From assembly GCA_937861115.1 (NCBI GenBank), contig CALMBD010000169.1, forward strand, positions 1 through 53,424: a DNA stretch of 53,424 bases, in the 5' to 3' direction. The first letter of the stretch is position 1. Every line of letters starts with the position of its first letter. This document shows positions 1-53,424 of this stretch, in pieces. The notes beneath the pieces are model-generated. The model was given only the letters and a program-made list of their open reading frames with translations, searched no databases and was not told the origin of the DNA. The DNA is from an uncultured Bacteroidota bacterium. Its GTDB lineage: Bacteria; Bacteroidota; Bacteroidia; Chitinophagales; Saprospiraceae. A program made the translations under genes and the position numbers.

Positions 1-202
1 GCGCGCATCCCCATTTTCAGCGTCATCAGTGTGCCAACCCTCTTATTCAGCGAACATCCCCATTTTCAGCGTCATCAGCGTGCCAACCCTCTTAATCTGC
101 GCGCATCCCCATTTTCAGCGTCATCAGTGTGCCAACCCTCTTATTCAGCGAACATCCCCATTTTCAGCGTCATCAGCGTGCCAAACCCTCTTAATCTGCG
201 CG
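1..202. repeat. 49-bp tandem repeat with 98-bp higher-order period
   Basis: Four head-to-tail units of 49, 49, 49 and 50 bp begin at about 6, 55, 104 and 153; each contains CCCCATTTTCAGCGTCATCA. Units 1 and 3 share one variant (CAGTGTGCC, then TTATTCAGCGAA). Units 2 and 4 share another (CAGCGTGCC, then TTAATCTGCGCG). The array therefore repeats as a 98-bp dimer. It is cut by the left edge, so the copy number is unknown. Open frames of 75-82 codons across it are by-products of the period, not genes. It lies just beyond the 3' end of mgsA. Confidence 0.9.
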
Positions 203-218
203 CATCGCACTTCAAGGC

Positions 219-722
219 TTATCTATGCCTCGGCAGTTTCGCGATCCGGCTTTTGAGGCGTTGCTGGTATTCGGAGTAGTCGGTGAGCAGGGCGTCGTAG
301 GATTGCTGCATCAGCGGCGACGTGAGCAGGAAATCGGCTGTCGAGCGGTCGCAGGCAATGGGGATATTCCACACGACACCGAGCCGGAGCAGTGCCTTGA
401 TGTCGGGGTCGTGGGGCTGGGCTTCCATGGGGTCCCAGAAAAAGATCAGCACGTCTATCTCACCGGTGGCGATGAGCGAACCGATCTGCTGGTCGCCGCC
501 GAGCGGACCGCTGAGCAGGCGCCTGACGGGCAGGTCGAGCGTTTTTTCGAGCAGCAATCCGGTGGTTCCGGTGGCGAACAACTCATGCGTCGAAAGCGCC
601 TGGCGGTTGTACACCGCCCAGTCCATCAGGTCGTCTTTTTTATGGTCGTGCGCCACCAGGGCGATCCGTTTTCGGGAGCGCAGGGTGCGAAACGGTATGT
701 TGTCTGAATCGGATTTGCTCAT
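219..722 (-). CDS. mgsA: Methylglyoxal synthase
   Basis: The protein has 167 aa and converts dihydroxyacetone phosphate to methylglyoxal plus phosphate, a cytosolic bypass of lower glycolysis under phosphate limitation. Family motifs are visible in order: LVAHDHKK near the N-terminus, LFATGTTG (phosphate loop), SGPLGGDQQIG, FFWDPMEAQPHDPDIKALLR with the catalytic Asp region, and NIPIACDRSTADFLL. The length is close to the roughly 150 aa of E. coli MgsA, with short extensions at both ends. It is divergent from the small ORF at 846 and has no obvious operon partner in the window. The identification is firm from the motifs; physiological role is inferred from the family. Confidence 0.95.
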   Translation of the reverse strand: MSKSDSDNIPFRTLRSRKRIALVAHDHKKDDLMDWAVYNRQALSTHELFATGTTGLLLEKTLDLPVRRLLSGPLGGDQQIGSLIATGEIDVLIFFWDPMEAQPHDPDIKALLRLGVVWNIPIACDRSTADFLLTSPLMQQSYDALLTDYSEYQQRLKSRIAKLPRHR

Positions 723-845
723 ATTTTTTGTGTTTTGTTCTTTGTAAAATATTGATTATCAGTTTTATATCATTATGTGAAAAAACTGGTATGGCTTTTG
801 TTTTAACACATTGGCCGCTTTTGAAAACCTGCGGTCAAAACTACT

Positions 846-989
846 ATGAAAGAGAAAAGTAACAAATCCATTGCCACCCTCTGCATCCTGCTGTTCCATC
901 TGGGCCTGTTGTACATGGTCTATCAGCAGATCGTTCCCGAGAAGCAGACTACGCCCGATACAACAGAAATGCAGACCAACAGGCCCTGA
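846..989 (+). CDS. Small single-pass membrane protein, 47 aa
   Basis: The frame is ATG to TGA, 47 codons. It has a basic N-terminus (MKEKSNK), one hydrophobic segment at about residues 9-26 (IATLCILLFHLGLLYMVY), then a polar Thr/Pro/Gln-rich tail of about 20 residues. The predicted topology is N-in with a short external tail. A strong intrinsic terminator follows 25 bp after the stop, which argues that this is a real transcribed gene rather than chance. It matches no family I recognise, and its function is unknown. Confidence 0.55.
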   Translation: MKEKSNKSIATLCILLFHLGLLYMVYQQIVPEKQTTPDTTEMQTNRP

Positions 990-1013
990 TCGGGCTTCAA
1001 ATATAACGCATGG

Positions 1014-1054
1014 ATTGCCATGTCTCTTTGCCGGGGCATGGCAATTTCTTTTTA
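1014..1054 (+). terminator. Intrinsic terminator after the 47-aa ORF
   Basis: A perfect 9-bp stem, ATTGCCATG (1014-1022) with CATGGCAAT (1037-1045), has a 14-nt loop and is followed by TTCTTTTT. The orientation fits the plus-strand small ORF ending at 989. Confidence 0.7.
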
Positions 1055-1109
1055 CCGGGAGTGGATTCGTTCTCCACGACGACCGGCGGGGCTACAACCA
1101 ACCTTGTTT

Positions 1110-1675
1110 TTGTCCTGTTGAAAACACCCGTCCGGATCGCGGCGGGCAACGCCACAAACTACCTTCCGTATAGTGGACGGGTGCTTACAGCATGACAAAA
1201 CGGCGTTGACCTTGACAAACGCATGTTGCTTTACCACAAACCCGCGGTGCCTTTACAAATCACATCCACGCAATGTATTGACGTTCCCTTGTCATGTTGA
1301 AAACACCCGTCCGGATCACGGCGGGTAACGCTACCTCCCGTATAGCGGACGTGTGCTTACAGCATGACAAAACGGCGTTGACCTTGACAAATCCACGTTG
1401 ACCCTGACAAACGCATGTTGCTTTGCCACAAACCTGTGGTGCCTTTACAAATCACATCCACGCAATGTATTGACGTTTCCTTGTCATGTTGAAAACACCC
1501 GTCCGGATCGCGGCGGGCAGGGCGGCAAACTACCTCCCGTATAGTGGACGGGTGCTTACAGCATGACAAACTCACGGTGACGTTGATGAACGCACGTTGC
1601 TTCGCCACAAACCAACGAACTGCCGTTCCCTTGTCATGTTGAAAACACCCGTCCGGATCGCGGGCGGGCAACGCC
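1110..1675. repeat. Array of long inverted-repeat units
   Basis: The 808-bp gap between 989 and 1798 is mostly filled by this array. Each unit has a left arm of about 24 bp containing TTGTCATGTTGAAAACACCC and a right arm GGACGGGTGCTTACAGCATG plus ACAA; the arms pair with only a few mismatches around a loop of about 35-45 bp that includes GGATCGCGGCGGG. Left arms start at 1110, 1289, 1481 and 1631; right arms end near 1198, 1370 and 1569. The fourth unit lacks its right arm. The stretches between units are also conserved (GACAAACGCATGTTGCTT, CACATCCACGCAATGTATTG), so the whole is a direct repeat of palindromes. Short open frames in both directions run through it and look incidental. Confidence 0.85.
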
Positions 1676-1764
1676 TCAAACTACCTTCCGCATGTTTAAT
1701 ACTCCAGTTTTTTCACAATAGAAGAACAACTCAAACAACTTCCTGGCGTTTCACCGGGTATTCA

Positions 1765-1772
1765 TACTTTTG
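1765..1772 (+). promoter_or_regulatory. Bacteroidota -7 element upstream of the DUF58 gene
   Basis: TACTTTTG matches TAnnTTTG exactly and lies 26 bp before the ATG at 1798. It sits just after the inverted-repeat array. No clear -33 TTTG is seen. Confidence 0.45.
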
Positions 1773-1797
1773 TCGTTTAGAACGTTACCAGAACCGC

Positions 1798-2736
1798 ATG
1801 TCAGAAATTTTTGAGCGTCAGGATATCCGTGCCCTCGGCAGCAACCTCGAATTGCTCGCCCAGCAGGTCGTGGAAGGTTTTATTGTCGGACTGCACCGCA
1901 GCCCGTTTCACGGCTTTTCGGTCGAGTTTGCCGAACACCGCCTCTACAACGCCGGGGAAAGCACCCGCAACATCGACTGGAAGGTGTACGGCCGGACCGA
2001 CAAGATGTTTGTCAAAAAATTTGAAGAGGAAACCAACCTGCGCTGCCAGATCGTGGTGGACGCCTCTTCGACCATGTATTACCCCTGGGACGAGAAGCAG
2101 CCCGACAAATTCAAGTACAAAAACAAGTTCTGCTTTGCCGCGCAGTCGGCTGCAGTGCTCATGAACGCCCTCAAGCGCCAGCGCGACGCCTTCGGGCTCA
2201 CCCTGTTCGACGATGCCATACAGGTCAGCACAGGCGCCAAATCGAGCACGGTGCACTATCGGCTCCTGCTGTCGTACCTGACCCAGCAGATTGAAAACCC
2301 GCAACTGAACCGATCCACCGACCTGGCCGCCAGTCTGCACCAGGTGGCCGACGCCATCCACAAACGCTCGCTGGTGGTGATCTTTACCGACGTGATGGAG
2401 CAGCCGGACAAGGCGGAAGACCTTTTTGCGGCACTCCAGCACCTGCGTTACGCCAAACATGAGGTCATTCTGTTCCACGTCACCGATAAAAGCAAGGAGC
2501 TCGACTTTGAGTTTGAAAACAGGCCCTACGTGTTTATAGATATGGAAAGCGGCGAGCAGGTCAGGCTCCAGCCCGGTCAGGTAAAGGAATACTACATCAA
2601 ACAGGTGGCCGCGTTTACGGAGCAGTTGAAAATGAAATGCCTCCAGTTCAAGATCGACTTCGTCGAAGCCGATATCAATAAAGGTTTTCACCAGATACTC
2701 CAGACCTGGATGGTGAAACGCGCAAAAATGGGCTGA
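1798..2736 (+). CDS. DUF58 family protein
   Basis: The protein has 312 aa when started at MSEIFERQD. The frame stays open 67 codons further upstream, but that stretch lies in the repeat array, and a -7 element sits between it and this ATG. The family signature is clear: PFHGFSVEFAEHRLYNAGE followed by IDWKVYGRTDKMFVKKFEEE, then a von Willebrand A-like fold with VVDASSTM in place of a full DxSxS MIDAS, and FTDVME further on. DUF58 proteins usually sit beside a MoxR AAA ATPase and act in envelope or chaperone-like roles; no MoxR gene is visible here. Instead the gene is followed after 2 bp by a PPK2 gene, so the two are probably cotranscribed. Confidence 0.85.
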   Translation: MSEIFERQDIRALGSNLELLAQQVVEGFIVGLHRSPFHGFSVEFAEHRLYNAGESTRNIDWKVYGRTDKMFVKKFEEETNLRCQIVVDASSTMYYPWDEKQPDKFKYKNKFCFAAQSAAVLMNALKRQRDAFGLTLFDDAIQVSTGAKSSTVHYRLLLSYLTQQIENPQLNRSTDLAASLHQVADAIHKRSLVVIFTDVMEQPDKAEDLFAALQHLRYAKHEVILFHVTDKSKELDFEFENRPYVFIDMESGEQVRLQPGQVKEYYIKQVAAFTEQLKMKCLQFKIDFVEADINKGFHQILQTWMVKRAKMG

Positions 2737-2738
2737 TT

Positions 2739-3479
2739 ATGATCAAATTGTCGAAAATATCCACCGACGCGCCGGATAATGTCCGCGAAAAAGACATCAA
2801 AAAGGAAACCGAAGACCTCGTCAAGCGGCTCGGCGACCTGCAGGAACGCTTGTATGCAGAGAAAAAGCACGCCGTACTGGTCGTGCTGCAGGGTATGGAT
2901 GCCAGCGGAAAGGACGGCGCCGCACACAAGGTGTTCGACAACTGCCGCATCACCGGCATGACCTACCACGCGTTCAAAAAACCGACGGAGGAAGAGTTCG
3001 CCCACGATTTCCTGTGGCGGGTGCACAAAGTAGCGCCGGAAAAAGGCATGATCGCCATCTTCAACCGCAGCCATTATGAAGATATCCTGATCCAGCGCGT
3101 ACATGGCTGGATCGACGAAAAACGCGTGGAACAACGCATGCGCGCCATCAATGCCTTTGAAGAACTCCTGGCGTTCGACAACGACACGCATATCTTCAAG
3201 TTCTACATGCACATCTCCAAAGACGAACAGGAGGTGCAGTTGCGCCAGCGTACCGACGACCCGGAAAAATACTGGAAGCACAACCCCGGCGACTGGGAAG
3301 AACGCAAACTGTGGGACAAATACATGGAGGCCTATGAATACGCGATCAACAACAGCAGCATCCCCTGGCATATCTGCCCGGTAGACCAGCGCTGGTATCG
3401 CGACTATTTCATCGCCAAAACGATTGTAGAGGCACTGGAAAAACTCCACATGGAGTATCCGGCAACGGTCAAATCTTGA
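2739..3479 (+). CDS. ppk2: Polyphosphate kinase 2 family phosphotransferase
   Basis: The protein has 246 aa and belongs to the PPK2 family, which transfers phosphate between polyphosphate and nucleotides. Walker A is QGMDASGKDGAAH (about residues 50-62). The lid/Walker B region FNRSHYEDILIQRVHG follows, then the conserved RTDDPEKYWKHNPGDWEER. Single-domain length and the DASGKDG loop fit the short class II/III enzymes acting on AMP/ADP; the subclass cannot be fixed by eye. It starts 2 bp after the DUF58 gene. Its 3' end overlaps the convergent beta-barrel gene by 11 bp (3469-3479). Confidence 0.9.
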   Translation: MIKLSKISTDAPDNVREKDIKKETEDLVKRLGDLQERLYAEKKHAVLVVLQGMDASGKDGAAHKVFDNCRITGMTYHAFKKPTEEEFAHDFLWRVHKVAPEKGMIAIFNRSHYEDILIQRVHGWIDEKRVEQRMRAINAFEELLAFDNDTHIFKFYMHISKDEQEVQLRQRTDDPEKYWKHNPGDWEERKLWDKYMEAYEYAINNSSIPWHICPVDQRWYRDYFIAKTIVEALEKLHMEYPATVKS

Positions 3480-4191
3480 ACCGCAGGAAAAACTGCGCGC
3501 CGAAGTTTGTCATGCGCGACTGCCGTGAAGTCGTCGGTGTCAGATCCAGTTCCCCGAATCCTTCCACACCTACCCGAATCATTTTTGCCTCGCCGAGTTC
3601 CCTGCCGATGCCCCCGCGTACGGTGAACAGGTGACCGGTTTTCTTGCCCAGCGGTTGTTCCGGGTTGAAATAGGTAGCGGCCTGCTCGCGCGCTTCCTTG
3701 TGCCCGATGCTGTTGACGATCGTGGAAGCGCCGAAGCCCTTGTCTTTTACAAATTTGTAGCCGCCCAGGAAGGAAAAGAAGTAGTCGTCGTCGAGCGAGA
3801 AAAACTCCTTGCCGAATCCGGCGATGAAACTGAAGGCCATTTTCTGGTAGGACGAAGGCGAACTCATCGCCTCGACGGCAAACAGCAACGGCCAGTCTTT
3901 ATAGGTAAAGTGAGCAGAAATGCCGAAACGCGGCTGGATAAAACTCTTCCGGAGTTTATAGTCTTTGGCAAAATCCTCCCAGGAATATTCGTATTCCGGC
4001 GGGGCGTGCGCTTCCACGGCGATTTTCGTGAAGCGGTACTGGTTGTACATAGGGGTCGTTTCGAACTGGGTATTGTGAAACAACTGGGACATCCCAACAT
4101 TCACCCCGATATTCATTTTCAGGTTTTGGGCTTCTACAGCGCAGGTAAGCAGCAGCAGGGCAACAAGCGTGGTAAAGATTTTCAAGTGCAT
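3469..4191 (-). CDS. Outer-membrane beta-barrel-like secreted protein
   Basis: The protein has 240 aa. A signal peptide (MHLKIFTTLVALLLLTCAVEAQ) precedes alternating hydrophobic/polar strands and a C-terminus ending FFLRFKI with a terminal aromatic-containing strand, typical of small Bacteroidota outer-membrane barrels of the PorT/OMP_b-brl type. No catalytic motif is seen. The gene is convergent with ppk2 and shares 11 bp at the 3' ends. A possible -7 element (TACCTTCG) lies about 110 bp upstream. Function is unknown. Confidence 0.65.
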   Translation of the reverse strand: MHLKIFTTLVALLLLTCAVEAQNLKMNIGVNVGMSQLFHNTQFETTPMYNQYRFTKIAVEAHAPPEYEYSWEDFAKDYKLRKSFIQPRFGISAHFTYKDWPLLFAVEAMSSPSSYQKMAFSFIAGFGKEFFSLDDDYFFSFLGGYKFVKDKGFGASTIVNSIGHKEAREQAATYFNPEQPLGKKTGHLFTVRGGIGRELGEAKMIRVGVEGFGELDLTPTTSRQSRMTNFGAQFFLRFKI

Positions 4192-4301
4192 AAGTGGCTG
4201 TTAAAAAAAGGTGAAATGAATTGGGCGGTTGAAAATTCACCAAAGACAGACGCACGATTAAACAGAGCAAAAAACATGCTCGTTAAGACGGATTACGGGC
4301 G

Positions 4302-4309
4302 CGAAGGTA
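4302..4309 (-). promoter_or_regulatory. Candidate -7 element (TACCTTCG)
   Basis: On the minus strand this reads TACCTTCGC, one base off TAnnTTTG, 111 bp upstream of the gene starting at 4191. The same variant occurs upstream of gyrA. Confidence 0.3.
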
Positions 4310-4496
4310 CATCTTTTATAAAAATACCGCGAAAGTGTAAGAGAAATGTACCGTTCAGGCAAAAATTACCATAAAGTTAAACCCCTCTGACAGGGCGCAA
4401 TAAAACTGCGCCCCGGGACATTTATTGCCCCGTAATCTGTCTGACAACAGACAATTTCTCAAAACCCGTTACTCATCACATTTCAATCACACTTCC

Positions 4497-4910
4497 ATGA
4501 AAAAGTCATTTTTCAGCCTTAGTGCAATCCTCATCATCGCCCTGTCTTTCACAGCCTGCAAAAAAGACGAAAAAACCTTCGAAGAAAAAGTCACCGGCGA
4601 CTGGCACTCCGTTAGCGTTCGCCTGAACGGAACAGACGCCACCAAGTACTATTCGCTCGACATCCAGCTGGATCAGGACAAAACCTTCGACGCCATCCTT
4701 AAGGTCACCAGCGTGCTGACCAACCAGGCAGGCGTCTCCAAGCCCAAGGGCACCTGGAGCGCCGACAACGGCGGCCAGAGCATCGAACTCATGTACGACG
4801 ACAGCAACGAAACCGAACTGTACGAGGTGCTCGACATTACCGACACCGAAATGACGGTAAAGATCAAGCAGGGCGAAGACAAGATCGAAATCGCGTTCGA
4901 ACGCCAGTAA
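4497..4910 (+). CDS. Lipocalin-like lipoprotein
   Basis: The protein has 137 aa when started at MKKSFFSLS; the frame is open further upstream but the signal peptide fixes this Met. The lipoprotein signal is MKKSFFSLSAILIIALSFTAC with lipobox FTAC, followed by a KKDEK spacer. The mature part has the pattern of lipocalin-like domains in Bacteroidota (GDWHSVSVRLNGTD, then KGTWSADNGGQSIELMY and a C-terminal KIEIAFER strand). A terminator follows at 4954. Ligand and function are unknown. Confidence 0.75.
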   Translation: MKKSFFSLSAILIIALSFTACKKDEKTFEEKVTGDWHSVSVRLNGTDATKYYSLDIQLDQDKTFDAILKVTSVLTNQAGVSKPKGTWSADNGGQSIELMYDDSNETELYEVLDITDTEMTVKIKQGEDKIEIAFERQ

Positions 4911-4953
4911 GCAGCAGGGGAAGGTATTTCCCGCAGATCAACGCAGAAAAATG

Positions 4954-5010
4954 GCGCCGATTGCCGCAGGTTATCCTATCGGATGCTGCGAAAATCGGCG
5001 CTGTTTTTTT
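4954..5010 (+). terminator. Intrinsic terminator after the lipoprotein gene
   Basis: Outer stem GCGCCGATT (4954-4962) pairs with AATCGGCGC (4993-5001); GCAG/CTGC pairing inside strengthens it. A T7 run (5004-5010) follows. Confidence 0.65.
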
Positions 5011-5107
5011 CTGCACCACCTTCGGGAACGACTTTTCCCAATCCCGCGTTTTCTTATGCGGCAACAATCTCCCGTAACCCTTAAATTGCCCCCTCAAAGC
5101 AAAAAGC

Positions 5108-5491
5108 ATGTCAAAGGTTCGAATCGACAAATGGATATGGAGCGTGCGTATTTTTAAAAGCCGCACGCTGGCCAGCGACGCCTGCAAGGCGGGTAAAGTA
5201 AGGGTGGACGGCGAGCCCGTTAAGCCTTCCTACATGGTTTCGGAAGGTGAGGTGGTATCCGTAAAAAAAGAGGGTTTTACCTTTCAGTTCCGCGTCGTGC
5301 AGTTGATCGAAAAACGGGTTGGCGCACCGGTTGCCGTTACCTGTTACGAAGACATCACACCCGTTGAAGAGAAAAACAAGTACAACGACTGGTTCCTCAA
5401 CGGTACACCCGCCAATGAAAAACGCGAGCGGGGTACGGGCCGGCCCACCAAAAAAGAGCGCCGCGAAATAGAAGAGTTCAAAGGCACGTAA
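5108..5491 (+). CDS. S4-domain RNA-binding protein (Hsp15-like)
   Basis: The protein has 127 aa. The N-terminal S4 fold runs over about residues 1-60: MSKVRIDKWIWSVRIFKSRTLASDACKAGKVRVDGE, then VVSV. The RIDKWIWSVRIFKSRTLA helix is the hallmark of Hsp15/HslR-type proteins, which in E. coli bind stalled 50S subunits carrying peptidyl-tRNA. The C-terminal third is charged (GRPTKKERREIEEF), as in the family. The gene stands alone between a terminator and a convergent SCP2-like gene. Confidence 0.85.
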   Translation: MSKVRIDKWIWSVRIFKSRTLASDACKAGKVRVDGEPVKPSYMVSEGEVVSVKKEGFTFQFRVVQLIEKRVGAPVAVTCYEDITPVEEKNKYNDWFLNGTPANEKRERGTGRPTKKERREIEEFKGT

Positions 5492-5505
5492 AGTTTTGTG
5501 AGAGG

Positions 5506-5631
5506 TTTCGGGTTTCGGAGGTTTCGGGTTGCGGAGGTTACTGGTTTCGGGTACCTGACCCTGAACATTGTAAGGTTGACGCAACCCGCAACCTCCGCAA
5601 CCCGAAACCGCGTAACCTCCGCAACCCGAAA
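5506..5631. repeat. Inverted GGTTTCGGGTTGCGGA repeats between convergent genes
   Basis: The left side carries GGTTTCGGG/TTGCGGAGG motifs several times; the right side carries the reverse complement CGCAACCTCCGCAACCCGAA twice. One pair of arms is perfect over 20 bp (5522-5541 with 5612-5631). It fills the 144-bp gap between the S4 gene and the convergent SCP2-like gene and could act as a bidirectional transcription stop. Confidence 0.75.
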
Positions 5632-5635
5632 AACG

Positions 5636-5947
5636 TTACATCAGCCCGAATATCTTGGCGTACTTCAGCATTTCCCCCGGGTTACTAATTTTGAGTTTGC
5701 CCGTCATCATGGCCATCATGGGGTTGAGTTCGCCTTTCAGCAGTTTGGCAAACGACTCTTCCGAGGTCGTCACCTTGCAGGTGGCTTCGCCGCTGAATCC
5801 CTCCGCTACGCTCAGTTTGCCGTCGTCTACCCGCACCGTAAACTGGCCTGCATCGCCGATATCGAAATGAAAAAGGGTGTTTTGGCCTTCCAGTACTTCG
5901 GGTTTGGCCTTTTCGGGCAGGGAAAACAGAAATGCTTTGACGTCCAT
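5636..5947 (-). CDS. SCP2 sterol-binding-domain protein
   Basis: The protein has 103 aa and is a single SCP2-type lipid-binding domain. The signature lies in the centre and C-terminus: FHFDIGDAGQFTVRVDDGKL, then ATCKVTTSEESFAKLLKGELNPMMAMMTGKLKISNPGEM. The G-x-L-x-P-M-x-A-x-M-x-G-K-L-K motif is diagnostic. There is no signal peptide, so it is cytosolic. Such proteins bind acyl chains or acyl-CoA; the ligand here is unknown. A -7 element lies about 70 bp upstream at 6018. Confidence 0.85.
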   Translation of the reverse strand: MDVKAFLFSLPEKAKPEVLEGQNTLFHFDIGDAGQFTVRVDDGKLSVAEGFSGEATCKVTTSEESFAKLLKGELNPMMAMMTGKLKISNPGEMLKYAKIFGLM

Positions 5948-6017
5948 CTTATCTTGGTTCTGGTACTGTTTTACATGAAATTAATGTTCACTTACGCTGG
6001 TATGCCGTAGTTTCGCC

Positions 6018-6025
6018 CAAAGGTA
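6018..6025 (-). promoter_or_regulatory. Bacteroidota -7 element for the SCP2-like gene
   Basis: On the minus strand this reads TACCTTTG, an exact TAnnTTTG. A TTTG-like -33 lies about 24 bp upstream (6050-6053), inside the 5' end of the divergent phosphodiesterase gene. Confidence 0.5.
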
Positions 6026-6040
6026 AAACCACGTCTTGAA

Positions 6041-6955
6041 ATGACCGGGCAAAAACAATTCATTCTGCTTATCTCGCTCATGTTCGCTTTTTCCTGCAGC
6101 AGTATTCCCAAGGGGCCCGTCGCTATTCCCACCGGTTTCGACTGGCAGGGGCACCGGGGTTGCCGTGGGTTGATGCCGGAAAACAGCATCCCCGCGTTTG
6201 TGCGGGCGCTGGATTTCCCTGCGGTGACCACGCTCGAACTCGATCTCGCCGTATCAAAAGACAGGCAACTGATTGTCAGCCACGAACCCTGGTTCAACCC
6301 GGCCATTTGCCGGCAACCGGGCGGCGATACCATCCCCGGAGCGCAGGCGGAGCAAAAGTTCCTGATCTATCACATGACCGCTGCCGAAGTACGGCGTTTC
6401 GACTGCGGGAGCTGGGGAAATGCGCGGTTCCCGGATCAGCAAAAGGTCAGCACCTTCAAGCCCACCCTGCGCGAAGTAGTGGAGGCCGTGCGCGCACAAC
6501 ATCCCGATAAGGCGAAAACCATACGCTGGAACATTGAAATTAAAAGCCAGCCGGAATGGGACGGCCTGCGGCACCCGCCTGTTGACGAATTTGCAGCCAT
6601 GGTCATCGCCGAACTGCGTTCGCTCCGGATCGACAAAAATGCCACGGTGCAGTCGTTCGATGTGCGCGCCCTGCAAGCCATGCACCGGCAGGCGCCCGAA
6701 ATACGGCTCGCCTACCTGATTGAAAATATCAGGGGTTTTGAATCAAATATGGCAAAACTGGACTTTACGCCGGCTATTTACAGCCCTTATTACCTGTTGG
6801 TATCACCCAAACTGGTCCGGAAATGCCGCTCCAAGGGCGTCCAACTCATTCCCTGGACCGTAAACGACGTCGCCGCCATGCGCAAACTCATCCACATGGG
6901 CGTCGACGGTATTATCACCGATTACCCGGACAAGATCAGCGAAGTGACAAAATGA
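6041..6955 (+). CDS. Glycerophosphodiester phosphodiesterase, lipoprotein
   Basis: The protein has 304 aa. A lipoprotein signal ends in FAFSC (Cys19). The GDPD TIM barrel follows: QGHRGCRGLMPENS with the catalytic HR and PENS, ELDLAVSKD (metal-binding Glu/Asp), SHEPWF (catalytic His), IEIKS, and a C-terminal PWTVND / GVDGIITDYPD. All expected catalytic residues are present. It probably hydrolyses glycerophosphodiesters at the periplasmic face. The stop codon overlaps the start of the next gene (ATGA), so the two are translationally coupled. Confidence 0.9.
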   Translation: MTGQKQFILLISLMFAFSCSSIPKGPVAIPTGFDWQGHRGCRGLMPENSIPAFVRALDFPAVTTLELDLAVSKDRQLIVSHEPWFNPAICRQPGGDTIPGAQAEQKFLIYHMTAAEVRRFDCGSWGNARFPDQQKVSTFKPTLREVVEAVRAQHPDKAKTIRWNIEIKSQPEWDGLRHPPVDEFAAMVIAELRSLRIDKNATVQSFDVRALQAMHRQAPEIRLAYLIENIRGFESNMAKLDFTPAIYSPYYLLVSPKLVRKCRSKGVQLIPWTVNDVAAMRKLIHMGVDGIITDYPDKISEVTK

Positions 6956-7326
6956 CCATGCATAAAATCGCCCCCATCCTGCTGCTGCTCTGCACCTCCT
7001 GCAATGTTGATACCCAATTGCTGACAGGCACCTGGAAGGCAAGCTCCTTTTACCAGAACGGAAAAACCGTCCAGGTCCCCCTCGATTCTGTCGAACTTTC
7101 GTTTGACGAAAACGGCCAATACATCTTCCGTTCTGTCGGATTTTACAAGGAAGAAGGTCCCTATCGCGCTTCCGGCAAATACCTGTTTCTCACAGACATG
7201 ACGGCCAAGCCACCGAGGGAGCATACCCTCAGCGTACTTTTCCTGTCGAACGACACCCTCAAGATCGGTATGAAAAAAGACACCAGCGAACAGGTCCTGT
7301 TCTTCAAAAGAGAGGTAAATAAGTGA
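6952..7326 (+). CDS. Lipocalin-like lipoprotein coupled to the phosphodiesterase
   Basis: The protein has 124 aa from MTMHKIAP. The ATG shares bases with the TGA of the phosphodiesterase; an alternative ATG lies two codons on. A hydrophobic signal (IAPILLLLCTSC) ends in a lipobox with an unusual Cys at -3. The body has LTGTWKASSFYQNGK and SVELSFDENGQYIFRSVG, the layout of Bacteroidota lipocalin-like proteins. The stop codon lies within the left arm of a 23-bp palindrome. Function is unknown. Confidence 0.7.
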   Translation: MTMHKIAPILLLLCTSCNVDTQLLTGTWKASSFYQNGKTVQVPLDSVELSFDENGQYIFRSVGFYKEEGPYRASGKYLFLTDMTAKPPREHTLSVLFLSNDTLKIGMKKDTSEQVLFFKREVNK

Positions 7327-7410
7327 TAAGGGTTAAGTGATAAGGGTTAAAAGGGTAGATTATCACTTATCACTTATCACTTATCACTTATCACTTAACC
7401 CTTATCACTT
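7321..7410. repeat. Palindrome of TTATCAC repeats between convergent genes
   Basis: A perfect 23-bp inverted repeat (7321-7343 with 7388-7410) is built from GTGATAA/TTATCAC units and GGGTTAA/TTAACCC. Between the arms is a tandem (CACTTAT) heptamer run. It spans the lipoprotein stop codon and ends 1 bp before the pntB stop, so it is well placed as a bidirectional terminator. Confidence 0.8.
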
Positions 7411-7411
7411 A

Positions 7412-8803
7412 TCAACTTCCTCCTTTAAACTCGCTGACGAGTGTCTGGAGGCTTCCCTTGGCGTCGCCGTAGAGCATGCGGCAATTGTTTCGGAAGAACA
7501 GCAGATTTTCAACGCCAGCAAACCCTTTGCCCTTGCCGCGTTTCATTACTATGACGGTACGGGCCCGGCTGGCTTCGATGATGGGCATGCCCCACAGCGG
7601 ACTGGTTTTGTCTTCCTGTGCGGCGGGATTCACCACGTCGTTGGCGCCGATGACCATGCAAACATCGACGGTATCCATCGTGGGGTTTATGGCATCCATT
7701 TCCACCATGGCGTCGTACGAAATATTGGCTTCTGCGAGCAGTACGTTCATGTGGCCGGGCATACGTCCGGCAACGGGATGTATGGCGAAACTTACTTCAG
7801 CGCCGTTTTTCTCCAGCGCTTCGGTCAGTTCGCGGACGGCGTGTTGCGCCTGCGATACGGCCATGCCGTAACCCGGAACGATCACGACCTTGCTGGCGGC
7901 TTCGAGCATGAGGTATGCGCCGTCGATTTTAACCTCTTTCATTTCACCCACGACCTGGGCGGCTGCACCGGTCACCGGCGTGCCGAAGCCGCCGAGAAAG
8001 ACGTTGGCGACAGACCGGTTCATGGCCTTGCACATGATCAGGGTAAGGATGATCCCGCTGGCTCCTACGAGGGCGCCTGCGACGATCAGCAGGTTGTTCT
8101 GAACGATAAAGCCCGACGCGCAGGCTGCCATCCCGGAATAACTGTTCAGGAGACAGATAACGACCGGCATATCGGCGCCCCCGATGGGTATGACCAGCAA
8201 AATGCCGATGATAAATGCCAGCACGGAGAACAGGGCAAAATAGCGGTATGCCTCCGGCGCTACGGTGTCCAGGGCAAACAGGACTCCCGTCGCCAGGATA
8301 CCGAACAGGACGGCGCCCGTGACAAACTGCTGGCCCGTATACATGATGGGTTTGCCGGAGATAAATTTTTCTTCGAGTTTGGCCCATGCGATCAGCGAAC
8401 CGGAAAATGTAATGGAGCCGATAATCGCCGTCAGCCACAGCACCGTGCCGCCGAATACGCCCTGGCCTTCCGGGTGTGCGTGGAATTCCGCCCAGGCGAC
8501 GAGCAAACTGGCCAGACCGCCAAAACCGTTGAGCAGGCCGACCATTTGCGGCATGCCGGTCATGGGTGTGCGGAATGCGAACAGCAGGCCGATAGCCGTA
8601 CCGATGACCATGCCACCCAGGATGAACTCGAAGCGCTCCACATGCGTATCCATCAGGGTTACGATAATGGCGGCGCCCATACCCACGGCAGAGATGATGT
8701 TGCCGCGTTTGGCCGATACCGGGCTGCTCATCAACTTGAACCCGAGAATAAACGTAATGGCCGAAAGGATATAAACTATATTGATGAGTGTAGTAAGTTC
8801 CAT
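7412..8803 (-). CDS. pntB: NAD(P) transhydrogenase beta subunit
   Basis: The protein has 463 aa. The N-terminal half holds the proton-channel membrane helices (dII). The C-terminal half is the NADP(H)-binding domain dIII with VIVPGYGMAVSQAQHAVREL, EVSFAIHPVAGRMPGHMNVLLAEA, the DVCMVIGANDVVNPAA loop and VIVMKRGKGKGFAGVENLLF. These are hallmark PntB motifs. With PntA1 and PntA2 it forms the inner-membrane enzyme coupling proton translocation to hydride transfer from NADH to NADP+. It starts 1 bp after the pntA2 stop. NADPH from this enzyme would suit reductive lipid synthesis, but that link is only inference. Confidence 0.95.
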   Translation of the reverse strand: MELTTLINIVYILSAITFILGFKLMSSPVSAKRGNIISAVGMGAAIIVTLMDTHVERFEFILGGMVIGTAIGLLFAFRTPMTGMPQMVGLLNGFGGLASLLVAWAEFHAHPEGQGVFGGTVLWLTAIIGSITFSGSLIAWAKLEEKFISGKPIMYTGQQFVTGAVLFGILATGVLFALDTVAPEAYRYFALFSVLAFIIGILLVIPIGGADMPVVICLLNSYSGMAACASGFIVQNNLLIVAGALVGASGIILTLIMCKAMNRSVANVFLGGFGTPVTGAAAQVVGEMKEVKIDGAYLMLEAASKVVIVPGYGMAVSQAQHAVRELTEALEKNGAEVSFAIHPVAGRMPGHMNVLLAEANISYDAMVEMDAINPTMDTVDVCMVIGANDVVNPAAQEDKTSPLWGMPIIEASRARTVIVMKRGKGKGFAGVENLLFFRNNCRMLYGDAKGSLQTLVSEFKGGS

Positions 8804-8804
8804 G

Positions 8805-9107
8805 TTATTTTTTCTCTTTTTTCTTGAACATGTTGAGCATCCTGTTGGTCACGAAGTAGCCGCCCGCCACATTGATCATGGCAAATGCCACGGCACAACC
8901 GCCGAGCAGGGCTGCAAAATCGTTGGTGCCGCCCTTGGCCAGACCGGCCGCCAGCAAGGCGCCCAGTACCGTGATACCGGAAATGGCATTGGAACCCGAC
9001 ATCAGCGGCGTGTGCAGCAGAGAAGGGACTTTGGAAATAACCTCGAACCCCAAAAAGATGGACAACACGAGGATGAAAAGGAGAAAAACAAGTATAGTAG
9101 TTTCCAT
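8805..9107 (-). CDS. pntA2: NAD(P) transhydrogenase alpha-2 (membrane) subunit
   Basis: The protein has 100 aa from METTILVFLL. The frame is open for 85 codons further upstream, but that overlaps pntA1 and is low-complexity antisense-like sequence. It is the membrane part of the alpha subunit as a separate protein, a common natural split: four helices with FLGFEVISKVPSLLHTPLMS and NAISGITVLGALLAAG, then FAMINVAGGYFVTNRMLNMF and a KKKEKK tail. It sits between pntA1 (58 bp gap) and pntB (1 bp gap). Confidence 0.95.
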   Translation of the reverse strand: METTILVFLLFILVLSIFLGFEVISKVPSLLHTPLMSGSNAISGITVLGALLAAGLAKGGTNDFAALLGGCAVAFAMINVAGGYFVTNRMLNMFKKKEKK

Positions 9108-9165
9108 TTGAAACTGAGTTAATGGTAAACGTTCTGATGATGCAATTCCGCCTGATGGCAAGGAA

Positions 9166-10278
9166 TTACAGTTCCCGGACGACTCTTCCGCCGTGCGTAA
9201 CGACGCAGCCCTGCAGGATATCGTCTTCCAGGTCCAGGTTGAATCTTTTTGCTTCTTTATCCCAGAATTCGTCGATAAAGTTGAACAGGTTGGCCGAGTA
9301 CATCTGGCTGGCATGTACGGCAACCCTGCCGGGCATGTTTTCGAGGCCGATGATCCGGACACCGTTCATATCCACCTCCTTGCCCAGTTCGGCGCCTTCG
9401 ACGTTGCCGCCGGTTTCGACGGCCAGGTCGACGAGAATACTGCCGGGTTTCATGCCGGCCACCATTTCCTTGGTGATGATCAGGGGCGCCTTTCTGCCGA
9501 AAACCTGTGCAGTAGTTATGACGACATCGCTGAGGGCGCATTGCTTGGCCATGGCGTCGCGTTGAATTTGAAGTTGTTCTTCGGTCAATGCTTTGGCGTA
9601 GCCGTCTTTGGTTTGTCCGGTTTCACCCAGGTCCACCTCAAAAAAACGGGCGCCGAGCGATTTGACCTGTTCGGCCACGGCAGGGCGCGTATCGAAGGCG
9701 TCAACCCGTGCGCCAAGGCGTTTAGCCGTGGCAATGGCCTGCAACCCCGCAACACCTGCACCGATGATGAACACCCGTGCCGGATTGATGGTGCCCGCAG
9801 GCGTTGTCATCATGGGAAACACCCGATCGGTGCGCTCGGCAGCGAGAATAACGGCGTAATAACCCGCCAGGCTTGCCTGCGAACTGAGAGCGTCCATTTT
9901 TTGCGCACGTGTGGTGCGGGGAATAAGTTCCATCGCAACCGCAGTCACGCCCTTTTCAGCCAGCCGGCTGATCAGCGATTTCTCGTTAAACGGATCGAGG
10001 TAACTGACGTGGATACCGCCGGATTTTAGTCCCTGCACATCGGCATCGTCCGGTTTGCGCAATTGCAGCACGATGTCGCTCTGCAATATGGCTGCGCGGT
10101 CGCCGCTGATGGTAGCGCCTGCTTTTTCATAGTCGCTGTCCGGAACGCGGATACCCGCCCCCATACCGCTTTCGACTACCACGGTTGCGCCTGCGGCAAC
10201 CAGTTTTTTCACGTCGTTGGGGATGACGACTGCGCGCAGCTCCCCGGGGTGTGTTTCTTTTGGTATTCCAATCTGCAT
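9166..10278 (-). CDS. pntA1: NAD(P) transhydrogenase alpha-1 (NAD-binding) subunit
   Basis: The protein has 370 aa and is the soluble dI domain. It starts MQIGIPKETHPGE, carries PRTTRAQKMDALSSQASLAG, the dinucleotide-binding FIIGAGVAGLQAIATAKRLGA (Rossmann GxGxxG) and DAFDTRP, and ends with the VVTHGGRVV region. It is homologous to alanine dehydrogenase, but the SSQASLAGYYAV motif and the following pntA2-pntB genes identify the transhydrogenase. It is the first gene of pntA1-A2-B and lies 43 bp after the 202-aa membrane protein on the same strand. Confidence 0.95.
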   Translation of the reverse strand: MQIGIPKETHPGELRAVVIPNDVKKLVAAGATVVVESGMGAGIRVPDSDYEKAGATISGDRAAILQSDIVLQLRKPDDADVQGLKSGGIHVSYLDPFNEKSLISRLAEKGVTAVAMELIPRTTRAQKMDALSSQASLAGYYAVILAAERTDRVFPMMTTPAGTINPARVFIIGAGVAGLQAIATAKRLGARVDAFDTRPAVAEQVKSLGARFFEVDLGETGQTKDGYAKALTEEQLQIQRDAMAKQCALSDVVITTAQVFGRKAPLIITKEMVAGMKPGSILVDLAVETGGNVEGAELGKEVDMNGVRIIGLENMPGRVAVHASQMYSANLFNFIDEFWDKEAKRFNLDLEDDILQGCVVTHGGRVVREL

Positions 10279-10321
10279 AAGGTCTCAGATGTCAATTCGG
10301 TGAATAAGTCGGATATGGTCT

Positions 10322-10930
10322 TTATCTCATTTTGGGTTGTCGTCTTTTGCCTCCGGGGCGGAAGCCTTTGCCACCCAGCCCCATCATGGAAGGATTCATC
10401 GCCTGCCCGGCCTGCTTGAGCTGCTTTTCCACTTCCTTGATCTGATCCTTGAGCATGGGTTCGGTGATATGGAGTTTTTTGAGCTCGGCAAACTGGCTCT
10501 GGGCCGCCTTGACATTATTCCGTGCCGCAGCCACCATTACGAGTTGGAGCATGGCTGCTCCGCGCTCGTTTTCAGAAGGCAGGCCGGCAACCAGTGCCTG
10601 TTTAAGCCAGACCTCCGCAGTGACAAAATCGCGCTTTTGCATGGCCAGCGCACCGTGGGTCATGTAATACACCCCCTTGTAACCTACCAGCAGTAATTTC
10701 GGGAAATAGGTCATTTTGAGCCTTGCTTCGGCTTCGGCGATCTGTTGTTGCCCCATCAACTGGTTGCTCGACAGGATAGTGCCCAGCATCAGGTAGCCTG
10801 CCAGCATGATTATGCCGACCAGTAAAAACGGAAACCCGTACCAGAAGCCGTAAGCTGCCCACAACAGAATTCCACCCAGAATACCGCCCACGATCAGGGC
10901 AAATCGCAAATAAATATTGATGACAAACAT
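10322..10930 (-). CDS. Two-helix membrane protein with TPR-like repeats
   Basis: The protein has 202 aa. Two transmembrane helices at about residues 7-50 (IYLRFALIVGGILGGILLWAA...) are followed by amphipathic helices resembling one or two TPR units (GALAMQKRDFVTAEVWLKQALVAG, MLQLVMVAAARNNVKAAQSQF). The C-terminus is basic and Gly-rich (GGKGFRPGGKRRQPKMR). I do not recognise a named family. It is upstream of pntA1 on the same strand and could share a transcript; a possible -7 element lies at 10964. Confidence 0.65.
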   Translation of the reverse strand: MFVINIYLRFALIVGGILGGILLWAAYGFWYGFPFLLVGIIMLAGYLMLGTILSSNQLMGQQQIAEAEARLKMTYFPKLLLVGYKGVYYMTHGALAMQKRDFVTAEVWLKQALVAGLPSENERGAAMLQLVMVAAARNNVKAAQSQFAELKKLHITEPMLKDQIKEVEKQLKQAGQAMNPSMMGLGGKGFRPGGKRRQPKMR

Positions 10931-10963
10931 GCGTTGAACGGACTATTGCTGCATAATCCGGGG

Positions 10964-10971
10964 CGAAAATA
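10964..10971 (-). promoter_or_regulatory. Candidate -7 element (TATTTTCG)
   Basis: On the minus strand this reads TATTTTCGC, one base from TAnnTTTG, 33 bp before the start at 10930. Confidence 0.3.
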
Positions 10972-11012
10972 GAAAAGCCTGTCCGGTAAACGAAGCGGGC
11001 CGGGCATGTCTG

Positions 11013-11453
11013 TTATATTTTTTTGAAATAAAATATTGTTTTGTCGTCGTTGAGGGCCCTGTACCGCAAGGTCGATGTGTCGCAACCCAGTATCTGGTTG
11101 CATTGCCTGGCTGATTTTTTGATTTCCGTAAAACACCATCCCTCACTTGCAGTGAGACTGTCGGTAACACAGGAAGCGCTGATGCAGTCGGTAAACACGG
11201 CAATTTTTTCCTGTTCCTGGATGGCATTCCCCCGGTACCGGATCAAAAGATCGTCATTGAATTCTATGACCAGGGAACTGTCCTGCAGGTTTTGCCAGCG
11301 GCCCTGAAGGGCATCTAGCAACTCCTGGGCCGGGGGACCGGGCGCTTCTTCATTTCCCGGGTGTTCACCGGTTCCCGGAGTTTTGGTCGGGTTGAGGTTG
11401 CACGAAATAGTGAAACTTACGATGGCAATGAGGTAAAGAATGCATTTGTTCAT
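11013..11453 (-). CDS. Cysteine-rich lipoprotein of unknown function
   Basis: The protein has 146 aa. The lipoprotein signal MNKCILYLIAIVSFTISC has lipobox TISC. A Pro/Gly/Glu-rich linker of about 25 residues follows, then a small domain starting LLDALQGRWQNLQDSSLVIEF that resembles lipocalin-like beta folds. Six Cys lie in the mature region (DCISASC, GWC, RQC, GC and the acylated one), suggesting disulfides. It lies 42 bp from another lipoprotein gene on the same strand. No function can be assigned. Confidence 0.65.
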   Translation of the reverse strand: MNKCILYLIAIVSFTISCNLNPTKTPGTGEHPGNEEAPGPPAQELLDALQGRWQNLQDSSLVIEFNDDLLIRYRGNAIQEQEKIAVFTDCISASCVTDSLTASEGWCFTEIKKSARQCNQILGCDTSTLRYRALNDDKTIFYFKKI

Positions 11454-11495
11454 GAAAAACTGGATTGCGTTTCGGGACTAAACTGAAAACAAAAA

Positions 11496-12041
11496 CTATT
11501 CCCAATCTGCTTTCCGGTGTACCGTCAGGCCGTAGCCGGAGTCTTTAGGCAGGTCCAGCACGACAAACAAACCTGCCGTCGGACTGTATTGAACGTGCAT
11601 TGTATATTGAATCTTGTGCCGGTTGTCGTAGGCAACCGACCCGTCGGCGGCAAGGGTGTAGTTGCGGTGGCTGGAAAGGCATTCCGGGAAATGAAGACCG
11701 GTGAACAATTCGACGGATTGTTGGCCACTCTGCCGCAGTATGAAGGAGTTGGTCGTTGTACCGGCGTGTATATTTATTTTGTAGAGACCTTTTTCGACCT
11801 TGAAAAACCGCCGGTTGTAATCTGCGGCATCGGCATTGATCAAAACAGCCTCCGGGTAGTCAAAACGGCACCAATTGCCTTTTTCCTCGGTGCGTGGTAC
11901 CGGCGCAGCGGTGCTGAACTGAATAAACGGGCCCGTCGGTGCCGCTTTGCGCTGTTGCGGGGCAGGCGCCTGCCCGCAGGCGGCCAGGAGGAACGCAAGG
12001 AGATACCCACACGCAAGGGTCGGGAAGTAATTGGATCGCAT
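11496..12041 (-). CDS. Lipoprotein of unknown function
   Basis: The protein has 181 aa. The signal peptide ends LAFLLAAC (lipobox LAAC), followed by a Gln/Pro/Ala linker. The mature domain is beta-rich (RFFKVEKGLYKINIHAGTTTNSFILRQSGQ, QYTMHVQYSPTAGLFVVLDL). No recognised family. It is upstream of the 11013 lipoprotein on the same strand and probably cotranscribed. Confidence 0.65.
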   Translation of the reverse strand: MRSNYFPTLACGYLLAFLLAACGQAPAPQQRKAAPTGPFIQFSTAAPVPRTEEKGNWCRFDYPEAVLINADAADYNRRFFKVEKGLYKINIHAGTTTNSFILRQSGQQSVELFTGLHFPECLSSHRNYTLAADGSVAYDNRHKIQYTMHVQYSPTAGLFVVLDLPKDSGYGLTVHRKADWE

Positions 12042-12094
12042 GGCGTGGTTGTGATGTTTTGGTGAGTAAGTTAAACAGATTACCGGTAAGGGAT

Positions 12095-12147
12095 TTTAGA
12101 GAGAGACTTGAAGAAGTTTGTGTAAACCGCCCCGGTCTCTCTCTAAA
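12095..12147. repeat. 13-bp perfect inverted repeat downstream of a TonB receptor gene
   Basis: TTTAGAGAGAGAC (12095-12107) pairs perfectly with GTCTCTCTCTAAA (12135-12147) around a 27-nt loop. It is 18 bp past the end of the TonB receptor gene. There is no long T-run on either side, so terminator function is only possible. Confidence 0.6.
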
Positions 12148-12164
12148 CCTTGCTCTTATTTAAA

Positions 12165-14474
12165 TCATATTCGCCAGTCCAGCCGCAGGGTGTAGTTGCG
12201 CGGCGCTTCGAGTAGCGCCGGTCTTGCGGAGTACTCTTCGTTGAACAGGTTGCTGCACAAGGCGCTGACTTTCAGTGTGCTGTTGAGTTTGTACGATGCT
12301 CGCAGGTCTACTACCGTAAAGCCGCCGTTGTTGTTCATGCGGAAATTCCTGACGCCTGCAAAAGGCTCCACAAAAGGCAGTTCGAATATCTGATCGATGG
12401 CTTTCATGAAACTGTTGTATTGCACGGCACTGCCCAGCGAGAATCTGCCGATCGAGTATTCCGCGTCAAATTTGAACATGTGGTTGTAGCGGTACTTCAG
12501 TACGTTGCTGGTATCGGACGAACCATAAACCAGTCGCAGCGAGTCGTTGAATTCCTTGTATTTCGGATTGATACCGGTGTATCCGGTGATAATGGCAAGC
12601 GTACCGTTGCCGATTTGCCCCTGCCCGACCACGGATATCTCTGCACCCGTAATGCGCGTATCTCCGGAGTTTTGCGATTCAAAACTGGCGCCCACGGTGG
12701 GGAACAGCCGTATTTCCGCCAGGACAAATTCCATCATGTTCTGGTACTCGGAGACAAATCCGGTTATATCCACAAAACCCTGCCATTTGCCCACGCGAAA
12801 GCCTTGCTTGAGCCCCATCTCAGCCGTCCAGCCCGTTTCCGAGACCAGTTTCGGGTTCGGGCGTACCGAGTTGCCGGCGCTGAAGTCGGTATTGATAAAT
12901 TTCTCTGCGATAGTCGGATAACGGTATCCCTGCCCCCAGGAGGCGCGCAGGTATGAAGCCTGAGCGATCTGGTAGTTGGCGCCGAGCCGGTAAACAGGCT
13001 TGGATTCCTTGAACTCACCCCCGTTGGGAAGGGTATCGAGGTTGGTGGCATCGATGCGGATAACCTCCGGTCCGTTCAGGCGATTCTGTTCGTAGCGAAC
13101 ACCGCCCGACAGGTTCAGCCGGTTGAATACCTTGTAATCGAGTTGCAGGTAACCGGCAATGTTGCGTGTTTTGAAATTGCCATTGTAGAGCTCGGCCTCT
13201 ACGGTTGTTAAAATGCCCACCACACCTGCGGTCGCCACGAGGCCGAGATGATCCATTCTGCGCTGAATCTGGTACTCTCCGTAGTACATACGGCTGTCGT
13301 TGCTCTGGTTACCGCTGTTGTTGTTGTGGACATAGAAATAGCGCCCCAGAAACTTGTGCCGGTTGCCGCCCTGGTCGAAATACTGGACAGAGGGGTCTAT
13401 GGTATATCGCAGGCGCCCAAGCGACCTGGAAGCGGAACCGAGGCCCGGCTGCAGCGCTGCAATGCTGTCGTTGCCCCAGATGAAGAAACTGCCGCTTTTG
13501 CCAAAGTTGATATTGGTGTTGAGGCCGAACGTCAGCCGGTCACTAAAGCGGTAGCGCAGATTGGGCGTAATGCGGCCGTAGCGGCTGTACGTGTTTTTGT
13601 TGTAACTGTCGCGATACAGGCCGTACATACCCAGGACAAGGTCGAGCTTGCCGATTTTTTCCCGGTGGCCGACACTGAAGCCTGTCTCGACGGGGAGTTG
13701 AATAGAGGAGGTGTCTGCGCCCCACCATTTTTTTCTGCTGTCTTTCGGCGTATCCCAGATTTTAGCGAAAACAGCGGCATTCGTTTCAGGTTTGTCTTTT
13801 GCAAATCCCGTGCGGATGTTGATGATGCCGTTCATGGCCGAGGAGCCATACAATGCAGATGCAGCGCCTTTCAGCACCTCGATCTGGCTGATGTTCTCGA
13901 CAGGGAAATCATCCCAGTTGGGAAAACCGGCATCGGCCTGAAGGGCGGGGATATCGTCAACGAGCAACAAAACCCGTGTGCCGGCGCCATAAGAGAACCC
14001 TGCGCCGCCGCGGATACTGGCCTGACCGTCGATGATACTCACCCCCGGTACCTTTACCAGTACTTCATCGATGGAGGTGGTATTGGTATTATCCAGCAGT
14101 CGCGGCTTCAATACGTCGATGGAGACGGTCACTTCACCCAGCGGCTTTTCAAATTTTCCGGCCGTTACAGTGGCGGTTTGCAGGAGGTTGTCGCTATCGC
14201 CGAGTTGAAGCGTCTGTCCCGCAGTAAGGCGGAGGGTTTGCGTCCTGGATTCGTAGCCGATAAAGGAAAAAACAATTTCGTGGTTGCCTGCAGGCAGCGA
14301 CAGGGAATATGCGCCCGAAGCATCGGTCGCCGATCCCGTCTCGGCGCTTTTTACGGTTACGCCAATCAGGGGCTCTCCGGTTGCGATATCGGTGACCACG
14401 CCTTGCAGCGTAGCATTTTGACCGTAGGCGAAGTGGAGCAAAAGGGAAAACAGGAGGGTAAGGTGTTGTCGCAT
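12165..14474 (-). CDS. TonB-dependent outer-membrane receptor
   Basis: The protein has 769 aa when started at [18 protein letters not shown], the Met that gives a proper signal peptide; 22 more codons are open upstream. Domains in order: signal peptide to about 19; a CarboxypepD_reg-like beta sandwich ([37 protein letters not shown]) to about 95; a plug ([39 protein letters not shown], then [29 protein letters not shown]) to about 240; and a beta-barrel ending in [10 protein letters not shown]. The plug pattern resembles colicin I/vitamin B12/siderophore-type receptors. Substrate is unknown. It stands alone, without a SusD partner. Confidence 0.9.
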
Positions 14475-14558
14475 AATTACGGTTTTGGATGAAAAAATAT
14501 TTTCAGCGGGGTAAAAGTAAAAATTTTTGATGCCGCGCATAATTCAGGACGCGGAACT

Positions 14559-15353
14559 TCAATATCTGGATTTCCCAATGCGCCGCAAGCGGTGCAGGAT
14601 AGCGCGGATAACGATCCAGGCATGTGCCAGGAGTGCTGGTATCAGGCCAAAATGGCGGCGCATCACGTCGAAACGGTCGCGCAGGCTCTGCCGATGCCGC
14701 TGTTTGGAAATGCCACCCATCAGGTAGTCGGTCGTAATAAACCCGGTATTGACATTCTCGCGGCTTTTTTTCAGGATTTTGATGCACCAGTCGTAATCGG
14801 CGCAAAGGTTGTTTTCAATAAATGGCGGCGCCAGCGTGCGGCGCGGGATAAAAGCCTGGTGCACCACCAGCATACCCCCCAGAAAATCGCGCCAGTACAG
14901 TTTTTTGGGGAGTTGCCGGGTGCTTAATTCACTCATCGTGCCTGCCGGTACCCTGTCTTCGTTTACCAGCAGGGTTTCGCCGTACAATACGTCTGTTTGC
15001 GGTGTGACAAGGGCGGCCATTTTTTCCAGGACGTCGGGCGCATGGATATGGTCACCGCTGTTAAGGCACCAGACAAAGTCGCCTGTCGCCATTTTTAATC
15101 CCTTGCTCATCGCATCGTACAGCCCTTTGTCCGGTTCCGAAATCCAGTGCACATTAGGCATGGTTTGAGCGAATTCCTGTATGATCTTCAGGGAGTTATC
15201 CTTGGAGGCGCCGTCTACGAAAATGTATTCGATGTGCGGCCAAGTCTGCCGGCGTACACTTTCCATCGTGCCGGGCAGGTCTTTTTCGCCGTTGTATACG
15301 ACGGTGATGATGGTGAAAACGGTGGACGGGGGTGGTAGGACGGTAGACGGCAT
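14559..15353 (-). CDS. Family 2 glycosyltransferase
   Basis: The protein has 264 aa. The GT-A core is FTIITVVYNGEKDLPGTMESVRRQTWPHIEYIFVDGASKDNS, then ISEPDKGLYDAMSKGLKMATGDFVWCLNSGD, with NSGD at the usual DxD position as in the WcaE/colanic-type subgroup of GT2. C-terminal residues include GGMLVVHQAFIPRR, the acceptor-side D/E region ADYDWCIKIL, and a hydrophobic helix that may touch the membrane. Sugar and acceptor are unknown. It is divergent from the LysE-type gene; a weak -7 (GATGTTTG) lies at 15371-15378. Confidence 0.9.
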   Translation of the reverse strand: MPSTVLPPPSTVFTIITVVYNGEKDLPGTMESVRRQTWPHIEYIFVDGASKDNSLKIIQEFAQTMPNVHWISEPDKGLYDAMSKGLKMATGDFVWCLNSGDHIHAPDVLEKMAALVTPQTDVLYGETLLVNEDRVPAGTMSELSTRQLPKKLYWRDFLGGMLVVHQAFIPRRTLAPPFIENNLCADYDWCIKILKKSRENVNTGFITTDYLMGGISKQRHRQSLRDRFDVMRRHFGLIPALLAHAWIVIRAILHRLRRIGKSRY

Positions 15354-15523
15354 GAATACTACTTTGGGGCAAACATCGGAAAAACTGCGTTATTCGTTAT
15401 TATCGTCATTCGTCATTGTCGTTGGAGGATGATTGTGGTGCCTTATTGCGAAAGCGTTGGGTTGCGCGGATGATCTTAATCACGGGAATTCAAGATTAGC
15501 CCTTATTTTTCCCTTTAAAAAAC

Positions 15524-16141
15524 GTGTTGACCTTGTTTTTTGCGGGCTTCGGCCTGAGTTTGCTGGGCTCCCTGCCACCGGGGCTGATCAGTCTGTCTGT
15601 AGCGCAAACAGCCATTTACCGAGGACTGCTGGCGGCCTTGTTGCTGGCTGCAGGGGCTGCTTTTGCAGAGTTTTTTCAGGCCTGGGCGGCAGTGGTACTA
15701 ACAGACTGGTTTATATCGCATCCCTTTGCAGAACGGGTTTTTCAATGGGCTGCAGTACCTGTATTTCTTGGATTGGGCCTTTACCTGCTGTTTTGGGCGA
15801 GGCCACCCCGGCAACAGGGCAGGGTAGCGGAGGTGTTGCTGTTCAAACAGGTCGGCAGGGGTGTGCTGTTGAGTGCTTTTAACCTGCTGGCTATTCCATA
15901 CTGGTTTGTATACTGCGGCTCGCTGCGCACGTCAGGCGTATGGGCGACAGAGAGTCTGGGCAATACGCTTGTTTTTTCTGCAGGCGTTACGGTTGGGACA
16001 ATGGCTGCCCTTGGCTTGTATGCACTGCTCGGGCAGTTGATCGTGCAGCGGTCACGCGCGATGGCCTGGTATGCCAACCGCTTTGTGGGACTTATTTTTC
16101 TGGTTTTGGGAGTTAAATTGCTGGTGGGATTACTACAATGA
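15524..16141 (+). CDS. LysE/RhtB-type exporter
   Basis: The protein has 205 aa with about six hydrophobic segments. The N-terminal motif GFGLSLLGSLPPGLISLSVAQTAIYRGLLAAL has the PPG signature and following helix of the LysE superfamily, whose members export amino acids or related small molecules. The start codon is GTG at 15524; no ATG occurs near the correct N-terminus. It ends at a strong palindrome shared with the convergent TPR gene. Substrate is unknown. Confidence 0.8.
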   Translation: MLTLFFAGFGLSLLGSLPPGLISLSVAQTAIYRGLLAALLLAAGAAFAEFFQAWAAVVLTDWFISHPFAERVFQWAAVPVFLGLGLYLLFWARPPRQQGRVAEVLLFKQVGRGVLLSAFNLLAIPYWFVYCGSLRTSGVWATESLGNTLVFSAGVTVGTMAALGLYALLGQLIVQRSRAMAWYANRFVGLIFLVLGVKLLVGLLQ

Positions 16142-16172
16142 TACGTTGCAAATTTATTGACAAAGGTGTGTT

Positions 16173-16224
16173 GCAAAACAAATCGCCCCATACGGCAGAT
16201 GCTGTACGGGGCGATTTGTTTTGC
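16173..16224. terminator. Bidirectional terminator between convergent genes
   Basis: Perfect 17-bp arms GCAAAACAAATCGCCCC (16173-16189) and GGGGCGATTTGTTTTGC (16208-16224) extend inward after one mismatch. A/T-rich outer parts of the arms give U-rich ends in both directions. It lies between the LysE-type gene and the TPR gene. Confidence 0.8.
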
Positions 16225-16257
16225 AGCGGTAACGGGCGATATTCCCGTCGCAGGTAA

Positions 16258-17583
16258 TTAATTTTTGAAGTGCGAAGTGGCGTTTTTGCCGCCTTCTTTT
16301 ACCGTATCAAGGCGCTTTTTAAACTCGATCGAGAGTTCATCTTCCTTGCGCGCATAAATTTCATTGAGGGCGATGAGCGTGTTCATGTCGTTCGGATCAA
16401 GGCTTTCCGCCTTCTGGAAGTGCGGGAGTGCCAGTTCGAAGAGACCCATGACCTCGTCTTTCATCGCTTTAAGTTTTTTCAGGCCGGCGCTGGAGAAGTC
16501 GTCGGGCAAGGAATTCATTTCCTGGGTACGTACGGCAGCCTTGTTGTAGTACAGTGCTCCGAGTGAATATACGGCATCCACGTTTTTAGGATCTTTTTCA
16601 GTAGCCTGGGTATAGTACTTTTTGGCTTCCTCGAAGTATTCGTTTGCTTTTTGCTCCTCTTTGTCCTTTGATGCCATCTGATAGAGGTTGTCATAAACGT
16701 TGCCGAGGGTGACATACAGGTTGATGTTTTCCGGCTCCTTGGCGATGGCCTGTTTGAGGCGGTCGGTCAGTTCGTTGAGTTTGCCGTTTTTGAGATACAC
16801 GTTGATCTCGGCAAACAACAGGCCTGAGTCATCCGGGTATTTGGCGCGGCCTTCCGTAAGGATCTTTTGAGCGCCGGCTTCGTCGCCGGTTTCCAGTTTT
16901 ACGGCGTAGATACCTTCATAAACCCCGGCCTTTGCCGTGCCTTTGCTGTAAAGCATGTTATAGTATTTCAGTGCATCCTGGTAGCGTTTGGAAAGTTGGG
17001 CAGCCAGACCGGTAACATATAACTGGTTTTCATATTGCTCGTTGGTTTCGAGTACGCTCTTCTGGGTGTTGGCCAGCAGGATATCATGGGCCTGAAGCGA
17101 GGCTTCAAAGGATTTGAAGGCCTTTTCGTATTCCCCTGATTCGTATTTCGCCACACCGATGTTGATCAGGTGGCCCTGAACTTCGAGGATGCCCTTTACA
17201 GCGTCGCTTTTTTCATACTTTTTGACCGCGGGATTTTCGTAGGCATTCTTAAAACCTTCGAATGCTACCAGGGCGTCGTTATCGCCCGACAATTGCGCGT
17301 TCGGATCAATTGTCCGCTTGGCCATATCGCGCTGCAGGATCGTGTTGTAGATATCGCCGCGGGTAAGCCACGCCGACGACATGCCTTGCGCTTCGGCGGT
17401 CTGCATGGCCTGGTCGATTTTTTGTTTGGCCTCTTCCAGCTTGTCGGCGTTTTCCGTGGGGTTGATATTGTAGCTCGTCAGGGCTTTGCCGGCCTGCTTG
17501 GCCAGTTTGCCGCCATCATCCTGTGCGAGGGCAAGGTGTGCTACCAGAAACAGGCCTGACAGGGAGAAAATGACTTTTTTCAT
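16258..17583 (-). CDS. Periplasmic TPR-repeat protein
   Basis: The protein has 441 aa from MKKVIFSLSGL (an ATG four codons upstream is also possible). The signal peptide ends at HLALAQ. The rest is helical TPR-type repeat: YESGEYEKAFKSFEASLQAHD, LSKRYQDALKYYNMLYSKGTA, KLETGDEAGAQKILTEGRAKYP, EPENINLYVTLGNVYDNLYQMA, NEYFEEAKKYYTQATEKDPKNVDAVYSLG and SLDPNDMNTLIALNEIYARK. It is a secreted scaffold or protein-binding protein of unknown partner. It is downstream of gyrA on the same strand with a 75-bp gap. Confidence 0.8.
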   Translation of the reverse strand: MKKVIFSLSGLFLVAHLALAQDDGGKLAKQAGKALTSYNINPTENADKLEEAKQKIDQAMQTAEAQGMSSAWLTRGDIYNTILQRDMAKRTIDPNAQLSGDNDALVAFEGFKNAYENPAVKKYEKSDAVKGILEVQGHLINIGVAKYESGEYEKAFKSFEASLQAHDILLANTQKSVLETNEQYENQLYVTGLAAQLSKRYQDALKYYNMLYSKGTAKAGVYEGIYAVKLETGDEAGAQKILTEGRAKYPDDSGLLFAEINVYLKNGKLNELTDRLKQAIAKEPENINLYVTLGNVYDNLYQMASKDKEEQKANEYFEEAKKYYTQATEKDPKNVDAVYSLGALYYNKAAVRTQEMNSLPDDFSSAGLKKLKAMKDEVMGLFELALPHFQKAESLDPNDMNTLIALNEIYARKEDELSIEFKKRLDTVKEGGKNATSHFKN

Positions 17584-17658
17584 AGTCTTCAACAAATTTT
17601 AGAATGTTTTGAAATCGTTTTATGACGTATTTCAATTGAAAAGTTAGCCAATAGGGTG

Positions 17659-20145
17659 TTAATCCTGTTCGTTTTCAGTTGCCGGAAGTTCAACTTCTTC
17701 CGCACTGACCACCACTGCAACATCGGCAATGTCGTCGCCGTCGTCGAGACGGATCAGTCTTACACCCTGGGTTGCACGCCCCATGACCCGGAGCGCATCG
17801 GCTGCCGTACGGATCGTAACGCCGGAGGTCGTGGTGATCATGAGATCGTCCTGATCGGTAACTGCCTTGATGGCCACCAGGTGTCCGGTTTTTGCCGTGA
17901 CATTGATGGTCTTGATTCCTTTTCCGCCACGGCTTTGGGTGCGGTACTCATCGAGTGCGGAGCGTTTGCCCATCCCTTTTTCCGAAACGACAAGCACACT
18001 GGTTTCAGTATCATTCGGGTCTACACAAACCATTCCGACGACAGCGTCGCCGCCTTTTTCGTCGACACGTATGCCGCGTACACCGGCAGCCGTACGGCCC
18101 ATCGGGCGCACATCCTCCTCGTTGAAACGGATAGACCGGCCGCTTTGTACTGCCAGGAGTATCTCGTTTTTACCGTTGGTCAGTTTGGCTTCGATCAGGG
18201 CGTCGCCTTCGTTGATTCCGATGGCGTTGATACCGCCCTGTCGCGGGCGCGAGTATTCTTCCAGCAGGGTTTTCTTGATCTGTCCGCGGCGCGTGCAGAA
18301 CATGATGTAGTGGTTGTTGATGAACTCCTCGTCCTGCAGGTTCTTCACTATAATAAAGGCGCGAACCTTGTCTTCTTTCGGAATATTCAGCAGGTTCTGG
18401 ATCACCCGACCGGCTGTGGCTTTGGCGCCTTCCGGAATCTCATACACTTTCAGCCAGAAGCAGCGGCCGCTTTCGGTAAAGAGCAGGAGTGTGTTGTGAT
18501 TGGTTGCCGAAAACATGTGCTCGACAAAATCCTCGTCGCGGGTGCGCACACCCTGGGCGCCGCGTCCGCCGCGTCCCTGTGCCCGGTATTCGGAAATCGG
18601 GGTGCGCTTGATATAGCCGGCATGGCTGATGGTGATCACCACCTCTTCGTCTTCAATCAGGTCTTCGATGCTGATATCCGCCTCATTGATCTCGATGCTG
18701 GTGCGGCGCGCATCGCCGAAACGCTCGATGATCTCGCTGGTCTCTGCCTTGATGATGTTGCGCTGCAGCATTTCGTCGGCCAGGATCGCCTTGAATTCGG
18801 CGATCTTTTTCATCAGCTCTTCGTATTCGAGTTTCACCTTGTCGCGCTCGAGTCCGGTGAGTTGCTGGAGGCGCATGGCGAGGATGGCCTTGGCCTGAAT
18901 TTCGGTCAGCCCGAATTTCGACATCAATCCCTCCCGTGCTTCCTCGGCGTCTTTCGACGCACGGATCAGTTTGATTACCTCATCCAGGTGATCGAGTGCG
19001 ATGAGCAGGCCTTCCAGGATATGGGCGCGCTCCTCGGCCTTGCGCAGTTCGAATTTGGTGCGTCGCACGATGACATCAAGCCTGAACTTGATGAACTCAT
19101 CGATCATGTCCTTGAGGTTCAGTATACGCGGGCGACCGTTGACCAGGGCAATATTATTGATGCCGTAACTGGTCTGCAACGGGGTGAGTTTAAACAGTTG
19201 GCTCAGGATCACATTGGCCGCTGCGTCGCGCTTGATCTCGATGACGATGCGAACGCCCTCGCGGTTCGACTGGTCGCTCACATCGGAAACGCCCAGTACC
19301 TTTTTTTCATTTACCAGTTCGGCGATCTTGGAAATCAGCATCGCTTTATTGACCTGGTAGGGTATTTCGGTGACGACTATGCTCTCCCTGCCCTTGTCGT
19401 CGGTTTCAATCTCAGTCTTGGCCCTGACGACCACCCGGCCACGGCCGGTGCGGAACCCTTCTTTTACTCCGGAAAGGCCGAAAATGATGCCGCCGGTCGG
19501 AAAATCAGGCGCATGCACATATTCCATCAGTCCTTCCACGTCAATCTCCGGATTATCAACTGCGGCCATGATGGCGGCACATACTTCCGTGAGGTTGTGG
19601 GGCATCATATTGGTAGCCATACCTACCGCAATACCCGAGGCGCCGTTGACCAGCAGGTTGGGGAATTTGGTCGGCATGACCGTCGGCTCCTCGAGTGAGT
19701 CGTCGAAGTTGAGTTGAAAATCGACGGTATCCTTGTCGATATCACCCACAATCTCGTCGGCCACCCTGCGCAGACGCGCCTCGGTATAACGCATGGCCGC
19801 CGGCGAATCACCGTCCATCGAGCCAAAGTTGCCCTGTCCGTCAACAAGCGGGTACCTCAGGCTCCATTCCTGGGCCATACGCACCATAGTGTCGTACACG
19901 GAACTGTCGCCGTGCGGGTGGTACTTGCCCAGCACCTCACCGACGATACGGGCGGACTTCTTATAGGGTTTATTGTAGCCCAGGCCCAGGTCGAGCATGC
20001 CATACAGTACGCGGCGATGCACCGGCTTGAGGCCGTCGCGCACATCGGGCAGTGCACGGGAAACGATCACGGACATCGAATAGTCGATATACGCGACCTT
20101 GAGTTCGTCTTCGATATTGATGGAAATTATCCTCGGGTCTTGCAT
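17659..20145 (-). CDS. gyrA: DNA gyrase subunit A
   Basis: The protein has 828 aa, normal for GyrA. The breakage-reunion domain has the quinolone region [19 protein letters not shown], the [13 protein letters not shown] stretch and the catalytic Tyr in [10 protein letters not shown]. Positions equivalent to E. coli Ser83 and Asp87 are Ser and Asp, the susceptible-type residues. The C-terminal beta-pinwheel carries QSRGGKG near residue 730, a one-residue variant of the GyrA box (QRRGGKG), which favours GyrA over ParC. The acidic tail (ATENEQD) is typical. It acts with GyrB, not in this window, to introduce negative supercoils. Confidence 0.95.
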
Positions 20146-20554
20146 CTCTTGCGTTTAAAGGTGGACGGCAGACGGTGTGCGGCGGCTTTATGTATGTTTT
20201 AATTCTGAACAGTCAGGTGTGAAATCCTTCAACCGCCCACCAATTGCCGCACATCGTTTTCGGGTGCGCGAAGGTACGAAATCCGGCAATTTTAATACCT
20301 GAAATAGGGGGCAGTTTTCAACAATTTTTGTCAAAATATGCACGAGGGTAGGAGCCCGACCGGGGCGCCTGCTGCCATCAGTCAGGCAGCCGGGTGGCTG
20401 TTGTTAACCAAAATTAACCACTGCAGGCAGGGAGCCGCCAAACTTTACCAATATGCTAACAATGGAATAACAGCGCTTAACGGATGACAGCCCGCACATT
20501 TGTCCCATCAGTTCAAATGGCTGATATTCAAACGTTTACAATTCATTCACAAAT
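20146..20554. other. Intergenic region between divergent gyrA and an OMP gene
   Basis: This 409-bp region has no convincing gene. On the minus strand, TACCTTCG (20269-20276) is one base off a -7 element and lies about 124 bp before gyrA; the same variant precedes the gene starting at 4191. A GC-rich GCTGCC/GGCAGC hairpin lies near 20370-20393. No clear promoter for the plus-strand gene was seen. Confidence 0.4.
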
Positions 20555-21289
20555 ATGAAAAACGCGAAGCAAATTCTGTTGACCACCCTGACAGCCGTAT
20601 TTTTTCACCAGATATCCACTGCGCAGGTAGCCATCGGATTAAAAGGAGGCGCCAATTTCGGGACTGTTCACACGACCGATATGCTGGGCAGTATTACACC
20701 CGACTTTAAATATGCCACGGGCGTGGTAGCCGGTGCTGTGGCGGAAGTCAACTTCGGCGACCACTTCGCCCTGCAACCGGAGATCGGCTGGGTACAAAAG
20801 GGTTTCCGGTTCGATGAGGGGATTAACATCCCGATCGGGAATGTCGACATCCCGGCGGGCGTAGAGGCTACCATACGGACCAATTACATAGAAGTGCCGC
20901 TGTTGGCCAAGGCGAAGGTCGGCAACGACAAGGTGCAGGGATACGCCGTGCTGGGCCCCTCTTTGGGATACGCCCTGAACGGCAAACTCATCACCCGTAC
21001 ACGCTTTTTGTTCGAATTTGACCCTATCCGTACCGACCTGAATCTCAACGACCTGGACTACAACCGTTTTGAAGTTTCGGCGGTGGGCGGTCTCGGTGTG
21101 CAGTTCAACTTCAGCGGACTGAAATGGTTTGCCGATGCGCGCTATACTTACGGTTTCACCGAACTGTACAACTTCCCGGTCGTCAACGAACAAATTAAAA
21201 ACAGGGGTGTAGCTGTTACCACAGGCATCATGGTTGATCTGGCGCCTGCACCGAAGAAAAAATCCGCCACTCACCGGCGTCGACCATAA
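20555..21289 (+). CDS. Outer-membrane beta-barrel protein (porin-family/PorT-like)
   Basis: The protein has 244 aa. The signal peptide MKNAKQILLTTLTAVFFHQISTAQ is followed by VAIGLKGGANFG, the usual first strand of Bacteroidota OMP_b-brl_2 proteins. Later strands include LQPEIGWVQKGFRF, YIEVPLLAKAKVG, GYAVLGPSLGYALNG, GGLGVQFNFSGLKWFADARYTYG. The C-terminus is Lys/Arg-rich (PKKKSATHRRRP), which is unusual for a barrel that normally ends in a strand. Function is unknown. A run of REP-like palindromes follows. Confidence 0.75.
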   Translation: MKNAKQILLTTLTAVFFHQISTAQVAIGLKGGANFGTVHTTDMLGSITPDFKYATGVVAGAVAEVNFGDHFALQPEIGWVQKGFRFDEGINIPIGNVDIPAGVEATIRTNYIEVPLLAKAKVGNDKVQGYAVLGPSLGYALNGKLITRTRFLFEFDPIRTDLNLNDLDYNRFEVSAVGGLGVQFNFSGLKWFADARYTYGFTELYNFPVVNEQIKNRGVAVTTGIMVDLAPAPKKKSATHRRRP

Positions 21290-21302
21290 CCGCGTGGTTT
21301 GT

Positions 21303-21440
21303 GGTACCGCCGGCTTCAGCCGGCGCCCGCGTATCACCCAACGGTACCACCCGCTTCAGCCGGCGCCCGCGTATCACCCAACGGTACCGCCGGCTTCAGC
21401 CGGCGCCTACCACTCCCTGAATCCCCGGCTTCAGCCGACG
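21303..21440. repeat. REP-like palindromic tandem repeat (40-bp period)
   Basis: Three units start with GGTACC at 21303, 21343 and 21383, with a degenerate fourth near 21422. The core GCCGGCTTCAGCCGGC has 7-bp arms around TC. Units 1 and 2 also share GCCCGCGTATCACCCAAC; unit 2 has a damaged left arm. The same core recurs at 28279-28341. Confidence 0.85.
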
Positions 21441-21535
21441 TCCACAAGACTGATTACACCGGGGTACTTTTAAATCCCGGCTTCACCCCGCACCCCGGAG
21501 CGCCACACAAAACACCCACTCATATCGGGCAGCCG

Positions 21536-21557
21536 CAAAAACCGGCTGCCCGTTTTT
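21536..21557 (+). terminator. Intrinsic terminator before the protease gene
   Basis: CGGGCAGCCG pairs with CGGCTGCCCG around a short A-rich loop and is followed by TTTTTG. It would end transcription entering from the OMP gene and REP array. Confidence 0.65.
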
Positions 21558-21562
21558 GTTGT

Positions 21563-21570
21563 TACTTTGC
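21563..21570 (+). promoter_or_regulatory. -7 element of the subtilisin-like protease gene
   Basis: TACTTTGC matches the TAnTTTG form of the Bacteroidota -7 motif and lies 21 bp before the ATG at 21591, directly after a terminator. Confidence 0.45.
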
Positions 21571-21590
21571 TCCACAATCGTGATCGGATC

Positions 21591-23255
21591 ATGCAAAAAC
21601 TATCAGCGGTAATACTCCTGGTTTTCACGGCTTTCAGCCCTGTTTTTACCCAAAAACCGAACAAATACTGGATTGAGTTTTCAGACAAGGACAATTCTCC
21701 CTATTGTATCTGCCGGCCTGCGGAATACCTGTCGGCACGTGCGCTGGAGCGCCGCGCGCGCGCAGGCATCCTTGTCGACGAAAGCGACCTGCCTGTCAAC
21801 CCGAAATACGTTGAAGCGCTGAAAATCGACGGTGTGCAGTTGCACAACACCTCCAGGTGGCTCAATGCTGCCACGGTAATCGCCACCCCGAAGGCAACAG
21901 AGCAACTGGCGAAATTGCCCTTTGTAAAATCGGTGAAATACATTGGCCGCGATATTCCCGTGAAGAACCCGCCCAACCGTTCGGCCAAAAGCCGGGCACC
22001 GGTGACCGACTACCCGCGACCTGAAGGCGGAGGGGATTTTGGCTACACCGGTTTTCAAAACAGCATGCTCAACCTTATGCCCCTGCACCTGGGCGGGTAC
22101 CGGGGCAACGGCATATGGGTGGCCGTCATGGACGGCGGGTTTACCAACGTCGATACCATGCCGTTTTTTGACAGTGTGGCCCTCAGTGGCAGACTATTTC
22201 CCGGGTGGGATTTTGTGGAGCGCGATGGCGCGATATACGAAGGTGCGCAGCACGGCACGTCGGTGCTGTCAGTCATGGCCGGTAACCTGCCCGGGTATTT
22301 TGTGGGCGGCGCGCCGGATGCCACCTATTTTTTGTTGAAAACGGAGGACACCGGTGGCGAATATCCCGTAGAGGAAGCCAACTGGGTAGCCGGTGCGGAA
22401 TGGGCCGACAGCATCGGCGCCGATATCATCAATGCCTCGCTGGGCTATACCCATTTCAACGACACAACGCTCAACCACCATTACCGCACCCTTGACGGAC
22501 GCACCGCGATCGGTTCGCGCGGCGCCACCATTGCCGCACAAAAGGGTATGATCATCTGCAACAGCGCAGGAAACGAGGGCGATGGTCCCTGGCACTATAT
22601 CGGCGTGCCGGCAGATGCGCCCGGGCTGATCGCCGTCGGCGCCGTCGACCATGATGCACAGCGGGCATCGTTCAGTTCGATGGGCCCCACGCCCGACGGC
22701 CGGATCAAACCGGATCTTGTTGCGCCCGGCGATCAGGTAGTCACCGCCGGAGGTCTGGGCGTCCAACTTGGCCTGTCGAGCGGCACCTCGCTGGCCTCGC
22801 CCATGCTGGTGGGCGCTATGGCAGCCCTGTGGAGCGCATATCCGGAAAAAACGGCACCGCAGATACTGGAGGCCGTGTTTGCATCGGCAGATCAGGCCGG
22901 TAAACCGGATAACGAGCGCGGCTACGGATTGCCCGATTTCACAGACGCCTGGCTGCGCCTCGGTCATTTCAATCCGTATGCCCCTGCAGGACGACCGCAG
23001 CACTTTTTCTCGTTTGATCGATTCGGTGGTGAACTTAAAGTGTTGGTTTTCAATAACTATTATGCTGAAACAGACGAATGTGTACTACTCGATGCAAACG
23101 GAAAAGCCATGCGGTTCGATCAACTGGAAATAAGGCGGGGCCTGATCTCCACGATTACACTTGGCGGACTGTACGATCTGTCGCCCGGAACTTATCAGGT
23201 GGTCTTGCGCAATGCAAAGCGGGTGGACCGGTATCCGGTGTCCGTGTGGCGGTAG
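21591..23255 (+). CDS. Secreted subtilisin-like serine protease (S8)
   Basis: The protein has 554 aa from MQKLSAVILLVF, which gives a signal peptide ending near FTQ. An N-terminal inhibitor-like propeptide spans about 22-130. The catalytic triad is visible: Asp in WVAVMDGGF, His in QHGTSVLSVMAG, Ser in SSGTSLASPML; the oxyanion Asn lies in CNSAGNEGDG. The C-terminal 100 residues (ELKVLVFNNYYAETDECVLLD ... LSPGTYQVVLRN) look like a degenerate T9SS sorting domain lacking the YPNP start, so T9SS export is possible but not certain. The substrate is unknown. Confidence 0.9.
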   Translation: MQKLSAVILLVFTAFSPVFTQKPNKYWIEFSDKDNSPYCICRPAEYLSARALERRARAGILVDESDLPVNPKYVEALKIDGVQLHNTSRWLNAATVIATPKATEQLAKLPFVKSVKYIGRDIPVKNPPNRSAKSRAPVTDYPRPEGGGDFGYTGFQNSMLNLMPLHLGGYRGNGIWVAVMDGGFTNVDTMPFFDSVALSGRLFPGWDFVERDGAIYEGAQHGTSVLSVMAGNLPGYFVGGAPDATYFLLKTEDTGGEYPVEEANWVAGAEWADSIGADIINASLGYTHFNDTTLNHHYRTLDGRTAIGSRGATIAAQKGMIICNSAGNEGDGPWHYIGVPADAPGLIAVGAVDHDAQRASFSSMGPTPDGRIKPDLVAPGDQVVTAGGLGVQLGLSSGTSLASPMLVGAMAALWSAYPEKTAPQILEAVFASADQAGKPDNERGYGLPDFTDAWLRLGHFNPYAPAGRPQHFFSFDRFGGELKVLVFNNYYAETDECVLLDANGKAMRFDQLEIRRGLISTITLGGLYDLSPGTYQVVLRNAKRVDRYPVSVWR

Positions 23256-23278
23256 GACTTCTCCCGCGGATTTAGTAG

Positions 23279-23327
23279 TTCCCGCAGATTTCAACGGTGT
23301 AAGTATTTCTGCGCGAATCTGCGGGAA
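23279..23327. repeat. 12-bp inverted repeat after the protease gene
   Basis: TTCCCGCAGATT (23279-23290) pairs perfectly with AATCTGCGGGAA (23316-23327). A related CCCGCAGAT/CGCAG stretch occurs after the lipoprotein gene near 4930. It may work as a transcription stop for the protease gene; there is no strong T-run. Confidence 0.6.
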
Positions 23328-23406
23328 GTATACCAGGCCACACCAAATTTCAAAACATTTGTTGTCGAAAAATCCCCTCAAAACAAACAAAAAGTAAAAA
23401 GCGGGT

Positions 23407-23414
23407 TACATTTG
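23407..23414 (+). promoter_or_regulatory. -7 element of rmuC
   Basis: TACATTTG is an exact TAnnTTTG, 21 bp before the rmuC ATG at 23435. Confidence 0.5.
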
Positions 23415-23434
23415 TCAGCACAACCGACTCGCCT

Positions 23435-24739
23435 ATGGATCCCGTGCTTTACATTATGATTGGGGGCCTGCTGCTCGCCCTGTTTCTTTTTCTGGTGCTC
23501 CGCCAGCAGGCGCAAACCCAGGGAGGGGTGTCAGACAGGACAAATGTTGTGTCCAGGGAACTCTACGACGCCATACATGCCCGTAACGAGGCCCTGCAGG
23601 CCGGGATAAGCGCCAAGGAACAGGAATTGCGCGATGCCCACGCTCAACTTGCAGCCCGCGAACAACAGATATTTCACCTCGAAAACACTTTAAAGACGCA
23701 AAAGGGGGAGGTAGAGCAGTTGCAAAGCCGTTTCAAAACCGAATTTGAAAACATTGCGAACCGCCTGCTCGAAGAAAAATCGCAGCGCTTTACGGAGCAA
23801 AATGCCTTGCAGATGCAAAGCATTTTAACCCCGCTCAAGGAAAAGATCAAGGAGTTTGGCGAAAATGTAGACCGCAAATTCCTGGAAGAAACCCGCGAGA
23901 AGTCCAGCCTGAAAAAGGAACTGGAGCAATTATATCACCTCAACCAGCAACTCAGTCAGGACGCCCACAACCTTGCCTCCGCACTCAAAGGCCAGAGCAA
24001 AATGCAGGGCGACTGGGGCGAGATGCAACTTGAAATGGTGCTCGAAAAATCAGGGCTGCAAAAAGGTATCCATTTTGTTACCCAGGCCACTTTTCGCGAT
24101 GAGGACGGGGCTGCCAAACGCCCGGATTTTATTATCCAACTGCCTGAAAACAAACACCTTATTGTAGATTCCAAAGTGTCGCTTACTGCCTTTGAGCGGT
24201 ACTTCAACGCCGTTGATCCTTCCGAACGCGACCAGCACCTGAAGGCCCATATCACGAGCATCCGCAGCCATGTGGACAACCTGAGCCGCACCAATTACCA
24301 GATGTTGTATCAGGTGAATGCGCCGGACTACCTGCTCCTGTTTGTCCCTCTGGAAAGCGCCTTGTCGGTTGCCTCCCAGGCCGATCCCAAGCTTTTTACG
24401 GATGCCCTGGAGCGGAATATTGTGCTTGTCACTACCAGCAGCCTGCTCGCCACGATGCGCACTGTGGCGCACATGTGGAAACAGGAAAAGCAAACCCGGT
24501 CCGTGCTGGAGATCGCGCGCCAGAGCGGGTTGCTTTACGACAAGTTTGTGTCCTTTGTAGAAGATATCCGGACCATCGGCGCACGGCTCGACAATGCGCG
24601 TTCGGCATACGACGACGCCATGAACAAACTGGTCAATGCCTCACGCCCGGGTGATACGCTGATCGGCAAGGCCGAAAAGATCAGAGAACTGGGCGCCCGG
24701 GCGACGAAATCGCTGCCAGAGGAGTTGATCGAGGAGTAG
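23435..24739 (+). CDS. rmuC: RmuC-family DNA recombination protein
   Basis: The protein has 434 aa. A membrane anchor (LYIMIGGLLLALFLFLVL) is followed by a long coiled coil to about residue 185 and the RmuC core: GDWGEMQLEMVLEKSGLQKG, RPDFIIQLPENKHLIVDSKVSL (PD-(D/E)xK-like metal and catalytic residues) and YLLLFVPLESAL. RmuC limits inversions at short inverted repeats in E. coli; the biochemical activity is thought to be nucleolytic. The window is rich in inverted repeats, but any link is speculation. It is convergent with the DUF4249 gene (15 bp gap). Confidence 0.95.
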   Translation: MDPVLYIMIGGLLLALFLFLVLRQQAQTQGGVSDRTNVVSRELYDAIHARNEALQAGISAKEQELRDAHAQLAAREQQIFHLENTLKTQKGEVEQLQSRFKTEFENIANRLLEEKSQRFTEQNALQMQSILTPLKEKIKEFGENVDRKFLEETREKSSLKKELEQLYHLNQQLSQDAHNLASALKGQSKMQGDWGEMQLEMVLEKSGLQKGIHFVTQATFRDEDGAAKRPDFIIQLPENKHLIVDSKVSLTAFERYFNAVDPSERDQHLKAHITSIRSHVDNLSRTNYQMLYQVNAPDYLLLFVPLESALSVASQADPKLFTDALERNIVLVTTSSLLATMRTVAHMWKQEKQTRSVLEIARQSGLLYDKFVSFVEDIRTIGARLDNARSAYDDAMNKLVNASRPGDTLIGKAEKIRELGARATKSLPEELIEE

Positions 24740-24754
24740 GAGATGAAACGCCAA

Positions 24755-25681
24755 TCACTCCACCACAAACACCTGCTCATTTCCCAGCCCGAACAACCCA
24801 ATGCCTTTATCCAGGTTCGTATAAGTTGTCACCGGATCGGCGAAGGGAAAGTCTTCCGTATCGTACTTGCGCTGTGCAGAAATACCCCACAGGAAATATT
24901 CTTCGGTGACTGATCGCACCCGAACCTTGAATCGATATCCGCTATTGGCGTAATTGTATATTCTGGCGGAGAAACGGTATGATTTGCCGTCGAAAAACCG
25001 GTCGCTGACGGCTATGCCGCCGCCGAAGGTAAGCTCTGCGTTGGGGTCGTCGGAATCGACCGGCTCGATCGTATATTCCTGATAGCCAACGGTATCGATG
25101 ATTTGGTTGCCCTGGTCGTCGTAGTGAAATTCAATTATCGGGTACAGAGCCACCACCCTTATTTCATAGAAGTGCTCGATGCCGGGTTCGTCCTTCAAAA
25201 ATACATCAACCGCAGACAATTTAGTGCCGTCGGCGTCAAGACCGGCGCTGGGCCGGAAACGGACCGAATCGACCTGAACAGGGTAGGGCATGACCTGCTC
25301 TGCGCTGACCGCATCAAAACCGGGTGCTTCGGCGCGCAGTTCGTATCGCTTGCCGGGCTGAAAGAAGCCGGCCTGTGCGGGCACGACATAACGTCCGTTG
25401 ATGCCCGGCACATAACTGAGGGTCGCTTTTTTCTGGCCCTCCTCATATAACTCCACCAGTCCGTTAGGGACCGCCCAGGCGCTGTCGGGTACGTTTTCCA
25501 GAATGCCGAAATTTTGGGTCAGGTACACATTGAAAGAAGAATCGGGGTGGGTGCCGAAACCGTGCATGACCAGTTGTTTATCGTATTCAGGCGGGTCGAT
25601 CTCGAGGGTTTGCGACAGAAAGTCCTCGCTACAGGACGCCAGACTTGTGCTGATCAGAAGAAGCAATAACAGATTGCGCAT
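24755..25681 (-). CDS. DUF4249 lipoprotein partnered with a TonB receptor
   Basis: The protein has 308 aa. The lipoprotein signal MRNLLLLLLISTSLASC has lipobox LASC. The DUF4249 layout is seen: an early EIDPPEYDKQLVMHGF strand, PFADPVTTYTNLDKGIGLFGLGNEQ at the C-terminus, and Ig-like beta strands between. DUF4249 proteins are typically encoded next to a TonB receptor, as here (12 bp downstream of it), and are presumed surface lipoproteins of the same uptake complex. Substrate is unknown. Confidence 0.85.
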   Translation of the reverse strand: MRNLLLLLLISTSLASCSEDFLSQTLEIDPPEYDKQLVMHGFGTHPDSSFNVYLTQNFGILENVPDSAWAVPNGLVELYEEGQKKATLSYVPGINGRYVVPAQAGFFQPGKRYELRAEAPGFDAVSAEQVMPYPVQVDSVRFRPSAGLDADGTKLSAVDVFLKDEPGIEHFYEIRVVALYPIIEFHYDDQGNQIIDTVGYQEYTIEPVDSDDPNAELTFGGGIAVSDRFFDGKSYRFSARIYNYANSGYRFKVRVRSVTEEYFLWGISAQRKYDTEDFPFADPVTTYTNLDKGIGLFGLGNEQVFVVE

Positions 25682-25693
25682 ATTTTCAGGAAG

Positions 25694-28171
25694 TTAGAAT
25701 TTGAAACTGTAGGCTACATAAGGGATTACCGGGAACAGGCTGACCTGCTTCAGGACAGATTCTTGCTTGCCGGTCTGGTTGTCGTAGTCTTTATCCAGCA
25801 GCAGGAAAAAGGGGTTTTTTCGGTTGTAGGCATTGTAGGCGCCGAAAGACCAGGTCCGTTGGTGGCGTTTTTTCTGTTTGGTAAAATCCACACCCACATC
25901 GAGGCGGTGGTAGGATTGGTACCTGAAATTGTTGCGCTCGGCAGTGTGCGTGGTTTCATAGGAATAATAGTAACCGTCGTTGGTGTAGGGCCCCGGCGCC
26001 TGGTATCTGGAAGTGCCGAGCGTGACGGCGTTGCCGGTGGAATAAACCCAGGTGGCGGACAGGGATACGCGATCGTTGAATTTGTATGAACCGACGATCT
26101 CGAAATCATGCCGCCGGTCGAACTTGTACGGATAGCGCCGGCCGAGGTTGATGTTGTCGAACTCGCGCCAGGCCCAGGAGAGGGTATAGCCCACCCAGCC
26201 GTTGAAGCGACCTTTCTTTTTCTGTACAAACAATTCGAGGCCGTAGGCCGTGCCGTCGCCCTGCTCCACGCGGGACTGCCAGTCGTCGAACTGGAAAAGG
26301 CTCGCGCCTTCGCGGAAAGCGATCACGTTCTTCATCTCCTTGTAATAGGCTTCGGCGCTGAATTCATAATCCTTGCCGATGGTTTTGGCAAGTCCCAGGG
26401 CTGCCTGCCAACTGTCCTGGGGCTTCACGGCTGCTGTGGTCGGCAGCCACAAGTCGGTGGGAAGGCCGATCGTTTCGTTGGTCAGCAGGTGGATGTACTG
26501 ACGCATGGTGCTGAAAGCGCCCTTCAAGGCCCAGCCCTTGTTGAGCAGGTAGCGCACGTTCAGGCGCGGCTGAACGGACAAATAGGGATTGTCTTTTACC
26601 AGGAAACTCGATATATGAATTCCGTAGTTCAGGCGCAGGCGGTCGGTCGCTTTCCAGTCGTCTTCCGCATACAGGGCAAGTTCGCCTGCGGTAACATTGG
26701 GCTGGCCGATGCTGGCGCTGGTGCCGGGGTCTTCCACCGATTCCTTGATATAGGTATCGAAACGGCCCGGGTAGAAGGTATGAACGATGGCGCTGCCGCC
26801 GAATTTGATGTAGTGTTGCGGGTTGGGCAGGAAATCAAAATCCACTTTGGCCGCTACGTCGTCGATACCCGAGAAGTAGCCGAGCGAGTAGGCCGATTCG
26901 GAAATGGTTACGCCGTTCTCAATGCTTCTGTCGCTCGATGCGGCGTCGGTATTGAACTTGTAACGGCTGTACGTGAGCGTGGCATTGGCAAATAATTTGG
27001 GCGTCAAAACGTGGTTCCAGCGCAGGGCAGCCGTGAGGTTGCCCCAGCCCAGCCCCGTATTGGTGTCATATTCGTTGCGCGACTGCGCGTAATTGTAGCG
27101 GTCCTTCAGGTCGAGGTAAAACTTGTCTTTTCCGGTATAAAAACTAAAAAATAGTCGGTCCTTGTCTGAAAAACGGTGGTTGACCTTGGCGTTCAGGTCG
27201 TAGAAATAATAACCAGCCACGCCTTCGGAACCATCCGACTTAAAACCGCTTTTAATCAGCGGCCGCGCCAGCAGGTCGATATAGGTGCGCCGGCCGGAAA
27301 CGATGAACGAGGATTTGCCTTTGGTAATCGGGCCTTCCAGCGTCAGTTTGGAGGCTACGATACCTACGGTACCCTCTCCGTGAAACTCGTTTTCATTGCC
27401 CTCTTTCATATTGATCTCGACTACTGATGACAGGCGCCCGCCGAAACGAGCCGGAAAGCCGCCTTTGGTGAGCGACACATCGCGGATGGCATCGGCGTTG
27501 AACACCGAGAAGAAGCCGAACAGGTGGCTGGCATTGTATACCGGCACGCCGTCGAGCAGGATCAGGTTTTGGTCGGGGCCGCCGCCGCGCACATACAGGC
27601 CCGACTGGCCTTCGCCGCCACCCGATACTCCCGGGAGTAATTGAAGCGCTTTCAATACGTCCTTTTCACCAAGCAGGGCGGGTATTTGTTTGATCTGCGC
27701 GATCGGCACGTCGATTCGGCCCATTTGCGCGCGCTCTTCGATGCGTTCATATTTGTCCGCCACAATCTCCACCTCTTTCAGCACGGCCGATGCATCCATA
27801 TTCACGTTCAGGGAACGGTTTTCATGGAGCAAAAAGGGAATTGTTTGTGCTTCATAACCGATATAGGCAACATAAAGCGCTACCGAATCGGTCGGCAGGG
27901 TGAGACTGTAAAAACCGTAGGTGTTGGAAACGGTGCCTTGTCCGCTCCGGCGATCCACAATGGTGGCGCCGATCAGGCGCTCTCCGCTGGCCGCATCGCT
28001 GACATAACCGCTCACGGTGAATTTGGCAGCGGGGGTTTGGGCAAAAACGGTATGAACAAACAACAGAAAAAAGAGGGTCAGGCTAAAATTCAGGGCATGG
28101 AAGGCAGCCGGGGGAGAATGGTTAATGGGGTTGGTTGCGTGGAGTGTATTGTTTTGAAGAGGCAGTTGCAT
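25694..28171 (-). CDS. TonB-dependent receptor (CarboxypepD_reg + plug + barrel)
   Basis: The protein has 825 aa from MQLPLQNNTLH; an ATG 12 codons upstream (28207) is equally open. The signal peptide has an unusually long N-region before LNFSLTLFFLLFVHTVFAQ. Next come a carboxypeptidase-regulatory-like domain (FTVSGYVSDAASGERLIGATIVD), then a plug with IPALLGEKDVLKALQLLPGVSGGGEGQSGLYVRGGGPDQNLILLDGVPVYNASHLFGFFSVFN, then the barrel ending PVIPYVAYSFKF. This plug type is characteristic of receptors paired with DUF4249 proteins, which follows directly. Probably one operon. Confidence 0.9.
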   Translation of the reverse strand: MQLPLQNNTLHATNPINHSPPAAFHALNFSLTLFFLLFVHTVFAQTPAAKFTVSGYVSDAASGERLIGATIVDRRSGQGTVSNTYGFYSLTLPTDSVALYVAYIGYEAQTIPFLLHENRSLNVNMDASAVLKEVEIVADKYERIEERAQMGRIDVPIAQIKQIPALLGEKDVLKALQLLPGVSGGGEGQSGLYVRGGGPDQNLILLDGVPVYNASHLFGFFSVFNADAIRDVSLTKGGFPARFGGRLSSVVEINMKEGNENEFHGEGTVGIVASKLTLEGPITKGKSSFIVSGRRTYIDLLARPLIKSGFKSDGSEGVAGYYFYDLNAKVNHRFSDKDRLFFSFYTGKDKFYLDLKDRYNYAQSRNEYDTNTGLGWGNLTAALRWNHVLTPKLFANATLTYSRYKFNTDAASSDRSIENGVTISESAYSLGYFSGIDDVAAKVDFDFLPNPQHYIKFGGSAIVHTFYPGRFDTYIKESVEDPGTSASIGQPNVTAGELALYAEDDWKATDRLRLNYGIHISSFLVKDNPYLSVQPRLNVRYLLNKGWALKGAFSTMRQYIHLLTNETIGLPTDLWLPTTAAVKPQDSWQAALGLAKTIGKDYEFSAEAYYKEMKNVIAFREGASLFQFDDWQSRVEQGDGTAYGLELFVQKKKGRFNGWVGYTLSWAWREFDNINLGRRYPYKFDRRHDFEIVGSYKFNDRVSLSATWVYSTGNAVTLGTSRYQAPGPYTNDGYYYSYETTHTAERNNFRYQSYHRLDVGVDFTKQKKRHQRTWSFGAYNAYNRKNPFFLLLDKDYDNQTGKQESVLKQVSLFPVIPYVAYSFKF

Positions 28172-28278
28172 ACGTATGAGTTGATGTTGTTTTTCAATGA
28201 TGCCCAATGGACGGGGGAAAAACCGGAAAAGTTGGCAGGATAAACGCGTTTTAATGAATCTTTAACCAACGGCACTAA

Positions 28279-28341
28279 GGTACCGCCGGCTTCAGCCGGC
28301 AAATTGCCACTGCGGTACCGCCGGCTTCAGCCGGCAAATTG
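28279..28341. repeat. REP-like palindromic repeat, two copies
   Basis: Two units (28279 and 28314, period 35 bp) read GGTACCGCCGGCTTCAGCCG then GCAAATTG. They share the GGTACC plus GCCGGCTTCAGCCGGC core with the array at 21303 but have a different flank. They lie in the gap between the adhesin 3' end and the TonB receptor 5' end. Confidence 0.85.
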
Positions 28342-28363
28342 ATCCTTTTAGCCATGTACCAAC

Positions 28364-28396
28364 AAAAAAAACCGCCCTCCCGATACGGGAGAGCGG
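28364..28396 (-). terminator. Intrinsic terminator of the 1973-aa surface protein gene
   Basis: Read on the minus strand, CCGC-T-CTCCCG pairs with CGGGAG-G-GCGG around a 3-nt loop and is followed by eight T. It starts 28 bp after the stop codon at 28425. Confidence 0.8.
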
Positions 28397-28424
28397 CTGA
28401 ATTTTTCAGGTATAACCGAAGGTA

Positions 28425-31400
28425 TTAACGAACGAGTACGATGGGACGTACTTCCGTCATGTCGTCTGCTTCAACGCGCAGGAAATAGGAGCCCGCAGCA
28501 AAACGTGCCGAATCCCAGCGCAGGGTCGTGTTGCCTTCCAGGGCGCCGTTGTACACGGTGGCGATTTCCTGACCGAAAGCGTTCCAGATCACCACGCGGG
28601 CGTTGGTCGCGGCTTTCACCTCGATTTCGATGTTCAGGACGTCGCTGAAAGGTTGCGGATATGCTTTCACGCCGAATGCTGTGGCGTGTGTGCCGGTATT
28701 GTCGTTGACAAAGTTGTTTACAGGGCTGTCGCCAATCAGGTTGTCGTCGCAACCTGCGGAGAAGAAGCTGACGCTGCCCTGGTCGGTCTTGCCTGCTACG
28801 TCGTCGCGGATGGAACCAACGATGATCGTGCGCTTGTAGATATCAAGTGTTGTAGCGAACTGGTCGTTTTTAGTACCCTGGTTGTCGTGGATTTTGCTCA
28901 CATACTCCCATTGTCCGTTCACCTGGCGCTGCCATACATATGCTGCACCGGAGTTGGTGCCCTTGATATTGTCAAAACGGGCGCCTGCTACTGCGTAGTT
29001 ACCGTTGATGGAAACTGCAATACCCAGTTGGTCGCTCTGTGTGCCGTCCTGTGCCAGCAGTTTGATGGCCTGGCCCCAGCTGTTGGTTGCACCGCCGAAA
29101 TTGCGTTCGAAGATGTAAGCCGAGCCGGAGTTGCTACCCTTGTCGTCGTTCAGGTTAGCGCCGATGATCAGGTAGTCGGCATTGATGCTCACGCTCACGC
29201 CGAAGTTGTCGAACGAATTTTCATCGTCGGCAGTCAGTTTTTTCACCTGACCCCATGCATTGGCACCGCCTTGATCTTTCGAGAAGAGGTAAGCCGAACC
29301 GGAGTTGATCTTTCCGTTGTTGTCGTCCAGGTTGGCGCTGATTACTGCGAAATCGCCGTCGATGTCGAGACTTGCGCCGAACATATCGCCGGCCTGTCCG
29401 TCAGTAGCAGTAAGTTTGGCCACCTGACCCCAGTTGTTGGAGCCGCCCTGGTCTTTGCTGAACAGGTATGCTGCGCCGGCATTCAGACCTTTTTCGTCGT
29501 TCATGGCAGCACCGATGAGGACTTTGTCACCCATCACTGCCACTGCCGAGCCGAAGTCGTCGCCGGCATTGGCGTCTGCAGCAGTCACCTTTTTCACCAT
29601 ATTCCAGGTGTTGGAGGCGTTTTTCACGTAGATATATGCGGCACCGGCATCCTGACCGAGGTCATCGTCTTTCGGAGCGCCTACCACGAGAATATTGCTG
29701 GCGATGCCGACGCTTGCGCCGAACTGGTCGTCAGCGCCGACCTGTGCCGGGTTGAGTACTGCCACCTGTTCCCAGTTGTCCGGGTTGAGTTCATCGCTTT
29801 TCAGGATGTATGCAACACCGGAGTTGTTGCCGTTGATGTCGGAATTTTTGGCGCCAACTACGGCGTAATTGCCGAATACAGACACGCTGGTGCCGTAAAG
29901 ATCTTCTGACTGGCCGTTGGACGCGCTCACGTTATCCACCTGGCGCCAGGCATCATCAGATTCGTCCACATAACCGTCGCAGTCGTCGTCGAGACCGTTG
30001 CAGATCTCTGCACCCGGTTCTACTACGATATTGAAGGTGCACATGTCCTGATTGCCTGCAGCGTCGGTAACGATAACCATTACCATCGTGGTACCGATAG
30101 AGAACAGACCGTCTTCGGAGTGCGGCCATTCGGTGGTTTCCACCACAAATCCGGGACAGTTGTCAGAGCCGGAGGTCACGTAGTTTACAGCCACCTGGCA
30201 GGCCAGGTTCGGATCGTTGATCGTGTAAATGTCATCCGGGCAAACGGCTACCGGGAACTGTGCATCTACGATGGTCACCGTTTGTACGCAGGTGATATCA
30301 TTGCCGGCTGCATCAACGGCGGTATAAGTTACATTGGTAACGCCGACCGGGTAAGTGCCGATGCCATTATTAGTAATGCCAGTCACGCCACAGTTATCCG
30401 TTGCCGAAACAGGGCCGAGGTTGGCGATGAAGGCCGAACACTTGTTGTAGTCGTTGTTTTTCGTGATGTTGGACGGGCAGGTAATGCTCGGATTCTCGTT
30501 GTCGAGTACCGTCACAGTGAAACTGCAGGTTGCCATATTGTTGGAAGCATCGGTAGCTTTGTAAACGACTGTGGTGGTGCCCACTGCAAACAGCGAACCG
30601 CTTGCCATGCCGCTAACGAAAGTGACGACTACACCGGGGCAATTGTCGGAGGCCGTGATTTTAGGCCAGTTGACAACGGCGCCACAAACACCCGGGTCAT
30701 TTACCTGTACAATGTTGCCGGGGCAGTTGTTGAATACGGGCGGCTGAACGTCGAGTACCGTTACGGTAAAGGAACAGGTCGCCATGTTACCGGCGGCATC
30801 CGTAACTTTCCATACGTTGGTCGTGACGCCTACGGGGAAGAAAGACCCGCTGGGCAGGCCGCTTACCAGCATGATGGTCGCGCCGGGACAGTTGTCGCTG
30901 AATGCAGGTGCAGCGTAGGTAACTACGGCGCCGCACTGGTTCAGGTCGTTGTTGCGAACGATGTTGGCCGGGCAGGTAATTGTCGGCGCCTGCGTGTCGT
31001 TCACCGTCACGGTGAAACTGCAGGTTGCCGTATTGCCGGAAGCATCGGTTACCTTGAACACATTTGTCGTCGTGCCTACCGGGAAGAAACCGCCGCTGGC
31101 GATACCTGCGGTTTGCATGATGGTCGCACCGGGGCAGTTGTCGTTGAATGTCGGCGTGGCATAGGTAACATTGGCACCGCACTGGTTCAGCGCATTGCCT
31201 GTCACGATATTGGCCGGACATGTGATCGTGGGTGCTTCGTTGTCATTTACAGTCACTGTAAAACTGCAGGTCGTCATGTTGCCGGAACCGTCCGTTGACC
31301 TGAATAGGACGGTGGTTGTGCCTTTAGGGAAAGCAGAGCCGTTGAGAGGACCTGCAGCTTGTACCAGCGTCGGTACTCCACAGTTGTCGTGCGTGGTGGG

Positions 31401-34346
31401 ATCGGACCAGTTGACTACAGCAGAACACAGACCAGGATCGGTATCCATAACGATATTCGGCGGACAGGACAGGTACGGCGGGTCGTTGTCGACCACCGTG
31501 ATCGTAAAGGTGCAGGAAGAAGAATTACCCGAAGCATCGGTAGCCTGGAAGCCCACGATATTCACGCCAAGCGGGAAGGCATCGCCGCTCTCCAGCCCCA
31601 GGATATGAACCGGGTTGGAAGAACCCGAACAGTTGTCGGGCGCCAGCGGACACATGAACATGGCTACAGCCGTGCAGGTATTCGGATCGGTGTCCAGTAC
31701 CTGGTTGGGCGGGCAGGTTGTTATCGGTGGTGTGACATCGACAGAATATGCTTCCATGACGCAGGAGGCCGAAAGATTGGCGCCGTCTGTGACAGTCAGG
31801 GTAACGAGTGTCTGGCCGAATCCGACTTCAGTTCCGGCTGCCGGTATTTGTGTAACGGTAAATCCACCGCAGTTGTCGGTTGCCGAAGCCAAAACGGTAA
31901 AGTCGGGCAGTGGCGTCTGGCAATCGGCGTCAGCATTGAACGATTGCGTTGCCGGGCAGGTGATCGTCGGCGGAGTCATGTCTTCTGCCGTCGTCTGGAA
32001 CGAACAGGTAGAAGCATTGCCGGCGGCATCGGTCGCCGTCATGACGATGGTCAGGAAGCCGCCGCTGATCGTGCCGGGTGCCGGGTTTTGCGTAACAGTA
32101 ACACTCGGCGAGCAATTGTCGTTCGCCACTACCAGTCCAATATAATTTCCGGTAATTGCTTCGCAGTTGTTGTCGGTGCTAACCGAAATATCTGGCGGGC
32201 AAGTCGTGATCGTCGGTGCATCGTCGTCAGAAACCACCACATTGAAGCTGCAATTGGAAACATTGCCCGCATCGTCTGTGGCACTGAAACTGATAGCGGT
32301 AGAGCCAAGGCTGAATACGGAGCCGCTTACCGGACCTCCGGTTTGCATAATCGTTACGTTGTTGTCGCAATTGTCCGTTGCTGTCGGGGCAAATGTTGCC
32401 ACACCGTCGCAGGAACCCATCGACGTGCCCACGGCAACAGATGCCGGGCAATTAAGTGTCGGCGGGGTATTGTCCTGGATCGATACATTGACGGAGCACT
32501 GGCTGGAGTTGCCGGCAGCGTCGGTCAGGGTAAATGAAACCGTGCTACTGCCCATGATGACCGTGCCGGCCACGGGCGATTGTGTGATGGTAATACCCGG
32601 GCAGTTGTTGCTGAAGACAATGTTACCCGTCAGATTGGGCAGCGCTGCCTGGCAGTTGGCATTGCCTGCCAGTACCTGGTTGCCACCGCAGTCATTAATG
32701 ACGGGCGCCTGGTTGTCAGATACAGTTACCGAGAAGCTGCACGCAGCGCTCAAACCGGCGCCATCGGTAGCGGTAAAAGTGTTGGTGGTTGTTCCGATCG
32801 GGAACAAGCTACCCGATGCAAGGCCCATGCCCTGCGTCACCGTAGCGCTGCAGTTGTCGGAAGCAGTAACCGAATAAGCTATGGCTGCACCACAGGCGCC
32901 GGGGTCATTATTCGTCACCACATTGGCCGGGCAAGTGATGGAGGGCGGGGTGATATCGGTTGTTGTAATGGCCAGCGTAAAGTTGCCCGTATTGGTACTA
33001 AAGCCCTCAACCACAGCGTAGTATGTACCGATGGCAGGTGCGGTCAGCGAGATGGACGACTGTGCTCCCGAACAAAGCGGTCCGTTGTCGTCATTAAATG
33101 CAATCTGGGTTCCGGTGGCATCCAGAATATGCAGGTAAGTATCGAAAGACGAGCCGCAAAGTGAAATCGCGATATTGTCGTTGCAATCCGTTACCTGAAA
33201 GCGGTAGAATACATCCGGAGAAGACTGTGCGTTGGCGCCGGAATAGGTGCTCGTCCAGCAGTTAGCCGCCAGGTTATTGCCCGTCACCGTTTGGGGAAGC
33301 GCGCCGAGGATGATCGGATTGGCAAAAGTATTGCCCACCGGCTCGGGGGTTACATTGACCATTAATGCCGTCGATGTAGCGCTTTGTCCGCTGTTGTTAC
33401 AGGTTACGATACACTGATACCATGTCGTAGAGGTTGCCGTAGTGGTCAGGGAGGAACTGTTGGCGCCGCCTATATCATTAAAGCTGACACCATTGGACGA
33501 CGATTGCCATTGGTAGGCAAGTCCCAGACCCTGGGTTGCGCCGGAAAGGCTCAGTGTAAAACTCACACCCGAACATACCGGGTTGGCAGATGCTACCGTA
33601 GTGCCACCTGATGGTGTGCCAGCGCAGGGCTGTGGCGGCATGAAGGTATATTGCCTTCCGGTACCAGGCCAAACGGTATTGCTGTTGTTGGCAGTTACCG
33701 TGCTGGAAGTATGCGTCACAGAGGTAATACTGTGAAAATTGGTAGGTGTTGCGCCGTTGATGCCGAGTGAGGCGGAAGTTGAGTTGCCGCCGACCGTTCC
33801 ATAACGGAACTCAATTTTGTTCGATGTCTCATACAGCCAGGCCTGCATGGTGCTGTTGGCCGCGCCGGCCGTCATTCTGGGTATGGTCACAAACCACTGG
33901 ACCTTCAGGATACGGTCAGGAGCCGAGCCCGTTACCAGGTATGTGACGTTACCCGTCGTTCCCGTGGCAAGGTCGTCCCAGTAAGGAAAAAGTTTGGGGA
34001 CGTTCGTTGTGCTGACGATCGAGTTGGAGAACTGGCCAACGGCAACCGGTGACCCCAGTTTCAAAAACCCGTCGGGGGTGACCGAAAACTGGGTATAGTT
34101 TGTTCCCTCGTATGCAAAGGTGAATCCGATGTCCAGCAATGCGGACGGCGTATCATCCACGCTGGACCCGATCGCTGTGGAAGCACCGGACATAGCATCA
34201 AGCGTAGCCCCTGTCGAAGTTGTGAAGGTATAAGTGTTTGCCGTCTGGGCGTTCAAACCGGCAACCACACCCATACACAATAGTAAGAGCGAAAGTAGCC
34301 TGGTTTTTCGCCGCAACAATAAAGGAAGATGTGTCAAAGTCCTCAT
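28425..34346 (-). CDS. Giant T9SS-secreted surface protein with 12 HYR repeats and FG-GAP propeller
   Basis: The protein has 1973 aa. In order: signal peptide (to about 33); an N-terminal beta domain to about 235; an Ig-like domain with GLAYQWQSSSNG and YQCIV (about 245-345); a pre-peptidase-like domain with DVFYRFQVTDC and SFDTYLHI (about 350-460); twelve HYR repeats starting with variants of PPTITCPANIV (about 465-1440); a MopE-like motif NGLDDDCDGYVDE (about 1450); seven FG-GAP-type repeats such as DQFGASV...LVVGAP (about 1475-1860), enough for a complete seven-bladed propeller; and a T9SS type A tail (YPQPFSDVLNIEI ... GSYFLRVE) from about 1885. HYR and FG-GAP modules mediate adhesion and bind Ca2+. 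It is probably an adhesin anchored at the cell surface; the ligand is unknown. HYR repeats 8 and 9 are nearly identical, a sign of recent duplication. Confidence 0.9.
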   Translation of the reverse strand: MRTLTHLPLLLRRKTRLLSLLLLCMGVVAGLNAQTANTYTFTTSTGATLDAMSGASTAIGSSVDDTPSALLDIGFTFAYEGTNYTQFSVTPDGFLKLGSPVAVGQFSNSIVSTTNVPKLFPYWDDLATGTTGNVTYLVTGSAPDRILKVQWFVTIPRMTAGAANSTMQAWLYETSNKIEFRYGTVGGNSTSASLGINGATPTNFHSITSVTHTSSTVTANNSNTVWPGTGRQYTFMPPQPCAGTPSGGTTVASANPVCSGVSFTLSLSGATQGLGLAYQWQSSSNGVSFNDIGGANSSSLTTTATSTTWYQCIVTCNNSGQSATSTALMVNVTPEPVGNTFANPIILGALPQTVTGNNLAANCWTSTYSGANAQSSPDVFYRFQVTDCNDNIAISLCGSSFDTYLHILDATGTQIAFNDDNGPLCSGAQSSISLTAPAIGTYYAVVEGFSTNTGNFTLAITTTDITPPSITCPANVVTNNDPGACGAAIAYSVTASDNCSATVTQGMGLASGSLFPIGTTTNTFTATDGAGLSAACSFSVTVSDNQAPVINDCGGNQVLAGNANCQAALPNLTGNIVFSNNCPGITITQSPVAGTVIMGSSTVSFTLTDAAGNSSQCSVNVSIQDNTPPTLNCPASVAVGTSMGSCDGVATFAPTATDNCDNNVTIMQTGGPVSGSVFSLGSTAISFSATDDAGNVSNCSFNVVVSDDDAPTITTCPPDISVSTDNNCEAITGNYIGLVVANDNCSPSVTVTQNPAPGTISGGFLTIVMTATDAAGNASTCSFQTTAEDMTPPTITCPATQSFNADADCQTPLPDFTVLASATDNCGGFTVTQIPAAGTEVGFGQTLVTLTVTDGANLSASCVMEAYSVDVTPPITTCPPNQVLDTDPNTCTAVAMFMCPLAPDNCSGSSNPVHILGLESGDAFPLGVNIVGFQATDASGNSSSCTFTITVVDNDPPYLSCPPNIVMDTDPGLCSAVVNWSDPTTHDNCGVPTLVQAAGPLNGSAFPKGTTTVLFRSTDGSGNMTTCSFTVTVNDNEAPTITCPANIVTGNALNQCGANVTYATPTFNDNCPGATIMQTAGIASGGFFPVGTTTNVFKVTDASGNTATCSFTVTVNDTQAPTITCPANIVRNNDLNQCGAVVTYAAPAFSDNCPGATIMLVSGLPSGSFFPVGVTTNVWKVTDAAGNMATCSFTVTVLDVQPPVFNNCPGNIVQVNDPGVCGAVVNWPKITASDNCPGVVVTFVSGMASGSLFAVGTTTVVYKATDASNNMATCSFTVTVLDNENPSITCPSNITKNNDYNKCSAFIANLGPVSATDNCGVTGITNNGIGTYPVGVTNVTYTAVDAAGNDITCVQTVTIVDAQFPVAVCPDDIYTINDPNLACQVAVNYVTSGSDNCPGFVVETTEWPHSEDGLFSIGTTMVMVIVTDAAGNQDMCTFNIVVEPGAEICNGLDDDCDGYVDESDDAWRQVDNVSASNGQSEDLYGTSVSVFGNYAVVGAKNSDINGNNSGVAYILKSDELNPDNWEQVAVLNPAQVGADDQFGASVGIASNILVVGAPKDDDLGQDAGAAYIYVKNASNTWNMVKKVTAADANAGDDFGSAVAVMGDKVLIGAAMNDEKGLNAGAAYLFSKDQGGSNNWGQVAKLTATDGQAGDMFGASLDIDGDFAVISANLDDNNGKINSGSAYLFSKDQGGANAWGQVKKLTADDENSFDNFGVSVSINADYLIIGANLNDDKGSNSGSAYIFERNFGGATNSWGQAIKLLAQDGTQSDQLGIAVSINGNYAVAGARFDNIKGTNSGAAYVWQRQVNGQWEYVSKIHDNQGTKNDQFATTLDIYKRTIIVGSIRDDVAGKTDQGSVSFFSAGCDDNLIGDSPVNNFVNDNTGTHATAFGVKAYPQPFSDVLNIEIEVKAATNARVVIWNAFGQEIATVYNGALEGNTTLRWDSARFAAGSYFLRVEADDMTEVRPIVLVR

Positions 34347-34776
34347 TTGCGAGAATTTTAGTGAATATTAAAATGATTTAAATAAATAGTGCGTGGCACG
34401 GTAATACAACATGGACAGGGCAATATCCACGCCTTCCGCAATGCCGGGAAGTACGGTATATCGCCTTTAAGGGGGCCATTAAAAAGTGTAACCGGTAGTC
34501 TGTCGTTCCGGGTAGTGGGCCTGAAATGCCATACTCAGTACCACAGAACGAATCCTGCCAATGCAGGCAAATTCACTGTTCATGGAAGCATGCGGACTAG
34601 ATTGCCGCCGCAGATACGGGAGGAGAGAAGATTATAAACAGTCAGTGATTGCAATTCCCAAAAGTAATTAATGTACACTTGCAAGCCACCAAAAATCGCA
34701 GATTTGTCAAACAGATGACTTTTGGCTGAGAGAACAGGTGCAACTTTGGACCGTACCCAGTGACGCTGTTTGATAC
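34347..34776. other. Intergenic region between divergent adhesin and PPTase genes
   Basis: This 430-bp region has no convincing gene; the 82-99 codon frames have no family features. The part next to the adhesin start is AT-rich. Two similar stretches, near 34737-34750 and 34800-34815, share GCAACTTT/GCAATTT-like words. No exact -7 motif was found for the adhesin on the minus strand. Confidence 0.4.
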
Positions 34777-34784
34777 TATCTTTG
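34777..34784 (+). promoter_or_regulatory. -7 element of the PPTase gene
   Basis: TATCTTTG is an exact TAnnTTTG, 40 bp before the ATG at 34824. It lies inside the longest open frame (from 34770), which supports the internal start. Confidence 0.45.
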
Positions 34785-34823
34785 ACTTTTGGCCGCACCA
34801 AGCGATGCAATTTCTGTTCAATT

Positions 34824-35585
34824 ATGATGTTAACAGACCCTCCCTGGACTTTTCCGCCCGATGAATTGATGCTGAACACCTCATCCGTGCATGTCTGGTT
34901 TGCCCCCCTGGATGTGGAAGATACCCGCCTGCAATTTTATAGGGCGACACTTTCTCAGGATGAGCGCAGGCGGGCAGAAAAGTTCTCCTTCGACCTGCAT
35001 CGCACCCATTTTATTGTCGGGCGCGGAATATTGCGGCATATTCTGGGACGCTACCTGTTCGTGGCGCCGGACTCGATTCGTTTCGAATACAATGCTTTTG
35101 GAAAACCATCCCTTGAACTGTCTCCGGGCAGGGCTCCATTATATTTTAATATGGCCCATTCCAATGATTGTGCGCTGTTCGCTTTCACTCTCGACGGAGC
35201 CGTCGGGGTGGATATTGAATACATCCGCGATGATATTCAGATAGAACAAACCGGAGCACTGGTGTTTTCAACCGGCGAACTGGCGGCACTCGGGTCGATC
35301 CCGCCAGAGCGGCAACACCACACTTTTTTCAAATTCTGGACACGAAAAGAGGCCTATATTAAAGGTGTAGGCCAGGGATTAACAATGCCCCTGCGCCAGT
35401 TCGATGTGCGCCATACACCGGAACAGCCCGTTCGGTATGAAGGGGAGGCGATGCGCTCATTTCAACCGAACGACTGGTTCGTTCGCGATATTGATTTGAC
35501 TGAAGCGTACTGCGCTGCCGTTGCCATGCAAGGCCGCGCATGGGAGGTGTCAATGTTCCGGCTACCGGATGTGTACCCTTTTTAA
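34824..35585 (+). CDS. pfaE: Sfp-type 4'-phosphopantetheinyl transferase (PfaE-like)
   Basis: The protein has 253 aa from MMLTDPPWTF (ATGATG, so 34827 is also possible). It moves the phosphopantetheine arm of CoA onto ACP serines. Motifs: VGRGILRHILG, FGKPSLEL, FNMAHSND (P1-P2), GAVGVDIEYIRDD (Mg-binding D-x-E) and FFKFWTRKEAYIKGVGQGL (WxxKEA). Length fits the Sfp class. It is convergent with the enoyl reductase gene, sharing 24 bp at the 3' ends (35562-35585). It is the only PPTase in the window and the natural activator of the three ACPs of the adjacent PUFA synthase. Confidence 0.92.
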   Translation: MMLTDPPWTFPPDELMLNTSSVHVWFAPLDVEDTRLQFYRATLSQDERRRAEKFSFDLHRTHFIVGRGILRHILGRYLFVAPDSIRFEYNAFGKPSLELSPGRAPLYFNMAHSNDCALFAFTLDGAVGVDIEYIRDDIQIEQTGALVFSTGELAALGSIPPERQHHTFFKFWTRKEAYIKGVGQGLTMPLRQFDVRHTPEQPVRYEGEAMRSFQPNDWFVRDIDLTEAYCAAVAMQGRAWEVSMFRLPDVYPF

Positions 35586-37202
35586 CGGGGCCTCAACCTG
35601 AATGCCGTGCATGGACAGGTATTGCAACCGGCTCAGATAAGCAGCGCCGTGAAGCATCTGGATGGCCACGTCCGCAACCCGGCGTTGTTCCCAATCTTCC
35701 AGTCGCGATCCTTTTACCCATTGATTGAATGCCCCCATGGCCGGGCCGCACCATATCTGGTAATCCAGTTCGCGTCCCGGCTCTCCGCGGTTGGCCCAGG
35801 CCGACGACAGTCCCAGGTACCAGCGAAACACCAGTGCCATCTTGCGTTTGGGATTGTTCTCCGCCCGCACAATTTGCTCAGGGTCGCGCTCCTGGAAAAA
35901 TGCCACGCAATGTTGCCAGATTTGATCGAACGGTCCGCGAAACAGGTTCTTTTCCAGGTTCAGCCTGTCCTTTTCCGGAATGTCCATCCAGTTATCATAG
36001 GCCAGGTACAGGTCGAGCAGTTTTTGGGCACGCAACCCAAAGAGTGTCCCTTTTTTCAATACCTGCAATTTGACACCCATCTCGAACATATCTGCAGCAG
36101 GCGCCATGATCGTATCGGTCATATCTGCCTGGGCGAGCACCTTGCGCACATGGTCGGAAGAGCCCGACTCCCGGCAGGCCTGGTTGATGGAGCCGGTGAC
36201 AACATATGCGGCGCCCATCGAATAGGCGGCCAGGGCAGCCTCCGGCGTACCGATGCCGCCTGCTGCGCCCACTCGCACCGGTTCGGGAAAATTGTATTGC
36301 TGCTGTATCTGGTCGCGCAACGTCACCACTGCGGGCAACAGGCATACCAGCGACCGGTTGTCGGTATGGCCGCCGGAGTCGGCCTCCACCGTGATATCGT
36401 CGGCCATAGGCACCCGGGCGGCCAGGCGTGCCTGCTCGGGTGTGATCATGCCCGTGTCCAGCAATGGTTGAATAAATGATTCCGGAGCGGGCCGCATGAA
36501 CTGCGCCGCCACCTCCAATCGGGAAACCTTGGCGATGATGCGGTGGCCGATATGTACGGAACCATCGGCATTTTCGCGCAAGCCGGCCAGCCTGTACCGT
36601 ACGACGTGTGGCGTCAGCGCCAGAAATGCGGAGGCTTCTATCACGCGCACGCCCTTGCGCAGGAACAATTCCACGCCTTCCCGTTCCAGGGCCTCCTCGC
36701 TGGGACTGTGTATCAGGTTGACGGCATATGGTCCATCCGGCAACGCTGCCTGGATGGTATCTATAGATGTCTCGACCCGACTGAGCACCAACCCGCCTGC
36801 ACCGAAAGCCGCCAGCATGCCGGCCTTGCCCAGGGCAATCACCAGTTCGGCGGAGGCAATACCGTTGGCCATGGCGCCTGCCATATAGTTGTATTTCAAT
36901 CCATAGGTACGACGGAACGCAGGGTCGCCCAGTTGTTCGGGCTGAAAAGCGGGCAATGTGGCGATGAGTTCCATGCGCGCCAATTCTGCCGGATTGTCGG
37001 TGCCGATGCTGTCGGCAACACCGATCTCGCCCGACTCCTTCCGAACGATAAAACAGCGGGCGTCCAGGTTTTCCAGTATCCTGCGCATGCCGTCCGCCGT
37101 GAAGGCAAGGGCCCCCGGCCGGCCGAACCACCTGGCAGAGCCCGGAGCTTGCGGAAACGAAAAGCCACTGGATACGGCCGGTGTGGTAAGTGTATCAGTC
37201 AT
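35562..37202 (-). CDS. pfaD: PUFA synthase enoyl reductase (PfaD-like)
   Basis: The protein has 546 aa. It is an FMN-dependent TIM-barrel enoyl reductase of the PfaD/nitronate-monooxygenase-like family that reduces selected double bonds during PUFA assembly. Visible features: an N-terminal PfaD cap (ARWFGRPGALAFT ... DNPAELARMELIATLP), LKYNYMAGAMANGIASAELVIALGKAGMLAAFGAGGL, VTVEADSGGHTDNR-type FMN/active-site region (ITVEADSGGHTDNR here), VRVGAAGGIGTPEAALAAYSMGAAYVVTGSINQA, and the PfaD-specific tail with DYQIWCGPAMGAFNQWVKGS. It starts 10 bp after the KS-CLF-AT-DH-DH gene. It is the last gene of the synthase operon. Confidence 0.95.
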   Translation of the reverse strand: MTDTLTTPAVSSGFSFPQAPGSARWFGRPGALAFTADGMRRILENLDARCFIVRKESGEIGVADSIGTDNPAELARMELIATLPAFQPEQLGDPAFRRTYGLKYNYMAGAMANGIASAELVIALGKAGMLAAFGAGGLVLSRVETSIDTIQAALPDGPYAVNLIHSPSEEALEREGVELFLRKGVRVIEASAFLALTPHVVRYRLAGLRENADGSVHIGHRIIAKVSRLEVAAQFMRPAPESFIQPLLDTGMITPEQARLAARVPMADDITVEADSGGHTDNRSLVCLLPAVVTLRDQIQQQYNFPEPVRVGAAGGIGTPEAALAAYSMGAAYVVTGSINQACRESGSSDHVRKVLAQADMTDTIMAPAADMFEMGVKLQVLKKGTLFGLRAQKLLDLYLAYDNWMDIPEKDRLNLEKNLFRGPFDQIWQHCVAFFQERDPEQIVRAENNPKRKMALVFRWYLGLSSAWANRGEPGRELDYQIWCGPAMGAFNQWVKGSRLEDWEQRRVADVAIQMLHGAAYLSRLQYLSMHGIQVEAPLKRVHIR

Positions 37203-37212
37203 TTGATCGTTT

Positions 37213-40200
37213 TTATTGGCCGGAGCCGATTAATACAGCCAGGTCGGTCACTTCATAGATACGCAGCGTCCCTTTCCACAAACTGGCATCTGCCGTCAGC
37301 ACCACGCCGTTTTGCTCGCGTTTTATGTCTTTAATATGTGCTTCCAGGTGCATCTCCGGATCGTGTTGCAGGATTTGCCCCCGGTATTTCCACACCGTAC
37401 GGTGCGGCGCCACCTGCCAAAACCCTGCGTTGTGCAAATCCGCCCCAAGCCCCTGTTGCAGGGCAAATAACTGTATGGCCTCGAAGATGGCTTCCACACC
37501 CAGCGAACCCGGCATAACGGGGTCCTGGTAAAAGTGACAGGTGAAATACCAGTCGTGCGCTTTTACAATTTTACTGGCGTAAATATAACCTTTACCGTAT
37601 TTGCCGCCCTCCCGCACGATCGTGGCACTATCGAGGAAACGAAGTTGCCCGCCGGCCAGGTGTAACTGCAGCGATGCCGGATTGGTCGACTGGAACAGTT
37701 TCATCTTTCCAAACAGCGAATCGAGTTTTATCGTCAGGCTGTTGCCCGCAGCGTGGGCGTTTTCCTGAAGCCACGATGGCTTGTGCTGGCCCTGATCGAG
37801 GCCGGCCTGGCTCGACAGGTCGTCTTTGGTAAAGAACCCAAAAGAGGAATTGCCTTTGTAAAACGGCGCGTCGTCGACCGACAACTCAAAGGTATAGCGC
37901 TGCAATACCGTGCCGCCCAGACTGGTGTGGCTCACCAGGCAGGCGCGATTGGTCACGGTTTTACCACGCAGGTCGACCCTTCGGAGCATTTCGCCGTCGC
38001 CGTCAAGGTTGCGGAAAAACAGGTCTTTTTCAGAAGCCGCCAGGGTGCTGCCCAGATAGGCGCCCAGAAATCCGCAAGGCTGCAACGCAACCTCCATCAA
38101 AACCGAATATGGCATTTCCGGCACGGCATTTTGGGTATAGTACCAGGCATCTGCGGGTACGTCGTACTCAGCGACAATCACAGGCTTGTTGTGGAACACG
38201 TGGCGCTGGCCTTCAATGGCACGTACCCGTGAAATGAACTGCAGGTCGGTATTGGGCTGGCGTGACAGTTGCCGGCCCTCAAACACCCTGTATTCATCGC
38301 CAAAACATTTGTAGACCGGGCCGAGTGCAAACTGGGTGATGTGGTATTCATCGAGCAACACGGGATAGTCGACAGGTTTTACAAATATGCCTTCCCGGAG
38401 TTGCGCCGGATTTTTCAGCCAGGTCGGGTTGTCCTTTTCCTGCAAGCGCAAGCCGAGGTTTTCAAAAAATACCGCGACGTACCCGTCGTATATGATTTCA
38501 AGGTCGGCAACCACATACGGCTCGGGCGCCAGACCGATGTCTTTCACATCCATGCGGTAGATCAGGGTGCCTTTTTTGGCAGGCACTTCCTTTCGGCAAC
38601 GTACTTTTTGCGGCACATCGAGCACGGGCTGGAAACGCGCATCTTTGGTAAGCCTCTGCATGCCCAGGTAGAGCATGAAGAAACGCAGCAACTGGCCGCC
38701 GCCTTCGGCCTGTAATGAACCGGCCAGCACCTCGTCGTCGCGGAAATGACAGGGGAAGTACCAGTCGTCGGGAAGCAGGTCTTTTTCGGCTTCGATCCAG
38801 CCCAGTCCCGCGCTGCCGCCCTGGCGATCAACTTTGGTGATCCTGTCCAGCATCAAGATCTGTTCGGGGGGCAGGCGCAGCGATGGATTGCGATCGGCCG
38901 GGTGATATGCTTCACCAAAACAATTCACCAGGTCGCCGCGAATGAGCGACATCAGGTCTTCGTGTGAAAAGGCGGTTTTGTCGCAATAGAGCAAGGGCGC
39001 AAAATACTGCCTGGCCCGGCCCTGTCGCTCGGCCAGTTCCTGCGGTTTATACACAACCCCCTGACCGACAGCCAGTTCCTCGTCGCTGAAAAAGCCGGCA
39101 CATCCGCCGTCCATCTTCAATACCATCCGGTCTTCCACAAAGCACTCATAACTGAAGAAAAACAGCAGGTTGTTGCCACTGCGCACAAAACTGTTGATCC
39201 GGATGTCGTATCGCAGGGTCTGCCCTTCAAACGGAAGGTCGTCGAGGAACGTCAGGGTGCAATCCAGCAGGCGGTATACATAATCGCCCTTGTTCTGGAA
39301 ATCGATGCCCAGGTAACTGATCAGCAGCAGGTCGCATTGTCCCGACTCCACGGCAACTGCCCAGGGAATCTGGCCGTCTGTTGCGAAAGCCGATCCATAG
39401 GGAATATCGTATTCCGTGGTGACCAGCGAGGGTTTGTATTCATTCATCCGTGCCTCCAGCCGGGTGACCCGGCTGACCAGCAGATAAGGCGGCATGGGCA
39501 GCATTACCCGGCGGCGGTAATGGTCAATGACGGCGTAATCCGGGCCGAACACATCGCTGATCCTGCCGGTCGCGAAGGTCAGCAGGTCGTTTTCGTCCCA
39601 AATCACCGTTTTGCCCTGACGGTAAGCCGGATCGCTGAAGTCCTGCAAAGACAACCCGTTTTCGGCTTTTTTCAGGTCTTTTTTATCAATTGTAGTGATT
39701 TCCATGGTCAAGTGATTGGAAATAGCCGGAGGGCCCGGTTGGGACTCCGGTGCTGTGAATCCGGTCCAGGCATCGTCCGGTCCGGCCAGGGCCAGCGAAG
39801 GCGTTGCAACGCGGGCAAGGGTGGATTGCCTGATGGTTTGCCCTGCAAAAAGGGCGCGCTGTGCCTCGCCGAGCGCTGCCGTCTCGAACCGCGGCCCGCC
39901 GGTGCGCAGCGTTTTATTCAGTTCTTTTGGTTTGTTTCGTCGGGCCGACTCCGGTTCGAAGAAGTGCTTCAGGTCGAGCGGGACCTCATGTGCGAGCAGC
40001 ACGGCAACCAGTCCGCAAAGGTTGCGCAGCGCACCGGCGCCTTTCCTGTCGGCGGGGATAGCCAGGTGTTCCCGTCCGGGCAGGTTTTCTCCGATCCAGC
40101 GGGAGCAGGTGGCATTTGCGCCCAACTCGATAAATATCCGGTGCCCGTCGGCTGCCATTTTGCGCACCAGACGGGGAAAATCGACCTCCCGGCAACACAC

Positions 40201-43200
40201 TTCGGTGGCGTTTTTTGCAAGCGACTCCGTGTCAACAGGCATGGGGCCGAGGGAAATACTGGAATAAAATGCCTTGTCAGCCGGGTGTTCAACAGGCAGT
40301 CGGTGCATCTCCATGAATGCCTCCTCCTCTTTCCGGCAAAAGTCGTGGTGCACGACGTTGTTGAGGGCAAGGTGAATATTCGGAAAAGGGTGCTGCTGCA
40401 GGATTCGGTCTATTTCAGCCGTATCGCCCGACAGCACGATCTCCGTATCGGTATGAATAAAGGTGAGGAATACTTTTTCAGCGGAAGGCGCTATGGCTTG
40501 CCTGAACCATTCGGCCAGCGAAGCATGTCCGGCAATGCCGTTTGGCGCTGTAACCAGACGTGCCGACCAACGCTTGCGTGCCGCTTCGGGTGTCAGGTTC
40601 CATAATTCTGCCAGCAGTGTCATGTCGCCGCCGACCTTTTCCCGGAACAATGGCGCGTTGATGAATTTTTCTTCTGCCCGGTGCGCATCCCAGATGTCCT
40701 GTCCATACCACATGGCGCTGGTTTCGCCCATGCTGAACCCGGCAACCGAGTCAGCCTGAAACTTAAGATAATCCTGCACCAGTACGGTAAATACCGCGGA
40801 AAAGGTGCAGCCGATAGCCATCATGGGCAAGGCATTGGTTTGAAGAGCCAGTTCTGCTGCCTTTTTGCCGGCGGTATCGAGTGCCTGCAGGCTGCGCGGG
40901 TACAGGTCGGCGCTGAAAAAAGCGCCGGATAAATGGTTGACGCGGCTTTTTACGGCATCATACAGACCCGGGAATGCCTGAAAAAGCGCCGACCCCATTC
41001 CGGTATAAACGGTTCCCGAACCGGGGTAAACCAGGGCCGTTTTACCTTTTTTACCCAGCGGGTCTGCTGTAAAATAACTACCCGACGGGGTTTGCAGGGT
41101 TTGTCCGCCCGCCCAGGCTTCGGTCAGCCGGTTTTGGAAAAACTGAACTTCACGGCGCAGGGCCTGTTCCGATCCTGCTACCAATACTGCCGTATGCGTA
41201 CCGACGCCGTTTTGGCTGGAAAACCGTTCGCAATATTCGTCGGAAATACGTTGAAATGTTTTTTCGGTCAGTTGATCGGGGATACCAGCCAGTTGTTCAA
41301 TCAATTCCGTTGCACTGGCTGCCCGAACCGGGAACAGGCGTTCGCCGCCCTTCAGTAAAAAGGGGCCTGCTTTGGCCGGGTTGGGATGATGTCCTTCCGA
41401 CAGCAGCACATGTGCGGCGGTCCCGTCGGAAGCCAGACCACTGACAGCAGCCCGGAGTACCGATTGTCCCTCTTCGGGAACCCAGGGGCGTGCCTCTTCA
41501 GGCACGTAGAAAGGCGTTGTGTCCAGCGAGTCCGCCGCTCGCGGCTTTTCCCAGCCCGGCACACCCGGGATAAAACGGTAGTACAGGCTAAGGGCCGTTT
41601 TTACGATCGATGCCATGCCTGAGGCGGAAAAGCAGTGCCCGACATGCGCCTTGGCGCTGCCTACTGCGCAATTGAGGGATTCCTTTTCCAGTCGATAGGC
41701 CCGGCCAAGTCCCTCCATTTCTGCCATATCTTCCTCCGCAATGCCGCTGGCGGAAACCTCCAGCATGCCAATATCTGCGGGGCTTAATTGCTGTCGCGAC
41801 AGTACCATACGGGCAGCATCTTCAATGGCCCCGGCGCTCGCTTTGCTCCGCAAGTCATTGTGTTCCGTCTGTACGATCGCCAGATCGTCGAGGTAAGCAT
41901 ACACACGATCCCCTTTCGCATCCACAGCGCGTTTCAGGACTACAGCCCCGGCGCCTTCGCCGATCAGCCAGCCCTTTGTGGAAGCATCCCAGCCCATTGT
42001 CGCGGGGCCGGTATGTACCGGGTTCAGAGCCTGGCGACTGAGCACGCTTTCCAGACTTCCGCTCAGGTCGATGGCGCCCAGCACTACCGCATCCACTTCA
42101 TTCATTGCCAGAAGGTTGCGTGCTATTTCAAGTGCCTTGTATACGGCGTTTTCATTGGATGAGACGGTAAATGCGGGCCCGGTAAAATCCATGAGCGCAG
42201 CAATCCTGCTCGAAATAATATTGCCGATAAAACCGGTATGTTCGCTGGGCGAGTGGTCGTCGTATGCCTGAAAAATGGCGTCTTTAAGCGCGCCACCGAG
42301 CGCCGCTTCACTGGCATCACTCAATTGGAGGCCGGCTTGTTCGACCGCCTTGTTCACCTGCCACGACAGATCCCAGCGGCCCATACGGTGGTGTATCTCC
42401 AGTTCGGATTCCATGGCCGTGATAACGGCTACATTGGCCGGGCCGTCCTGATCGGTATCCATTCCCGCATCCTGGAGGGCGTGGTAGGCGACCTTCAGCA
42501 TCAGGGTTTGTTGCCGGGTCAGCCGTTCCGCCTCGCGGGGCTGTATTTTGAAGCGCAGCAAATCCAGATCGTATGCCTCCAGCCATGCGCCCCGCAATTG
42601 CCGGACATCGGGAAGGTCGAAGGTTTCATGTAATCCCTTGAGTTGGTCCATGCCCTTCCAGCGTTCCTCCGGAAGTGTTCTGAAATGCTGGCGACCTGTA
42701 AAAAGGGACAGGTAATAAGCCTCCAGGCTATCGCAGTTGCCGAAATGAACATCCATGCCCACAATGGCCATTTGCTGGGTCGCAACAGGAATAGCCGGAG
42801 CCGGAGCAGGGGCTTCCTGCTTGTTGTATCCCGAAAGGATCAGGTGGGCATTGGTGCCGCCGAAGCCGAAAGCATTGATCCCGGCGTGTAGTTCAGCCCC
42901 TTTGTTTTTCCAGGGCCGGTTGTGTAAAACGATCTGATCGGCGCCGATTTTACTGTTATCCGAGCGCAGCGGTGCAGAAACCTTGATGGTGGCAGGAATC
43001 AGCCGGTGCTGCATCGCCAGAATGACCTTGATCATACCGGCCATACCGGCGGCCGTCAGCAGGTGACCCATGTTCGACTTGACCGAGCCAACCAGAGGTG
43101 GCTCCATGCCGTCGCGGGCAAAAAAATCGCTGATGCTGTTGAATTCCGTTTTGTCGCCCAAAGGGGTGCCGGTCGCGTGGCATTCGAGATAGTCCGCCGC

Positions 43201-44184
43201 CTCCGGACGAAGGTCGGTCTGGCTGTATGCGCGTTCAAAAGCCAGGCGCTGGCCCTTCGGATTCGGACTGAGCAGGAATTTTCCCTTGCCGTCGTTGGAT
43301 AAACCGACGCTTTCGATGACAGCCAGCACCTGGTCGCCATCGCGTTGTGCGTCCGAAAGCCGTTTCAATACCACCATGCCCGCGCCTTCGGCAGAGGTAA
43401 GTCCGCCGGAACGCAAGTCCATGGGGGCCGAAACCTCGTTTTCCCGGGCATACGCATGGAAATAGGAAAATCCCATGTGGATGAACAACGGATCGGCGCC
43501 ACTCACCGCGCCCGCCAGCATAATATCTGCTTTGCCTGTGTGCAGTTCGTCACAGGCCAGTTTTACGGCGTACAGACTGGAGGCACACGCCGCATCGAGT
43601 GAATAATGGGTGGCCCGAAGTCCGAGTGCCCGGGCGATGAGCGCCGCCGGCGCATTGGTGAGCAGGGTGTTCCGGATATCGGCGGGGTAATGGGTATTGC
43701 TTGCCGGTACCTTAACCTCCTGCCCGCTCAGTTCCTCCAGCACCTCGCCGGCCATACCGGCATACACAGGGGACAGTATCTGTCGGGATAAGCGCGTCGG
43801 AAAGGAAAGGTTGCCGACGATCACCCCGCATTTTTCCAGGCCCGGGTGCTCATAATAGCCGCTGGATTGCAGTGCTGCCCTGGCGACGTACAGCGACCAT
43901 TTAAACTGGTTGTCTTGCCGGTTGAGCAGATCTGCGTCGAGGCGGTAGCCCCTGGCGTCGAAGGTAAAATCACGGATAAACCCGCCCCGCAGCGCGTAGC
44001 AGTGGTCGAGTTTGCCTTTTTCCTCGTGGTAAAACAAACTAGGGTCTGCTCCGAAATCTTCGAAACGGGCCGTGGTGACCAGGTCCTTGTTACCAACGAG
44101 GTTTTCCCAGAACTGCTCCAGCGTTTCCGAACCCGGGAATAACCCGCCCATGCCGATCACCGCTATTTTTTCTTTTTTATACAT
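37213..44184 (-). CDS. pfaC: PUFA synthase subunit KS-CLF-AT-DH-DH (PfaC-like with embedded AT)
   Basis: The protein has 2323 aa from MYKKEKIAVIG, 2 bp after the KR-DH stop; an ATG four codons upstream (44196) would overlap it by 10 bp. Domains: KS with DAACASSL (Cys200), ECHATGTPLGD, SNMGH and FGGTNAH; a second KS-like chain-length factor from about 460 in which the Cys position is Asn677 (TVSSNENAVYKA); an acyltransferase with GFSMGE (Ser1151); and two FabA-like hotdog regions with active His1813 (WYFPCHFRDDEVLAGS) and His2217 (WYFTCHFYQDPVMPGS). Both FabA-like sites have Glu where FabA has Asp (QAEGGG, GVEAIF). Gammaproteobacterial PfaC lacks the AT, which is separate (PfaB). Myxobacterial Pfa3 has it embedded as here but usually adds an AGPAT domain; this protein ends right after DH2, so no AGPAT is present. 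Confidence 0.93.
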   Translation of the reverse strand: MYKKEKIAVIGMGGLFPGSETLEQFWENLVGNKDLVTTARFEDFGADPSLFYHEEKGKLDHCYALRGGFIRDFTFDARGYRLDADLLNRQDNQFKWSLYVARAALQSSGYYEHPGLEKCGVIVGNLSFPTRLSRQILSPVYAGMAGEVLEELSGQEVKVPASNTHYPADIRNTLLTNAPAALIARALGLRATHYSLDAACASSLYAVKLACDELHTGKADIMLAGAVSGADPLFIHMGFSYFHAYARENEVSAPMDLRSGGLTSAEGAGMVVLKRLSDAQRDGDQVLAVIESVGLSNDGKGKFLLSPNPKGQRLAFERAYSQTDLRPEAADYLECHATGTPLGDKTEFNSISDFFARDGMEPPLVGSVKSNMGHLLTAAGMAGMIKVILAMQHRLIPATIKVSAPLRSDNSKIGADQIVLHNRPWKNKGAELHAGINAFGFGGTNAHLILSGYNKQEAPAPAPAIPVATQQMAIVGMDVHFGNCDSLEAYYLSLFTGRQHFRTLPEERWKGMDQLKGLHETFDLPDVRQLRGAWLEAYDLDLLRFKIQPREAERLTRQQTLMLKVAYHALQDAGMDTDQDGPANVAVITAMESELEIHHRMGRWDLSWQVNKAVEQAGLQLSDASEAALGGALKDAIFQAYDDHSPSEHTGFIGNIISSRIAALMDFTGPAFTVSSNENAVYKALEIARNLLAMNEVDAVVLGAIDLSGSLESVLSRQALNPVHTGPATMGWDASTKGWLIGEGAGAVVLKRAVDAKGDRVYAYLDDLAIVQTEHNDLRSKASAGAIEDAARMVLSRQQLSPADIGMLEVSASGIAEEDMAEMEGLGRAYRLEKESLNCAVGSAKAHVGHCFSASGMASIVKTALSLYYRFIPGVPGWEKPRAADSLDTTPFYVPEEARPWVPEEGQSVLRAAVSGLASDGTAAHVLLSEGHHPNPAKAGPFLLKGGERLFPVRAASATELIEQLAGIPDQLTEKTFQRISDEYCERFSSQNGVGTHTAVLVAGSEQALRREVQFFQNRLTEAWAGGQTLQTPSGSYFTADPLGKKGKTALVYPGSGTVYTGMGSALFQAFPGLYDAVKSRVNHLSGAFFSADLYPRSLQALDTAGKKAAELALQTNALPMMAIGCTFSAVFTVLVQDYLKFQADSVAGFSMGETSAMWYGQDIWDAHRAEEKFINAPLFREKVGGDMTLLAELWNLTPEAARKRWSARLVTAPNGIAGHASLAEWFRQAIAPSAEKVFLTFIHTDTEIVLSGDTAEIDRILQQHPFPNIHLALNNVVHHDFCRKEEEAFMEMHRLPVEHPADKAFYSSISLGPMPVDTESLAKNATEVCCREVDFPRLVRKMAADGHRIFIELGANATCSRWIGENLPGREHLAIPADRKGAGALRNLCGLVAVLLAHEVPLDLKHFFEPESARRNKPKELNKTLRTGGPRFETAALGEAQRALFAGQTIRQSTLARVATPSLALAGPDDAWTGFTAPESQPGPPAISNHLTMEITTIDKKDLKKAENGLSLQDFSDPAYRQGKTVIWDENDLLTFATGRISDVFGPDYAVIDHYRRRVMLPMPPYLLVSRVTRLEARMNEYKPSLVTTEYDIPYGSAFATDGQIPWAVAVESGQCDLLLISYLGIDFQNKGDYVYRLLDCTLTFLDDLPFEGQTLRYDIRINSFVRSGNNLLFFFSYECFVEDRMVLKMDGGCAGFFSDEELAVGQGVVYKPQELAERQGRARQYFAPLLYCDKTAFSHEDLMSLIRGDLVNCFGEAYHPADRNPSLRLPPEQILMLDRITKVDRQGGSAGLGWIEAEKDLLPDDWYFPCHFRDDEVLAGSLQAEGGGQLLRFFMLYLGMQRLTKDARFQPVLDVPQKVRCRKEVPAKKGTLIYRMDVKDIGLAPEPYVVADLEIIYDGYVAVFFENLGLRLQEKDNPTWLKNPAQLREGIFVKPVDYPVLLDEYHITQFALGPVYKCFGDEYRVFEGRQLSRQPNTDLQFISRVRAIEGQRHVFHNKPVIVAEYDVPADAWYYTQNAVPEMPYSVLMEVALQPCGFLGAYLGSTLAASEKDLFFRNLDGDGEMLRRVDLRGKTVTNRACLVSHTSLGGTVLQRYTFELSVDDAPFYKGNSSFGFFTKDDLSSQAGLDQGQHKPSWLQENAHAAGNSLTIKLDSLFGKMKLFQSTNPASLQLHLAGGQLRFLDSATIVREGGKYGKGYIYASKIVKAHDWYFTCHFYQDPVMPGSLGVEAIFEAIQLFALQQGLGADLHNAGFWQVAPHRTVWKYRGQILQHDPEMHLEAHIKDIKREQNGVVLTADASLWKGTLRIYEVTDLAVLIGSGQ

Positions 44185-44186
44185 GG

Positions 44187-46688
44187 CTATTCCCATTTCA
44201 AATCGCGGCTGATGGTGACACCTGCCCGGTGACTTTTCATATAAACGATCCCTGTTGCGGCATCGAAGGCCGTGATATCAGCCTCCATGGCAAAATCATC
44301 GGATTGTACCACACGCAATGAAACATAAAAGGGCCTGCCAAACGGCAGCGGCCCGTAAATATCCACCCATTCTGTGCGCAGCGGTAAGCAGGCGCAACCC
44401 TGAAAGCGACGGACCCAGATCAAAAGGCCCTGGTACATCACGTCGGTCAGGTATGCGTTGACCTGTTTCACCGGAAACTGCCCCTGGCGTTCCGGTGCAA
44501 TGCCCGGGTGCTCGCACAGGAGCAGCGTACCGGCCTCATTCAGTTCAAGCACTTGTTTTACCCCCTGAAAATCAGTGCCGTGAAAAAGGGTGCCGTCGGT
44601 GTATACCGATGCGGCATCTGCCAGAACGGGAGTGATATTCCGGGTATCCGGCAAGGTTTCCAGCGGCGCAGGCGCAGGCTGGTCGCCAAGGGTAATGAAT
44701 GCCTGGAAGTGCTGCACCGGCAATTTCAGCCCGGCGTCGGAACTGATATTGACCTGTACATGAATCCGGGTGTCGCTTTTTTCCAACTCTTTGACAGTCA
44801 GTAAGTATTCGTCGGGTTGTGTGCCGTCGAAAACGATGCCTTTGAACAATTTGACCTTCTCGGCTTTCCGGACATAAAAGCCGGGGTACAACGCGGCGGT
44901 CGATTGAACCATCCAGGTCGATGCGTGGATGATCGGCAACACGGCATGACCCTGTATCACATGGTGCGCTAAAAAAGGATTAGCCGTTTCCAGCAGTCGC
45001 CGGCTGATCCGGTAGGTTGCGAGGGGGCCGTCTGTCAGGGCGCGGGCCATGGGCAGGGTGCCGCCCAGAATGACCTGCGTTTGTGATTCGAAGGCCGTGC
45101 TGAGTTGATCGATCAATGCGAGTGGTCCCTCGGAAGAAGGTACCAGCGCGACTCCGTGTGCTTCGAAAACTTTTTTCAACTCCGGGCTGACCATGCCGGC
45201 ATCCCAGGCGCCCCAATTGATTGAAACAACCTGAATTGCCGGGTGATTTTTCCGGAACAGGTGCGCAATGCGGTTCAGGGCCTCGTTAGCCATGGCGTAA
45301 TCTGTCTGTCCGACGTTGCCGTAAAAGCCTGCTACGGAAGAAAAGAGCACAACGTGCCGGATGGCTTCGATATCGACGGCCTGCGTGACAGCCAGCAGAC
45401 CCTGGATTTTGACATCATAAACGGCGTCAAAGTCGGCTTCTGTTTTGTTCTCGATGCGCTTGTCGGCCAATACGCCGGCCCCGTGCATGATGCCGGTGAT
45501 CTTGCCGCTTTGCACGGTAATGCGGTCGAGCGCGCTCCTGAGGGCGCCGGCGTCGGTCACATCGGCGGCTTCGTAGAAGACGTTGGCGCCTTGCCGGCGG
45601 ATGAAGTCGAGGCTTTCCAGGATTTCGCGTTGCGCCAGCACGGCGCCCGTCATCCGCTGAATGGTCCTGGGCAGCGGTTTTTCACCCCTGGCCTGAAGCG
45701 CTTCCATCGCCTTGCGCTTTAATATCCCGGCATCGGTAATGCCTTGCGCCCATTCGGGCTCGGAGGTTTCCAGCGCAGAGCGACCAAGCAGGATAAAAGT
45801 GCATTTGAATTGTGTTGCCATGGCACGCACGCATTCAGCCGTTACCCCGCGCGCGCCGCCGGTTACCAGGAAAACGCTGTCCCGGTTAATGGTGGAGTTC
45901 AGCGCCGGCATTTCAGCAACAGGCACTGGCTCGGCAACCAGGGTATGCCGTTGCGCTGTTGCGTTCCAGGCAACCTCGGTCAGGCATTGATCGGCATCGT
46001 ACAGTTCGTTTGCAAGCAGGGTTGCCGCTTGCCCGGACGGCAATTCGGGCGCCAGGTCGACCGCGCGGCAGAAGACGCCGGGCCATTCCAGGTGCAGGGA
46101 TTTGACCAGTCCGGGGAGGCTGCCGCCGAGTGGCGCAACGTTCCCGGGGTTTTGGACACCCAGAGCGCCATCCAGCCTGGATACGGTCATGAAAGCGGTT
46201 CTATGCTGATGCGCAGTGCTGTGCAGCGGCGCTTTGAGGTGTTTGGCCAGGAGGAACACGGCACGCAGCAGCGTTTTCTCCCGATTGAACTGCAGGCCCA
46301 GTTGACCCAGCGGAAAACGCAGGTGCGGGTGCAGGTAAATGAACCGGGCAACAGGTTCTGTGAATTGACCGATTATTTGCCCCAGGGTTTCGTCGCGGGT
46401 ATCGGGCAATGTCAGTTCCGTCGTGCCTTCGGGCAGACTTTGGGCGCCTTTTCGCACGAGGTCTTCCCCAAACGACAACACCACAACCCGGTGACCGCGT
46501 TGCTGCAATGCGCGCACCAGCGCAGCTGTCAGCGCCGTTCCTTCATTGGTGACCAGCGTGAGGCCCGTCGCCGGTATATCGAGTTGGTCCGGTTCAGGCA
46601 GGTAGCGCAGGGCTACCATCGAGCGCGGGACATTGGGGTATGCTCCCCCGGCATATTCTGTAATACCGGGAGCAGGCGACGCCTCCAT
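44187..46688 (-). CDS. PUFA synthase KR-DH ORF, -1 frame continuation of pfaA
   Basis: The ORF has 833 aa. Residues 1-265 include a structural Rossmann half (GLTLVTNEGTALTAALVRAL). The catalytic ketoreductase has VTGGARGVTAECV (NADPH loop, about 274), HGAGVLADKRIENKT, FSSVAGFYGNVGQ and YAMAN (Tyr464). From about 560 a PKS-type dehydratase hotdog carries HVIQGHAVLP (His576, the HxxxGxxxxP motif). In usual PfaA/Pfa2 proteins KR-DH is fused behind the ACPs. Here it is a separate ORF starting 11 bp after the pfaA stop, in the -1 frame, and the frame between is stop-free. It may be made mainly as the C-terminal part of a frameshift fusion, or independently from ATG 46688, which lies inside a predicted hairpin and has no SD. 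Confidence 0.9.
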   Translation of the reverse strand: MEASPAPGITEYAGGAYPNVPRSMVALRYLPEPDQLDIPATGLTLVTNEGTALTAALVRALQQRGHRVVVLSFGEDLVRKGAQSLPEGTTELTLPDTRDETLGQIIGQFTEPVARFIYLHPHLRFPLGQLGLQFNREKTLLRAVFLLAKHLKAPLHSTAHQHRTAFMTVSRLDGALGVQNPGNVAPLGGSLPGLVKSLHLEWPGVFCRAVDLAPELPSGQAATLLANELYDADQCLTEVAWNATAQRHTLVAEPVPVAEMPALNSTINRDSVFLVTGGARGVTAECVRAMATQFKCTFILLGRSALETSEPEWAQGITDAGILKRKAMEALQARGEKPLPRTIQRMTGAVLAQREILESLDFIRRQGANVFYEAADVTDAGALRSALDRITVQSGKITGIMHGAGVLADKRIENKTEADFDAVYDVKIQGLLAVTQAVDIEAIRHVVLFSSVAGFYGNVGQTDYAMANEALNRIAHLFRKNHPAIQVVSINWGAWDAGMVSPELKKVFEAHGVALVPSSEGPLALIDQLSTAFESQTQVILGGTLPMARALTDGPLATYRISRRLLETANPFLAHHVIQGHAVLPIIHASTWMVQSTAALYPGFYVRKAEKVKLFKGIVFDGTQPDEYLLTVKELEKSDTRIHVQVNISSDAGLKLPVQHFQAFITLGDQPAPAPLETLPDTRNITPVLADAASVYTDGTLFHGTDFQGVKQVLELNEAGTLLLCEHPGIAPERQGQFPVKQVNAYLTDVMYQGLLIWVRRFQGCACLPLRTEWVDIYGPLPFGRPFYVSLRVVQSDDFAMEADITAFDAATGIVYMKSHRAGVTISRDLKWE

Positions 46689-46724
46689 TGTCCCGCTTGT
46701 TACTTTTTTCCGCCAGTCACCTCC
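46625..46724 (-). promoter_or_regulatory. Putative programmed -1 ribosomal frameshift signal (dnaX-like)
   Basis: Read on the minus strand. An SD-like GGAGGTGA (46724-46717) is followed, 10 nt after GGAGG, by the slippery heptamer A AAA AAG in the pfaA frame (46709-46703) and then the TAA stop (46702-46700). After a 6-nt spacer, GCGGGACA-a-TGG (46696-46685) pairs with CC-a-ATGTCCCGC (46636-46625), 11 of 12 positions. An inner stem GCTCC-CGG (46673-46666) pairs with CCG-gg-GGAGC (46651-46642). Slipping back one base at the heptamer gives GTA ACA AGC GGG ACA ATG, in frame with the KR-DH ORF. All three elements known from E. coli dnaX are present with normal spacing. The alternative is a one-base deletion in the A run. 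Confidence 0.6.
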
Positions 46725-49700
46725 GACACTGCACCTGCCTTGCCGGCGATGTACACCACGATCTGCTGGAGGGTGCGCAATTCGGCGAGTTCCTGCGGGT
46801 TGATGCCCTGCACTTCGGGATGTGCGGCGGTCATGGCGCCGAAAATTTCGACACGTTTGATGGAGTCAATGCCGAGGTCAGCCTCCATATCCATGCCCAT
46901 TTCCAGCATTTCGGCAGGGTAGCCGGTTTTTTCAGCGATGACGGACAACAGGGTCGTCTCGATTCTGGATTGATCGATACCCGTTGCCGGCTGTGCGACC
47001 GGAGGAGGGGGAGCAGCCGGTTGCTGCATTGTATTCGCCGGAGGGGGCGTTGCTGCAGGAGCGGCCACTTGCGACGGCGCCCCGGCTTTGCCGGCGATGT
47101 ACACCACGATTTGCCGGAGGGTGCGCAATTCGGCGAGTTCCTGCGGGTTGATGCCCTGCACCTCGGGGTGTGCGGCGGTCATGGCGCCGAAAATTTCGAC
47201 ACGTTTGATGGAGTCGATGCCGAGATCGGCCTCCATATCCATGCCCATTTCGAGCATTTCGGCCGGATAGCCCGTTTTTTCGGCGATGACCGTCAGTAGC
47301 GTTTGCTCGATTTTCGATGAATCTATACCTGGCGCCGGTTGCGGTGCGGCCGGCGGCGGGGGAGCGGGCGCTACGGGTTGGTGCGTGCCGTTGGTCGGCG
47401 GCGCTGCAACGGTTGGAGCAGCCGCCACCTGGACTGTGGCGCCTGCCTTGCCTGCGATGTACACCACGATTTGCTGGAGGGTGCGCAACTCCGCGAGTTC
47501 CTGCGGGTTGATGCCCTGCACCTCGGGGTGTGCAGCGGTCATGGCGCCGAAAATTTCGACACGTTTGATGGAGTCGATGCCGAGATCTGCCTCCATGTCC
47601 ATGCCTATTTCGAGCATTTCAGCCGGGTAGCCGGTTTTTTCAGCGATGACCGTCAGGAGTGTTTGCTCGATTTTCGAAGAATCGATACCCGTCGCCGGCT
47701 GCGTTGCCGGCGGGGCAACCGGAGCGGGTGCCGGGGTCTGGTGTGTTCCGTTGACGGGCGGGGGAGCGATGGCTACCGGTGGCGCTGCCGGAGGTGGCGG
47801 GGCGGATTGAGTCGTTTGGTATGTTCCGTTGCTCACCGGCGGCAGGTTGGCAGGCGCCGCTGCTTGTGCAATCACCGGCGCTGCGACCTGTGGCTGGGAC
47901 AATTTTTCCAGCAGGGCCACTACCTGACTTTGCTGTTCGTTCAGGCGTGTGAGTTCTGCCTGAATTTTTTGTAAAATTTCTATTTCCTGATGAGACATAG
48001 TTTGATCGTTGCCTTCCGCTGCCGACTGCGCCAATCCGGGCGCGGAAGTGTTTTGAGATGAAATGATTGCTGTTTCGGTCGCTTGTGTGCTGTGATCCGC
48101 AGTAAAGCGCTGCTTCAGCGCCTCTTCGTATTTCAGCGCCGTGGCGTCGGAGACGAAATTGTTTCCGCTGATGCGCACGTTCATACCCTTGACCGCTGGT
48201 TTTTCCCTGTGCGGAAGGGCGTACCGGTCGAAATCCTGAACCTGAATGCCCAGCACGGCCAGTTGCACGGCGGCTTCCTTGAACTGTTTGTCGCTGTCTT
48301 TCTGCGGATTGGAATTCAGGGCGATGGCGATATGCGGTTTGCCTTGCAGTATCTCCCGCACGAGGTTGGTCAGGATATTTCGTGGACCGAATTCGACAAA
48401 AACCCGGCCGCCTGCCGCGTACATGTTCTCGATTTTTTCCTTGAACAGCACCGGCTTTAACATGTGACCTGTGAGGGTTTCCTTCATTTCCCGGATATCA
48501 GACGGGTAGGCATTCCCGGTAGTATTGGAAAAAACCATTTTAGAGGCCACGTTAAAATTGGCCGATTGTATCGCCGCAGCGAATGGCTGATGGGCGTGGG
48601 CGACAAATGGTGTGTGAAAGGCCGCCGATACCGGAAGCAGGGTGGCGATGAACCCTTTTGCCTGCAATTGCTCCTGCAAGCGGACAAGGCTTTCCGTGGC
48701 GCCGCCCAGAATGACCTGGGTGCCCGAGTTGATATTGGCCACCTGTACGTCTGGCAAACCTGCAATTTCCGCCCGCAGGGCTTCAAAATCGGATTTAACT
48801 GCCAGCATGGCCCCGGAATCACCCTCGCCGGACAAGGCCATGGCTTCTCCACGGGCTTTGGACAGGGCGTAGAAGGTAGCGTCATCGAGGACGCCTGCCG
48901 CCCATAGCGCGGTCAGTTCCCCGTAGCTGTGTCCGGCATAGAAGTCGGCGGCAAAACCCGCTTCTGCCAGCAGCCTGTACATGCCGGCGCTCAGGGTGCC
49001 GATAGCCGGCTGGGCAAACTGGGTATTGGTGAGCCGTTGCTGTTGTGTTTTCCGGTCTTCATCATTAAACACCGGAATAGGGTACACCATATCGGTCAGC
49101 GGTTGCAGCCCGCTCGCCTCAAAAACCGAGTTGATGTGGCGGAACGATTCGCGTATGGCCGGGTAAGTACAGGCCAGTTCGCGGCCCATATTGACGTATT
49201 GAGCGCCCTGGCCTGCAAACAGCGCCACAACCTTCTGGTCGTGGCCGATAGCCGACTGGCGGTACCAGATGCCGGCGATGGGATGTTCCCATTCCGGGTG
49301 GCCCGCTTTATCCGTCAGCAATTTGAGAGCGGTTTCCAGCTTTTGCCGGGCTTCCGCTACGGATGAAGCCACAAAGCCCAGGCGCGGATTCAAAGGCGGA
49401 ATATGGCTTTTGGCCGACTGAAGCGCCAGTTGGCGAAAAGGTTCGGTTGCGGTGTCGTCCTGCAGCGATGTCGCCCATTCGCGGCACAAGCGGTGGAGTC
49501 CTTCTGCTGTGGTATCATGCAGGAGGATCAGGCGGTGAATCGTATCGAGGCGGTAGGGAACCTGATGCTCCTGCTGCTGTTCCTCCATTGCGATGTGGAG
49601 GTTTACGCCGCCGAAACCAAAGGCGCTGACCCCGGCCCGGCGCGGCGTCTGGCTTGATTTCCGGAACCAGGGGCGCGTTTCGGAGTTGATGTACAGGGGT

Positions 49701-50992
49701 GAGTCGGCCAGGTGCAGGGCGTCGTTGGGGCGCGTTACGTTGATGGTTCCGGGCAGTACCTTGTGGTACAACGCCAGGGCTGTCTTGATCAGCCCGGCTA
49801 CACCTGCGGCAGCCTTGGTATGGCCGATTTGCGATTTTACGCTGCCCAGTGCGATGTGGTGCAGGGCCGGGTTTTTCCGTCCGAAAACACCTTTCATCGA
49901 TTCCGCTTCGGAGGGGTCGCCGGCGCCGGTACCGGTGCCGTGCGCTTCCACCAGGCCGACGGTGGAGGCATCAAATCCCGCTTCGTCGTAGGCGCGCTGC
50001 ATGGCCAGGGCCTGGCCCTGGGGGCGCGGGGCGTATATGCTCTTGTAGCGGCCGTCGCTGGAGCCGCCGATACCTTTGATGACGGCATAAATGCGGTCGC
50101 CGTCGCGGATTGCATCGTCGAGTCGTTTGCACACGACCATGCCAACACCTTCGCCGATCAGCATACCGTCGGAATCCTGGTCGAACGGCCGGATGCTGCC
50201 TTTTCGCGAAAAGGCGGGCGTTTTGCTGAAACTCATGTACATGAACGGCGAGTTGTCGGTATCTACGCCGCCGGTGATCATCATATCGCAGTTGCCTTCG
50301 ATCAGTTCGCTGATGGCCATCCTGGTGGCGCTGAGCGACGCCGCGCAGGCGGCATCCACGACGCTGTTGAGTCCGCCGAGATCGAAGCGATTGGCGATCC
50401 GGCCAGCGATGACGTTGCCGAGCAGTCCCGGAAAGGTGTTTTCCGTCCAGGGAATATACGCCGCCTTGATCTGTTCTATGATCTGCTCGATCTGTTTCCC
50501 GGGCAGGCCCTGCGCTTCGAGCGCTTTGCGCCAGACGGGGTATTGCAAACGCGCGGTAAGCGGGATGATCATTTTTTGTCCGCCGCCCACGCCGAGGATG
50601 ACGCCGGTTCGCTCGCGCAAAGCTGCATTGAACCGCTCCGAGCCAGGGGCATACCCGGCATCGAGCAGGGCATCGCGGGCCACTGCAAGGCCGAGCAGTT
50701 GGGAGGCGTCGGTGGATTCGAGCAGGTTCGGCGGCAGGCCGAACTCCATCGGGTTAAAATCGATTTCCGGTAAAAAGCCGCCTACCTTGCAGTAGGTCTT
50801 GTCGGGAGCAAAAGGATCCGGATCGTAATAATCGTCGGCATTCCAACGATTGGGCGGCACCTCCCGTATGCAGTCGATGCCCTGAACGATGTTTTCCCAG
50901 TATTGCTCCAGATTTTCTGCATCGGCAAAAATGGAGGCCATACCGACAATCGCGACTGGGTTTTGCCGGAGAAGAGGATTGATGTCAGACAT
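46700..50992 (-). CDS. pfaA: PUFA synthase subunit KS-MAT-3xACP (PfaA-like)
   Basis: The protein has 1430 aa from MSDINPLLRQNPVAIVGMA; a 14-codon extension to 51034 is open but would leave almost no leader after the likely promoter. Domains: KS (about 8-450) with DAACAASL (Cys216), EAHGTGTGAGDPSE and SQIGH; malonyl-CoA acyltransferase (about 590-890) with FAGQGAQYVNMG and GHSYGEL (Ser689); a short predicted coiled coil (QEIEILQKIQAELTRLNEQQ); a Pro/Ala-rich linker; then three nearly identical ACPs, each with LGIDSIKRVE (Ser1141, Ser1261, Ser1377). It loads malonyl units and carries the growing acyl chain. The ORF ends GGKK-stop right after ACP3, without the KR usually fused here; see the frameshift signal. 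First gene of the synthase operon. Confidence 0.95.
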   Translation of the reverse strand: MSDINPLLRQNPVAIVGMASIFADAENLEQYWENIVQGIDCIREVPPNRWNADDYYDPDPFAPDKTYCKVGGFLPEIDFNPMEFGLPPNLLESTDASQLLGLAVARDALLDAGYAPGSERFNAALRERTGVILGVGGGQKMIIPLTARLQYPVWRKALEAQGLPGKQIEQIIEQIKAAYIPWTENTFPGLLGNVIAGRIANRFDLGGLNSVVDAACAASLSATRMAISELIEGNCDMMITGGVDTDNSPFMYMSFSKTPAFSRKGSIRPFDQDSDGMLIGEGVGMVVCKRLDDAIRDGDRIYAVIKGIGGSSDGRYKSIYAPRPQGQALAMQRAYDEAGFDASTVGLVEAHGTGTGAGDPSEAESMKGVFGRKNPALHHIALGSVKSQIGHTKAAAGVAGLIKTALALYHKVLPGTINVTRPNDALHLADSPLYINSETRPWFRKSSQTPRRAGVSAFGFGGVNLHIAMEEQQQEHQVPYRLDTIHRLILLHDTTAEGLHRLCREWATSLQDDTATEPFRQLALQSAKSHIPPLNPRLGFVASSVAEARQKLETALKLLTDKAGHPEWEHPIAGIWYRQSAIGHDQKVVALFAGQGAQYVNMGRELACTYPAIRESFRHINSVFEASGLQPLTDMVYPIPVFNDEDRKTQQQRLTNTQFAQPAIGTLSAGMYRLLAEAGFAADFYAGHSYGELTALWAAGVLDDATFYALSKARGEAMALSGEGDSGAMLAVKSDFEALRAEIAGLPDVQVANINSGTQVILGGATESLVRLQEQLQAKGFIATLLPVSAAFHTPFVAHAHQPFAAAIQSANFNVASKMVFSNTTGNAYPSDIREMKETLTGHMLKPVLFKEKIENMYAAGGRVFVEFGPRNILTNLVREILQGKPHIAIALNSNPQKDSDKQFKEAAVQLAVLGIQVQDFDRYALPHREKPAVKGMNVRISGNNFVSDATALKYEEALKQRFTADHSTQATETAIISSQNTSAPGLAQSAAEGNDQTMSHQEIEILQKIQAELTRLNEQQSQVVALLEKLSQPQVAAPVIAQAAAPANLPPVSNGTYQTTQSAPPPPAAPPVAIAPPPVNGTHQTPAPAPVAPPATQPATGIDSSKIEQTLLTVIAEKTGYPAEMLEIGMDMEADLGIDSIKRVEIFGAMTAAHPEVQGINPQELAELRTLQQIVVYIAGKAGATVQVAAAPTVAAPPTNGTHQPVAPAPPPPAAPQPAPGIDSSKIEQTLLTVIAEKTGYPAEMLEMGMDMEADLGIDSIKRVEIFGAMTAAHPEVQGINPQELAELRTLRQIVVYIAGKAGAPSQVAAPAATPPPANTMQQPAAPPPPVAQPATGIDQSRIETTLLSVIAEKTGYPAEMLEMGMDMEADLGIDSIKRVEIFGAMTAAHPEVQGINPQELAELRTLQQIVVYIAGKAGAVSEVTGGKK
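46735..47700 (-). repeat. Triplicated ACP-coding repeat
   Basis: Three tandem units spaced 360 and 348 bp apart encode the ACPs. The core of about 80 codons is almost identical at DNA level between copies, with differences concentrated in the Pro/Ala linkers. This is the usual sign of recent duplication or gene conversion. Copy number is at the low end; known PUFA synthases generally have four to nine. Confidence 0.9.
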
Positions 50993-51048
50993 GTTAATTG
51001 TTTCCAGTAAAGAAAAAGGTATGGGGCACACCACGGTTTTGGATTTCG

Positions 51049-51056
51049 CAAAGGTC
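51049..51056 (-). promoter_or_regulatory. Candidate promoter of the pfa operon
   Basis: On the minus strand GACCTTTG is one base off TAnnTTTG, with TTG (51076-51074) 17 bp further upstream as a possible -33. Transcription would start near 51042, giving a leader of about 50 nt to the ATG at 50992. The divergent NmrA-like gene starts 177 bp away. Confidence 0.4.
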
Positions 51057-51233
51057 GGGAGAATACGTTAATTCAACGATTAACAGGCGAACTAAGTTAG
51101 TGTTAACCCGGCTGGATTCCAAAGGATTCAGGAAACCTGTAAGGATTTATGAACAGAAAGCGTCAAAAGAGGTTGTAGAGCAGGCGTTTAGTCTGATGCC
51201 TCATATTCAATTCAAACCATTTAAAACAATCCG

Positions 51234-52178
51234 ATGACTCAGAAAAAAATTATTGCAGTTTTTGGCGCTACCGGCGCACAGGGAGGCGGTCTTGCCCGCG
51301 CTATTCTGAACGACCCCAACAGCGAATTTGCCGTTCGCGCCGTCACCAGAGACCCCAATTCCGACAAGGCGCAGGCGCTTGCAGATATGGGCGCAGAAGT
51401 AGTAGCCGGCAATCTGGATGACCCGGAAAGCCTGAAAAGCGTGCTTGATGGCGCTTACGGCGCTTATTTTGTTACCTTTTTCTGGGATCACTATTCACCG
51501 GAGAAGGAAATGGCCGATGCGAAGCATATGGCGGAGGCAGCCCGGGCGGCGGGGTTGAAACACGTGATCTGGTCTACCCTTGAGGACGTTCGGAAATTTG
51601 TGCCGCTCGACGACGACAGCATGCCGACCCTGCAGGGAAAATACAAAGTGCCGCACTTTGACGGCAAGGGTGAGGCAGACCAGTATTTTGCTGCGCTCCC
51701 GACTACTTACCTGCTGACGGCCTTTTACTGGGAAAACATGATCTATTTCGGCATGGGCCCAAAGAAGGGTCCGGATGGCAGCCTCAGCATTACCTTCCCG
51801 TTGGGCGACCAAAAGATGGCGAGCATTGCCGCCGAAGACATCGGTAAATGCGCCTATGGTATTTTCAAAAAAGGCGAGGCGATGATCGGCAAAAGAATCG
51901 GCATTGCAGGCGACCATGTCAGCGGACAGGATATGGCAGCCGCGCTGTCGAGGGCCATGGGCCAACCGGTATCCTACAACGCGATCGAACCCGCAGTGTA
52001 CCGCAGTTTCGGCTTCCCGGGCGCCGACGACCTGGGCAACATGTTCCAGTTCTACCGCGATTTTGCGGCAGACTTCAATGGCATCCGCGATCTGAAGTTT
52101 TCCAGGGAACTGAATCCGGAATTGCAGTCGTTCGACATGTGGCTGGCGGAAAACCTGGAGCGTATTCCGATGGATTGA
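51234..52178 (+). CDS. NmrA-like NAD(P)-binding protein
   Basis: The protein has 314 aa. A Rossmann fold starts at once: KKIIAVFGATGAQGGGLARAIL (GxxGxxG), VRAVTRDPNSDKAQAL (basic residues for the NADP phosphate), VAGNLDDPESL. The typical SDR catalytic YxxxK is not evident, as in NmrA/HSCARG-type proteins that act as redox sensors or atypical reductases. KHVIWSTLEDV and YFGMGPKKGPDG fit that family. It is divergent from the pfa operon; the shared intergenic region could link their regulation, but this is only inference. Confidence 0.85.
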   Translation: MTQKKIIAVFGATGAQGGGLARAILNDPNSEFAVRAVTRDPNSDKAQALADMGAEVVAGNLDDPESLKSVLDGAYGAYFVTFFWDHYSPEKEMADAKHMAEAARAAGLKHVIWSTLEDVRKFVPLDDDSMPTLQGKYKVPHFDGKGEADQYFAALPTTYLLTAFYWENMIYFGMGPKKGPDGSLSITFPLGDQKMASIAAEDIGKCAYGIFKKGEAMIGKRIGIAGDHVSGQDMAAALSRAMGQPVSYNAIEPAVYRSFGFPGADDLGNMFQFYRDFAADFNGIRDLKFSRELNPELQSFDMWLAENLERIPMD

Positions 52179-52220
52179 GGCTGGAGATGTTTGAGATTCA
52201 TAATGGGTGTTTTGGGAGAT

Positions 52221-52258
52221 ACAGGTGGCAGGTGAGTAAGCTCTTGCCACCTGTTTTT
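52221..52258 (+). terminator. Intrinsic terminator after the NmrA-like gene
   Basis: ACAGGTGGCA (52221-52230) pairs perfectly with TGCCACCTGT (52245-52254), followed by TTTT. It also separates the convergent T9SS gene. Confidence 0.7.
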
Positions 52259-52279
52259 ATATGTTTCTAAAACATAGAC

Positions 52280-53410
52280 CTATATCTTCACTATCCTGGT
52301 CAGGCCAACATCTACCCCGTTGCGCAGCAGGATCACTTCATATAAGCCGGGCGTGAGGTTATCGACCGGAATAGCAATGTCATTTTTTGCCCTACTTGCC
52401 TCCACTGTTTGTTCAAGTACAATACGCCCTTGCGCGTTTATGAGTCGTAACTGATAGGTTGCCCATTCGCCGGTTGTGAATTGCACATAAAGTGTCTGTT
52501 GAACCGGATTGGGATAGGCAAAAAGCGATTCATTAAAGGTTGGTGTAAAGGTAGCGACAGGGGGAGGCAAGACCTTGTACTGAACACCGGTTACCGTGTT
52601 TTGCGCGGTATTGAGTGTGCATATGGCAATGGCTTCCTTGGACACGTCGTTCAGAAAATGAAAAGTCGTTATCGTGTCCGTCCCCAGGGGGAGGAGCTGC
52701 TGGCCGCCGATGGTCGAAATATCTATCCACCCGAGCGGCGCCACCTTTACATCCACAGCCCTTGATTTGTACTCGGTTCGTTTCTTCCGCAGCACATCAA
52801 AAGTGCCACCGGGGATGGCCAGCGTGCCCGAGGCATCGATGGTGCTAATCCGCTGATACGTAACCCGGATACGGAAAGAATCGGCCGTCGGTACCAGGTT
52901 CAGCAAAATGGGCGGCGCAATCGGTGCATCGAAAGCAGTCAATACATTGGAACTACTTTGGCGGATGTCAAAGACGTTGACCGGCGCCCAGGTTTCTTCC
53001 AGGTTCGGTACATTGTCAAACAATAAATTCAGGCCCAGGCCCAGCTCGTCCAGACCAAAATAACCCATGTTAAATACCTGATTGCCGGTAACCTGCAAAT
53101 ATACCTCGTTACCGGAGTTCGGGGGATTGTACAGGATAGAAGCCCCGGGGAAAGACGCTTTAGCCACGCCAACTTGCGGGTTCTTCATGATCTGGTTCCA
53201 GTATTGGGTCGGCTGAAGGCCGCTCAGGTCCCACTGCTGGCCGAAACCGGGCGGTGTGAAAATCTGGTTGATCGCCCCGGGCTGGTTTCCAAAAGCATAA
53301 TGGAGCGTGTCGCCCGCCACAGGAAAGACTGAATTGGTGATGGTAATCTGGGCCGTTAGCGGGTGGATACCCCCGCATGCGAAGAGGCAAAAAAGTACCA
53401 GTTGTTTCAT
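52280..53410 (-). CDS. T9SS-secreted protein of unknown function
   Basis: The protein has 376 aa. The signal peptide MKQLVLFCLFACGGIHPLTAQ is followed by a beta-rich body of about 265 residues (GDTLHYAFGNQPGAINQIFTPPG ... GQQWDLSGL) with no recognised catalytic motif. The T9SS type A sorting domain starts at FAYPNPVQQTLYVQF and ends GLYEVILLRNGVDVGLTRIVKI. It is exported through the outer membrane by T9SS and probably attached to the cell surface. The start is 14 bp from the window edge, so its promoter is not visible. Confidence 0.8.
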   Translation of the reverse strand: MKQLVLFCLFACGGIHPLTAQITITNSVFPVAGDTLHYAFGNQPGAINQIFTPPGFGQQWDLSGLQPTQYWNQIMKNPQVGVAKASFPGASILYNPPNSGNEVYLQVTGNQVFNMGYFGLDELGLGLNLLFDNVPNLEETWAPVNVFDIRQSSSNVLTAFDAPIAPPILLNLVPTADSFRIRVTYQRISTIDASGTLAIPGGTFDVLRKKRTEYKSRAVDVKVAPLGWIDISTIGGQQLLPLGTDTITTFHFLNDVSKEAIAICTLNTAQNTVTGVQYKVLPPPVATFTPTFNESLFAYPNPVQQTLYVQFTTGEWATYQLRLINAQGRIVLEQTVEASRAKNDIAIPVDNLTPGLYEVILLRNGVDVGLTRIVKI

Positions 53411-53424
53411 AGTTGTACGGTGAC

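Follow-up and report, generated by a model that had tools for sequence, protein, structure and literature searches.

The window analysed here is a 53,424-nt stretch of DNA from an uncultured Bacteroidota bacterium of the family Saprospiraceae. Its minus strand carries genes that together resemble a Type D-like PUFA synthase cluster, with the product class predicted from these genes. The features concerned are as follows:

46700..50992, minus strand: zero-frame ORF KS-MAT-ACP3, the N-terminal part of PfaA (ATG at 50992, 1430 aa, TAA at 46702-46700)
46720..46724, minus strand: GGAGG, an SD-like element, 10 nt 5' of the A run and heptamer
46703..46709, minus strand: slippery heptamer A AAA AAG, forming the final two sense codons of the zero frame
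46625..46696, minus strand: stem-loop, separated from the heptamer by a 6-nt spacer
46686..46688, minus strand: KR-frame ATG, lying within the stem-loop and 11 nt past the stop, without conservation in three sister loci
44187..46703, minus strand: -1-frame part, KR plus the C-terminal region of PfaA, 838 aa after the shift
37213..44196, minus strand: downstream PfaBC-like gene, with two KS, a weak PfaB (AT) and two FabA stretches
35562..37202, minus strand: downstream PfaD (enoyl reductase; TIGR02814, 678 bits, cut-off 449)

As for PfaA, the two frames match separate parts of a single profile, NCBIfam TIGR02813. The best stretch of the zero-frame ORF covers profile positions 3-970 of 2582 with 1642 bits (cut-off 1010.1), and the -1-frame part covers positions 1757-2577 of 2582 with 541 bits, which is below the cut-off set for the whole protein. 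Pfam finds KS, AT and three PP-binding stretches in the former and, in the latter, only a KR match, the KR domain being intact. No DH was found in the -1-frame part by the Pfam search; a DH is predicted there from the PfaA profile. The composition expected of PfaA, KS-MAT-ACPn plus KR-DH, is therefore present in the window in the form of these TIGR02813 parts. In the 2327-aa PfaBC-like ORF, the PfaB (AT) stretch scores 107.8 bits with pfaB_fam, below the cut-off of 144.3.

The junction between the two parts of PfaA had been described as holding a slippery heptamer, A AAA AAG, within a GGA AAA AAG TAA ending, preceded by GGAGG at a distance of 10 nt, and direct reading of the minus strand bears out both elements, with the A6 run of the heptamer at 46709-46704. 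An upstream SD stimulator at a comparable spacing is also found in E. coli dnaX. The KR frame is -1 and is open from 46865 to 44187 (892 codons from stop to stop), which agrees with the proposal that a slip by -1 leads into a KR ORF free of stops, the predicted full-length product being 1430 + 838 = 2268 aa. The hairpin lies 6 nt downstream, as expected. Its earlier description as 11 of 12 outer positions paired plus an 8-bp inner stem was roughly right and differs in detail from the RNAfold structure, in which the outer part has 8 + 3 pairs and the inner stem measures 10 bp, with short bulged pairs besides, 46696-46689 pairing with 46625-46632 and the pairing continuing to 46663/46654. This stem-loop has a folding energy of -42.3 kcal/mol and a z score of -5.68, a stability equalled by none of 200 shuffles; in the comparison across loci given below, the window's z score is -5.28. 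A search of the junction against Rfam returned two weak matches only, far below the gathering scores.

A search within the same genus recovered the gene at E 1e-30 in 4 of 42 genomes, the window's genome counted. The three sister loci (L005/L037, L006/L047 and L055), with KR-DH parts that are 79%, 73% and 80% identical to that of the window, have GGAAAAAAG before the stop in common, and KR is in -1 in all three. The heptamer adjoins the stop in L005/L037 and L006/L047, and one extra codon stands between the two in L055. Since the motif, the phase and the openness of the frame recur in relatives, the pattern seen in the window is more than chance. GGAGG is kept in all three sisters and, when two Spirosoma loci are included, is found at the same 10-nt spacing in 6/6 loci. 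This eases the doubt, raised at the outset, that the SD-like element might be coincidental, yet none of the 52 other split loci has the five-base GGAGG match at that spacing, for which the background is 2.0%. At the position of the window's ATG 46688, L005/L037 read ATT and L006/L047 read ACG. No KR-frame start (ATG, GTG or TTG) is found there in L055 and L047, whereas a GTG occurs in L037, 20 nt past the stop. Because it is absent from the three sister loci, ATG 46688 is probably not the true start of KR.

Conservation of the hairpin, which had been named as a check, is mixed. The structure is strong in the window and in L037 (z -2.85), but weak in two of the three sisters (z -0.37 in L047 and +0.24 in L055). 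In a four-row alignment of the window's structure, 67.6% of the cells are paired, a value reached in 40 of 500 shuffles, and two-sided changes occur at 5 of 27 pairs, which 10 of 500 shuffles match.

We then compared the junction across a wider set of loci. Scanning named genomes with a profile yielded 79 of these, the best of 184 relatives, and a family-level search found the gene in 61 of 398 genomes. Within the unified set of 139 loci examined, 133 have a KR N-terminus, five of these being without an ACP in reach, and removal of 47 duplicate junctions left 81 unique ones, 58 split and 23 fused. A phylum-wide search of 395 evenly drawn genomes returned the window plus three partial matches, which cover profile positions of about 180-535 and lie in long open frames; the stretches of these three end short of an ACP and hold no runs of at least eight As.

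Alignment of the junction in relatives had been set beforehand as a check on the window. An in-phase X XXY YYZ heptamer precedes the stop in all 58 unique split Bacteroidota junctions, and the KR frame is open through the slip in 58/58. The longest A run is A10 in 23 of them, A9 in 20, A7 in two, A6 in 10 and A3 in three, the last three carrying GGGAAAG without a long run. KR is in phase -1 in 57 of the 58 loci, the exception being L084 at +1. The profile itself scored -1 in 56; L051, which it placed at +1, was counted as -1 from its own match and a recheck. The length of the KR match in L051 is not a multiple of three. When the KR frame was scanned for start codons from the slip to ten codons past the profile start, 51 of the 58 loci had no ATG and 32 had no ATG, GTG or TTG. 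These loci are akin to one another, and raw counts are weakened by this kinship.

The constancy of phase is particular to this boundary. The distance from the stop to KR takes 20 values, 18 of which fall in one phase. With L051 left out, the KR frame is open in 57/57 loci, while the third frame is open in only seven of 56 loci at -1. Of 58 loci, split and fused, in which the sequence reached far enough, 54 allowed the next junction, KR-PfaC, to be measured (44 split and 10 fused). Its phases are distributed 16/14/14 in the 44 split loci, in all of which (44/44) the ACP-KR phase is -1, and 5/3/2 in the 10 fused loci. This shows that ordinary gene boundaries in these operons drift in phase and that the ACP-KR boundary does not. 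Past the stop, the linker evolves fast and shows no clear bias by codon position (substitutions 38/48/55).

Hairpins downstream of the slip site are less uniform. A z score below -2 was obtained for 25 of 58 split loci, against 2 of 56 for a KR control and 11 of 55 for an upstream ACP control, with mean values of -1.88, -0.13 and -0.98, respectively. In a paired test, the difference is pronounced with respect to the KR control (p 3e-5) and weak with respect to the ACP control (p 0.035). Values below -2 are no commoner at short runs (6/15) than at A9-A10 (19/43). The idea that split loci generally have such a hairpin was rejected, since 33/58 do not reach z < -2.

Cyanobacterial loci were added by an order-level search (24 of 148 genomes), which gave a joint set of 109 unique junctions, of which 67 are split and 42 are fused. 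The slip signal is found at the same place in relatives from these two phyla, Bacteroidota and Cyanobacteria. A run of at least six As, in frame, is present in 36 of the 42 fused loci. In 33 of these 36, a stop in -1 follows within seven codons, and in the remaining three (L039, L040 and L193) a +1 stop follows within two codons. In the cyanobacterial A6 genes L195 and L197-L199, A AAA AAG is followed by a -1 TAG two codons later. Most fused relatives have the run in frame and a stop near in another frame, a mirror image of the dnaX arrangement. The near stop in fused genes is only suggestive because its per-locus chance is about 0.1-0.2 for the majority and reaches about 0.6 at a few loci. 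The slip site is not obligatory, since six of the 42 fused homologues (L180, L186-L189 and L205) are without a run of six As. L180 and L205 have very long branches in the tree. This tree, built by a quick method, has 103 rows, six short rows having been left out, among them L156, which has an A9 run at the junction. On the tree, the minimum is eight changes between split and fused (three of them forced by starred branches), 11 changes of frame (L051 at -1) and three changes of run presence.

Long A runs are concentrated at the junctions. Runs of at least nine As occur at 82 of the 109 junctions versus seven at other places within 995 kb of these loci, in coding-strand orientation, and no run of at least 10 was found outside the junctions in those 995 kb. 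AAA lysine codons are kept within the run in 86/86 loci with a run of at least six, where 49.7 +/- 4.3 would be expected from the same genes; scoring required a sufficient number of lysine codons, which 96 of the 109 loci had, and the test is partly circular because only loci already having a run were taken.

Together, these findings make it very probable that pfaA in the window is one gene read in two frames, in which programmed slippage would yield both a truncated and a full PfaA. The coupling of the two halves by frameshifting, as first proposed, is supported by the 58/58 heptamers, the -1 phase, the missing starts and the random-phase control. We infer the slippage itself, its efficiency and the purpose of the ratio from sequence. 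Ribosomes would first translate KS-MAT-ACP3. At A AAA AAG, part of them would slip back one base, aided by GGAGG 10 nt upstream and by the hairpin 6 nt downstream, and read on into KR and the C-terminal region, making the 2268-aa PfaA. Those that do not slip would end at the adjoining TAA, giving the 1430-aa KS-MAT-ACP3 protein, and the two products would set the ratio of condensing/ACP to reducing modules. The genome of the window has tRNA-Lys(UUU), and no match to a CUU tRNA-Lys was obtained there by a motif search that could miss some; G052, the genome of L055, has both. Across the family, variants with A6-A7G or GGGAAAG would act on the ribosome and those with A9-A10 through ribosomal or transcriptional slippage, the long product arising in the shifted or the unshifted frame depending on the locus.

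RNA polymerase could instead slip on the A run, so that mixed mRNAs give both proteins, as in Thermus dnaX. Such slippage is efficient in bacteria at runs of 9 A or T (PMC5009743, in the part covered), and A9 or A10 is present at 43 of the 58 Bacteroidota split junctions. The nine cyanobacterial split loci, six at -1 and three at +1, would suit it too, as would the near-sister genes L222 and L225, which are one A apart, one fused and the other split. The run in the window, however, is only A6, short of at least nine A or T, three split loci have GGGAAAG without a long run, and in the window-Spirosoma group the A6/A7 loci have the SD-like element at a fixed spacing, which suits ribosomes rather than transcriptional slippage. 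For the window we regard slippage of the polymerase as improbable. The A6 run, the SD-like element and the hairpin point to -1 ribosomal frameshifting, which is the most likely mechanism there. At the A9-A10 loci, transcriptional slippage is perhaps about as likely as ribosomal.

That the window holds two ordinary genes, with KR-DH translated from its own start at ATG 46688 by independent or coupled initiation, is a reading that agrees with the position of this ATG just 11 nt past the stop and with published accounts, in the portions covered, of split pfaA as separate genes. We consider it highly improbable. The ATG is absent in 3/3 sisters and sits within the stem in the window; start codons are missing from the KR frame in most split loci (no ATG in 51/58, no ATG, GTG or TTG in 32/58). 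Moreover, the KR frame is open through the slip in every one of these loci, and the phase is fixed at ACP-KR but random at KR-PfaC. Independent initiation of KR was rejected on the lack of a conserved start and on the random-phase control at the next junction. A homopolymer sequencing error or a decayed gene comes to mind because the window derives from a draft assembly of 348 contigs and the site is a homopolymer; a deletion of this kind was indeed the main rival in the original prediction. It is not borne out. The same arrangement recurs in records that are not marked as metagenome-assembled (two Spirosoma and Aureispira sp. CCB-QB1) and in G572 and G690, genomes of two and three contigs, and the intact KR domain speaks against decay. 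Error is very unlikely, to the point of being negligible, since the three sisters share A6G near the same stop and the site is found in dozens of genomes. One gene read in two frames is thus the reading we retain for the window.

To our knowledge, few cellular genes yield two co-functional proteins by frameshifting. E. coli dnaX has the heptamer A AAA AAG and a downstream stem-loop (PMC5009743, in the part covered). The window is similar in its heptamer, its stem-loop and its predicted short and long products with a common N-terminus, but the gene is unrelated and the long product would be the shifted one. According to the same part of that source, the reversed dnaX arrangement seems to hold in some other bacteria, and in Thermus thermophilus dnaX transcriptional slippage on nine A/T gives a truncated and a full product. 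The A9-A10 loci are like the latter; the window, with A6 and stimulators of the ribosomal type, is not. Among the full-text literature matches listed, no title deals with frameshifting of PUFA or polyketide synthases. Within the portion of PMC3711429 covered, the sole polyketide match is a polyketide cyclase cluster, and the part of PMC5009743 covered yielded nothing on fatty acids or PKS with the words tried. While dnaX already exemplifies this kind of mechanism, the gene family, the breadth and the new reading of split pfaA appear to be new.

Type D pfa clusters, as described in the parts covered of PMC3098273 and PMC4882568 for Psychroflexus torquis and for Aureispira marina (arachidonic acid), have a split pfaA (KS-AT-ACPn and KR) and an AT fused to PfaC. 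The window shares with them, by these published descriptions, a split pfaA; it also has PfaD and a gene that is PfaBC-like. The Type D halves are described in these sources as separate genes, whereas we read the KR frame of the window as a -1 continuation of pfaA. More broadly, the dual output, KS-MAT-ACPn with and without KR(-DH), is fairly likely to be a selected trait of which the realisation has been swapped repeatedly, so that the PUFA/secondary-lipid megasynthases of Bacteroidota and Cyanobacteria would form a large recoded family. The Type D "split pfaA" would be a single recoded gene, and the efficiency of frameshifting would determine module stoichiometry in an iterative megasynthase. 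Both the split and the fused arrangement would then give KS-MAT-ACPn with and without KR.

If this is true, recoding extends to a biosynthetic megasynthase in two phyla, the split pfaA of arachidonic-acid-type clusters is to be reinterpreted, and the frequent lack of a KR start codon is explained. Higher productivity with more ACPs is reported in PMC5067506, in the part covered, and extra ACP-bearing subunits could therefore matter. Shift efficiency would then be a testable handle on module stoichiometry and fatty-acid yield, and heterologous expression from separately cloned halves could miss the fused protein.

The window also resembles cyanobacterial hgl-like (Type F-like) clusters, in which KS-MAT-ACP is followed by a KR-type region and, in many, an A10G run occupies the same place. 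Judged by their domain order, these cyanobacterial loci are probably hgl clusters. There, the run is mostly in frame with the N-terminal part of KR, and many of these loci have a separate KR-DH ORF.

The length of the A run at the ACP–KR junction varies among cyanobacterial homologues, as does the frame that follows it. Two similar cyanobacterial genes, L222 (also numbered L193) and L225 (also L191), carry runs of nine and ten A residues, the former being fused, with the run in frame with the KR, and the latter split. Judging from these sequences, one base more or less in the run would make the other product the unshifted one. In the Komarekiella genome G813, two hgl-like copies (L103/L182 and L183) have ten A residues followed by G at the same place, and both encode the N-terminal half of the KR and the KR-DH in separate ORFs. 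A third copy in this genome, L156, is split and has a run of nine.

Among the split Bacteroidota loci, L084 is the sole case in which the KR follows in the +1 frame, after a run of nine A residues, which reflects either an assembly error or a slippage variant. No run of at least six A residues is found in the fused homologues L180 (genome G559), L186 to L189 and L205. These genes are natural comparators, the long protein presumably being their only product.

Downstream, the KR-DH frame overlaps the PfaBC-like gene (37213–44196, minus strand) by 10 nt, at window positions 44187–44196. The same overlap is present in the sister loci L005 and L006; among the other loci, both the distance and the phase of this junction differ. 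A tandem DNA repeat at window positions 46734–47707 accommodates all three ACP domains; its period is 360 bp, and it comprises 2.8 copies with 85% matches. G052, a genome of the window's genus listed with 7% contamination, encodes a tRNA-Lys(CUU) at locus L233, alongside tRNA-Lys(UUU). Elsewhere in the window, positions 28425–34346 encode a protein of 1973 aa that carries a Por secretion tail in addition to ten HYR stretches and seven of FG-GAP_2.
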